From Polytrichum commune (taxonomy: Eukaryota > Streptophyta > Polytrichopsida > Polytrichales > Polytrichaceae), in NCBI GenBank assembly GCA_950295325.1, contig OX485807.1, positions 5,024,501 through 5,088,500 on the forward strand: a stretch of 64,000 nucleotides of DNA. Direction: 5' to 3'. The notes beneath the pieces are model-generated. The model ran no database searches and was not told the origin of the DNA. It worked only from the letters and a program-made list of their open reading frames with translations. Each line of letters opens with the position of its first letter. Within the stretch, counting starts at the first letter, position 1. Shown in pieces: positions 1 through 64,000 of the stretch. The position numbers and the translations under genes were made by a program.

Positions 1-380
1 CCAACACATGAATTTCTGTTTGATTTGAGAGGCACTCCATGCCAATCACCTTGGGACTCAATCTGCAAAGTCCGGCAACCATAAGAGTGACCATGTAAGT
101 CCAGATTTTGTTCAAAATTACAAACTCTCATTCAATCAAGATAGCGGGGAGAGAAAAGCAAAATTAGACCTCGAGAGGATTGTAGGTTGCAGGTTGTGGG
201 TGGGGCGGCCATTGTAAAGCACGGTTAAGTTATGTTGACAATTTGCACACTGAGAAGTTGAGGAAGCACCTAACCCACACAAGGTTTTCTTCCAAAATAT
301 AAGTTACCTAAATAATGCAGTTGGGTATGGATTGTCTTTTGAAGTTCACAAATGAAGCATGTGACAAGTGTAAGCCATTA

Positions 381-767
381 GAGGTGTCCGTATAGTCGCT
401 CAAAAACTCATGGTTTGGTAGGAAGTTTTGACCCACTTTTGACAATTTATAATGTTTACAAAGTGTTTAAGCAGTGTCAAAATACTGAATTTTAGTGAAG
501 TGAAGTGAGGTGTTTGATTTTGGCCAAAAGACAATTAAATTAGATAAAATTTCAGAGCAAATTTTTTAAATGGTGCTCTTGAACGTTTGATAGGGAGTTT
601 AATTTTACATTATTGCATTCTTTTGGCCAAAGTCAACTCCCGTTACATTTCTTCAAAATTGGGAGTTACGACCCCCTTGAGCGCTCCTTGAACATTATAA
701 GTTGTGAAAAGTGGGCCAAAACTCCCTACCATATCATGAATTTTTGAGTGACTTTAAGGACAACTCT
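381..767. mobile_element. Foldback/MITE-like element with ~90 bp inverted arms
   Basis: The arms at about 381-471 and 677-767 are reverse complements with scattered mismatches. They share the core 'CTCAAAAAYTCATG' followed by a 'GGTAGGRAGTTTTG' block. No ORF lies between them. Related arms with the same core bound a larger element at 39989-41088, so this is a dispersed family of non-autonomous elements. I could not fix a clean target-site duplication: the flanks are ...CCATTA and TATTATG.... The superfamily is unassigned. Confidence 0.6.
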
Positions 768-3700
768 ATTATGAACTTGTCTTTGTGGTGTGCCAACATG
801 TTGCATTGATGAACATACATATTCCCAACACTTTGACAAGTTTGAGTATTTAAGTTAAGTGGTTTTTACATAGACATTTTTCTTTATGCATCCACCTCTC
901 ACAAGAAACAAAGCACGTGATTTGGATTAGCAAATCCAAATCATGCATGTAGTCACTTTCCTCATAATTTCTAGAGCTCGTACAAATATCCTAATCATTT
1001 TCAAAGTGAAAATTCTTTGAGTTATTAAATCATGATCGTGTAGGTTCCCTCAATTCTGTTGACTATTACGTTTGGAATGGTTAACAAATATTGAGCACAT
1101 AATCCAATCATCTTTCAAGATGTGTATTTTTGGTGTTCACTATTAGATTCACATGCGATTGTACACCACTCAAATATAGGTGTTCATTCAAGATAGAATA
1201 CCTAATTAGGCACATCCATCTTAGAGTGGTCTGATTTATGTGCAATTTAGGTTTATTCACAAAGATATTCAATTGAGGAGACCAAACAAAGAGTGCGGTG
1301 CCTCTTTGAAGGATTTTATTTTATTTTATTAAGAGCTCATTAGAATGCCTTGTGGCTAAGCCTAATTTTGGAACAAGGATGAAACTCCTAAGATATTTTT
1401 TTCATCTAAAAAAACTTTGAGAGTGTGCTTTAGGATCTAAAATAGGGTTTGACCCATGAGACCCCTCACCTCAAATCTCAATTGACCTCTACAAGGTTGC
1501 TTGGCTCACCATACATGTTGTGACAAGCTAGAAGTTGATTTTCAATAAGTAACCCAGCCTACTATTTTAGCATGTCAATTCATGCCTTGCTATAACTTGA
1601 ATCAATTTATGCATTGGCTCTTATACTTGTGACCTTTTAGATAACTCATTTGGAGTTCCAAAGACTTTATAGATAACTCTATCATGCTATTTGATGCATG
1701 TTTAAATTATCTTGATGGATTGCATGGACTTCAAAAACTTGAATCATGTCTTCAATTTTAAATATTATCTCTAACTCATAATGTTTCAAAAAACTTTAAA
1801 ATCATATATGGGCATTTGTTTGTGCTACTAACCCATCTCCATCATGCTCATTAAATTACTTATACATGTAACATATTTTGAGCTTGCCTTTAACCTACAA
1901 TTATGAGAATATGGTATCACAAGCGACATGTTGGCACACATGCTTATAATGCATGTTGTTAGACTATTTATGTAATGAGTTAAACCAGCTTAACACTAGT
2001 TAAACTAGCTTTTAATGAGTTACATAACTAGTTTGGCAATTTCTATTCATGTAATGAGTAGTTATCCAAGTCGTGTGGTTGAGTTGAGAGTTTCAGAAAG
2101 TAAAACCTAATAGGTTTGTGTTCATCCTCTTGACATTTTTTGATCTAGAAAGATTGATAAAACTTAAGATACACAAACACAAATGCTCTACAACTAATTC
2201 AAGCTCTACATAAAATTTGATTAGTAGATGACTTGAGTGAATGTCCATATCTTATTAGTGATGTTTGTACAAAATCATAACTTTCATAAAATATATCAAT
2301 GTTGATGTTATTTAAAGTGCAAGTGAAATTAATCAAAATGAGCCAACTTGGTTCAATTAACTTACACTCGTTCATAACCACTTCCACTAAGACAAATAGG
2401 AAGTACTTAGAGAATTGCACAAACCAAGAGTGAAAATGTGGACAAGAGATATGTGCAATGAAGTTAAGCGAAAAACATACCAACATATTATGGCAATGAT
2501 GCAATGCATGTGGCATATTTTCAATTTTTTGGTTTCTTTCATTTTTTCTGATCTACTATACAACAAACAATGGCAAGGCAATCATCCCATTGTTCCCTTC
2601 TATTTCGGAAAGGTGTGGGATCACAGGGATCTAGGGGAACCACAAAGTGGTGTTTCATATGCATGGGTGCAAAAGGCCAAGATGACACGGACCCATACTA
2701 GTTCAATCACAACTACCCATATATCAAGAATCCATACATATCTAACAAACAACAATTCTAGTTGATAATACCATTGAGTGCATTAATTGTCTAACCGGAG
2801 AGGGTAATTTGTCTACCAATAGAGTGCGATAGGTAAGAACTAACAAGCTAGAAGCTTTAGAAGTTATCAATTTTCCCCTACTTGATATATGTTTCTTTGG
2901 AGACATTCTTAAACCAAAACATACCTTTGTTGAAACTTCAATGACCATTTGCCGTAGTGTAGATAATGTCTCCAAACGGGACATTATTATGCTCAAAACC
3001 CACTGTGTAAAGGAAACATAAGGTCAATAACATACAAGAATGATAAACTTTTTGCAATGGCTGACGAAGGAGGCAATACATGTCAAATGCATTTTCTTCT
3101 ATCAATTCCATTTAATTCCATACATGCGTGGCTTGAGTACCTAACCTACTCATGTCAAATTGCATAGTGAGATTATACATGTACCACATGAAAAATTGAG
3201 GGTTCGTGATTGATGCAAGTGACATTTTAAAATCTTAGAGCATGAACACACGTTGTACACCAAACACCAACACAAAAGGAGTGCTAAATTGGGTAACATT
3301 CTTTTAGGATGGAGTAGTCACTCTATATGTTCCACACGTTCACTCTATATGAATACTATAATTATTGGATTCCATGATCGAAACTAATATCTTACAATAC
3401 ACAAGGCTTTGTATAAATGAAGCTTCGATTCTATTTGGTCAAAGATTATGAGATGTTCATAGTTGATTCCTTTATAATGGAGTTGAAACTCACCCCTCCA
3501 AAAGTTGCATACTTGACGAGACGGAAGGCTTTAAAAGGGAGAGGGATCAACTCTAAATTGATGACAATGAGAACCTCAATCAATTAAGAGCATGAAAGTT
3601 AGGACTTATCACTTCACACAAAGTCCCAAATCTTAAGTCCCAATTTTGACATGGATGCGTACATGACAACATTTTTTTAGAGATGAGACACATGACTTGT

Positions 3701-3920
3701 GTTGAGATAATTGGGTTGAGCAAAAAACTAAACCAACTTGCAACACGAATCCTAATTTGTTTTTGCAGAAAAGAATCAAGAGGTGGCTTGAATAGATAAA
3801 CCATCTTTGAATGAGTTTCATGAGGCTCAAAAGCTGGGGCTTTGGCCTCCACGTTGGGACTTGGGACCTAACCCATGTCATAGATGTGAAAGAGAAACAC
3901 ATCGAAGGGGAGGTCACTTT
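768..3920. other. AT-rich intergenic DNA without a supported gene
   Basis: Open frames here are short, overlap on both strands and match no family I recognise. About 1412-1560 is a degenerate dispersed repeat whose second copy lies at about 52770-52890. The two share blocks such as ATCTAAAATAGG, TTTGACCCA and ATGACAAGCTAGAAG. The rest shows no structure I can name. Confidence 0.5.
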
Positions 3921-3965
3921 GTCCCATATGGATGGGGAGCACCAGCACCAGGACCGAGCTATAAG
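3921..3965 (+). promoter_or_regulatory. U2 snRNA promoter: USE plus TATA box
   Basis: GTCCCATATGG at 3921-3931 matches the plant snRNA upstream sequence element RTCCCACATCG at 9 of 11 positions and sits 70 bp before the U2 start. TATAAG at 3960-3965 lies at about -31. In plants the USE-TATA spacing decides the polymerase, and the wider spacing of about four helical turns, as here, is the RNA polymerase II type. Element identity is seen in the sequence; polymerase choice is inferred from known plant rules. Confidence 0.8.
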
Positions 3966-3990
3966 AAGGGAAGTTGAAGAAGTAGGAAGC

Positions 3991-4186
3991 ATACCTTTCT
4001 CGGCCTTTTGGCTAAGATCAAGTGTAGTATCTGTTCTTATCAGTTTAATATCTGATACGAGGCTCATCGAGCCTCATGATATTAATCTAATTTTTTCTGG
4101 GTGCGGATCCATCCGGCAGCTTGCTGCCAGGATCCGCGAGCGTCGCCTTGGTATTGCACTATTTCCTTGGCTGGCGCAACCCTCTC
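3991..4186 (+). ncRNA. U2: U2 spliceosomal snRNA
   Basis: The RNA begins ATACCTTTCTCGGCCTTTTG, the conserved plant U2 5' end. It contains the GTAGTA branch-site recognition element and the conserved TATCAGTTTAATATCTGATA region. A short stem-loop IIa-like hairpin follows. The Sm-like site is within AATTTTTTC, next comes a GC-rich stem-loop III (GCGGATCC/GGATCCGC), and then the GTATTGCACTAT segment of the terminal stem-loop. The whole is about 196 nt, the usual plant U2 length. The 3' end is set by length and by the end of the last stem, so it may be off by a few bases. I did not find a clear plant 3' processing box. The gene has its own USE/TATA promoter and lies about 450 bp upstream of, and co-oriented with, TERT. 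U2 pairs with the intron branch point in the spliceosome. All recognisable functional elements are intact, so it is probably a working copy. Confidence 0.94.
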
Positions 4187-4628
4187 CCTCCGGGGACCCA
4201 ATTTAAACACTCAAATCGGAAGCCTAACCCGTTGTTTTCCGTTAACGTTATCTTGCATTGCCCGTTCCAGTCTAGGATTACAAGATTCGATATGTGGAAT
4301 CACGAAGGTTCCTTTCTTCAGGTGTGCTCTCTAAAGAAATTGTCAAGAACAGATGCAGAAGTAGCTGGTGAATCTGCTGTTTTGCCGTTCTTTCGGTTCC
4401 TTAATGACTCTGAGTAAGTTGCATTCAGGTTACAACAGGTGGTTGTCCAAAGCCAACAGCGTAATTAGAGGGAGCTTATGCTTTTCAATTAGACTCCACT
4501 TCAATTGATTGTTGTTCTCGTGTGTGAGAGCTACTCTTGCGTTTGCAAGGTACTGAAGTAGCGGCTCTCTCTGATTGAGGGAGAGGGAGGATTGGGTGTT
4601 ACTAGGGTTTAGTGGAGTGAGATCGGCA

Positions 4629-4640
4629 ATGGTGGCATGA
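4629..4640 (+). promoter_or_regulatory. Three-codon uORF overlapping the TERT start codon
   Basis: ATG GTG GCA TGA starts 8 nt before the TERT ATG in another frame and ends in an ATGA overlap with it. Its start has G at -3 and G at +4, a favourable context, while the TERT start has G at -3 but A at +4. If this ATG is transcribed, TERT initiation would depend on leaky scanning or termination-reinitiation. The overlap is seen in the sequence; the regulatory effect is inference. Confidence 0.45.
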
Positions 4641-7600
4641 AGTTGGACACAGGGGAGCACGGGAAGTGCTGCCCCAACCACCGCCGCCTGCTACTCCACC
4701 TCTACGGCCCGCGGCTAAAGACGCTGCGAGAGCATGTGGAGGAATTGGTGCACATTGGTGACGATGAGTCCTCGCAATCTGCGAAGTGGCCCACAAATGG
4801 TCTGGTGCGAGCCAGCGACTGCGTGGAGTATGTGACGCTGTTGGAGAAGAGCTACGCGGTGATGGCGGAGAATGCAGGCCGCGTGGCTGGAGTCTCCGTG
4901 GAGCAGCGGTGGAGCCAGCGACAGGCAAGTTCCGGTGAAAATGTGTATTACTATTTTGTTTTGTAAGCAAGTAGGCTTCGGAGCAAGCTGCAGGAGTGTC
5001 CAAGGTTGAATGTTCTGGTTTAAGCATTGTGTTGTTGTTAGACATCGGTCAGCTGATCGAGTTTAAGAAATCAAGGCAAATTCCCCTGCAATATCCTTCG
5101 AGGATCTCCGGAACTTTCTCAATTTCACTGCAAACACAGCTATGCATGTGGAAAGATTTTCACATTGGTCGTGTCTGAGGTTTAGCATGTTATTGTGGCC
5201 CAAGCTGTAATATTTAAAAGGCAGATTGTAGGGAGTGATTTCTAATCATTTTTGTGTGAGTTGGAGGTGTACAGGTGGTAGAGAGGGTGATACAGCTGCA
5301 ATTGCGGCAGGAGGGAGCTTCCAGAAATGTGCTCTGTTTCGGCTATGGGCAGGTGGGAATCCCACTTCCTTCGTTGAACTTGGTCCGATTCAGGAACCTT
5401 CAAGTGCGTTGCACAGCAACAAATGTGTAGAAACACTTCTTTAAGTATCAGAAAATATACCAGTATGTGACGTGATAGGGAGGGACTCTATTGTGAATCT
5501 ATTACTTCCCAAGTTATTGGTGTGATGAAGCATACAAGTAAGACATACTTTTTTGTTGTTAAGGTAATCATGGACCTCACTGATTGTGCAGGTTCGATCA
5601 ACACGATCGAGAGGAGACCACTTTTTTCCTCAAGGTGTGAACTCCGAATACCGCAATGTAGCTGCAGCCTTTGTGAGCACACATTTGTGGGCAACTCTTC
5701 TTTCAAGGGTATGTGAGATTCCAAGTGCAGTACATGTTATAGCTTGACTGATATTGGATCTAATCAAAATAGATTGAGCACTAGTAGGTTCACTGTCGGG
5801 TTGCTTGTCTAACAAAGTATTCAATCTGTTGCAACAATCTTCTTGACCGTGTGCTGGTTGGCAGAGGCTTGTATAAATTAAAAAAAGTGGAACAGTTATC
5901 ACACCTGTAATTAATTTTGTCAATTGTTTTGCACGGAGTCCAGTGACGTAATTGTCATATATGGCAGTGTAGAATAGACAGTGGTAAACTTTGCAAGTAT
6001 CTGGAAGGATACAAATTGATGGGGAAATTAGTCATGTGAATTATACCTTGATGCAAGGGGTGCAGATTGGAGAAGAGGCAATGCTTTACCTCCTGTCTCA
6101 TGCAACCATCTTTGTGCCACTTCCACACCACTGTCTGCTGCAAGTGGCTGGTCATGCAGTCAGCATGGTGGCTTTTGATTCGAAGCAGACAGGTTGCACC
6201 TCATGGCCAAAGCAGCAACAGGTTTCTGTGGTTGAACAAGGGGAAGATCTCATTTTCCAGGATAAAGAAATGGCAGGCTTGGTTGTGAACATGGTACGAC
6301 CAGCAATAAATGGGAATATTCTCCCAACACTTCATGCCAGTGCCTGGGAAGTTTTTGGGCATAGTCAGTCAAGATCCTAGTGATTTTAAATCCAACCAGT
6401 TATTCCTCTAAAATGATTGGTAATTCTCCTGAAGTCTCGAACTTCAATCGGTTATTTCTCAAACTCAACCAGTTCATCTGTAACTAACTGCCGGTTCTCC
6501 CCAAGCCCTGCTTCATGCTGTCTCTTCTATGGTTAGAAGTTTGTCTAGATGTTATTGAAGTTTCGCCACAATGTCTGCAGCGCAACATTTATGCAAAACA
6601 TGTTCAGGAGTAGGTCTGAGGTCAACGAGGTTCCTATTATCCTCAACACATAACGCTGTTCATTCTATTTTCTGCCTGTTTTATTGCGCATATTGTACAT
6701 GTAAGCATATGGTGGAGTTGTTTGGATGAAAGTTTTGAGGAACCAATTTGCAGGAGTTTGGATCTTCTGGGTTGCAGATTAAAGACAAGGATGTCCTGCA
6801 TGTTTCTGGAGTTATCCCCACATCAGCAAAGCAAGTGAGGCCCTCAAGCTGGCTGAGACGCAGGGAACAAGCGAAGCAGAAGCGTCTGAACATTTCAAGC
6901 TCCTCCTGTATGATTGAGTTGTCCAGTAATACAGGTCACGCAAGGGGTAGGTAATCTTGCAAGTAAATCGCAATTGTTCACAAGAATTCTTCTAGTGTCT
7001 AATCTAGCATTCCTCATGACATTCATAAATTTCAGCTTGTAACCTTCATCACATGTCATGCGTATTTTGTTTTGCAAAGTTTACACAGCTGTCTTGTTCT
7101 AAGAGGAAAATTTAGAACTGCAAGAGGCATGGAGGAACACTCATGATGATTATACATGGTCAGTCCTTTCCAGGATTAGATTTCCATTGAAGTATTTGAC
7201 AGGTTGGTCACTTATTCTTGAACAGTTTAGCTTGTTGATAGGCTTACATCCCTCTGATAACAGCTGAAGGATAATATACTTGCAGCAGGAACAACTGTTA
7301 GCGATGAACTTTGTGACAGAGGAGCTACCAATCACCATATCCAAAATGCATCAAAGGCAAATGGTTCTCGTGATTGTGGTACCAATAAGAAGGGAGCATC
7401 GAAGGGAGGGCATTGCTTTGGTCCCTCGCATAGATTCATCAATCGTTCCCCAATCTTTTACAACTCTTCCTTTTCTTGCCATGCTGGACTCCCTGCAAAT
7501 CGTATCCTTGCATTGTTAATTCTTTAACCAAGTCGAGTGAAGATTGTAGAGCTGCTTGTTGACTCTGGTCACATACTTTCACATTGATAGGCATAAGGTT

Positions 7601-10600
7601 ATGATAGACTCTGATTATGTTGGTATAATTTGAGACTGCTCAGAAGCAGCTTGCATTTACTGACCTAGAGTAGTCTTTACATGTATTTCAATGCATAATT
7701 CTGCTTGTACTCTCAACCTAAACTCTGCCTCCTCTATGGGTCTATGTAAGTTTCTATGCAACACTAGTAGATTTCAGAGTCATACAAACCTTTACGAATT
7801 ATAGATATTCTGAACACAATTGATCCTGGTGATGCTGGTATTGCCCAACTATTTGTTGCAATATTTGGTAGGCTTAATAGATCAGGCTTTACATCTGAAG
7901 GAATTTTGGCACCAATCCTGGATAAAGACAAGGAGAAGATAATGAAGTAAGTTACCAAATTCCTTTCAAACCTTGCCCTGGCAATCAATAACTCTGTACA
8001 AGTACGTAGGATACTGCAAACTCCTAAATCTGCAGTATTTTTTGTCCGGCATTGTCATGGACATTTTGAGGCAACGAACAAGCAGGATAAAGTGTAAATG
8101 CAATCATCAGTCTTTGATTATAGGTGTGGGGTTTTAGGTCAACATAACTTAGTGCACTCTCCTGCAATAGCTTAGTAAGAATGAGTAAGCACGTGTTCAC
8201 ACTTGTTTGGGGCTAATTGTCATGTTGAGCAGAACTCTTGAGGTTGTGGTGGTTTTGGAGACTGGTTCTGGGTTGTGCCTAATATTACATCTTCTTGCTG
8301 ATTGTATATAGAGGCTTGAGAGCGCTTCTGGCAAAAATGGTTCGCAATGCTAGATGCTGTAATTTTGCTCAATTGTTGAGCAGGCATTGCCCTCTTCCAT
8401 CTCACGTGGAGCGTTCAGCTTCCAAAAGGGGCCCTAGAGCCCATTCCAAATCGAAGGCAAAAAAGAAGGTATTTTGCCTGGTCTTGCTTATCACTTTAAG
8501 GAGGTTCACTGAAAACATAATGTAAGCGTCCTTTCAGTTTGAAGGATAAATGCATGACTCTTTCAGTGCAAGTGTATACTCTAACCATCTGTCTGCATGT
8601 CACACTAGATGTGGAGTGACATCTGTGTGCACTATTTTAAATTCAGCATGTGGTCACCTAGCAAATCTAATCCTGTATTTGCAGAATGTCCTCAAACAAA
8701 TGTGGGATACCAAACATGAGTAGGCCTTAGGTGTGATATTTTGTTTGGATATTAATTCTTGCCATTTGTAGGACATGATTTGAACTATGTTCTCTTTTTG
8801 GCAGAGAAAATCAGGAAGCAAAGCTCGTGATGCAATGGGAGAAGGATATGTCACACAAGCGATGGATGTCGAATTGAAATCTTCTCTAGTAACTGATGAA
8901 AAGATAAGCTGGTTCCAAAAGGAGCCCTTTGTGAAAGAGTCTACTATTCAGCCAGGAACCATGACGACCCAGTCTCTTGTTCAAAAGAATCAGGACAGCC
9001 TAGATAAAAGGGTTGCCACAGGGAGGTATTCAAAGTTTGGGAGAGGGCATAGAGGAAATCAGGGTGACACTTTGTATTCTGAAAGTAGGAGACTCCCAAA
9101 ATGTCCAGCCGTTGGCAAAATCTCAGGAGAAATAAATGCAGAGGAGGAAGATTTAAGGCCAACAGCAGTTCTCACAAAGCTTGTAGAATGTTCTACAAAC
9201 CACAAAGAAGTGGTGGCTTTTCTGTGGGCAGTCTGTCGAAATCTTCTCCCAGAAGAGCTATGTGGTACATCGTGCTTTCAGAGAAAACTTTGCAGCAGCA
9301 TTTCCAGCTTTGTGAGTCTCCGGCGGCACGAAACTTTCAGTGTACAGCACATCCTCAACAAATTGCAAAGGAGTGCATGGAGTTGGCCAAATTATGACTG
9401 TAAAACTAACAAAACTGAGTATATTTTCAGTAGAGAGCCAAGTGCTAATGTAAATCATGTGGAAACAGATAAGGTACCTTCTACACCACAATATCGTAGT
9501 TTGCAACAGATAATGCTCCAAGACTGGCTACACTGGTTGTTCTCGGGACTAATTGTTCCACTTATACGGACTCATTTCTATGTCACAGAAACTGAGAATC
9601 ACAGGCAAAATGTTCTATATTTCCGAAAGCCTGTGTGGGCTAAGATCCAATTGCTGTCTATGAGAGACTTAGTTTCTAATTGCTACCAGAAGTTGGATCC
9701 ATGCACAGTTGCTGCAATGTTGCACAAGGGAACTATGGGATTCTCACAGATTCGAATGCTGCCCAAGCGAAATGGGGTTCGCCCTATTGGCAACCTTAGC
9801 AGTGGTTCCAAGTGCACAATTCCTTCAAGTGTGGGAGTTCAAAATGCCTGTACTGGCATGAAGGAGTACCCATTGGTGACTCGTATGAGACAAGTTCAAT
9901 TCTCCTTCATGGCCATCAATTCTGTATTGAAAGGTGCACATGTCTGCCTCAAGTATGAACAAGAGTGTCATCCAGAGGATTTGGGCGCATCAGTGTTTGG
10001 CTATAAAGACACGTACATCAAGCTTCTTCCTTTTATCGTTCATTTGAAAGGTGCTTCAGGGGGGCTGCCACCAATTTTCATGGCTGTTTGTGACATATCC
10101 AAAGCATATGATACGATCAAACAAGATAAACTTTTGGAGATTCTATATGCAATTGTGAGGCTTCCAGTCTATTATATTCTACGTTATATTGCCATCTTCC
10201 ACAGCATGGGGGCTGTTAGAATTTCGTACAGACGGATGTGTAAGCACTCCAATGAGCCTCATAAACTCTTGGACACTTTTGTGGACCTGACTGCCAGACG
10301 TTCACACTGCATTCTACAGGATCAGGTATGTCCTACGTCGAGCGCTTTCTAATCAATTTTCTGTTGCCAGTCAGAATATCATTCAAGTTTGTAAAAGTTG
10401 AGGGGCTATGGTGTCATCACTTGCCACTGGTTGATTGTGGCCAGCAGGGGACAGCCACGGAGTTGAGACGAGAACAGATTCTTGCACTTTTGGAGGAGCA
10501 CATATTGAGAAACATTGTGCGAATTGGTTCTCAGTTTTACTTGCAAAAATCAGGCATTCCTCAAGGCAGTGTGCTGTCACCACTGCTGTGTTCAGTATTT

Positions 10601-11953
10601 TTTGGGCATGTTGATCGCCACTTCTTTGATCCACTTCTACAGCAACCTGCTACAGCAGAGGTGCTTGACAAGGAACTATTGGAAGTTGAAGTTCAACAAG
10701 TACTTCCTCTGTTACAGTCTGGAAAGAAGAGAATTGCTACACCATCACTGTCACAAAGTACACCTGCCATATCCAAGGCTACAAGTTTATTGGCAGGAGG
10801 CAATGGTTCCATCTTGCTACGATTGGTTGATGATTCACTTTTCATCTCAACCTCTCAAGCTGATGTGGCAAGGTTTGTGCAAATCATGCACCAAGGATTC
10901 GAGGATTATGGCTGCCATGCAAATAGACACAAAACAACTGTAAGCTTTAACCTTCAGCTTAGTAAGGAGCAGGGAAACTTCTCCCGGAACATCTACACGA
11001 GCGAGGATGGAGCTTCTTTCATGGCCTGGAGTGGTTTGTTGATCAACTGCTGCACATTGGAGATCCAAGCAGATTATACCAGGTATCCATCATTGCCACT
11101 CTGCAATCAGTACATCCAAGAACAGTCAAATGTTTTGGAACTCCAGGAGAAATAGAGATTACTCCATTGAAGATGAGGCCTATGCTATATTTTGTTCTCT
11201 TTATGTTTCCTTCTGATATTGAATTGAAGTCTTTATCCTTTTTTGGGTTTAGGGGTTTAGGAGTTTAGGGTTGATATTCTACTTGTCTGTGTCTGTGCAG
11301 GTATGTTGGGGAGCCTATAAAGGGATCGCTTACAGTTGTTAGGAGAACAAACCCAGGATCTCGAATCCCAATAAAATTATGCTACTTTCTACGTGCGAAA
11401 TGCCACCCTCTGCTCTATGACCAGAGAATCAACTCACCTTCCACGGCCCGTCTAAATGCATATCAGGCCTTCATGTTATGTGCCATGAAGTTCCATGCAT
11501 ACCTTTGTAGTATGCCACATACATCCCACCATCACCATCATCCTCCATTCCTATTCCAAGCTATCATAGCTGCTTCTAGGTATTCTAAACCTTACATTCA
11601 CTTGTGTACTTGTGTTGATTTTCCAAGAGAGATAGATGTGGTTGTACATCCTTGAGTTTCTGATTCAAACCTTGTTTTTCTACTGCAGCTACATGTATGG
11701 GTTGTTACGGAAACAAATGCAGGAGATGGAAGCAAGTGTACACTTTGGAATGGCAAAGGACGAAGTGAAATGGCTAGCAGTGCATGCTTTTCAAAAGGTG
11801 TTGTGCAGAAAGCAGTCGCGATACTCTGAGCTTCTTTTGCTGATGAAGAATGAGCTTGATAAGCCTAAATACAGATCATTTGATTCTTGCCCACATCTTT
11901 CGTCTGCATTCGACGAAAAAAGATCATCCATGTTTAAGCAAATTATTTATTGA
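4637..11953 (+). CDS. TERT: Telomerase reverse transcriptase (12 exons)
   Basis: Catalytic subunit of telomerase; it copies the telomerase RNA template onto chromosome ends in the nucleus. Exons: 4637-4924, 5275-5352, 5592-5708, 6066-~6293, 6754-6946, 7286-7501, 7805-7946, 8312-8468, 8805-10325, 10448-11082, 11301-11579, 11689-11953. Frame is kept throughout, giving about 1372 aa, somewhat longer than angiosperm TERTs. Exons 1-4 hold the N-terminal TEN-type domain, and exon 5 a basic linker. Exon 9 holds the CP/QFP-like region, the T motif (THFYVTETE, FRKPVW), motif 1/2 (RMLPKRNGVRPIGN) and motif A (VCDISKAYD, catalytic Asp at 10092). Exon 10 holds motif B (SGIPQGSVLSPLLC) and motif C (RLVDDSLF, Asp pair at 10829-10834). 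Exons 10-12 give the C-terminal extension, including DYTRY and AMKFHAY. Intron 1 uses a GC donor (CAG|GCAAGT). Exon 4's 3' end is the weakest call: 6221 is an alternative in-frame end. All catalytic residues are present. Confidence 0.96.
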
Positions 11954-12317
11954 TCACCATGGCAGGCTTTAATAGTGAATCACTTATTGTTGTCATGAAC
12001 ACTTGATGTACCTCAACCGCATCAAATTTCAAGACCCTAAATTGACCAGAAGTGGAATCTTGTGTCGTCTGCCGCACTAACTGTCCTGGATGGTAGGATA
12101 GAAGTTTGCAGCATGTGATAAATGTAGACAATGTAGACAGTAGATTGAAAGGTATAGGTGCTCTTAATGGATGTCATGGGTTGGGATATGGCAAAAACGA
12201 CGTCTTCGTAGCATTTCAAACCATTTTGACTAGCATGTTCTCTTGTCCAGATATCAAGAAGATGCAATATCAATGAACAACTTGACCATTAGTGTAACTA
12301 CATGACACTCTGCATTA

Positions 12318-12828
12318 TGCCCCCTTCCCACCTGGCTTTAGCTAAGACTAAAAGTTGGTTCTAACAACCCAGCCTTCACACCATCGACATTATCCAGTGC
12401 CGAGCCTAGTTGGCAACTGATGTGGCATGGCTTAAAAGTGGAGGTTTTGAGCCTCAAGCACCGACCCTCCCATTGGTACCTAAACATGAGGCAAGAATAT
12501 AGGAGCTTTAAGAGTGTTGCCTCCTGCCCTTGTGCTTGGTTGCTTTTTAGTCTTAGCTATGAGGGCACGAGGAGTTCCATTAACAAAAACCGATGGTAAG
12601 ATAGGTGAGTAGTAAGGCATTTGGGGACTACCCAACATGTCATTGCTTGGAAGAGAAAACAATGAACATGTGTGAAAGCTACTTAACTAAAACCTACTTG
12701 ACAATCTATGGAGCAAGTTCTTGTAGGTGCATTGGGATAGCCAAATGCCTCCCTTGTAACTAAGGGAGCTTTACCCGGTTTCTAGGAAATACTTTGGATC
12801 TTAGCTAAAGTCAAGTGGGAAGGGGGCA
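12318..12828. mobile_element. MITE with TTA target duplication (PIF/Harbinger-like)
   Basis: The terminal inverted repeats begin TGCCCCCTTCCCAC and continue through a shared CTTTAGCTAAG block, about 35 bp in all. The element is flanked by TTA on both sides (12315-12317 and 12829-12831). A 3-bp TTA duplication is the usual mark of PIF/Harbinger elements. At about 511 bp and with no transposase ORF, it must be non-autonomous. Confidence 0.65.
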
Positions 12829-12831
12829 TTA

Positions 12832-15269
12832 GTGTGCTTACTAATATCTTGGCATGGGTATCCTCAAATATATTATTCTTGTACATTGATATCATGCATA
12901 AGTTCACCTACAAACCAATTCAATATTGCTAAATACCCCTCCCTCTTGGGTGCAAGGATAATTTACTTTGGTACACAATAAGTTAGAGGTGCTCAACTCT
13001 AGTAGTGACCCAACTCCAACTCCTATTTTTGGTCCCTTTAAGGACAATTGCCATCCCTTAACCCCCATACAAATATATTAGTCTTGTCATGTGGGATTTG
13101 TGATGTGGGAAAAGACACTTCATTACTAGCCTCAATCGTGTTGCCTCCAATGAGCCCAAAACTTCAACTAAATGGATGGACGTTGCAAATGATGAACTTG
13201 AAAATCCCAACGGTTTATGTTCTTCAAATGCCAAGAAATACCACCACACAAAATTCAACTATACATAATTAGGTTCTAACATGTGCGTCCTCAAAAACTT
13301 GCCTATCCTCGATTGCCATCGGTTTGGTGAGGTGTTGCCACACAATTTGTAGACCTATTCATTACTTATTAGTGCTAGTGGGACACACAACCTGATTGGA
13401 CAAGGCAACCCCCTTCCACGTAAAAATTTCCCTAGACCACTCACTAATTTTTTCTTCTAATTTTTTTAAAGGAGAAAATGCTTCATTACCATATGTAACT
13501 TTTGACCAAAATCATTCGTACCATTTTGGATGGATTAACTATACAAAACACAAGTGTGTTTGAAACTCAAAGCCATATATGACCCCAAAGTGCATTAAGG
13601 AGTTAAGTTCTTTCAAAAGAAACCTACACTGATTATCTCTATTAGTGTGTGTTACTATGAAAAATTACACAGTGCTATAACTATCTAATGAGAATGTATT
13701 ATCTTACCAAGCAAAGCCATTTATGTTTTATAATGTCAGAACAACTTACTAAGCTTTCGTTAGTAAAAAGTGAACTCTTGAGTGAGATGTTATTGCATTG
13801 TGTAACTCCAAATAGTAACATACACTAGAGTAGTTGGGATAATGAGTGTAGTGTTAGGTCCTAGCATAATTGACTTGGGTGCACAAATAGTCATTTGACT
13901 TGGGATCAATGAACGGGTAGTGCCGGCAGTTACTTACAAGCTAGCCGGTTGATTTTGAGAATTTCCGAATGCAATTGGAAAGTTTAGGGAGGGGTTCCGG
14001 AAGAAAATCAAGGTTTACGGAAATGGGCCGATTAGAGGAAAAAAATGCCGGCATTAAGGCAAGTTGCCCTAGAGTATCCACGGCAAATTGCCGATTGAAA
14101 AATTATTTTCACGGCGGGCAACCGACCAAATATATATATATATTTAGGTAATTTTTTCAATAATATGCATAGTTGGAGACTATGCCTTGTTGGCTTGTGG
14201 TTTAGGGTTACTTGCTTCCCGCCACAACTTCCATTCCGCAATGGTGGAGCTTGCATTTTCGTTTGCATTATGAGTTTTTGAGTTCTAGAATTGTTGAGTG
14301 ACAATAGCTTCAAGAGGTTTTTGTTGTTGTTGCTCTGCGAATTGCCTTGGAAGGGCCAGATGAGGAAGTAGATGACATAACTGGTGACGCTATCCCACTT
14401 TGGAAGAAGGATAGTAAGTACCATTTTTTGTATGCTAATCCCTCTTCTTATTTGAATTCTCCTAATACAATGAGTGTGAGTGATGTGTCTTGTTCGTTTG
14501 GGGCAATTGATACTAACGGCAATGGTACGCAAATTTCATGATTTTTCAATACTAACTAGCCTCCGGATAATACTTGGACCCTTTTGTGGTGCTTGTATTT
14601 TCCGAAGGCTAAAGCCTTAGCCCTAATATGGTAGGGGCTTTGCCAGGTTCAACTCCTGCTAAGGATATTATTTAGACGAAAAAAAATGGAGAGTGAATGC
14701 CCACATTATTTAATCCTAAACATTGGAAAAGAAGAAGAATAAATGACAATGACACATCCACCACCAAAATATAAAACCGGCCCCACTTTAGACCTTTCGG
14801 AAATTGCATAAATGAATAAACAAATGTCGGCTAATTGTCTAAATACATTAGGAAATGGGGGCTATCAACCGATAAATTTTGCACCCTCTAGGCCCACTTC
14901 CGGGTACAAATTGAAAAATCCGAGCCACCTACAGAAAGCTCGGCAATTAGCCCTTTTCTCTCCAGAACTCCCCGGACTCTGCTTGGGATACCAGGACCAC
15001 CAAATGTGGATTATACAAGATATTATTCCGGTTAGATAGGCTCTATCAAATACTTAATTACTCAATAATACCTGGCAAGTTACGTACCCACTTCCCAACC
15101 TTGACTCTTGCATGCATGTGCAAGTGGAGAAACCTAAATGTAGGTGATAGGATATTTTACTTGGGTGCTCAAATAGACTGCCCATGAAACCTGAAAATGT
15201 GCAAGATACTATTCCGGTTCGGTTAGATAATTAAGTTCACATGAACCTAAAAGCATCCCCATCGAGCTT
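12832..15269. other. Intergenic DNA, no supported gene
   Basis: Short frames only. 13900-14160 is rich in GCCGG/TTGCC motifs and ends in a (TA)n run at 14131-14143. A block at about 14560-14650 contains a GGTTCAACTCC string resembling a Pol III B box, but I found no A box or tRNA fold to go with it. Nothing else stands out. Confidence 0.4.
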
Positions 15270-15352
15270 TTTGGGGAGGGGTCTACTCATCGGAGGTTAG
15301 ATGCTTCACCAACTTGCATGTTGACAATTGAATCTCAATTTTTTATTATTTA

Positions 15353-15769
15353 GAGCATCCCCACCAGATCGGGTACACCCCAAATAGAGTATATAATATT
15401 TTATACCTTTGGGGGGCCCTCCATTTTGGGCGATGCAGCTCATCTTGAGTCAAAGCCCACCAAAGCCAAGGCATACCCCCGGTATAATTAGGAAGCAATC
15501 AATAAGACAACGACACCTATTATCTGACATGGGATAAAGTAGGATATCGGAGTATCTGATATTAAAGTAAACTCTTGGCGGGCCGGAGGAGGGCCGTTAT
15601 ATGAACCATTTATGGCGGGGGAAGGTCTTTACTATACCCGGGCCGATTCTCAATTATGGGGGACCGGACATTGGTGGGGCTCAATTTATGCCGGTACCGC
15701 CACCTAAGAACCCGGGATGCTCCATTTTTGGCGTTGGCATGCCCCATGCCCGGTCTGGTGGGGAGGGGT
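15353..15769. mobile_element. TIR MITE, copy 1 (3' end degraded)
   Basis: It begins GAGCATCCCCACCAGATCGG after a TTA at 15350-15352. Its right terminus (CCGGTCTGGTGGGGA) runs into the following unit and lacks the TTA, as expected if the duplication breakpoint trimmed it. The interior has no coding capacity. Confidence 0.6.
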
Positions 15770-15861
15770 CTATCCATTTTTGGGGAGGGGTCTACTCATC
15801 GGTGGTTAGATGCTTCACCAACTTGCATGTTGACAATTGAATCTCAATTTTTGAGTATTTA

Positions 15862-16278
15862 GAGTATCCCCACCAGATCGGGTACACGCCAAATAGAGTA
15901 TATAATATGTTATACCTTTGGGGAGCCCTCCATTTTGGGCGGGGCAGCTCATCTTGAGTCACAGCCGACCAAAGCCAAGGCATACCCCCGGTATAATTAG
16001 GAGACAATCAATATGACAACGACACCTATTATCTGACATGGGATAAAGTAGGATATTGGAGTATCTGATATTAAAGTAATCTCTTGGCGGGCCGGAGGAG
16101 GGCCATTATATGAACCATTTATGGCGGGGGAAGGTCTTTACTATACCCGGGCCGGTTCTAAATTATGGGGGACCGGACATTGGTGGGGCTCAATTTATGC
16201 CGGTACCTCCACCTAAGAACCCGGGATGCCCCATTTTTGGCGTTGGCATGCCCCATGCCCGGTCTGGTGGGGACGCTC
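15862..16278. mobile_element. TIR MITE, copy 2 (complete, TTA duplication)
   Basis: The terminal inverted repeats GAGTATCCCCACCAGATCGG and CCGGTCTGGTGGGGACGCTC are nearly perfect. They are bounded by TTA at 15859-15861 and 16279-16281. Length 417 bp. TTA duplications with a GAGCATCC-type terminus suggest a PIF/Harbinger-derived MITE. Confidence 0.7.
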
Positions 16279-16575
16279 TTAACCCTCCCCCTTGCAAGTT
16301 ATAATAAGGACCGATGTTGGTATGCACTTTGAGAATTTACAGAGGTTACATTTTTTTATTTTTTTATTTTTTTGTAGTACATCACAAGTACATTTGCTAA
16401 CCCCCATGATTTTAAAAAAAATGTACTCATTATGTCACCCTAAACGTGGAAAATGTCTTGGGGGTGTCGCTTTAAGGACCTTCTACCTTAGGATAAGGGC
16501 TAGGGTGCAGGACTTGCAACCCTTGGGCAACCCTGAAAAAAAAATTTTGAACCCAATTGAAAATCATTGGTCGCC

Positions 16576-17040
16576 CCCCCCCCCCCCCCCCCCGACTTCA
16601 AAAAAAGAAGTTGCCTTGGCATTCTTGAAGGCCGCATTGTCCACAAAACCTACATTGAGTGCACCTCAATTTCAAGGCCCAAAATCCAATATACATGTTC
16701 ATTTCCATTGAGTAAATAAGAAATCGATTGGGATTCCTTTCCCAAAGTGAAATTGCCAATAAAGTATGTAATTAACTTGGAAGTTAAAGATATGAAAAAT
16801 TCCTCATTAGCAATGAGATGATAATTTTATGACTTACCATTTGAAAGAGCCTTTGTTATTTAAAACGTAACTTCAAACAATCTACTAATTTAGTTTTTTT
16901 TCTAAATAAAAATTGATTGACGCCTTCTCCTTTGACAAACAAATTTCATCAAGTATTCATATACTTTTAAACTAATTAAGCACAATTTAATGTAATTGAA
17001 CCTAATTTTACCTAATTCAATGCCTACTTTGGTATCTTAA
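16576..17040 (+). repeat. Diverged single arm of the 19.4-22.8 kb palindrome family
   Basis: After a ~19 nt poly-C tract, about 16594-17040 aligns collinearly with the left palindrome arm (19515-19877 and 20377 onward). Shared stretches include TGTCCACAAA, CATTGAGT and GTAATTAACTTGGAAGT. By eye it is roughly three-quarters identical. It lacks the 496 bp MITE found inside the left arm, so it is a third, older copy of the same repeat. Confidence 0.65.
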
Positions 17041-17059
17041 ATCTTTGAAAGATTAACTA

Positions 17060-17870
17060 GGCCTCTGTAATATAAACCTAATTAATGTGGGCTTTAGAGG
17101 ATTATTGTGGCCCATAATAATAGGATTACACCGTTCATGGTTTGCGGTGTCACATGCATAATAGTGTCACTCACCCTATTTTGAGGCATATGCTAGGTTG
17201 CATTGGTGATTAGCAACTTCACCATAAGAGTCACTTATGACACTTGACGTCCAACTAGTGTGCTTACTAAAATCTTGGCATGAGTGTGTTCAATTGTGTT
17301 GTGAGGTGCATGCCTTTGTCACACAATGATCTACAAGTTGACTAAAGTGTACACAAATGACACTTGGCATTAGTGTGCTCAAGAATATCTTCCTCTTGCA
17401 TACGAAAATATAAAGATATGACGCTTGCCATTAGTATGCTCAATAAACAATGCTTTCCCCTTGCACACTAAATTGCAAGACTGTCATCTAATGTATCCCA
17501 ACGTGCTACTCTAAATGTCATAAAGTAGATATTTAATTAACTTCAAGAAGTTACTTATGTTGACGAATGGACTCATATTGTCAATAAGTAGGCATGAAAC
17601 TTTGAGACCTCTAGTCATTTAGTCTAGGCCCTTCCCATATAGTGTATGTGACACTAAATACCATAAACAATGTATTTAGGGGTAACTTTTAAAGCTAAGA
17701 AGAGAAAAAAACATGCTAAGATTTTGGACGTGGACCCGCCTCGGCGGTAGCTGTGGCCAAAGCCCATGTTGCACCTTGGATGCTTGGACGCCAGTAGCCC
17801 GGAAACTGTGGCGCCCAAAGCGACGATTTCAAGGCACATGTGCTAGGGCCTCACCTTCTCCTTGCGCCTA
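17060..17870. repeat. Degenerate short tandem motifs in intergenic DNA
   Basis: A GACACTTGRCATTAGTGTGCTC-like motif recurs irregularly at about 17250, 17360 and 17416, with a related piece after the MITE at about 12826. No ORF or RNA gene is recognised. Confidence 0.35.
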
Positions 17871-17874
17871 CAAT

Positions 17875-18426
17875 GAGGGCCACTTTATATTAGGGCCCAT
17901 TTCCAAACCCTAGGCATCAACCAATGAGAGTGCTTAGATTGCCCAAATGGGCCCTAATATGGGCCGCTTTATATTGAGAGTCGGCCCACTTCTCCTAAAG
18001 CTTGCGTGGCGGGTGACATGGCGGCGTTTTGGAGGGAAGAAAGTGGGCCGAGGCAAAAAAATGGGTCGAGGGTTTATGGAGACCCACTTCGCATCTACGG
18101 CCCAATTCACCCAACTTCCGTCATATAGTCATTTATGACTTTATGACTTTATGGTTTTATGACTTTATGACTTTAGTTCAAGCAAGGGCATAATTCATTT
18201 AAGACAAAGTGGGCCGTGGATTGGGCATTACCATGTAAAGTCCCTAGGCCCATTTGGAAGGCCCACTTTAAAGTAGAATTTCCAATTTGGGCCCTACAAG
18301 TGAACCTATGGACTTTATATTGCAAGGCCCACTCAACGGCCCACTTTGTAAAGTAGGGCTAAAGTTAAGGCCCACTTCAAGTCCAAGTGGGCTCAACTCC
18401 AAATGGGCCCTAATATAAAGTGCCCC
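17875..18426. mobile_element. Probable foldback element with ~26 bp inverted ends
   Basis: GGSCACTTTATATTAGGGCC at 17877 is inverted at 18401-18426. The interior is full of GGGCCCACTT-type words in both orientations, giving many nested hairpins, and it has no coding potential. No target duplication was identified, so transposition is inferred only from the inverted ends. Confidence 0.4.
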
Positions 18427-18574
18427 TGAATGTCCCTCCTTTTCTTGTTTCACGGAGCAGAGCTAAGTGCAGCTGCGATCTGGCCCATTGAAGCGCCCTA
18501 GGGAAATCGATGGTGGAGGGAGGAGGCGGGCAGCCCCGGGGCTCGCGGGTGTGCGGGCAGGGGCTCGGGTAGGG

Positions 18575-19381
18575 AATGCCAAAAGGGCCATACTTTGTAA
18601 AACATGGTACCCGGGGAAGATTCCATGTACCTGGAGGTATAATAAGAAAAAATGTTAGTAATTAACAAAACATTTGAAATTACATTATTCAATTTTAAAA
18701 AGGTTAAACTTTTTAAATAATTTTACATTTTAGTTAGATATATTTTATTTTAAATAAAAAATATTTTTTAATTTTTCTTTTTAAGTGATACTATCACTTT
18801 TTAAAAAGACATTTTGAGTTCCTAACTGCTTTAATTTAATTTCTTTTATATTAAGAATAAAAAGCAATGGAGAATAATTTTTATTAACTTTTCTCAACTT
18901 TGGTTAGAGGATATTATAATGAACCCCTTAATTTATTAATTTATATTTTAATTTATGCTTAATTTATGGTTTAAGTTCAGGGGTTCATTATAATATCCTC
19001 TAACCAAAATTGAGAAAAGTTAATAAAACTTATTCTCCATTTCTTTTTTATTCTTAATATAAATTAAATTAAATTAAAGCAGTTAATAACTCAAACGTCT
19101 CTTTTAAAAGTGATAGTATCACTTAAAAAGAAAAAGAAAAAATAGTTTTTTATTTAAAATAAAATATCTCTAACTAAAATGTAAAATTATTTAAAAATTT
19201 AAGCTTTTTTTTAAATTGAATAATGTAATTTCAAATTTTTTGTTAATTACTAATATTTTTTCTTATTATACCTCGGGGTACATGGAATCATCCCCGGGTA
19301 TAGGGAATCTTTCCTGGGAACCGGGCATCTTTCCCGGGGCACTGGGCATCTTCCCCGGGGTACCCTGGCCCTTTTGGCATT
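18575..19381. mobile_element. ~807 bp near-perfect hairpin element
   Basis: The ends AATGCCAAAAGGGCCA and TGGCCCTTTTGGCATT begin arms of about 350-400 bp that pair across an AT-rich centre near 18950. The right arm carries an additional run of CCCGGG-containing repeats (19280-19365) that is short in the left arm. There is no ORF. I could not find matching direct repeats at the ends, so the superfamily and exact borders are open. Confidence 0.65.
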
Positions 19382-19877
19382 TCATACTCGGGCCCACGGA
19401 GGTGGCAGACGATATGCTACCCCCTACGAGCTTTTCGGGGGGGGGGGAATATTCTATCAGGGGGCAGCCCCCGACATTTTTCCTGCACCCGCCCGAAAAC
19501 TGCTGCCCGCCCGCCCGATTTCAAAAAAACTAGTGTACTTGCATTTTTGAAGGCTACTTGTCCACAAATCCCATATTGAGTGCACTTCATTTTCAAGGTC
19601 TCAAATGCAATACATATGTTCAATTCCATTGAGTAATTAATCAATTCACTAGATTTCATTTTCAAAGTGAAACCGTCAATAAAGCATGTAATTAACTTGG
19701 AAGTCAAAAATATTAAAAAATCCTCATTACCACTGAGGTTATAATTTTTGTCACTTACAATTGAAAGGGACTTTGTCATTCTAAAATGAAACTAAAATTT
19801 ATGGTTTATTTTTTATTTTTTATTTTTTATAATATATTTAATACCTTCTACTATCACAAAGTTTTCATACGCATTTA

Positions 19878-20373
19878 GGGGCGGTTTACACTATGGACCA
19901 TGAAGTCGTCCCACGTAAGAGGCCTATTTTGCGTGGGACGACTTCATGGGACGACTTCCATGGTCCGAGTTACTAAAATATTAGTTTTCATGGTTCATGG
20001 GCCCTTCACTAGGTGTAAACCGAATGTGGACCATGAAGAATTGACCATGCACCAAAAAGTGGAGTCATTAACTAAGTTGGAAAAAAATCATTAAAAAAAT
20101 CCAAAAAAATCATTAAAACGACATTTTTCTGACATGGGCCCTTGCTATTTTTCCTAGACCACCTCTTTTGCTTGTCCCAACGGAAAACCCGTTGGACCAT
20201 GGCAGTGGATAGAGTAAGTTTAAAAAAACAGATTTGTGGACCTCAACCTCCGTGGTCACTCTGCCATTTTTTCCTTGGTGTAAACCCAAGTCGTCCCAGG
20301 ACGACTTCAACGTCCAATCACATCGCTTAGACGGCCGTGGGACGACTTCATGGTCCATAGTGTAAACCGCCCC
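19878..20373. mobile_element. 496 bp MITE, TTA duplication, inside left palindrome arm
   Basis: The ends are GGGGCGGTTTACACTATGGA and its reverse complement, with more than 35 bp of nearly perfect inverted repeat (through ATGAAGTCGTCCCACG). TTA lies at 19875-19877 and 20374-20376. The opposite palindrome arm at about 20655-20675 holds the uninterrupted site (TTTAAATGCG), which proves insertion and fixes the borders. TTA plus GGG-type ends points to PIF/Harbinger. Confidence 0.88.
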
Positions 20374-20710
20374 TTAAACTAGTTAAGTAAGATTGAATGC
20401 AACTTAGTCTAATAATTTCTGATTAATCCTATTCAAACCCATTTAAATCAGAAAATATGTGTACCAAATTAATTAACCCTAATTAATTATAAAATGTACT
20501 TACTGGAATTAGTCATGATTTAAATGGAATTAACTCCAGTAAATATAATTTATGATTAATTAGGATTAATTAATTTGGTAAGCATATTTTCTGATTTAAT
20601 TGGGTTTAATTAGGATTAATAAAAAATTATTAGACTTAGTTGCATTCAATCTTACTTAACTAGTTTAAATGCGTATGAAAACTTTGTGATAGTAGAAGGT
20701 ATTAAATATA

Positions 20711-22363
20711 GGGGATCGCTATTTCCACACCTTTTTTTGGCTAGATTCACACCTCTTTGCTGGTTCGGTTGGCGTTGCACTGAGGCGCTACATATAAGAT
20801 TCTTCATGGTGCATCCGGACCGTTGATCCACCAAGGCCCATCCAAGCAGTGTTCAAGATTGAAGTCTTCAATGCCCTTCAAACGTGATTTGGCCCTTCAA
20901 AATATACCTCTCTCAAAATAGCCCTTCAAAACGCAACCTCAAATTGAAAATGAAGACATCATTTGAAGTCCTCGGTATAATTTGCCCATCACAAGAACCA
21001 ACAAGCGTAGGGCATTGTTACTACAAGAAGTGGAGTTACAAGGTTGATTCTTAATTCTTCACATTGTACTAGAAACATGTACCATATAATTCATACACAA
21101 GTTTAATACAAGTTTTGTATTTCATTTTTGTATTCTTGGATTGACGTCTTGGATTTGAACCGGCCCTTCAATTGAAGGGTTGAAATTTGAGAGCCCTTCA
21201 AAATGAAACTCATATGAGGGCTTCAATCTTGAACACTGCATCCAAGGGCCTCAATGATCCTAGGTGGCGGTGGGGTGGGGGGCGGGGGTGGTGCTTGCCA
21301 CCAAGGCGGGGTGGGGCCGTGGGCCTCATGTCTTTTTTGGGGAGGCCGGATTTAGGGTGGTGTCGGGCATAGTGGCTAGGCGGGCCCAGTGGCTAGGCCT
21401 ACTTATTATATAACTAGTTAGTTAGCCTTACTCTACTTACTAAATGACTAGTTGGTTACCCTTACTCTACTTACTAAATGACTAGTTGGTTACCCTTACT
21501 CTACTTACTAAATAACTAGTTGGTTACCCTTACTCTACTTACTAAATAACTACACTAAATATGATATTTAGTGTTAGATACACTAAATACGAACACTACA
21601 CTAAATCTCACTAACCCTATGAAAGTAAGTAAAATTAAATGTAAATTCAAACACTAAATATCATTTATGGTAATATGTGAAAGTTACATGCACAAATTTA
21701 GTGTTTAGTAGGAAAGAGGTGGCAACAAGGAAGGTGGCGGCGGCGCATTTATGTCTAACACTAATTATCAAAGAATTGAAAATTAGTGTTGAGCAAGGTA
21801 GGGTGGTAAAACATTAAATCTAATCAAACACTAAATATCATATTTAGTGTAGTTGGTTAGCCTTACTCTACTTACTAAATAACTAGTTGGTTACCCTTAC
21901 TCTACTTATGGTCACTCTTCTTAATTGGACATGTATATTTGAGTGGTATATGTGCAAGTCTTGAAGTTAAGCTTTGATGCGTTAAAATATTGGAGAGGCT
22001 TACCAACTAGTTATTTAGTAAGTAGAGTAAGGGTAACCAACTAGTCATTTAGTAAGTAGAGTAAGGCTAACCAACTAGTTATATAATAAGTAGGCCTAGC
22101 CACTATGCCCGACACCACCCTAAATCCGGCCTCCCCAAAAAAGACATGAGGCCCACGGCCCCACCCCGCCTTGGTGGCAAGCACCACCCCCGCCCCCCAC
22201 CCCACCGCCACCTAGGATCATTGAGGCCCTTGGATGGGCCTTGGTGGATCAACGGTCCGGATGCACCAAGAAGAATCTTATATGTAGCGCCTCAGTGCAA
22301 CGCCAACCGAACCAGCAAAGAGGTGTGAATCTAGCCAAAAAAGGTGTGGAAATAGCGATCCCC
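20711..22363. mobile_element. 1653 bp foldback transposon with 8-bp duplication
   Basis: The ends are GGGGATCGCTATTTCCACAC and its inverse, with long arms (20711-20846 continuing at 21247, paired with 22363 back to about 22000). The direct repeat TAAATATA flanks it at 20703-20710 and 22364-22371. The left palindrome arm (about 19828-19850) has the matching sequence with a single TAAATATA in inverted form, so the 8-bp duplication is real. The interior has tandem copies of an ~33 bp unit containing CTTACTCTACTTACTAAATA and no transposase. An 8-bp duplication is compatible with hAT, P or Merlin; the terminus is not a typical hAT one. Confidence 0.85.
20847..21238. mobile_element. 392 bp hAT-type MITE nested in the 1653 bp element
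   Basis: The ends CAGTGTTCAAGATTGAAG and their inverse are bounded by an 8-bp duplication CATCCAAG (20839-20846, 21239-21246). CAGTG termini with 8-bp duplications are diagnostic of hAT elements. The opposite arm of the host element, near 22230, keeps the empty site with one CATCCAAG. The interior is made of CCCTTCAA-rich repeats and has no ORF. Confidence 0.9.
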
Positions 22364-22792
22364 TAAATATATTATAAAATTATAAAAATAAAACATAAAT
22401 TTTAGTTTCATTTTAGAATGACAAAGTCCCTTTCAATTGTAAGTGACAAAAATTATAACCTCAGTGGTAATGAGGATTTTGTAATATTTTTGACTTCCAA
22501 GTTAATTACATGCTTTATTGACGGTTTCATTTTGAAAATGAAATCTAGTCAATTGCTTATTTACTCAATGGAAGTGAACATCTATATTGCATTTGAGACC
22601 TTGAAAATGAAGTGCACTCAATATGGGATTTGTGGACAAGTAGCCTTCAAAAATGCAAGTACACTAGTTTTTTTGAAATCGGGCGGGCGGGCAGCAGTTT
22701 TCGGGCGGGTGCAGGAGAAATGTCGGGGGCTGCCCCCTGACAGAATATCCCCCCCCCCCCAAAAGCTCGTAGGGGGTAGCATATCGTCTGCC

Positions 22793-25700
22793 TCAAAGGC
22801 CTTGGGTGTCGGGGGGACTTAGTGTGTGTGGGTGATTTTGTGGCTGGCCGAATCTTCAGTGTGTATAAGTTGTGATGTAATTTGGACCTCTCGGTGCAGG
22901 TTGTTGGAGCTTTTGGATTGTGACTGTTAAATTTCTTGTTATTGGGTGGTTGGGTGCAAGAGTTTTGGAGGAAGGCTGGTACTGGTTGTGTGGCGTTTGA
23001 GTGTGTGCATAAGTGTGGGCGATTGAAACAAGTTGTGAAGAATTCTGTGTGTGGGTTGGGTGGGCGTGAGACTTTAATTTGTGTGAATTCGTGAAGGAAG
23101 AGTCGGTGTTGGAAATTGGGTTGTAAAATTTAGGGGTGTTTGGGTACAAGATTCCTGTGAATACGTTGTACCGACAGGCGAGAAGGAAAGCACAACAGAA
23201 ACAAAACAACAACAAGACAACAAAAAAGGAATAAGAAGAAGAAAAAGAAGCAGCAGTTCTCGTCTTGAAATACGTGGAGACGTGCTTGAAAGTGTCGGTA
23301 TTCTTTTTCTGAGATACATTTGAGGAGTGGTGGCCATAATTCCATTCTGCCTTTGGGAACATCTGAAGAGGTTCGGCAGAGATTGCTAACATCATAAGCG
23401 GGGCAGAAAGCAAGAGTGGGCAGATTCATTTGAACAGATGCATTTCATCACTGATCGGTGAAGAAGATCACTTCACTGTTTGCATCTAAGGTTTCACACG
23501 CAATTGTTCATCTCCGACTGACTCAGTCCTTGTGACATACAATCATATACAACACCAAATTGGAGATCAAACTTGCTGCTCTCAAGCTCATTTTCTTTGA
23601 ATTTGAAGCGCCTGTGCCAGAGTCCTTGTGACTTCGGAATCACGCCGGGCTGTCTGTCTGGAGATTCATCGACCTGGATCGATTAAAGATAGAAAGGAAC
23701 CGGAAGGCTAGAACCCTGGCAGAGATTCGAAGCAGGAGAAAAGTGTAGCACATGAACTGAGTGGGAGGAGACCTCAGAATTTTCGCATGGCCGGCTGGGG
23801 CGTTGATCTGAATATTCGGTGAATTGCATTGAAAAGAGAGCGGCGGTTCCTATGGCATAGAAAGATAGTTGCTGGCGGTACTCCGAATGGAAATGAATGC
23901 AGAGGAGGGGGTGCTTCTGAGCAGCATCGGCACATCCTTACATGTCTTTGTAGTTATGAAAGCCTCCGTGAACTAGCCTGAGGTTTCGAAACGGGTAGCA
24001 ATTAATTATATAGTTCGGCAACTCGGAGATAGATAGAAAAGAGATAGCATCTGGAGCGATAACTGCTGTTAGCGAGCCGATCTCGAAAGAGGGTGTAGCA
24101 AACTTGTGTTTCGTTGATAGATCGGGCCATCTCAGAATTCTGCAGGATACTTGTCCACAATCGTTGGTAGAAGAAGAAATTTGTTGCTGCGAAGTTAGTG
24201 GAGTTCTTTGCTTCCGTAGTTGTGAGTCTTGAGCTCTCTGTCTTGTAACCCTAAGACGACGGACGTCTCCACCATGCTCCTTGTAACTCGCTCCAACAAA
24301 AACTTCGTATAAAGACATGCTTATGAGCTTTCAATGCCTGCTGACGGACGGCTGCATTGTGACGCAAGTCAGAAAATGAAATAAGCCGGTGATTTATCGT
24401 CCAGTATAGCATCATCCCTGTTACCGAAAATGTCAATTCCTTTGATCAGAAGCTTTGGAGTTCCGGTGCGATACCGACAAATCGCGTGGCTGTTCTCAAC
24501 TTGAAATCAACCTGAGAGACCTATTGACGGCAAGTGCTTACTCAAAGACATCGAAACCATCTAAAAGTCGTTACCACATTTTGATAGAGGTGAAGTTTCT
24601 ATACCTCTCCGTGCTTGAAGAATGTCTTGCAGCTTTCCATGATTTTAATTTTCGTCAATATTTTTGGTCATTTTCTGTCTGTAAAAATGTCAGGAGGAGT
24701 GTGGAAGGTTTTTATAAGCTATAGTACGCAAGATTTATTCAACATTTTTCAACCCTAAAAGCAGGACGAAGAAGTTCTTGTAGTTTTTATCCTAAGGTGG
24801 AGAGAAGTCGCTCCATATTTACAGTTCAGTTTCAACTTCTGAGCAGATTCTCTCGACACCATCCTCGCCAATCAATAATCATTTTATTCTTTCTTGAGGC
24901 CGGACGTGTTCACTTGGTGAGTGGAACCTCTCCTCGCAAATTTGATATTGACTTTGAGGTAGACATAATTGCGGGCTCCATAAGAGCAAGGATGAATGAA
25001 GAGCGTCTCGGGTAGGCTGTCTCCTAGATAACATGATACCCTTATCCAATGCATATAAGGGATGCGGATGTTATTCGGTTGTTTTTCTTAAATCGGACAC
25101 ATGTATTTGATTGTCGTGTGGTTAGACGAGGATCAAAGAACAAACACCATAAGAATATATGATGTCTAAAAAAGATTGGATTACATTTTCAGCTCTTATC
25201 AACTACTACACACTCTAGTGAACATAATTGGGAGGACCTATGTATTTTGTCAAGGAATCAACAATCATGCGCTTCCAATAGTCATAACTAAAGCAATTGA
25301 GGTCTGAATTTCAACCCAACTTTTGCTCATGCTCATCATAGATTTTCCAGTGTTACAAAAGTTTCGTTGTGTAAATCTAGTATGTCGAAGTTGAAGAACA
25401 TGAAAAATGAACTGATTAACATCCACATATCTTAAGGGTAAGGGAGGGTTGTTTTTGGAACTACTCAAGGGTAATTGGTTGGTTGGTGAGGTTAAGGATT
25501 GAGTGTGTTGGTGGTCTGGATAACAACATTGATAGCTAAGTAGTAGGATTTGTCTCCACAAAAACTAGAAGGTAGACTTGTTATGTAACTTCAATGATGC
25601 ATCTTACTGATCACCCTGAACAAACTTATATGATTGTCTTTGTGGGTTCAAACATCTCATAATTAGAAAGGTATTGAAGACAATGTTTCAAATTTGTCAT

Positions 25701-28107
25701 GTTAGGCCAGTTCATAATATAAATCCACCCCCATGTTACTGATCATCTACTCAAGTTGGAAGTTGTGAAGGCAAGTTGCTTATAAATTGGTCCAAAACTT
25801 ATAGTATGTTTACAATATTCAGAGGGGTGAGCCTGCTATGTGGGCCTTAAAATATGAACGAAGTGATGTCCAATTCACTTGTTGGTGATGCCTGACAAAA
25901 TCTAAAATCAATGAATTTGTAAAAGTGTATAGCAATGGAGTGACGTGTTTTTGGATCCCCTACAATTGGCGAGGGATCAAGGGCCTTGACATTGTAACTC
26001 GACAATGATATGTGTAAGTTGTGTCAAGTTTGAAAAACGAGGATGTGCCTTCAAATTAATATCCCTTTATACATGTTTTGGGTGGACAATAAAAAGACAT
26101 GTACATACAAAGTTATAGCTAAGAAATAGCAAGAAGTGCATTTAGCACACATAGGAGGTAATACCATACCATATATATATATATATATGACAAAAAAAGA
26201 CTTGTGAAAGATAGACCTACAATATTTGTAGGCAAAAATGTTTTAGTAATTCATCTAATTTGAAAGGGCATCTCAATCGATTTAAAAAATATCAACGTTT
26301 TTATCTTTTCTTTTTTCTTTCTTTAATAATTCGTCCCAACTTACTATAGTCTCCTATATGTGTGCGCCCTTGTTGTAGATTTATGGATGGGTTACAATGC
26401 TTCATAGGGCATATCATATTTACATTGCTAAGATAAAGAATATCCTATCTCTATGGATATTTTGAAATCCATACTCATAATAAATATCCATTTTGTGCTC
26501 CCTCTTGCTACAAGTGCTAAAAACCAATGTATCCCTTGGGCACGGAGTGTATTCTATGTGGTTGTAAGGTTTCCTTTGATATGGCTCACCTCACCACATT
26601 TAAGCTTTCCTAAGAGAGCGGGCCATGAGTGGCAATTGTCTAAAAGTCTCGAATGTTGGTTAATATATATGTAATAACATGAAATAACATCCATTGGACT
26701 TTTGTTGGTTGAGTAAAAAGATGATGAATTGATGTACTAGGTGGTTTGTTCTACTTGGTTTTGATATTTTGGATGAGTTGTATGAATGAATTAAAGTAGC
26801 ACCATTTAACAAATTAGAGTAATATATTAAAGTAGCCCCTATATAGCTACATAAAAGGAGTGGTTATTGCATTAAGCTTAAACCTTTTTATTACATGACA
26901 TCCTAACCCACACATGATAGTCTATTTCGTTTCAACAAGGTTGCATTTGTCTAGTTCCATCGAAAACAACAATATAGGGGTGATGCAAACTAGGCTTTGT
27001 AATACAATAAAAAATGTTGTTTCAAAAGTTTTTGTAGCTACAATAATTTTTCTTGACACCATATGCAAAACACAACATAGTTAGAAGTATTGTAAGCTTA
27101 ATGCCCTCTTATTGATGAAGAAAATAGAACATATATAGATGACAACTCCATAGTCAATGAACGCTTGAATTTCACCAATGTCACTATCTTCAATAAACAT
27201 ATTAACGTGGCATAGTTCATAAAAAATCTAATTCATGGGTTGTCGAATTGGTGTAATAAACCAATGGTCTAAATTTCTATCTACCAATGCCAATCTGTAG
27301 AGTGTAAGATTGCAATTTGTCTTTAATCTATTATATGTACTAAATCATTTTCCATAATTATATATTATGAAACTCTAGGGCAAGCATCTAGAATTAAAAC
27401 TAAGTGAGAAATCTGAATCTTAGCTAGTTCTTGTTGAATTATCTTGAATTAAAATACATATCAGCCAAGATGTTTGATCACTCATTGCTAATGTCTTTTG
27501 TCACTGAGTTTCTGTTCAAGTTTTGATTATTTGTTAATTGTCACAAATTATTGTTAAATAAGATATTAGTGAAAATACAAATCAATTTATTTGAATTTAT
27601 TTATCTAAATATTGGTTGGCTTCTTGAGCTCCCATGTTGTACTAGAAGGACACCTTGAGAGTTTCTCTCAAATCATGAGATTAAGTTTAGTCCACATTGC
27701 ATTCATTTAGACTAGCATTTCATAAAGTATTAAGTAAGTCAGTCAAATAGGTATCTCGAGATGATTTTGTCACAATATGAGTGGATGTTTCTAGAAGAAA
27801 TTTTTGTACATTATGTATATTTTGGGCACTTAAGTTGGCATTGAATATATTGAGATATTAAATAATAATATCATCCAACCAAATTGTCCAATAACTATTG
27901 TTCTTCTCAAATTTTATGTAATTTTCATTGTTCAAAAATATACGGAGTGATTCAAATTCAATGACATCATCCATGGAGTAGTCAAGTTGGTGTAAGGTAT
28001 CATGGACCTATTTGATCATTTCATCAGTAGCTTAACCAAAAACTTTATTTGTTTGGCAAATGCAGGTGTTGTATTGGGATTTTTCTTGAGATCAAATTTC
28101 CAACAAC
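22793..28107. other. Long stretch without a supported gene
   Basis: About 23400-25020 is less AT-rich and less repetitive than its surroundings, and could be a non-coding transcript or a decayed gene. Open frames here (185 aa minus at 22856-23413, 126 aa minus at 23938-24318, 89 aa plus at 24455-24724) have no recognisable domains. The first owes its length to low-complexity A/T-rich sequence. 25-28 kb is AT-rich with an (AT)n microsatellite at about 26170-26188. No RNA gene was seen. Confidence 0.4.
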
Positions 28108-31100
28108 ATGGACGGAAATGAGGATGTGAACTTTTTAGAATTGTCTGTTAAAGCAATAGGCGATATGTCATTGGAGAAAACACTAATTTTGAATGAACGA
28201 CAATGTAGAAACTTGTTGTGCCACTTTCAAAAGTGCCTTAAAGTGCTTCAAGAGATTGGAAGTCTCTACATCGATGGTTTTGGACCAATATGGAAGGAAT
28301 TTTTCTTCATGGCAAGCAAGGCAAAGATGGTGATAGATAGTTGTACAAAGGATGATTGGCATCAAGAGGCATTAATGCAAAATGCAAACAAGGAAACTTT
28401 TCGGGAATTGCTATTGGAATTGGAGGATTGCGTTAACACTATATTTGAGAGTTTCCACAATCAACATCTCATTACTATTCAGAAAATGACAGAACTCAAA
28501 TGTTGTACCTCATTCTTTCCTGCAGAAATATCAGAAGTTGAAGAAGACCAAATTTCGCTATGTGAAAGATTGGTGAGTGATGTCAAAACGCTTCCAATTG
28601 ATTCTAACAATTTCAAACTAGCAAAGTATTTGCTTGAAATGATGGAATGTTCAAGTAGAGTGGAAGGGGGTGAGTTGGACAACATACAATTTCCGTTGAA
28701 TCTTCCTTGCCCCACATTTGGAGATCCACCTGAGTCACTAGGCCGAACCGGTCTAGGAGGTGTTAATGTCTATGGAACACAGTGGTTAGGCGTGCGAACG
28801 GCCACCAAGACCATTAATTTAAATATGATTAGTACAAAGGATCTACTTGAAAAAGAGGCTTCCATTTTGGCAGGATTGAATCATCCAAATATCATCAAGT
28901 TTTTCTACTGTGGGATGAAGGGAATTACAAATTATCTTCTTTTTGGCATGGAGAAAGGCGAGAAGAATTTGTCTAAACTATTATTTGATGAGGGAAAAAA
29001 TATTACGTATAATGCGAAGTTCAACATCATCTTACAACTTGCAAGTGGAATGTGTTATCTTCATGATATGAAAGTAGCGCACCGTGACTTGAAGCCTGAA
29101 AATGTTATTGTATCAAACGTGCATGTTCCAAGATTGGATGGCGATGGATATGTCATTGCAAAGTTGGTTGACTTTGGCATATCAAAAATTAAATCTAAAA
29201 GCAAATCAGAGTTGCCAACATTGGGTGCTACCATTGGCACACAAGGATACATCGCACCTGAGGCTATCAATAAAAAGCATGACGGTGACATTCTAGTAGA
29301 GGTGGATGCTTTCAAGGCGGATGTTTTTAGTTTTGGAGTGGTGTGTTATGTCATTCTTACTCAAAGTATATCACCATTTCAAGAATTACGCAAACGTGAG
29401 GAGTTGCTCAAGGAATTGAATAGTCGGAATTTGAAGCACTTGATGCCAAATGACATCATGCCAGAGTTGTGTTCGTTGATAGAAGAGTGTTGGTCATCCA
29501 ATCCATCAAAGAGACCGTTGTTTCCAAGCATACAATGTAGGCTTAGGGATATTCACAAGAAAAGTTTGAAAGCCTCAATTAAGTGTGAAGTGCCTAATTC
29601 CTTTGACATTGATTCCTTGAAGAATGCTAGAGCATGTATGACAAACTCATCAAGCATATTTATGCATCTAAAAGAATGGTTGAAAAATTTCTTTGCAATC
29701 TTCATATTCTTTAAATTTCATATTGGATGGTGGCAATATGTGAATACACCAAGATCAAAGGAGCCTAGCATATTGGCCAATGCACATGTTCAGGTTCGTG
29801 TTCTATTTATGATATATTTAGAAATACATAATGATTGCTTGATAGGGTTTTGAGTGGTATTCCTTCCTAATCCAAAAGCAACTTTGTTTTGATTTGCAGG
29901 CCTTCACCATAATTGAAAAATTACTTTATATTTGTGCAGGAGAACAAACTTTCAAAGACAAATGAGGACGTCATTGGAGTTCAAGATAATTTACTTATTG
30001 AGGTCAAGAACTTGCTTCAAAGAAATGCTATGTTGGGCATTTGTGGAATGGGTGGGGTAGGCAAGACCACATTGGTGAAGGCCTTCACGACTCGCGTAAA
30101 GAAGAATTTAAGAGACAATGCTTCCACCCATAAGTTGAGGGGTTTGAAGGTCGATACTTCATGTCACACATATGTCTCCAATAATGATCTTGAGTCTACA
30201 CTATTCGAAGATGTTATCTTTATTTCGGATATGAAGGACAAAGTGAAGCATGATGTTGATTATCTTGAAGTCATGAGAGAAATATTAAAGAGTATGAAAA
30301 TTTTATATGAAGTGCACCACTTGGAGGAAGGAAGATCTTACTTATTGAAGACATTGAAAGAGAAACGATTTCTTCTTATTATTGATGATGTAGGTGGAAT
30401 GAACGAGCTAGATAGGTTGTTGACACCTGAAATGTTTAGTGTTGGTGGTAGTAAATTGATTGCTACAAGCCGTGATTGGAGCAAGTTGAAGTGTGTCATG
30501 ACAAAAGATTCGTGTAAAATGGTATTGGAAACACTTGATGAGCCTCAAGCAATGAAATTATTCTCCAAGCATGCTTTTAAAAATGCACAAGGTATTTGCC
30601 CACCTCAATTGAAACAAATTTCAACAAAAATTGTTAAATCATGTGATGGCCTTCCATTGAGTTTGAAGGTACTAGGCTCGCACTTGAGCGGACAAGAACG
30701 CATTCGAGTATGGGAGCGAGCGTTGCAAAGGTTGCTAAAAGCTAATGCTTTGGATGTTAGCGACGATGACAAACTTTGGAGTAGATTAAGGCTTAGCTTC
30801 GATGACCTTAACCTTGAAGAGGAGAAAATTGTCATGGACATTTGTTGTTTTTTTTGTAAAGATGTTTCTATTCAAGGTACAAGTAAAAGAAATGCATTGA
30901 AGTTTTGGGGGGACTATGAAGAGTGCAATGCTATATTATCAAGTCTTGAAAGCAAGTCATTGGTGAAGATTGAAGATACGGAGATTATAAACGTGCATGA
31001 TCAATTGCGTGATATTGGGCGTATGATTTCAAGAAAAAGATTTCACGATGTCCGAAAATGGGATATGATTGAACACTCAATAAATGACTACACAGAGAAG

Positions 31101-33764
31101 GTATTTGAAATATTTTCTTAGATTATACTTGTATCATGCTAGAATATATGCTCCAACTTCAACATTTTGGTAGACTACCTTTGTTTGACTGTAGATGAAG
31201 GGAAGATGAAGGTGGTCTACCAAAATTACAATGGAAGAGAGAAACATGAAAACTATTATTGTTTTTCATGATTTATCAAGATACTTTAGCAAGTATCTTG
31301 AGTATACCAAAAGGATGGTAAGAATACAATTCAATGTTTTGGAATTTTAAATACAATTTAAAAACCATTAGTCATATTTTTATATCGTTATTTAGAAGAT
31401 TTAGGAGTATTTCACGAAATAGACAAGGCTTGCCAACTTAGCTTCAAATATACTTTGTAGATATTTGAAAGTTTGAGTGCAAAATTTACTAGTACATATA
31501 TTTTTTATACTATATAGGTTTGTGGTTTTTTTACTTGTTGAGGTTTCATGTTGATTTGAAAGCCAACAATTTTGATGCAGGAATTTCAAAATGTGGAGGG
31601 TCTTTGTTTTACAAACAATCATAAGAATTTGAAGTATGTAGCTAATGTCAAGACAAAGTTACCTCATCTTCGTCTTTTGAGCAACACATCATGTCAAGAG
31701 TTGGATTTAATGTATGCTCTTATAAATGAGACCGAACAACTTAGGTGGTTGAGCCTTCAATTCTCCAAAGAATGTGAAGAAAAGAATGGAATCCAACAAA
31801 ATCGAATATTATCAAAGATTCTAGAGCACAATAAATTGAGTCAAGTTGTAGTGTTGATGATAATGGATTGTGCATTCTTAAGGTCATTCCCATCCCCTGC
31901 TTTCAACTTGATCTCTTTGAAAGCTTTGGAAATCATAAGTTGTAAAGGCTTAGAAGCAATAAGTCCCAATATAGGGTACATGACAACATTGGAGTCCTTA
32001 ATATTGAAAGAATGCAAAAACTTGAGAATGATCCCTTTAGAACTTTGCAACTTGATTTCACTGACCACCTTAAATATTGAAGCATGTGAGCTTCTAGAAA
32101 ATATACCATATGCTCTTGGAGATTTAGTCCATTTGCAAGAGCTCTCATTGAAGAACTGTAAACTACTCTCAAAGGTGCCCAAGACAATTATTCACTTGAA
32201 GTATTTGACAACCCTTGATCTTTCACATACAGAACAATTGGAAGAGCTCCCACAAGGCTTAGGTAATCTATGCTCATTGCAAGAAATGTGTCTAAGCAAT
32301 TGTGAAAATTTAAAGAAGGTTCCTGAGGACTTGGGGAATTTATCATCCTTGGAATTTCTCGATCTTGAGGGTTGCAAAAGATTAGAAGAGCTTCCTGAAA
32401 GCCTTTGCAAATTGAAGTTATTACAAGAATTGCATCTCAATGATTGCAAGGTTTTGAAAAAATTGCCCGAAGACTTCGGAAATCTTTCATCATTGACAAT
32501 GTTGCTTCTTGATGGGTGTAAATTGTTGGACGAGATACCGGATGGCATTTGCAATTTATTTTCTTTGCAAACCTTGGGGCTTGCAAGATGTGAACTTCTT
32601 AGAAAGGTTCCTGAGGACTTGGGGAATTTATCAAGTTTGGAATTTCTTGATCTTGACGGTTGCAAAAGATTAGAAGAGCTTCCTAAAAGCCTTTGCAAAT
32701 TGAAGTTATTACAAGAATTGTTTCTCAATAAATGCAAGGTTTTGAAAGCATTGCCCCAAGACTTGGGAAATCTCTCATCGTTGACGATTTTGGGTCTTAT
32801 CAAATGTAAACGGTTGGAGGAGATCCCGGATGCCATTTGCAAATTGATTTCTTTGCAAACCTTGGGGATTGAAAATTGTGAACTTCTAAATAAGGTTCCC
32901 GAGGACTTGGGGAATTTATCATCCTTGGAAAATCTCAATCTAGAGGGTTGTGCAAGACTTGAAGAGCTTCCTGAAAGCCTTTGCAAATTGAATTTATTAC
33001 GAGAATTGTATCTCAATGAATGCAAGGTTTTGAAAGCATTGCCCCAAGACTTGGGAAGTCTTTCTTCGTTGATGATTTTGGGTCTTGGAGATTGTGAACA
33101 GTTGAAGGAGATCCCGGATGGCATTTGCAAATTGGTTTCTTTGCAAACCTTGAGACTCGCAAACTGTGGACTTCTTAGAAAGGTTCCTGAGGACTTGGGG
33201 AATTTATCAAGTTTGGAATTTCTTGATCTTAACGGTTGCAAAAGATTAGAAGAGCTTCCTGAAAGCCTTTGCAATTTGAAGTTATTACGAGAATTGTTTC
33301 TCAATAAATGCAAGGTTTTGAAAGCATTGCCCCAAGACTTGGGAAATCTCTCATCGTTGACGATTTTGGTTCTTAACAAGTGTAAACGGTTGGGGGAGAT
33401 CCCAGATAGCATTTGCAAATTGGTTTCTTTGCAAACCTTGGGGCTTGCAAATTGTGAACTTCTAAGAAAGGTTCCTGAGGACTTGGGGAATTTATCATCC
33501 TTGGAACTTCTCGATCTTGACGGTTGCATAGGACTTGAAGAACTTCCTAAAAGCCTTTGCAAATTGAAATTATTACAAAAGCTATATCTCAATGATTGCA
33601 AGGTTTTGAAAACATTGCCCCAGGACTTGGGAAATCTTTCGTCATTGACAATGTTGCATCTTGACGGGTGTGAATTGTTGGAGGAGACACTTGATGGCAC
33701 CTGCAAATTGGTTTCTTTGCAAGCCTTGGGGCTTAGACCGTGTAAGAGGGCACGCTTTCAATAA
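28108..33764 (+). CDS. Protein kinase-NB-ARC-LRR (PNL-class) immune receptor
   Basis: Putative intracellular immune sensor. Exons 28108-29793, 29940-31100 and 31581-33764, all phase 0, give 1676 aa. Residues 1-200 are a helical region with no motif I can name. The kinase is about 212-485: Lys234 (TATKT), HRD at 325-327 in HRDLKPEN, DFG at 355-357, GTQGYIAPEA and an intact C-lobe, so it looks catalytically competent. NB-ARC follows from about 575: P-loop GMGGVGKTT (~598-606), kinase-2 LLIIDDV, RNBS-B KLIATSRD, GLPLSLKVLG, and VHD in place of MHD. Residues from about 1030 to the end are LRRs. Kinase-NBS-LRR fusions are known from mosses, in contrast to TIR- or CC-NLRs of flowering plants. The start ATG has A at -3 and G at +4. 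No stops or frameshifts interrupt it, and each intron has GT-AG borders. Confidence 0.93.
32333..33764 (+). repeat. Five 288-bp tandem units encoding 4 LRRs each
   Basis: The GGGGAATTTATC landmark occurs at 32333, 32621, 32909, 33197 and 33485, each exactly 288 bp apart. A unit is 96 residues, four LRRs of 24. These begin roughly with GNLSSLEFLDL, CKLKLLQEL, GNLSSLTIL and CKLVSLQTLGL. The last unit ends at the stop codon after 280 bp. The LRRs before 32333 (from about 31850) are less regular. The constant period without indels indicates duplication in blocks of four repeats. Confidence 0.92.
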
Positions 33765-34460
33765 AGTGTACCAAGCATGACTCTTCTAATTATCTTTTGG
33801 TATAGTTTTCATGAGCAATATATTATTTTTAAATAGGGCAAATTGATTTGAAATTGTTTTTGTTGAAGTTTTTTGGACCCAGAGATAACACCACATTGAA
33901 GGATCTTGAATCCACGCCCATTCCTTGCTTGTCCCGCCTTTTATCTCCATCTCTCCGAGTTTTGTTTCAATCGCTAGGTTTATGATTGGTTTGCAAAATG
34001 CCTTTTAAATCACTACATTTAGAAGAATTGTAGCCTTTGCTAGCGTATGAAGAAACTTTTGACTTGATATGCATAGGAATTTAAGAGGGGTATGCAAAGA
34101 ATAATTGATTGCACTATAGATAGAATTGAAAGACTCTTGGATTTAGATGCATGGAGTGTAGTTGATTGGGATCACAAGCAAGAGTTTGCTACCAATCCAA
34201 ATTTGTTTGTTTTGCCTCCCTCCTCCCTAGAAAGGTTTAATGAACTTGATGATGATTTATTTAAGGGGAAGAAACACACCATAGAAGACATAACCCAACA
34301 TTTTAGATTGGAAACACCTTGCTATTGGTTTCATGTTGGTGTACATAGTTTGGAGTAGATAGTTTATCATATTAAGGTAGTGTGGACGATATGCAATTTC
34401 TTTTTCTTTCCTCCAAAACTTGGCACATGTCACCCCATTCAAACCAGCAGATGCCAAAAC
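33765..34460. other. Intergenic DNA downstream of the kinase-NBS-LRR gene
   Basis: An 88-codon frame at 34092-34358 (plus) is acidic and lacks any recognisable domain. It is too short and isolated to call a gene. Nothing else is seen. Confidence 0.35.
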
Positions 34461-34990
34461 CTATTGGGTACAACCTGTTGCATGTAGAGCAGGAATGCCT
34501 TGTGGGGGTTGATGGGTTGGTCCTAACAAATGATGGTTTTGAAAACGACCTTGAGGAGGGACCATTGGTATAGGGTTCCTTGGGGCTTGGCAAAATTGGT
34601 CACTATGGCCATATTGGTTGCGGTTCCTACACCAAATGTTTGATGGATAATTCCCCATCTCATTAGGAAGTCCTACATGTGGGGTTTGTGACTTGGCATG
34701 GATGGCCATGGTCAATTGTTCCGTCATTGACTTGAGACTCTTCATAACATCCTCCTTTATATTGGCATTGGCTTAAGTAACCCTCTTTTCTAGTTCGGCC
34801 ATCTTACCAATGATAGATTGTCATGATAGAGTGTGGGAGGTATTTCTAAAGAAGGTGGCCGTGAATCTAATGGTGTCACTTGATGGTAAATTGGGGCACC
34901 TACTTGGCTATGAAGGGTATCCTTAGGATTGTCCCAAGTTGGAGACATATATTGTGTGGGGATGAATGTAGGAACTGGCACAATCGTATG
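34461..34990 (-). pseudogene. Retrotransposon Gag relic with broken zinc knuckle
   Basis: On the minus strand, frames at 34461-34745 and 34790-34981 are Pro/Gln-rich, like the C-terminal part of plant LTR-retrotransposon Gag. One encodes CRNRNQYGHSDQFC, a CX2CX4HX4C knuckle whose second Cys is Arg. Stops and frame breaks separate the pieces, and no PR, RT or LTR is recognisable nearby. It is probably an old fragment. Confidence 0.55.
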
Positions 34991-36180
34991 GTTCCGTATT
35001 CATTCGTTTTCTTTGTCTATGGTTCCTACACGTTGTGCCGTTGTTTTAGATTCAACCTAGGTGATTGTATTCAAGTTAAATATTTCTCTAATTTTTTTTA
35101 AAAATAAACTCAAAAAATTCAAAGGTTAGCATTCATTATTAAAGAATAACATGTTGAATGACATCAAAATTGAACAAACATGGGAATAATGATGAATTTA
35201 TGCACCCTATCAAGATTTCGTGAAAACTTTCCAAATAGGTTTCTCACTATCATCCAGGGTGATTATCTTCGCCATTGAGCCATCAATATGAGGTGAGAAT
35301 AGAGTATTGTATGATGGTGCTATGATGTCATCAAATATGGCAGAGTCTCTCTCAAATGCAATGAAGTAGCACTACTACACCAACAAGCATGAATGAATGC
35401 AAGTGCAATCCACATGGACATAGAGATTATATTCAAAGTTTGAAATCCACAATTACATTTTAAAATTTCACATGTAGATGCATAAGCATCAATAATTGAT
35501 CCCCGCTTAGTCGACACCTCTACTAACACATTTACTTTCATAATCTGCGTTTTTACAATAGTGCAATTGAAAAAGGCCAGCAGCTAAACTAGAATAGCTT
35601 TACAACCCTCCAACCTCTGACTAAGAAATTTTGCCCTTATTAATCTACCATATTTACCTCTAGCTTCCTAACTTAGTCTATAATGACCAAGATTACCACA
35701 AAGTCTCGTCTCTCCAAGCATTCTTGGAACTAATTTCTTGCACAATGACAAGCTATACTACAACCACAAACAAATTAGGAATCCCTTCAAACCCTAATAC
35801 TAATATTCCATGGACCAACACTATTAAATTTATTAGCAAGGTCGTATACAACAAAACTTCACCACTCATTTGTACTACTCACCTGCTTTTACACTTTTTA
35901 AGTAGGTACTAGGATTTGTGGCCTAAGAAACCCTTAGTTCACTATCCTAACCACCACTTCTTATGCGGTCATCCTAAGGATTACAAGCAACACTCTTAAA
36001 TTTATCCTTCATGAAATCTTCTCTTCACCAATAGTTGTGGTTGCCTCCTCAAAAAAACTTAATTATACCTTTGGCTAATTACTTAGTTAAGCACAACTCC
36101 TTGCTATGGGAGCCCATATTGAAGTTTTGACAATACTATTTACAAAGCATTTAAGAAAAATAAAAGACATTTTGAGCTAT
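34991..36180. other. Intergenic DNA, no feature seen
   Basis: AT-rich sequence with only short overlapping frames. No repeat structure or RNA gene is recognised. Confidence 0.35.
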
Positions 36181-36189
36181 CTTTGAGAT

Positions 36190-36790
36190 TACCCAAATGT
36201 TGATACTTGTTTACTTGGCACCCAACATTAAAATTTCAAATTTTCAAAGATTTTTCAATGCCGGTTTGAAAACCCTTAAAAACAATGTGCCAACTTTAAA
36301 GTTACCAAAAATGAAATGAAAATTTGAGCCAACTTTAAAGTTACCAAAATGTTGATACTTGTATCCTTGGCACCGTAGGTACATATTTCAATTTCTTTAA
36401 GTTTTGTCAAGGTCACATCAAAAGCCATGGAAAATGATTACAAGGCCATATGTAATCATTTGTAAAACATTAAACAAAATTGTGACAGAAATAAATTGGC
36501 ACCCAAATGTTGCTATTAATCACCTCGGCACCAAGGTGAGTGTTTTTAGATTTTTGGAAATTTTTCATAATCGCTTTGAAAACCCAGGAAGTGCCTCAAG
36601 GGTCATCAGTAAACCATTTGAGAACAACAAACCAAATTGTGAGAGAAATCAAAAGGTACCCAAATGTTGATATTAATCACCTCAGCACCACCAATGTCTC
36701 TTGGTGTTTTAAAAAAAACATCTTATGTCCATACTTTCCTAACTTGGATCTAAGACACTTATTTTCAAGATTTTGCCATTTCTTTCCATA
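36190..36790 (+). repeat. Degenerate ~150-158 bp tandem repeat, ~4 units
   Basis: The landmark AAATGTTGMTA, followed by an ACTTG or TTAATCACC block and GGCACC, recurs at about 36196, 36346, 36503 and 36661. Units share TTTTGAAAACCC and CAAATTGTGA blocks but differ by many substitutions and indels. A related two-copy pattern (CAAATGACCC ... CCTAAAA) follows at about 36830 and 37075, 247 bp apart. The short frames here are by-products of the repeat. Confidence 0.6.
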
Positions 36791-37368
36791 GACAAACACT
36801 TAAATTAAATTTGGTCAAGTGAGCTTCAAATGACCCCAACAACGTTTGCAAGGTTCAGGGAAAAATCCTAAAACATGAGAAATTTGTCTAAGATCTGAGG
36901 CACTTATTTTTAAATTTTGTACTTTTTTATTTTGAAAAAAACTTTGAGGTTAATGTGGATTTTATCCTCTTGAATTTTGAATTTTGTGAATTGAGTGTTA
37001 TAGTGCCAAGCTACTAAATTCAAGATTTGAAGCATTTATTCACTCGAGGACATATTGAATTTAATATGGTTGAGTGGTCTCCAAATGACCCTAGCAACAC
37101 TTCTTAAGGTTGTAGGAAATGTCCTAAAATTTGAGATTATGGTGACGTAGAGTCGAGACATTTTTGTTTTTGGTTTGTTGGTTTTATTTTTATCTTATTA
37201 TTTTTGGTTTTCTACATGCCGTAATGGCCGGTTTGTGTGGCAGAGGGAGCCATGACCCCTACCCTGCTACAATGCAATATCATTGCTATTTACCAACCTC
37301 GAATCATACAACATGCCATAGAAACAAGATGGTGATTAACTATTCCAATCTGTAGACATAATAGATGA

Positions 37369-37690
37369 TGCCACTTTTGCCTTTATAATGTAGTTTTAAA
37401 TAAGGCACACTTTGTGTTGGAATGTCCACTATACAACTTCATTAGAGATAAGTTTCAATCACTATTTGAGAAGGCAATATTAGGGAGTGTCAAATCTTTC
37501 TTTTAATTAGATCAACAAGTTGATTATATCCTCTTCGTCACGGAAGCCACCACACTCCAACACTCTAGGGAATTGACCACTTTGAGACCACCCTAATGTA
37601 ACTTTAGTCCCATGAGCCTTTTCGCTTCCCGGACTCAAAAATCAATTTCAATTTCATTTCATTTCGTGGTTAAGGATGGGGGAGACATCA
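37369..37690 (+). pseudogene. LINE-type reverse transcriptase C-terminal relic
   Basis: From 37369 a frame reads CHFC followed by HFVLECPLY and IRDKFQSLFEK, up to a stop at 37504; it resumes in a shifted frame (LDQQVDY). The C-x2-C...H-x4-C pattern with ECPLY is typical of the zinc-binding tail at the C-terminus of plant non-LTR retrotransposon ORF2 proteins. A more decayed relative with a similar collinear order lies at about 40690-40960. Only this tail is preserved. Confidence 0.5.
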
Positions 37691-39988
37691 CCTTACCCAA
37701 ACCATTTGATACATGAATGCAGACTCCAAGTAGACATGTGAGGGCTTCAATATGCAACATGTCCTTAGACTTACGTACAAGCTCATGGATCATTTGTGCC
37801 ATTCACTTTGTCTCTAAAAGATGATGAATGCTCATGTGTCTCCAAAAATTTACTTAGTGTAAAATTCAACCTCTACATAGGACCATGTATATTGAGCAAG
37901 AAATGTACACTACAAATGGAGAGGTGTCTAAATTAATTTTGATGCAAAAGTATAATAGCGAGGATGGTTTTATCTTGAATTTGGGTCCTTGTTCATTTAG
38001 AGTTATAGGTCTTTCTAATTCCCAGATGCAAGCTTCTCTTATCATTTTGACAATCAAGTTTGTCATATCCATCGTTCATATTTGAAGTGTCACCACTATT
38101 AATTTGGAGCCCATGGTAGTCATCTTATTTTATATTCTTTTTTTTATGCAAGACATGACCATAGATGTGCATAAATGCCAAGATGCAACCTTGCATAACC
38201 AGTCCACAACAAGTAGCTTCAGCAATCCGGAACACAATGACTTGTCTTTACGAAGGCATAGTGGTTGATTTGAGCCCAAACCTTCATGCATATTGCGACT
38301 TATAAGTTATGGTTGAAAGCGGTTAAGGCCATGAGGTATGAACCAGGGGCAGAACGTCTTAACACCAAGGATTGTGCCTTGGAGGGCACAAAATTGTTTG
38401 GTTCCACCAAACGGAAACTCAACTTGCCACCTGGTGTTGAATGCAACTCACATCAACCTGACAAAAATGACCAACTCCGTTCCTTGCACAAACACTAGGG
38501 CAAAAAAATACCGCATAGAGGAGTCATTGGATTATGTAGGGCATGGTGTGGCACAGACCACATTGGTATTAGAGATTGATGGCCCTAATTCCCAATGGCA
38601 CATTGTAAGGTTGCCACCCAACTCTACCAAAAAATGTTGGGCAATGCAAGCCATTACAAAGACTTTGTGCAATATCAAAATGAGAATTGGCAAACATTGC
38701 ACCTTTGCTCCAACGTACAAAGGGATGAAGTAGTTCTCTTCCACCAACAATGTGGAGCATGGATTTTAGTTTTGCCATGACGACATCAAGCACTGCATGA
38801 GTGGCAAGAAAAATGAATATGTTATGGAATGGCCTATAGTACCCAAAACATGGTTGTTGAAGATAAAAATAAATTTCAAGGGCGAAGGTATTGTCGCTAG
38901 AGTACGCCTTGTTCCCATTGTGGCAAAGGAGGCATTTTCACCTTTTTGTAGGCTCTCAACAATTCAAACAATCCCCATCCCTTAATTAGATTTTTGTATG
39001 CCACTAAACCCTAACGTGCACCCACCTTCTAGATGAAAGTGCATCACAATCCTACAACACCAACAGATCACAACAAACTAGGAGAGTGACGTACTTATGG
39101 ATTGATACTATGTTGTTGTAATCACTGCCATTATGTATCAAAGATTTGGAATAATCATCAACATCATCTCCAAGGAGGATACTCCTACTATGACATCATT
39201 GGTGACATTCCAAAATGCACATGCTTGGACTTTCATCAAATTGTCTTCTATGGCTTTGCCAAATAAAAGAAAATGCATGTATTGCAAACACATGTCCCAT
39301 GAGTTCAAATTTCTATCCAAGGTAAATTACAACAACGACAAGTTCATTCACCGTCCAACGTATACCCACAAGGTCATGTGACTTGTTGGTGCTTGTTGGT
39401 GTTGTTGAACACAAGTATTAATGCTAGTATAGTGTTCATCATAATATGTCGAAGTGTCAGTTGATGACATTAATAATTTCTAATCTACTTTGGTTACAAG
39501 CAACAATGTTATGAATTATTACAATAACAACCAACAATTGATTGAACACTTTTATAATAGTCCATGGTAATAGCCCCCCTTTATGTTCTTAATTTTTGAA
39601 ATGTCAATACTATACAATTAAATTAAATAAATAAATCTAGTATTAAATTTAAATTATGATCCCTATAGTCCTAGAAAATTATTATATTGGACTTTATTGT
39701 TCACATGTTACCGCTACTCATGTCTTAGCTTCCCTCATGTTTGCCCCACGCTCAACCCCACTACACCCTGCCCACCCATGAGCTTACTTATATGTATTTA
39801 TTCAGATTTTGTGTAAGATATTAAATACATATTAAAATCATTAAAAAGTGTAGTGTATCCATATGATATGTAATTAATTTTTATTTTGTTTTAACTAGTC
39901 TAAGCCAATTTTCTTATCCAAATGGACTCTAAAAATAGGTTAAATCATTTAACATGTTGGTTTTGAAGCACCCTCAACCTTTACATGA
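37691..39988. other. Intergenic DNA with unrecognised ORF fragments
   Basis: Short plus-strand frames between 38286 and 38985 overlap in all three phases. Together they could be a decayed coding sequence (for example a transposase), but I recognise no motif. The rest is AT-rich without visible structure. Confidence 0.3.
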
Positions 39989-41088
39989 GAGTTATCCTTC
40001 ATGTCTCAAAAACTCATGTTTTGATAGGGAGTTTCACCTCACTTTGGACAGTTCACAATGTTAAGGATCGTCATGGCGAGTTCAAATGCACCTAAAAATG
40101 ATGCTTTCAAAAGTTTATAAGGAACTCATATTTATAAAGCCATCTCTCGACCAAAGTCAAATGAAACTCTCATTGGAGATCTTCGAAGAAGGCATGACAT
40201 CTTACTAGCCGAATTCAATGTTACCTACTAGGCATTCAACAACAGCTTGCTCCTCTTGGTTAGTTAATAAACCAACCTCACTATCCCACCACTAGCCAAA
40301 AAAGTATTCAACACTTGGCACAGATCGACAACCATATGGAAGACATCATGGGTCATGACACTCAACCACATCAAAAACAACATATTATATTGAGGCCTTG
40401 AAGTAACACCTTCCATTTGGTGACACCTTTTGGTAATCCTTAAGTCAACAAGTGAGTGCAATAGTGCCATTAAGTCATTGTTAAATGCGATGTAATCATA
40501 TGTGGTATTTAGTATAAAATAGCACCACTTCAACCACTCATAGTAGCAGTGTAAGAATGATTCAAGAACACTTTTAGAATACCACTAACTTTGGCCAATC
40601 ACAATGGCTAATCAAGGATCAATCCACTCAAGAGGGCAATGTACGAGTGATCCACAGAAAGGGGACAACACCCTTCATTTAATATAAGACCCTCACCTGT
40701 AATAAAGCTCATTTTGTGGTGATTCTCGTTTAGAAATCCAACATCAATAGACCCCTCTGAGATACATTCCCATCACTATTTGAGAACATACTTCCAAGGA
40801 ACCTCATCTTTCCTTCGATTAGACCACCAAGTTGACATTAGCCTCTATCTCAGAGGCACCACTCTAGGGAATTAGCTCATTTGAAGCCATCTTGATGTCC
40901 AAGTCACCTTTCTGGCTTCCCAGAGTTTAAAATCAATTTCATTTCGTTTCAGTCAAAATGCCTCCCTTTCATTCCACCAGATTTAGAGGTTCCGACATCA
41001 CATGAACAGTCCTTAAATATTCTAAAATGTCCAAAATGGGCCGAAACTCCTTACCAACAACCAGAACGTGAGTGCTCGAGAACGACTC
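39989..41088. mobile_element. 1.1 kb foldback element related to 381-767
   Basis: The left end GAGTTATCC...CTCAAAAACTCATG and the right end (inverse of GAGTCGTTCTCGAGCACTCA) are related to each other and to the arms at 381-767. All share the GGGAGTTTC/GGAGTTTCGGCCCA block. Between them lies the decayed LINE-like tail (about 40690-40960). This could be an insertion into the element or captured sequence. No clean target duplication was found. Confidence 0.5.
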
Positions 41089-42129
41089 TATTTTTTTTAT
41101 AGAAACATTAAACTAAAAGAAGTATTAATCTTTGAGAATACTATCATAAGAAACAGGGACATTCCTTGCACCGCTATTTCCCTGCACTACTTTTTTTTTG
41201 GATACAAGGGACACATCCACACATCCCAAGCAATTTTACCAATGCATTTGTGTACACAATCAAGGATGGAGACACTCTACAAAAGATTCACGAACATTTG
41301 CAAAATGATTTAACTACAAGGAGAAAGGGATGCTTTAAGGAAAGTGGCAAGCATCAAATACTAGCAGGAATGGCACCACTGAAGTTTGTATTGCTCTCTA
41401 ATTACCAAGGTGAGAAAAGGTGAAACCGTTTGTCGATATGAAAGGAGGTTCAAATACCATAGACGGGCTGCAAAATATAGTTATAGTCACAACATCTTGA
41501 GCACAAATATGCACTTCAAAGAATCCCAGCCTGCCAAGAATATGGAAAATAGAAAGGATTTTCGTCTACTGCATTTGCCTGTAGAAGGAAACCACATCAA
41601 GAATTCATCAGATATCCAGTACTTTGTCATATTACCAATTTGGCAAAGCAATATAGGGAGTCACAAATGAGAAACATACACATCCAAATGTGATCTGTAG
41701 TTTTAGTGGTCAAATCAAACCAACAACCTTCCTTGCAATCATTCAGTCTAGACACTTACAATGCTTCATGTGCAGATCAGTTTTCACCATTTAGAAGATC
41801 CTGACAATGTCGGCTGTTGTATTATTCACAAAGGAAAGCTGAACATTAGTGGAAATACCTGATAAGAAATTGCTGCAGTGATCCGGGACTTTCTGGGCAG
41901 ATAGCACACTTGTGTGTAAAGTGTGTAAAGAATCAGGGGTGCTTGTCACAGATACTGGATAAACTCCTCCAAGAACAAGCTAGAAACTCTAAATAAAATG
42001 TTGAAACAATTTCAGCATCCTGCTCAGTTAGTGTAGCAACACCTTCCTCTCTACCTATTCAACTCCTCAACATTGTATCCACCACTTGTCTGCAGCTGGA
42101 CTTTTGCCTAACGTAATCATATTCACAAA
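41089..42129. other. 3' flank of VPS54
   Basis: This stretch lies downstream of the VPS54 stop codon on the minus strand and should include its 3' UTR. I cannot place a polyadenylation site. Frames of 80-94 codons on the plus strand have no recognisable domain. Confidence 0.4.
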
Positions 42130-45100
42130 TTAAGGTGGGGGTTCTACTCCAAATCTTTGTAGCAAAAATTCATCAAGTTCTCCCGATTTCTGGACTCCAT
42201 TCGGACCCACATTATCTGATGGCAACCCACGTATGCAAGCCAGAACAACCTGAATGTCTCTGTACAATCTGCAAAGAATTCATTTCAATCTCATGTCACT
42301 GTCCTGATTATACTGCAGAGAAGACACATCGGCAATACAAGGTGATGAAAATAGTTTCATCAATTCGTATTGGTCCAACCCCCCAAGGTACTTAAGGTCT
42401 GAGCTAACCATAGATAAAGATAACCAACAAACAAACCTTGTATGAGGTTCTTGACAGATCCTACAAAACATAAGGTTCATCATGCCCAACCAGCTGACAT
42501 TTACTTGGTCTTAGGTGACGAGAATTATCAAGACATAAATATCTTACCATAGATACTTCAAATGAGCACGCTTGATAAACACTCAACGCTAGTCTTGAAC
42601 CAGTCTATGTTGTAACACATAATGGATGTGAAAACTATGATTGAAAGTTCCGTTCAGCACCCTTATTAGAATCACTATTCCAACATTTGCTAGCACATTC
42701 AGGTTTTGAAACATGTATGAGTACCTGCGTTTAGCTTGAGGTGTGCTCACATCCACTTTTGAGTAAGCATCACTAAGCTGAGAGTGAAAAAGTAACACCA
42801 CACGCCTGAAATCACAGAACACCTTACCATCATCAAAAATGAACTAGAACTTCAACCGTCCTTTTCAATGCTGCAGCAAGAGAATCAGAAGCAGGAGGAT
42901 GGGGATGTAGGGGTTCTTACGTAAATATAGAACGCACATCTTGTTCCAGCAAAAGTGGAGACAGAACTCGGTGCAGAACACCCACTTCCTAAACCACACA
43001 TACCCAGAAAGGTGAGTACTACTCCACCCAATCATCAAGCAAATAAAAAGAGTGTCTTTGTTAATTATCTATCCTCTCAATGAAGTGTTCAAAAATGAAA
43101 GCCTGATCTGACATCAGTAACTGCTGAAAGTGCTTTACTTGACAGGAAATCATGCTCTGTCATCTACTAGATGACCCTAGAGCAATCAAACAGCTGACAA
43201 ATTTAACCTGGATGTTGGTGCACCTACTTTTGTCAAGGCCTTTGCAAACTGGCTGGCCTGGGTATCACCATCTTCAGGTCGATTCCATGTCTCCACAGTT
43301 TGTGGTATGGTGCGGAGGTGCACAGTCAAACGCTCCTTCATAATTGCCACCAATTTAGAGTGGATTTCATCTTTGTGGACCCGATAGTCCTATACCCAAC
43401 CCAAAACCATCAAACAGTTTCAACTCTCAAATTACAGGAATATCCTACAAAACTTGCACTCAAGGGAATGTTTCAAGGCCCTCCGAAACAAATATGACAT
43501 GACCATTCTCACTAAGAGTACACAATTTTTTTGGTAGAATCACAAGCTTTCATAACCCAAGAATAGCGTCTCCATCTACTTTGCTTGTGCAGTTAGTCTA
43601 GAAGTTCTTGTAACTGATTGGTAAGTACATAGTCATATATGCTCTCAGAGATACTTCGAGTATATGCCAACAAGTATACACCAACCAATACTTTCCAATG
43701 CTTAAGAATCTTGCACTTGATAAGACTCTGACCTAGACACCATACCTGTCTCACACGATCAATTTCTGTGAGTAGTAGTGCCTTGCGAGCATCTGGAATA
43801 TGGACTGAGAGCATTTTCCGTATGTCTGCAAGCAACCGGAATTTTCCAGAGTCATATAACAGAATGATGATATACTATTTCTTCCCAAATTCACAAGTAA
43901 ACATAATCAGGTCAAGTCCTGTGCTATTGCCTGTTTTATCTGCCTTTTCTTCAGACTATGGCCCAATCATTAGTAAATGTATAAAACTCAACTGGGTTAT
44001 ATTAGGACCACGCTACAGCAAAGTTAGAAGGAACATGAGCAAGTTGTACAAGTTTGTACCAGGGATTAAAGCATAGAAGAAGCTGATGCTCTGACTTGCC
44101 AATGCCAAGTGCTTTGCAGTGATGGATTTCAAACCAGCAACCTGCCCAATTTGAGATTCATTAAAACCCAAGGAGATAAGAAGATTACACTGTCTAAAAC
44201 CGACACAAAAATTACAGGTGAGGTGCAACAGAATCAAACAAAATAGTCAAGGTATCATCTGTGCCAGTTTTTGAAACTGAAGAGAAATTCTGCCCCTTGT
44301 TCTCATCTCTGAAGTGTAAAAGACCACCATATGATAGAAATGAACAAGATTCAAATGAACTACACAGCATTCTCAAGAAGTCTACACCTCACCTGCATGG
44401 CTCCAGCACCAAGTACAAGTTGACAAGACCGAGAGTTGAAAGATTTCAATATCTCAGCAACACGGTGTACAATTTCTGTGGCCAGTGCCGGAAGGGCATT
44501 GCTTATATCCATATATTCCGCAATCATCTTCAACAATATGAGCCCACTGCCCAGAGCCCACGAAACTTGATAAGTACATGTAGACAAATTTCTTCAAAGA
44601 GCATATTTAGATCATTTTGTGCCAATACCATATTATTGTGATGGAACAAACTTGGCATGCAGCTACAAAGAGAAACAACTGAAAGTTACTAACAAGGGCA
44701 TCATTAAAGAAGACTGTAGAAAGAAAGGGAATTAGAAATAAGAAGCCCTTGAAGATCAAGGGATCACAAACTCAGCAATATGTGTGATGATGGAGGATAT
44801 ACCAATTCACACAATGGTAGCTTGTTCCATGTATCTGAAGACATTTTGTAGATGGCCTCTCCCGACCCTTTTTGGTCCGTCCAGTATTCTGGTCCACTGC
44901 AGAAGCATCTGTAATTACAGTTGGAGCAGGAGTAGGGGCAGGCTTTGATACATTGCCATTTGATTCTCCACTTTCGACTGCCACACTTTCAGCTGTATTA
45001 TCGTGGTCAACACTTTCTTCAGGAGTCTGCAAGCAACAGCAAGAAATGAAGTTAATTAACATCAAAATAGCTTCCCCAGCCTGACAAGGGCAATAGGCAC

Positions 45101-48100
45101 AGGCAAGGAAAATCCTTTAAAGTCTGGAATGATTGATAGATAGTCATTTTTACAAAGACAGGTACCACAAAGCATGTATAAACAACCCCAGAAGAAGTAA
45201 CCTCACACAATCAAAGTTATCTGTTATATCAGCTTTCTGACCTGAAAGGTTTGAGATAAAAAGCAGTTGATCATTGTGAGCAATGTTTAAACATTCTCAT
45301 TGTCCTCAGCTTACCTTGCCATTCACTTGATTGGCACCTTGATCTGCCTTAGGAACACCTAGGTCCTGATGGGAATGTTCATCTGAAACAGTGGGCTCCT
45401 CAGTGGCAGCTTGGGCACTGTTCACATCTGCTTGATCAGCAGAATCTGCTCGGACAAGAGCTTCTGTCATAGTGGACCTCCCATTACTTAGTGATTCAAA
45501 GGCAGTGAATCTATCCAGAATGGCCTGAAACTCATCAGGAGCATCTACTGGTACCCAAGTCTCTTGCTCCAGCACAGCTGTGATCTTTTGCATCTGCAAT
45601 CAAGAAAATAAAAAACATGAAGTATCTTAAAAGAGAGGGGCAAAGCAATACATTGAAGAGCAAGCTGTAAACCACAGCTACAAACAGCTACATTGAGGGT
45701 CAGAAGCATCAAAATATATGAAGCCCTGCAAGAACCAGTCCCACACTCTTTCAGAAGTGTAATGCACCTCACTACTAAATAAAGATCCAAATGTGAACCT
45801 TGTATTACATAATGTAATGCACCTCACTACTAATTAAAGATCCAAATGTGAACCTTGTATTACATAATACATGAAAAGTTTCCATAATCCTTGTATAGAT
45901 ATACAGAACCAACATTTTGAGGAACTACATCTCAAGAAAACAATCTGCAACTAATTTAGAACAGATTACCCGAGTATTGTGTTGATTATCAACAAAGGAT
46001 TTGGACTGTGATTGTAGCGTGCCTCTTATACTATAGCCCAAACGACCCCCCACCTGTTTGTACAAGAGAGCATTAGTTTGAAAATTTTCCAAATTCCTGC
46101 AAGACAAGCTCAGATTACCAGAAATACATATAAAAATAGCCTGAGAATACTACCAATTGTGTTTATCAGAGAAATCACTTTCATCATGATTGGCAATTCT
46201 GAAGACAGGCTGCTGGCACAACAACATGATTTGTCACTAGTAAATATCACAAACGTTTTTCTTAAATTGATATTACCTTCTCAGTTGCAGAGATGAACTC
46301 CTGCGTAATATCATAGATGCTAACAAATTCTTGTAGCCGTAATTTTGGGTGAATTAGTGCCCGCACACCCAACAACTTGGCCCATCTCCCATGAGCCGAA
46401 TCACATGCAGCACATACTGCTTCTGTATTCTCCAGCAGAACATCCGCCCTGCCATCCATATGCATACATGGAACTGTATATAAATGTATAGAGCTTCATA
46501 ATGGTCTAGTCTACTTCCAAATTAAACCAAATGATACTCTGTGAAGACAAAAATTACATAAGTGCCTCTGAAAGATGCAACAACACAAAATTTAGTGAAG
46601 CTGATGAGCCTCAGAGACTACCCTACCGAAATTGCTTTGAAATATTGGATGTTGTCACCGAAGACTTAGTCCGTGCAAGTGTCTTGCTGCTATCCAGCAA
46701 GTCCTTATTTAAGGAGCGTGGGGGGTGTATGCTTCCTTCCTGAGCTGCCTCTGCGGCTGCTGCAGCAGCCGCTCCTGATGCAAACGCTGCGGCAACAGCT
46801 TCTGCTGCATAGCTTCCTTGAAGACCCCCAATAATTTGCTCAATCACAATACGAATCTGTGCTGCTTGCACCAGCCGAGACTGTTTCCCACAAATATTTA
46901 TAAATGTTAATAAAGTACTCATTGTCACCATAATACTTTGTTTATCATACAGCAGTAATGGAAAAATGAAGAAACAGAAAATACCTGGACAGCAGCAAAA
47001 ACAGCAGCCAATAGGCGTACAAAGTTTTCAGGCGATAATCCACGCAACTTGAATGCAAGAGATACACCACCTACTGCACCTCCAAAAAAAAAACAGTACA
47101 TGTTGACAGCCAACTCTCAGTCCACCTTCATCCTAAGTCGCATGTCCACACTTGACAGTCATTTCATAACAAATTGGCTGGAGTCCTAGGAAAATCCCTT
47201 ACAGAAGTAAATATGAAAAATAATGTAGCACTGTAAAAATTAGTATGCTGAAAGGCAACTCCAGCCTCAGAGATTTTGCCCAGGCAAATTGTGATTGTAG
47301 AGCTGGTTGGACCTATTTACAAGCAAACAATGCATAACTTGGAGAACTACACGAGGCTTGTTTTGCACACGAACCATCCAAGTCTGCCTGTCGATCAGCA
47401 GAAGGCAACTCCCCAACATCAGGAGGACGTACAAATAAAATAGGTAGCAGTTCTGCCACTACTGTCTTGATGGTATGCTTTATATCGGAGGTCAAAGCAT
47501 CTCTGTATGTCCTCAAAACCGCAGGGAGCTTTGACTGGTCCAAAAACAAATAATTTGTTAGATACTGCAGGACCCTGCCCATAGGAGGCGCTCTATATCA
47601 TCCAGAAATTGATATTAAACTAAGCCCATCAGTGAGAGGCAATCTGAGGTCCCCAAAGTGAAGACTTACAGTTCGGAGTAAGCCTATAACAATAGGCAAA
47701 AGCTGGTCCCTTAAGCCACCTTCTTCATCTCCACCAGCTGATATCTGCAAAAGAGACACCACAAAGGACATAAAGTGCTTCAGAAAATAAGATATACTAT
47801 TTAGGCATACAACACTTACAGAATAAATAAAATGCACACCAGCAACTATATTTACAGCATGTGTAGTTGAGGAAGTACATGCTTTAACACTTATATGCAC
47901 TTAAAACTCAGAAGGCATGGCATGTCCATCCATTGGATGTCAATATACAAGATTTTGCATGATGAGGACATCAGAAATAATTAAATTTATTCCACAACAC
48001 AATCACTAGGCTGCAAGAGACGATACCTCTGAAGAATCAAACTCCATCATCAATGGAATGAGGCCCTTCTCCCGTGCATTGAACCTAGTCAAAAGAGCAC

Positions 48101-50345
48101 TTGTCTCGAGGTCCAATGAATCATGAATAGACAATCGTACAAAATCCTCTGCCAGGATACTGCATACAGAGAAGGATAAGTTTGGATACTTATAAACAGG
48201 AATGCTTGTACAAACATGAAATCGTTTTCAACAATCCTGGTCAGCAACAATCATTTCAAGGAACTACTCGTGATAGAAGTGCAATCCTTAGAATCCAGAG
48301 GTGGATGCTTCCTTGTTGACAAGGACAGTTCTTCAAAAGTTTGTCCATAATGTGTCCATGAAAACTTCAACCACTAGAATTTAGTTGCAAAGTAATGTTT
48401 ACAAACAAGAAAACTTCAAATCTTCCATATTCTAAAGGGTGCACTTTTATTAGATGGTACAACATGTGCAAATTATATACAAAGATTGTGAACCAACAAG
48501 AATGGTCAACTCCCTTGTTGGCAATCAGCCCAACACAACTTTATCACTGACTTACTAAGAGAAAGATGAGACAAAAACCATTCTTGTTTAACGTCAAAAG
48601 ACTCAAGGGACTAGAGCATGCCAGAAACAGGGAGTTCAGGAACCACTCAGGTACTAGTTGTTTAAAGCAACACTTGTCTGGTCACCTTCAATTTTTCACT
48701 TGCCAAAAAACAGAGCCTGCTTGGAAAGTTGGATACCTATTTACAGATTCCATAGCTGTGCTTAATTGTCCACCAAGATGTCGAAAACAATGCAGTCCAA
48801 CCAGCTCATCACCTCCCTGGATATCATAATGTGATGAGAATTTATGTATCTATCATTGCATAGTTGCTTGGATAACAGAGTACTGCTCTCTAATCTGTGT
48901 TAAGGTTGCAGTTTATAAAAGATTGAGGACAGAATAATCATATGCTCAAGGTTTTATAGCCGTTCTGTAATTTGGCAAGAATGACAGCCACAATGGTTTC
49001 CTAAAACACTTGCCAGCAAGTGCTGTAGGTCATCAACAACGTCCAATGTACCCGCACAGTCTCCAGCAGTTACAAGCTGTAGGAATTCAAAAACCAACAG
49101 CTTAGTTGATGAAAGTTATATCAATCAATATATATCAATACTTACACGTAAAAGGTTATCCAACCAACAAAGCAAATAGAAGAAATCCAAAGTTTGTACA
49201 GAAATAAACTCAAACAAACAAAATAGAGAAGGGACAAAGTAGAGGCAAGCTTCAACTACTGACATCAACTCCAGGAATTAAACTCAGAGGAACCCTAATA
49301 CCAGATATTAGTACCATGCCATAGAGAACTTGCACATGTAAAGTCTTAGCCCCCAGGCCTCCATCATCTCACTAGTAACAAAAGACAAGCTTCGCTCAAC
49401 ATGACACAAAAATCAAGTTCTTCCACAATTGGGTCATGAAGGCGATACCAGTCGTAATGTAGAGATAGCTTGATTGACATAACCAACAAGCTTCAGCTTC
49501 TGATGAAGTTCAAGCATGTTGCCTCGACGGATTTCTAAACCTTGCAGGTGTCTCGCAGGTTCAACAATGTCGCGATCCAAAAGATGAACTGTGTCCTGCA
49601 GCTCCCTGATCTGGTCACATGCGCCTACAATCCTACCATTCAAATCTTCCAACTGGTCCAAGGCCTCAAAGAAAGAGTCAGACCGAGCTGAGATTTCTCT
49701 CACCAAATGCACCTCCACAAGGTCCAAGTAGTGAGACAGTTTCTCCTGGAGCATCATGTTCTGAGGAATAGTGGAAAATGGGCAGGCAGCTTGAAACGTG
49801 GAGCCTTTCTCAAGTGCAAAATCTTCTGAGAAATAGAGAGAAGGAATCTCCCGTAGACAAGCCTGCAGAGCCTCACCATGCTCTGGATGAGAAGATTCGA
49901 TGCCTCTAGAAGAAGAACTACTACTACTACTTGTTCCCAAATGATTCTTCTGTTCCCAATTCTCATGTTGTCGCACATCAGAGAATCGGCTGTAGGGTTC
50001 TGAAATAGAATCCAAGTAGGGTTGGAAATCCGATTTGGAGATGTCAGGGAGAATTCCAGATGCCAAGGGAGGTGGGACAACTTCAATATTAACATCACCT
50101 GAAGCTGACAAAAACCATGTCCCCCATGATGCTTCATGATTATAGATGCCTGACTTGCCTAACCGTGGATTGTTCAACACAGATGCCAAGCTCTGCCCAT
50201 AATGAGAAACAGCCTCTGAGCTCGTATTATCCGTGGAGAATGAAACTCCACGCTTCGATGCAACCCCTGATGAGCTGGCATTCATCGCATGTCCACTCTG
50301 CATCCCCTCACTGGGAGGCCTTCCCGAGTAGGATGGGGTCTCCAT
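42130..50345 (-). CDS. VPS54: VPS54, GARP tethering complex subunit (19 exons)
   Basis: Subunit of the Golgi-associated retrograde protein complex, which tethers endosome-derived vesicles at the trans-Golgi network. Exons in transcript order: 50345-49449, 49076-49014, 48816-48737, 48159-48027, 47744-47670, 47534-47375, 47073-46985, 46880-46627, 46448-46277, 46053-45970, 45593-45315, 45026-44803, 44546-44393, 44141-44060, 43825-43746, 43389-43228, 42988-42921, 42805-42725, 42268-42130. Frame is kept throughout: 1091 aa, close to other plant VPS54 proteins. The N-terminal Vps54_N region includes PSLYFSEDFALEKG and a coiled-coil stretch (LEDLNGRIVGACDQIRELQD). The C-terminal Vps54 domain includes GLILLKMIAEYMD and LVLGAGAMQVAGLKSI. 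Exon 1 has a Ser run and exon 8 an Ala run. Intron 2 has a GC donor (CTG|GCAAGT). No disabling change was seen. Confidence 0.96.
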
Positions 50346-50990
50346 TTATGCAAATAAAGCTCTTGTAATAGAGCCTGATTCACACCACAAACTGATCCGG
50401 GCATTCAGTCTCGAATAGCCCACACCACACCATGTACAGACATATCACCAATACATAACACAAAGCTCCAAAGCTGCCTACAATGATAGCAGCACTAAAT
50501 CGATTCTCGGATCCACCATGCTTCCTTAGGTCCTTTTTCTCCTCAGCAACCTCATCCAGCTGACACCGATGCCACCAAGAATTGGTGAGAAAAATGCACA
50601 AGGAACTCCACCGATACAGAATTCAAAGGTAGATTGCAGGCATTGCAATCCTCATCTGCATCATCTTCTTCTCCGAACCCTAACCAGTAGCCTGCATCAT
50701 AAGAATCACAGCTAATCTAGCGATCAGGTAAGAGCACTCAACGAATTTGACTGAAACTTTCCTGGATCTGGAGGTCTGAGCTCCGCAGCTTACACTCAAA
50801 TTGAATCATTATTTCCTGCCTCGATATTCCTTGCCCTCGGATCTTCCCTTTTTACCACTCAGCATTTCTTTCAAAAATCTACAGCTACAATTCTCACAGA
50901 AAATAAAAAAGACCTCGCCCTTCCCTGTTCACTCCCAAGCCCTTTATAAAGAAACCCTAGCTTCACACGACGAATGAATCATCCACAAAG
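50346..50990 (-). promoter_or_regulatory. VPS54 5' UTR and core promoter region
   Basis: On the minus strand a TATAAAG-type box lies at about 50941-50950. Immediately upstream is AGGGTTT (about 50952-50960), the reverse of the plant telo-box AAACCCTA. Transcription would start near 50915, leaving a 5' UTR of about 570 nt that may contain an intron. Element matches are seen in the sequence; the start site is inferred. Confidence 0.4.
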
Positions 50991-51329
50991 GTTCACCTCA
51001 CATTCCGAAGAAAAAAATTAAAATCGACTTGTCGATTATTTTCGCTTGAAATCCGCAACGACGACTACGGGACAGCCTGCTGTAAGTAGCGATGGCGGAC
51101 TCCGCATCTGCGAGGCGAACGCAATCTCCAGCTATGGCGACAATCCTTTGCTCGAGCTTTGCCACGACGTGAAGAAGAAAGAGCAAGATGAGCACGCACG
51201 ACCGGGGGATATGACTACAGACCGATGGGTAAAGAGCGGTATAATAGTTCGCTAATTGGTTCCTGCTACGGTCCTCTGGACGGCTGTGCTCTGTCGCACT
51301 CTTCAGCAGGACCACGGCGCAAAGGGACC

Positions 51330-51551
51330 CGTCGGACGACCGGTGGACCGAGGGATAGTCCGGAGGATGGTGTAATGATCTGCTGTGTTATTATTGGGAA
51401 TAGTCTACTTCCACTGTTTTGCTCAATATGATTGTGAGCCCATCGGACGACCGATGGACCGTGGGACAATTCGGTGGATGGTGTAATAATCTGCTGTGTA
51501 ATTGGCGATTGGTCTATTCCCACTGCCTTCCTCAATATAATTGTGAATTAT
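51330..51551 (+). repeat. Two-copy ~111 bp tandem repeat upstream of VPS54
   Basis: The unit begins TCGGACGACCGRTGGACCG and ends near TCAATATRATTGTGA. Copies are at about 51330-51440 and 51441-51551 and share most positions. The short frames on both strands here are products of the repeat. Confidence 0.75.
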
Positions 51552-54500
51552 TTTGCATCAACACCGGTGGGGCATGGTGGGCCGGCCGGGTCCGGAACCA
51601 TATTTAGAAGTTGGAGTCCTTGCTTTTTCTTTCAAATGACTCGGAGACTCCAAGCTCGGACACCCAATAAGGTTTGTGGGTGTTATTCGGTTCCTTTTTT
51701 TACGTTCTCCAACTTCAACTAATTAGATTTATACAAAAAAAAAATCATGTTGCATTAGCAAATTTTTAATGAACAATTTGCAAAAAACGGATTGAAAATT
51801 GGACCTCCCTTGATATAGTTATGATTATTGAAAGTGCATGTTGTTGATATCTTAACTAGATACATATGTCTTCCCAATTGTGTTCACTATTGGTTGTAGA
51901 GTAGTTATTAGTAGTTGAAGACATAGTCTAATCTCTTTTCAACATGTGTCTTATGATGTTTGCTCTTGGGTCCTCACCAAACCACATACCAATTGAATTG
52001 CATTACGTAATACTAGGTGTCCGATTAAGAAGACAAGCCCCTTAGGACGCATTTACCTTAAGTTAGGGTCCGCGGGGAGTTACTGCACCCAACTGAGCAT
52101 ACCTTCATTCATCAATTGAAAACATTGGGAATCGTTTATAGATTGGAACTCTTTTTGGTGTCCTCAATTGACATCGAAACTGACTTCAAAGACCTTGAAT
52201 TAATGTAGTGTGACAAGATTCATATGAAATAACCACAAATATATATTGAGACCAGTTTTTAAGTTTGGAAGAATGAGAGGTATGATTGTATGTTTTTTCT
52301 TGCTTTTTCTTTTTTCTTTTTTTTCTTTTTCTTCTATTTTTTTTGTCAAGTACCATAACATCGATTAGCAAAGCCAAGAAGCTCCATTGTATGTTTGTTG
52401 TTCCCACCTCCATTACCAGTGTAGTGCTACAATGATCATGCAACTATAAGGATTGATTTTATTCTTGTGCATCACGATTCACTACACATGTTCCAACATG
52501 ACCTCCATACTATGAGATGTAGGCTAAGTATAATTTGTGTGTCATGAATACAGAGCTTGGGTTGCAAGCATATTGTTTATCTTGTTCATAGGCCCACCGA
52601 ACGAGTACACCCCATTGATCAATGTTATGACAAGTGACAATCAATATTGGAGTGGTGCCGCCAACCACATTCATTAATTGGAGAATATCAACATCATTTC
52701 ATAGTTGGAACCTAATTATGAAATACGAGAAAATCTCTTTGGATCTATGGTTTCAATTGCAAAAACGATGAGAGAACTTTAGAATCTAAAATAGGATTTG
52801 ACCCACATGATCCATCATCCTAAACCCCAACTTGGCGTATGGAATCCTAGCAAGTTGGCCCACTGATCCAAATATGACAAGCTAGAAGCCAATTCTTTTT
52901 ACCCCCCCCCCCCCCTTAAGCCTTGATAAAAACATGGATCACTTCATGCATGTGCCCCCAAACTCACATTTAAGCCACCTCGCACAAAATTTCACCTCCC
53001 TATGCCACCTCATCCTATGCCAAAATTACCTTAATTACTTGGTGATACTAAATTCATGAATACATGCTCATTTTCATCATTCATTTCGAAAAATTAACAT
53101 GTGTTCTAAAATGCTTTGAAGTTTGAGGTTAGAACTATGAGAATTGTTTTCGATGGCGTAGCATCAACAACAACTGGAGGCGTTGTCAAATGCCTATAAG
53201 TAGTAGAAAAATGTTGTTTAAAATATATTATTTTTCATGATGACCTTTATTGTTAAGTTAGGTACTCAAATATAGAATATCAAAATGAGATCTTCAAAAC
53301 TTATCATCAAAAGTGATGCGTAAAAGCAACCGACTAAAAGTAGTTTTGAATGTAAATTTCATGACCTTAAATATTTTGAGCTTGGAATTTGTTTTCATAT
53401 TCCTTGAATTCATTATAAAGTTAAGGTCATTGTACCTTTCTTTTTTCAAAGATTCATCAATTTAATGTAATGTAATTATATCTTAAACAAGTTTTTGACA
53501 ATTATTTTTCAATGTCACCCATTTTTTCACCACTTGCACTGTCTTCTAAAATACATATACATTGTTTGAAATTGTTTTTTTGTAAACATAAGTTGCTTGC
53601 CTTTGTAGATTCATATGTTTTCTAAATGTTTTTGAATTTTTATTTCATAAAACTCAAAGTTAGTATATAATTTTGGATCACCTGAAGAAGAAGAAGAAGA
53701 AGAAGAAGAACTCCAGCCCTAGGGAAGGAAAATCACCTTCACTTAAACTTGAGCAAGGATCAAGAGTTGTCCACTCTACCGTGCTTGCACCCGTGTAGCT
53801 TTCTTTGTAGTGTGTATTGCAGTGTTGTACTTTAATCTTTATGTTCTATACTTACAAGGTAACTCGGTTATGTATCAGGAGCACCATGAGAAATCAACAT
53901 ACCAGGATTCAAATTTCTAGCTTCTAATATCAAGTTCTTATAAAGAATATAACATCAAATCAAACTTTAGAACCGTTTCTAAATATAAATATTAGAGGAT
54001 TACATATTACTAGTCCCCCCTTGGGGGGGGGGAACTCATTGTATATTTTTGGAGACACATGCGATAACCACTTATTTTCAAGGGGGGGGGGGTATTATCT
54101 TTGGGAATTATAATATTAGGGACCCTTAAAGTAGGAAAAAAATCAACTAAGCTTAAAATTTGAATACCCTATTGGTAATTAGAAATCTAGAATGTATTCA
54201 ATATGAAATACCTTATTTTACTTACAAATTTTCGAGAAGAAGTCTATGGGCGATGAAAACAACTTCTGGCTTATGGTGAGGCCACGTTGCCTGTGCTTTC
54301 TCGACCGTCGGATTTGACCGATGTAAGATCTCCTCCGTTCCTGCCACCACTCATCCACTGCGTTGATAGCCTTTCATTTTCAGCCGAGGTAACATTTCAA
54401 TGCTGAAAGGTACAAAACATAACCAAAACCTAGAAGACATGTAATAACTCTAAGAATGGCAGACCAAGCACGCCACGGCTATAACAAAAGATGAGCTTAG

Positions 54501-56287
54501 GTTTCATGAAAGAGAAGATCATTGTTGAAACAACCGAACCCCTTGGCTCACCCAAAACCCTAAAACCATAATTCATCTACAAAAATAAACTAAATAAAAG
54601 TAATTTTTCATCCATCCCATTTGAGCCTACATAGTATTTAACTTAGGATACCCTTATTCAAGGCTATTTAAAATAAAATTATAATAAAATTACACATGTT
54701 ATATTACATGGTATTTTTTTTATAAAAGGTTTCCATCATTAATTCGTCCCTTATATTTTATATATAATTTTTCAAAATTTTACCTTGAATGAATATTAAA
54801 TACCTTATATTCTATTCCACATTGTTTCCAAAATACTACCAGTACCCCTTGGGGGGTTCACTGGCAAAAATTGTAGAACAACGTACGATAAAAAAATAGG
54901 GTCCAATATATTCATTGTAGATAAATCTTGTAAAAAATGTACATGTAAAATAGGGGATTCTAAAATAATGAAACATGTTTACATGTAAAATACCATCACA
55001 TATAATATTTTCAGGCTTTTTACATATAAAATACCATCACCTTATAATCTTTTCTGCAAGGTAAATAACCCCCCCAATAAATAGGTCCCGAACGCACGTG
55101 TATGCAAAATATAAGAGGGAGTGAACCCTCCGAGAAGTACCCCCCCCCCCACCAAAACTAGCCCCCAAGAAACGACTGAAAGAAAACGAATGCCCCCATC
55201 CCCTCCATGTGATACCTAAAACTTACATGGAATAACCTACCCGATGTTTCACTTGAAGTGTGTACATTGAGTGACCGTAATAAAAAACAAGATTGTCTAA
55301 TTTTGGATGGCAAGTGGATGATGATTTTTCATCCAATATGCTTCACTACATAACATATATTACGAAAGCAAGCATTTAAATGTCCAATTGAAATGACTCC
55401 ATCGAATTTGATAAGTGATCAAAGTTTATTGACTCAAGGGTAGGATCCCCGGGCCTAGCGTGGGGTTGTTCAAGCTTTAAAATTTTGCCCAAATTAGGCA
55501 CATACATGCATGTCTCAAGCTTGCATGCGTTGCAAGACCCTCATGCGAAAGATTTCAAAAAACAAATGTTGATGTTGGCAATCTAGTATGCAAATCAACT
55601 ACAACTTGGTGTGTCAAGGAGAATTCTACGGTGAGGCGTTGGCACTTGCATAACATTAACTCAACGTCGTACTTTCATTTTGTGGGCTATGGGAATATAA
55701 TCATGGGATGACTCAGATTCAAACTGGGCTCCCAACATGGCATGGTTTCAATTCCCAAGACCCCCATAACAAACACATAACACTGAGTAATGTTGTGTTG
55801 TTAGATTCATCAAGTAGAAGGTAGGAAAACCGACAATGATGAATGAGCACTACAGGTGCAGTAGACTAGGGTTAGAATGATTCTTGTGTGTACCCGAAAT
55901 GGCTAATTGTAAAAATGGTGGCCTGAAACTAGGGTTAGAATGATTATTGTGTGGATCCAAAATGACTAATTGTAAAAACGATGGCCTGAAAAAAAAATGC
56001 AATGATTGGTTGGATAGGTGTTGTTTCACACCACTTGTGATCACTTTCTGGGTGTCATCGAGTTAATTGTTTTGTGTGCATTTGTATGTAGAGTAGGATA
56101 TTTTGATGCTCAAATTAAGGAAACTCTATTATACAAGTAGGGGGTTTGACTTACTTGCCTCTTTGGGAAAATGTAATTGATGATTTACATGGAATAAAAT
56201 TATGAAACAACTTGCATTCCTCATCATTTCCTCTACTTTATCTTTGATAAAAAAAATTACACAAATTTCAAGCGAGTCTTTCTGGCC
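51552..56287. other. AT-rich intergenic DNA with G/C homopolymers
   Basis: No gene was recognised. It contains poly-C/G runs of nine or more at about 52902-52915, 54021-54031, 54081-54092 and 55139-55150, and a (GAA)n microsatellite at about 53683-53711. It also holds the second copy of the dispersed repeat first seen at 1412-1560 (about 52770-52890). Between 55860 and 55990 a short unit (GGGTTAGAATGATT) occurs twice. Confidence 0.5.
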
Positions 56288-57970
56288 TGTCACGTGAGGC
56301 GACATCGGGGGCTAAATCACGTCAAATTAGGAGTAAATGGACTCCATTGGGAGTCCATGTGTGTTTGGATGAGTGATGGACTCCATTGGGAGTCCTAGTT
56401 AGTTGTTCATCCACTCCATGGATGAAATCCACATAAGATTGGGGTTATGTGGAGAGGAAGGCATCTTGACTTGCCATTGTTGTCAAGTCAAGTCTTGTGA
56501 GTGTGTTTTGAGAGAGAGAGAGAGCTTGTTGTTGCTATCTTATGGCTATGGTGTAGTAGATCATGAGTAAAGCCTTTGCATTCTTTCTCCATCACTTGCA
56601 CTCTTGGATTCTCCCTTTGTGGAGTGAGAGATAGCTTGACTCTTGTGTGTGAATTTCAGAGTTTCTTAAGCTTTGTAAGGAGACTTCTTAGTTTCTTGAG
56701 CTTGGAGAGAGAAACCCTCATACTTGACAACAATTGGGCTTATTTTTCATTTTTGGTTGTATTTCTGAGCTAGAATGGCCCAGTAGTGGGAGCAAATGAG
56801 TGATACAAGTGTATGAAAGCTTAGTTTGCAATTCCTTGCAACCCTCAAGAAGATTTTGAGAAAAATCTCCACATCTCTTTTGGTGTCTCTTTGTGTTTTC
56901 TTGCATTGTTGATGGTTGAATCTTGAGACCAAATGGAATCTCAAGTCACATCTTTCTTACTTGCAAATTGTGGAAGCAAAGTTTAACTTTTTTTTCTTTT
57001 AAAACAAACAGAACAAAAAAAAATAAAAAAATCTGATTTGTTTTTAATTTTTTTGAGCTCCGGACGGATCCGGAGCTCACCGGACCCTCCTGGAGCTCCT
57101 GGCAGGCCGGGGGCGGGCGGCGCAAACCGGGCCGGGGCTGGGCAGCTAGGCGGGCGGGCGTCAGCCGGGCCCCACGGGCGGGCGGTGCCAGCCAGGCCCC
57201 ATGAGGTAAGCCCCCTTACCTTTTTATTTTTTATTTTTTATTTTATTTGGTTTTGGTTTTTGTTTTTGTTTTTTTTGTTTAATTAAAACTATTATTTTTT
57301 TTATATATATATTTTTTTTTCACATTTTTACTTTCACCTTTCAAACTTGGCATCCCATTCTCACAAACTTTGAGGTTCAAATTTGGGGGCATACTAGCTC
57401 CGATTGGAGTGAAATTTGAGCCTATCTTGTGTGAAATTTGCCAAGGAATCCAATGGTGTAATTGGATTGTTGATTGGAATTCAAAATCATTGCTGAAATT
57501 ATTAATTTCAACGCTGATTTTTGTTTTTGGGAGCAAATTAACTCCGAACGGAGTGAAATTTGAGCCTAATTTGTGTGAATTCTTCCTAGGAGTCCATTGG
57601 TGCAATTAGTTTGTTGATTGGAGTCCATAATCACCTTGGAAATTAACATTTTCAACGCTGATTTTTGTTTTTGGGAGCAAATTAACTCCGAACGGAGTGA
57701 AATTTGAGCCTAATTTGCGTGAAATCTTCCTAGGAGTCCATTGGTGCAATTAGTTTGTTAATTAGAGTCCATAATCACCTTGGAAATTAACATTTTCAAC
57801 GCTGATTTTTTAATTTTAATTACCAATCTCAAACCTTTGCACAATTTTGGAATTCTGGGGGCCTAAATAAACACTTGGCATTTGGCAAGGGATTGCCATT
57901 TAGATAGCCCGCAACAGGTGCAAGTTGCCATTACCTTGTAGATAGTTGCCGGTACTCAAGTGATTATTTT
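56288..57970 (+). mobile_element. Probable 5' LTR and leader of the Ty3 element
   Basis: TGTCACGTGAGGCGACATCG at 56288 resembles a Ty3/gypsy LTR start. AGTAAAGCCTTTGC at about 56568-56581 is a typical LTR polyadenylation-signal context, preceded by a (GA)n run at 56511-56525. A strongly GC-rich insert-like block lies at 57057-57215. I could not identify the LTR end or a primer-binding site, and the 3' LTR lies outside the window, so borders are provisional. Confidence 0.4.
57383..57812 (+). repeat. Three-copy 144-146 bp tandem repeat in the leader
   Basis: Units start near 57383, 57529 and 57673. Each contains an AACTCCGAACGGAGTGAAAT-type core and ends in TTTCAACGCTGATTTTT. Copies 2 and 3 are almost identical and copy 1 is older. 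The repeat lies just upstream of gag. Confidence 0.85.
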
Positions 57971-59990
57971 ATGGTGCAAACTAGGAGCCGATATTATCGA
58001 TCTCCATCACCAGATTACTTGGAGGACGTGCATACCACAAATCTTGAGCCAGAGGTAGATACCAACGAGGCTTTTGAGCCTATTTCGGCATTGGACACTA
58101 CTAGTAGGCTTTGGATTTGGAGTGTTGGCACGTTCGACGAAATGAACGACGATCACCACGGTTCAGTGCGTGATCGGTTCTCAGGTCGAGCTGGGGGCAT
58201 TTCCTTGCCCGATTGGAAACTCCGATTTCGTACTTGGATTAAGGAGAAACGCCAAAGGTCTTCCAATTTCAATGATTGGTATGCCTTTGAACTTCTGCCT
58301 CAGCATTTGGAGTATGAGGCACTCCAAACTTACGAACGCTGGACAGAGGGTCATTAACGACAACTTCGGGAGGTGGAGCAGTATTGGGAGGCCCGGGTTG
58401 AGCTTATTTCAGCCCTTAAAGATGGGGCAATTGCCACCTTAGCTCCACCCACCTTAAAGGAGGAGGATCCACCAGAGGAGTCTAAGGACCAAGAACTGGC
58501 ACTTGGGCCAATAGTGGCTGGCAGTAGCACGGCTACCCTTTCACGGATGGCACGTGCTACACAGGAAGCATTGACGGCTGTTGGTCCACCACCTCCATTT
58601 AATCCCCTTGTTGAATTTGTCGCACATTTGGAGGTGGAGTATGGTGGGTTTCGGCGAGACCAGATGCAGTGCATTCAGGATTTCCGCCGAGAGAAGGCTG
58701 ACACTCCACGGACCATGTATACGCGACTCGCACGCTTTGCTGTTGAGTCGGGAGGTGTTTTTGCTGAGAGTCAGCTTGTCAAATTTTTTTTGTCTAAGAT
58801 TGACAAGCGGCTACTTGAGTTGGCATCACCTCGGATTATCCTCGACTACGAAGGCAGAGCTACGCTTGCACAAGCGTTTGCCGTGGTTAAGAGATGTGAT
58901 CGGGCTCTCTGTCAACACGATGCCACAGACATGGTATCTTGGATGACAGAGAGTACGAAATCAAAAAGAATTGTCACAGCTACTAGTAGTTTAGCGGAGA
59001 CTCAAACCGTTAAGGAGCAAAAGATTTTGCATTGTTGGGGTTGTGGAGAAGCTGGTCATTCGAAGAATGATCCCAATTGTCCTAAGAAGAAGAAAACCCA
59101 GCCTTTGGGAAAATTCAAACAAAAGATAGAACCAGTAAAGGCAGGGGACAATTCTAAGAAGAAACAATTGAAATGTAACCATTGTGGTGGCACTAATCAC
59201 GATGTGCATCATTGTTTCCAACTTCATCCTGAGATGCGGCCTGCCAGTTATGTCACTGGCAAATTTCCAAGGGAGCAGAGTCTTGAGGCTAAGGTGGCAG
59301 AGCTCGAGCAAAAGCTCAAATCTTCTGTATCTTTTGCTCAAATTTCTGAGCTGTTTGCAGGTGGTGGCACCTCGGGTTCGGACATGTATATGTTTGGGGC
59401 ATTTGGAGAGGTGGTGGCTGCGGCTTCTACTCGATCACAAACATTGGCAAATGCGGTGGCTTCTATAAGTGGTGGTAGCAACGAGGTGTCACATCCTCGC
59501 CATGCCGGACCAGCGGATCAAGTTGGTCAAGCACGTTTACCTCTCTCATTTGGATTGGTAGACACCGCTGTTGTTGGAGTTAAAAACCATGTACCTTTGA
59601 GAGATGGGGATTCCATCTCGAAGGATGTTACGCAGACATTGACATATAAAATTCTCCATATGCCAATTTTCTCGGGTTCGGAATTGATGGCTCCGGATTT
59701 CAAGCCTGCTGGAGTTTTCCATTTAGCTGGGAAAATGTTAGAAGGAAAGGCGGATTTGCCATCCCTTCAAGTATCCCAAGCTGTTGTTGACGTACCTGTG
59801 GCTGAGGAGGTGGAGGACTTAGCCAATTTGCGAGCGAGCCTTGCGGATGCAGCAATTATTGCTTTTGGTAAGCACACTGATATTCCTCCATCAACAATTT
59901 CAGCAGTGGACACGTTCTTTTCGAATTATGCAGCGGGTGCGGCATATCTTGCAGATATTTCTGCAAGGCTTGCGCGCGAGCGGCTTAATT
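57971..59990 (+). pseudogene. gag: Gag with zinc knuckles (one in-frame stop)
   Basis: Starts MVQTRSR, a common start in plant Ty3 Gag. The matrix/capsid-like part runs to about residue 300 (WYAFELLPQHL, YTRLARFAVESGG). A TAA at 58355-58357 interrupts an otherwise continuous frame. A knuckle CWGCGEAGHSKNDPNC follows near 59035, then a basic stretch and a second Cys/His cluster CNHCGGTNHDVHHC near 59177. A coiled-coil-like segment (LEAKVAELEQKLK) follows. The knuckles would bind the element's RNA. The boundary with protease is not sharp. Confidence 0.85.
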
Positions 59991-60039
59991 TGCAACCTGC
60001 AGTTGTACAGCTGATGAACGACAAATCTTTGTTTGTCGT

Positions 60040-60265
60040 TTCACATGCGGATATGCCTACTATTCGTGCTACACCACTGAGGGTTATGATGGATTCCGGT
60101 GCTCAACCGGTTATGATTGGCAAAAGACTTGCTGACAGTCTTGGATTGACGCCAACAAACTTAGATCCTTGTCCATTCACAATTGTGACTTCAGTAGGGG
60201 GCACTGAACGTGCCACAAGTTACACCAAGACACCTCTATGTTTGATTTTTAATGTGGGGGCATGA
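60040..60265 (+). pseudogene. Retroviral-type aspartic protease
   Basis: The catalytic DSGA motif (VMMDSGAQPVMIGK) has its Asp at 60092-60094 and is in frame with Gag. It would cleave the polyprotein. A TGA at 60263-60265 cuts the frame about 55 residues later, and the same frame then continues open to 60787 as a linker of unknown function. The linker (60266-60780) includes DILVGQQTLYPLGF, typical of the C-terminal part of such proteases. Confidence 0.8.
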
Positions 60266-60785
60266 CCTACCTACACTCATTTGTCAATGGAGTGTGTTGT
60301 TACTAATGCTACCAACTATGATATACTTGTTGGTCAGCAAACTCTTTATCCACTTGGCTTTGGTTTGGATAATTGGATTGAAGAGGCATGGATTAGACCG
60401 GGATGGTCTTCTGGAGATGGCAGGAAGGTATTTATTCCTGTAGCATTTGCAGCTACTTCTATGACTATGGTTGCACAGACAATGTTTGGTTGCAGCGGTT
60501 TAGTTGCAGATTTGCCTTGTGCTCCAATTTTGTTGGAGGAAACATTGGACTACGCTTGTAATGCAGCAGAACAACAAATTTTGCCATCTTTACAAATTTC
60601 TGCTCGACATTTCAAGGATCCACTTCCACCATGGCGTGCTCCTAAGGAGTTATCCGACCATTGTCGACACATTGTAGCGGATTTGGGGCTTGGAGAGACA
60701 CCTCCAACGTCATCCTCATTTTCTTTTACTCAACCCATTCGTTGGCAACCACCACTTGAAGGTATTGTCCTTGTAGAAAACTTTT

Positions 60786-61730
60786 AGGGGCATTGGCACA
60801 AGTTTGGCGGTAGTGTTGGAGGCTGGGATTACAGTTAGGCGATATATTCATGTGGATAATGGATATGCAGCCAACAGAGCCGTCGGACACCACATTCAAC
60901 AATTGTTGTTGAGGTACCCCGCACAATTGTCAGCCTCTGCCATTCTTGGATGTTGTGGTAAACTTCCTCAAGATGTCACTATGATTAGTGATGAGGATTT
61001 GAGAAGATTGGGCCACGTGAATTTAATTATTGCAGGATGGCCTTGTCAAGGCCATTCACGGACAGGAACTGGCCAGGGTTTGGATGATCCTAGGTCTAGT
61101 TTGTTCGCGGATTTGATGCGATTGACACAATGGTGGTTTACCCACCAATCAAGTCCTCCAGGATACATTTTTGAAAATGTGTCATTATTGGGTGATACAC
61201 GGCACAAAGTGGTGAAGGATGGTGAGTACATTAACCAAATTCTGGGTACTCCAACATTTCTGGATGCTGCATCCTTGGGATCCTTTTGCTCATCGGCCTC
61301 GTTGATTTTGGACCAATTTGGTATCACCTCAGGTGCTTTCAGCGGCGATCGCCCGCATTCCCCGCCTTATGAATCGCAAGGTGGATGACATTTTAGATGC
61401 TCATCGTGTTTCTTTGGCAGTTACCAAGGATGACATCTTGCCATTTGCATTAATTAACAAGGTGGGAATTCCGAGAGGTGCACTACCTACTTTTGTGACA
61501 TATTCACGGTCTTTTCCATTTTGATCTCGTGGACCATGCATGGTTTGGGATTCAAAATTCCAAACTCATGATGAGCCTACGGCAGATGAGCGGGAACGAG
61601 CCATGGGTTTTCCTACAGGCACTACGGCTGCTCATGGGCTTCAAGAAGGTCAGAGACGTTTCCTATTGGGACAAACTATGGATCTCAATAGCATTGTGTG
61701 GATGATTGGAATTTGTCTTGCTGCTCAACA
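60786..61730 (+). pseudogene. C5 cytosine DNA methyltransferase domain in the retrotransposon
   Basis: Five C5-MTase motif regions occur in order. Motif I, the AdoMet site, is GGIGTSLAVVLEAG after a frame break near 60785. Motif IV is GWPCQGHSRTGTGQG, with the nucleophile Cys codon at 61044-61046. Motif VI is FENV (about 61170). Motif VIII is HRPR-FWTNL, split by a TGA at 61303 and reached by a frame change near 61270. Motifs IX/X are ERERAMGFPTGTT (61588-61626) and QRRFLLGQTMDL (61651 on). The segment between VIII and IX is only about 90 residues, so the target-recognition region is small. The layout recalls the DNMT3/DRM-like de novo group, but that is inference. It sits between protease and RT in the element's own frame system. 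The catalytic residues are preserved although the copy is broken. Confidence 0.92.
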
Positions 61731-61739
61731 ACGTATGGA

Positions 61740-62085
61740 TGATCAATTGCTTCCTTTAAGGACAGAGAACAATGGTCAGGGGGCAATGAAGCCGCAATCC
61801 AAGGATCACATGGAGGTCAATGATACCGAGGGATTATTTTCTTTGAAATAACAAGTTGCGGAAGAGTTTCGAGCCCAACGTGTTTTTTCGGCTTTGGCCC
61901 AAGATTTTGGAAAGTTGGAAGCCCATAAAATGTTTCCACTTCTATTTCTTGGTGACACTTCATATGTGGGCAGCTATTTAGCTATACAAACTGATTGTAG
62001 TGGAGATGATACGCATTTGGATTCAAGTACAGATGATGGCGGCAAAGGTGTTGCCTTCTCCACGGACTAGCAATCACAGGCTGTG
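61740..62085 (+). other. Linker between DNMT and RT
   Basis: An open but unrecognised, acidic and low-conservation segment in the same frame as the DNMT end and RT, with stops at 61849 and 62068. It is probably a polyprotein spacer. Confidence 0.5.
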
Positions 62086-63125
62086 CTGGCACCAAGTGGC
62101 AATCCTTCTATGAAGAAGGAAACCACGGAGTTTGACGATTGGCCAATTGAAGTGGGGCCAAAACTTACTGGTGTCGAAGCACGAAAGGTACGGGCATTTA
62201 TTCGCTTTTACCGTAATTGTTTTGCCTTTAGTCTTCATGATCTTCAAGGATATAAAGGTAAACCTGTTCGTATTCAACTCGATGACGACCATCCTATTTT
62301 CAGACGGCCGTACAGACTTAGTACATCTGAAAGGTTGGGTGTTTAAACTCGATATCAAGAATTATTGGCAGCGGAATTGATTGAACTCTCCAATGGAGAG
62401 TATGCTTGTGCCACGGTTATGCCTTCAAAGAAAGATATTTTTGGCAACTGGACGGAAAAACGGATGTGTGGTGATTATCGTCCAATCAACCGCAAGACCA
62501 AGTCGGATCGATATCCAATGCCGATGCCAGAGGAGTTGTTTGATGCACTGGGATTTGCTAGAATCTTCAGCACTATGGATTTTAGGTCTGATTATCATCA
62601 ATTACCTTTGTTGTTGGGTAATTAGGTGAAGACTGCATTTTGGAGAATTGATAAAGATGGCAATGATCAACTTTATCATTGGAAATTTTTGCCATTTGGT
62701 CTTAAGAATGCACCAGCTGAATTTCAGCGGGTGATGGACCAATTATTGGTTGGTTTACCGTTTGCTAGATGTTGCATTGATGATGTTATCATCTTTAGTA
62801 ATAGTCCACATGATCATGTGAGACATTTGCAAGCGGTATTTGAACGACTACAACAGTGGGGACTCCGATTACATCATGGCAAATATAAGTTTTCCATAAT
62901 CAATTGCCCTATTTAGGCCACATGATTGTTCCTGGCGGTCTTGGTGTGCAACAGGCGAGGGTGGATGCTTTGCACAAAATTCCTGCACCTAGTGATGTAC
63001 CACGACTTCGAGCATTTCTAGGATTGGCAAATTATTATAGAAGTTTTGTCAAAAACTTTAGTTTGATTGCCAAACCTCTCACCATTCTCACGTGGAAAGA
63101 CCAACCATGGATTTGGAGTCGGGAA
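62086..63125 (+). pseudogene. Ty3-type reverse transcriptase
   Basis: Shows the usual series: FRRPYRLS, a KRMCGDYRPIN fingers motif, STMDFRSDYHQL (catalytic Asp), WKFLPFGLKNAPAEFQRVMD, then CIDD at 62773-62784 where Ty3 elements normally have YxDD. LPYLGHMI and FLGLANYYRSFVKNFS follow after a frame change near 62900. Stops at 62344 and 62623 also break it. Confidence 0.9.
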
Positions 63126-63128
63126 TAA

Positions 63129-63740
63129 CAACAAGCATTTGATACATTGAAGCAGAGGCTCGGTTCAGCGTCAGTGCTTCGACGCCCGGATGTGTCTACA
63201 GCTTTTCAATTGCACACGGATTGGAGTGCAGTGGGATTGGGAGCGGTATTGACACAGAAAAATGAAGAGGGAAAAGAATATGTGGTGGCTTATGCATCTA
63301 GAAGCAATAATAATGTTGAATCTATTTATTCTTCTTATGAAGGCGAGGCCTTGGCGGCCGTTTGGGCCATTGCACATTTTCGATCTTATTTATATGGGCA
63401 AAAATTTACTTTGGTGACTGATCATCAGCCTTTAAAATGGCTTATGGAATCAGATAAATTCACTGGGAAACTTGCTAGGTGGGCATTGTTACTTCAAGAA
63501 TATGACTTTGAAGTTGTTCACCGAGCAGGAATTGTCATTTTGGAAGCAGACGGATTGTCTCGCAATCCAAGTCCTTCAGATGAGGATTTAACTGGAACTA
63601 GGTGGCATGGGGATTGTGATCGTGAGGCAGTGCCGGGTTGGAATGCTGCCACATATCTCACAATGATGTCGGGATTGGTTGTTGAGATCCTTGTGGAAGA
63701 ACAAGATGAGGAGGTTGATAAATCTCTCGTTGTTAGTGAT
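63129..63740 (+). pseudogene. Ty3 RNase H domain
   Basis: A TAA at 63126-63128 precedes an open frame to the window edge. It holds HTDWSAVGLGAVLTQ (first catalytic Asp), YEGEALAAVWAI (Glu), LVTDHQPLKWL (Asp) and the RT/RNase H tail EADGLSRNP. The active-site acids I expect are present. Confidence 0.88.
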
Positions 63741-64000
63741 GTGTGGGAAGACCAGGCGGTCTTGCACAAACTTCAACAAGGGATATTTCCTCTTGGACTA
63801 TCTGCTATGGAGCGAGATAGAGTTAGCCATCGAATAACAAGGTTTCGTTGGGCAAACGGCTTGTTATTTCGTGTGTGGCCAAACGGAACGAGGCGCATCG
63901 TTCCAAGGCCAGATCAAAGAGCTTCTTTAGTGCGGCAAGTGCACGAGGAGCTTGGACATTTTGGAGTGCGAAGGATACACTCTATGTTGCGCAACCAATA
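63741..64000 (+). pseudogene. Integrase N-terminus (window-truncated)
   Basis: The frame continues into a region ending VRQVHEELGHFGVRRIHSML, the His-His half of the H2C2 zinc finger at the start of Ty3 integrases. The Cys pair and the catalytic core lie beyond the window. Confidence 0.75.

Follow-up and report, generated by a model that had tools for sequence, protein, structure and literature searches.

A decayed copy of an abundant split-repeat Ty3/gypsy family with a DNMT3-class methyltransferase domain in the moss Polytrichum commune

A stretch of 64,000 nucleotides from the 407.8-Mb moss genome (C5:5024501-5088500, hereafter the window) contains part of a Ty3/gypsy element with a DNMT3-class C5-cytosine methyltransferase (DNMT) domain between protease (PR) and reverse transcriptase (RT). 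This bears out a preliminary description of the same DNA, and places in a land plant an element of a type that de Mendoza 2018 described. We consider it probable that the window holds a decayed copy of an abundant split-repeat Ty3/gypsy family that goes back to an ancient capture of a DNMT3-class domain, and that the family's DNMT is packaged and methylates the element's own copies de novo. The kind itself is already known from the charophyte element KnitGypsy-Dnmt3. The window copy measures 9881 bp, from window position 56288 to C5:5090668, and is flanked by the duplication GGCC; its integrase core, PHD finger and B1-A2-B2 repeats lie beyond the right end of the window. The parts within the window are:

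56284-56287 (no strand), GGCC, the 4-bp target-site duplication on the left; its right counterpart follows directly after C5:5090668, beyond the window
56288-56721 (+), terminal repeat A1, starting TGTCACG; A2 lies beyond the window, and A1 and A2 mismatch at 1 of 435 aligned sites
57382-57813 (+), tandem array of three 144-nt units within the element's 5' leader, found by repeat search
57971-60265 (+), Gag-protease part of ORF1, in which this copy has stop codons at 58355-58357 and 60263-60265
59033-59216 (+), two Gag zinc knuckles, read by eye from the translation, with no Pfam knuckle match above cut-off
60071-60214 (+), retroviral-type aspartic protease with DSGA at 60092-60103 (PF13650, 5.4e-05, at its cut-off)
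60266-60749 (+), remaining protease region and protease-DNMT linker (NYDILVGQQ.LYPLGF...), from translation and alignment
60750-61716 (+), DNMT3-class C5-cytosine methyltransferase domain, in this copy shifted in frame and interrupted by stops
61717-62067 (+), C-terminal tail of ORF1, from translation
62068-62076 (+), in-frame TAG and CAATCA, i.e. TAG-CARYYA, the type I readthrough context, at the ORF1/ORF2 boundary
62077-62916 (+), reverse transcriptase, broken in this copy (PF00078, 1.7e-17)
63189-63503 (+), RNase H (PF17917, 1.4e-36)
63909-64000 (+), start of the integrase (H2C2 zinc domain), a weak match cut by the window end

Within the methyltransferase region described earlier (60786-61730), motifs IV (PCQ) and VI (ENV) lie in frame 0 at 60777-61388, where PF00145 matched with an E-value of 1.1e-10 (42 bits vs. 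a cut-off of 22). Motif I spans a frame change near 60780, and motifs VIII, IX, and X were recovered in other frames up to approximately 61716 by tblastn (pieces 5265-5807 and 5785-6216 of locus L027, the window copy, equivalent to window 60765-61307 and 61285-61716). The profile match and the tblastn pieces together confirmed the reported order and place of the C5-methyltransferase motifs, and profile matches did the same for the DSGA protease upstream and the RT pieces downstream. The NCBIfam dcm model matched the window DNMT below its cut-off only (39 of 100.65 bits). The motif match is not a chance one, because 38 related proteins (40-92% identity) and numerous further copies within this genome were found. 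The flanking frames, on the other hand, had been called continuous and are not: three different frames hold Gag-PR, both halves of the DNMT, and RT/RNase H, and the coding sequence is interrupted by several stops and shifts frame at least three times. Judged by these frames, the window copy is dead and encodes no working enzyme.

Screening the genome with PF00145 yielded 123 scored matches of at least 353 candidates, one of which was a host DRM exon (L042). A second query, P0044 (the protein of a relative, from just past the protease to the end of ORF1), yielded 76 scored matches of 685 candidates, and all 76 covered approximately residues 1-550 of 571. The family includes numerous open frames of up to 1386 aa and numerous others with stops. 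For comparisons between copies we used 31 transposable element (TE) loci drawn from the 123 scored PF00145 matches: the 8 best by score (L001-L008), 9 chosen because their open frames were long (odd-numbered 5' pieces from L009 to L025), a choice biased towards intact copies, 13 plus-strand rows from the upper part of the match table (L029-L041), and the window copy. The order PR-RT-RNaseH-integrase, with the rve integrase after RNase H, identifies the family as Ty3/gypsy; ORF2 matched Ty3-G Gag-Pol at 2.8e-97 and its RT is of the Ty3 type. Adjoining one element copy, a Transposase_21 (tnp2) domain was seen at L018 2046-3635 (1.9e-62).

Seen alone and with its frames shifted, the window copy could be taken for an ordinary gypsy element with a host DNMT gene or fragment lying in or beside it by chance. 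This is so improbable that it can almost be disregarded: the domain sits between identical neighbours on both sides in 76/76 scored copies, relatives at the identities given above occur in other sequence sets, and the sole host DNMT exon found belongs to a DRM, motif X coming ahead of motif I. Many copies with a DNMT at the same position were what the preliminary description had named as support. Its view of an internal domain rather than a nearby host gene stands as far as the fixed place is concerned; the DNMT is part of Gag-PR-DNMT, however, and precedes a readthrough-type stop. A single polyprotein was not found, since the long-frame copies have a single in-frame TAG between DNMT and RT.

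In the nine long-frame copies ORF1 is open for 1356-1386 aa and comprises Gag, PR, and DNMT. ORF2 (RT-RNaseH-integrase) begins exactly 3 nt past ORF1 and in the same frame in seven of them; the other two (L009 and L025) are without a clean ORF1-TAG-ORF2 junction and have an extra stop or a frame change there. Across the locus set the boundary codon was TAG followed by CARYYA in 31/31 loci, with the variants CAATCA, CARTTA, and, once, CAACCA. By our own arithmetic, assuming equal bases, the chance of CARYYA after a random TAG is approximately 1/512. UAG-CARYYA is described as the motif for type I readthrough in tobamoviruses, benyviruses, and pomoviruses (PMC5382211), and because TAG-CARYYA in all loci matches this tobamovirus-type motif, readthrough at the family's UAG is likely. 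The DNMT lies on the Gag side, because the TAG separates Gag-PR-DNMT from RT-RNaseH-integrase.

Comparison of 5' and 3' pieces revealed a common repeat A, aligned over 333-561 nt at 98.99-100% identity in nine copies; no such pair was found in L009 by this comparison. A second repeat, B (105-107 nt), flanks A2 on both sides in the five further 3' pieces examined; the 3' piece of the window copy gave an alignment to 59 nt of B. The terminal layout is therefore one of split repeats, A1...B1-A2-B2, and plain terminal LTRs are absent. The element starts with TGTCACG and ends with ACACGACA, and 4-bp target duplications were present in 10/10 copies. A plain LTR element was considered and dropped: the sequence to the right of the 3' repeat is the same in all fetched copies of a subfamily. 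For the DIRS order, no tyrosine recombinase domain was found in the scanned ORFs, which instead contain an rve integrase, and the 4-bp duplications are present. One copy (L009/L010) has A1-coding-B1 only, without A2-B2, and retains its 4-bp duplication AACG, a state expected after B1 had recombined with B2.

Aligned over 6 kb (57970-64000) with its closest relative among nine fetched copies, the window copy shows 362 mismatches and 3 gaps, and the differences include 187 C>T/G>A vs. 79 T>C/A>G changes. Most of this damage appears to predate insertion, because the mismatches are this many and yet the A1/A2 pair differs at a single site. From its sequence, the window copy probably inserted recently, from a template that was already damaged and was moved by the proteins of other copies. 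Gene conversion between the repeats is an alternative explanation for the near-identical A1 and A2.

The best match of the family DNMT, in sequence as well as in fold, was DNMT3, above bacterial methyltransferases and DRM. A full DNMT3 fold was predicted from the deeper alignment (pLDDT 89.0); a structure model from a shallower alignment (pLDDT 47.3) was left out of the analysis. Motifs I to X are in unrearranged order in the family alignment, and motif IV reads PCQ, as compared with PCN in the DNMT3B/3C chains shown. PCQ is kept in 30/31 of our loci and in 87 of the 99 relatives covering motif IV, and EN[VI] in 70/80 relatives; some of the 12 relatives without PCQ are probably decayed. An origin from DRM was ruled out by motif order (IX-X before I in DRM). 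The host DRM exon (C2:4703000-4704500) has motif X preceding motif I, and its best PDB match was DRM2 (5.6e-52). A bacterial or phage origin was likewise rejected, with M.HaeIII and M.HhaI scoring lower than DNMT3. A distant blastn against a phage collection gave no match, and viral contigs gave 6 pattern matches, none of which was confirmed.

Selection on the domain was estimated from copies with an open and at least 85% complete domain only (24/31 for DNMT). Between the two subfamilies of this genome, dN was well below dS for DNMT (median dN 0.27, dS approximately 2.5 and saturated, ratio 0.11, 72/135 pairs usable). The corresponding medians were dN 0.31 and dS 3.2 for gag and dN 0.27 and dS 2.9 (saturated) for PR, and with 1/15 and 1/72 usable pairs, respectively, the likeness of DNMT to gag and PR is one of medians only. 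RT-RNaseH gave dN 0.06, dS 2.4, and a ratio of 0.03. Within subfamily A, dN/dS was 0.35 for DNMT, 0.47 for gag, 0.30 for PR, 0.20 for integrase, and 0.06 for RT-RNaseH; within subfamily B it was 0.24 for DNMT, 0.22 for gag, 0.58 for PR, and 0.05 for RT-RNaseH. These ratios indicate that the DNMT domain is under purifying selection, though less strictly than RT, because its dN/dS is higher than that of RT-RNaseH.

The DNMT may be dead or purely structural. A non-enzymatic role (DNA/RNA binding, scaffold, or DNMT3L-like) could account for a constraint weaker than that on RT and for the relatives without PCQ. It could also account for a negative yeast assay of an algal relative: the K. nitens and LINE DNMT domains are reported to give no methylation in yeast, a result its authors call inconclusive as human DNMT3B failed too, while two SymbioDIRS-Dnmt3 domains methylated CG de novo in the same host (PMC5890265). 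With the catalytic motifs kept at the frequencies given above and a full DNMT3 fold predicted, we find such a role distinctly unlikely, and prefer an active enzyme.

Protein searches yielded at least 117 matches from 7997 scored candidates, and MARPO_0008s0049 of Marchantia polymorpha was among those listed. Its order is zinc knuckle, DSGAQ protease, linker, and DNMT; the protease had no Pfam protease match and DSGAQ was identified by eye. Compared with subfamily A, the protease region is 42% identical, the linker 24%, and the DNMT 50%. Because domain order and linker are common to both lineages, these sequences argue for one capture before the moss and liverwort lineages parted, or for horizontal spread. 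Of 141 proteins, 36 were near-complete relatives; 30 of these entered the tree, with 6 of our own loci and 4 outgroup rows; P0001, P0005, P0007, P0069, P0070, and P0083 were left out as partial. All 36 TE rows formed one clade (100/99) against DNMT3B, DNMT3C, and two DRMs. The monophyletic TE-DNMT clade named earlier as support was thus recovered, but with four outgroup rows only it is weak evidence and says little. The two subfamilies of the genome fell apart in this tree, with sequences from other public sets between them. Two individual sequences are worth recording. P0052 is labelled as coming from a Candidatus Obscuribacterales bacterium MAG and has 75% identity to the family TE protein P0047, perhaps a plant contamination of the MAG; P0095 has a partial DNMT fused in one frame to an integrase core and is probably a deletion derivative.

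The C-terminus of the integrase carries a PHD finger (PF00628, 1.5e-11 in one copy), and the C4HC3 pattern was present there in 9/10 pieces. PDB relatives of this finger include the PHDs of CHD4, PHF21A, ATXR5, UHRF1, and AIRE. Several of these PHDs bind unmodified H3 tails. A chromodomain at the integrase end gave no Pfam match in the one copy scanned (L012). Chromoviruses likewise have a chromatin reader at the end of the integrase, but theirs is a chromodomain (PMC3605345).

This anatomy suggests how the element might use its enzyme. Translation would mostly end at the UAG and give a Gag-PR-DNMT product, by which the DNMT would enter the particle in Gag-like amounts, and rare readthrough would supply the RT-integrase product. 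After release of the individual parts by the protease, the most likely substrate for de novo methylation by the DNMT would be the cDNA of the element itself or its fresh insertion, and the PHD finger might help to select chromatin. A possible gain is that new copies would appear already silenced, evading sensing and doing less harm to the host. The main target could instead be the host genome or other elements, through self-limitation or a shaping of host methylation. Host-wide effects and slower transposition are raised as options for retrotransposon DNMTs by de Mendoza 2018 (PMC5890265), and the many copies would supply the dose; a DNMT placed with Gag before a readthrough-type stop fits particle packaging, and we hold the host-directed target to be unlikely.

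Packaging and self-methylation, our preferred reading, can tentatively be extended, at somewhat less than even chances, to an ancient streptophyte lineage, older than the moss/liverwort split and possibly shared with charophytes, in which a DNMT3-class writer, produced in Gag-like quantity before a tobamovirus-type leaky stop, and a PHD reader of H3 tails on the integrase were selected to pre-methylate copies and steer their landing. If this were true, the writer-plus-reader pairing of animal DNMT3-ADD would have been recreated in a parasite. Plants silence transposons by cytosine methylation, a picture that is inverted by an element which is abundant, was inserted recently, and itself encodes a DNMT3-class enzyme. 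With many long-frame copies at hand, a land plant now offers a system for testing why a transposon would methylate DNA. From the position on the Gag side one would expect the DNMT to be packaged together with the cDNA, and from the PHD finger one would expect a rule of targeting. Neither was found in the text consulted on the algal element (PMC5890265).

The closest known system is KnitGypsy-Dnmt3 of the charophyte alga Klebsormidium nitens, described as having DIRS-like repeats with Gypsy domains (de Mendoza 2018, PMC5890265). As in the moss family, Gypsy domains accompany an intronless, unrearranged DNMT3-class domain within the element, the repeats are ordered A-coding-B-A-B, and the DNMT is under purifying selection (PMC5890265). 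KnitGypsy-Dnmt3 has fewer copies than are found in Symbiodinium, whereas the moss family has many; its DNMT is described in the Pol ORF, whereas that of the moss family is in the Gag-PR frame before UAG-CARYYA; and the word PHD, for the domain found on the moss integrase, does not occur in the main text on it (PMC5890265). The apparent difference in ORF would be in keeping with a capture in the moss lineage independent of that in Klebsormidium. Set against it is the unusual combination of Gypsy domains with DIRS-type A-B-A-B repeats and a DNMT3-class domain in both. We regard a parallel capture as rather unlikely and, by the common A-B-A-B repeats, prefer a single lineage that includes the charophyte element.

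Other relatives are more distant. SymbioDIRS-Dnmt3 and SymbioLINE-Dnmt of dinoflagellates likewise have a DNMT inside a retrotransposon (PMC5890265), but the former is a DIRS element with a tyrosine recombinase and the latter a LINE, whereas the moss family has a DDE integrase (rve) and 4-bp duplications. In orchids a Ty3/gypsy element has acquired an AlkB m6A demethylase and is a further plant example of the capture of an epigenetic or epitranscriptomic enzyme; unlike in the moss family, that enzyme demethylates RNA and is encoded by an additional ORF, and the element is 25 kb long (PMC9289625). Plant host DNMT3/DRM and the family DNMT have the DNMT3-class catalytic core in common, but host DRM is rearranged (PMC6453930) and the family DNMT is not. 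For DNMT3s of retrotransposons in streptophytes, a 2025 DNMT survey refers to de Mendoza (PMC12344493), and a bryophyte case is not mentioned in the portions consulted of that survey or of Yaari 2019. Among the matches listed, the open-licence literature contained no report of a DNMT-carrying retrotransposon in land plants. As far as the open literature shows, the occurrence in a moss genome and in a Marchantia protein, the Gag-side DNMT before UAG-CARYYA, the integrase PHD finger, and the 4-bp duplications on a split-repeat gypsy element are new.

Elsewhere in the window, pieces of a telomerase reverse transcriptase gene were identified at 8784-11155 (+) (Telomerase_RBD 1.5e-32, RVT_1 1.6e-9). 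An inverted-repeat nest at 16600-22800 (e.g. 398 nt at 95% and 143 nt at 100%) perhaps consists of nested non-autonomous elements. At 28090-33764 (+), consecutive frames encode a protein kinase, NB-ARC, and LRR, a layout that occurs in mosses, and the LRR part contains direct repeats spaced 144 or 288 nt apart.
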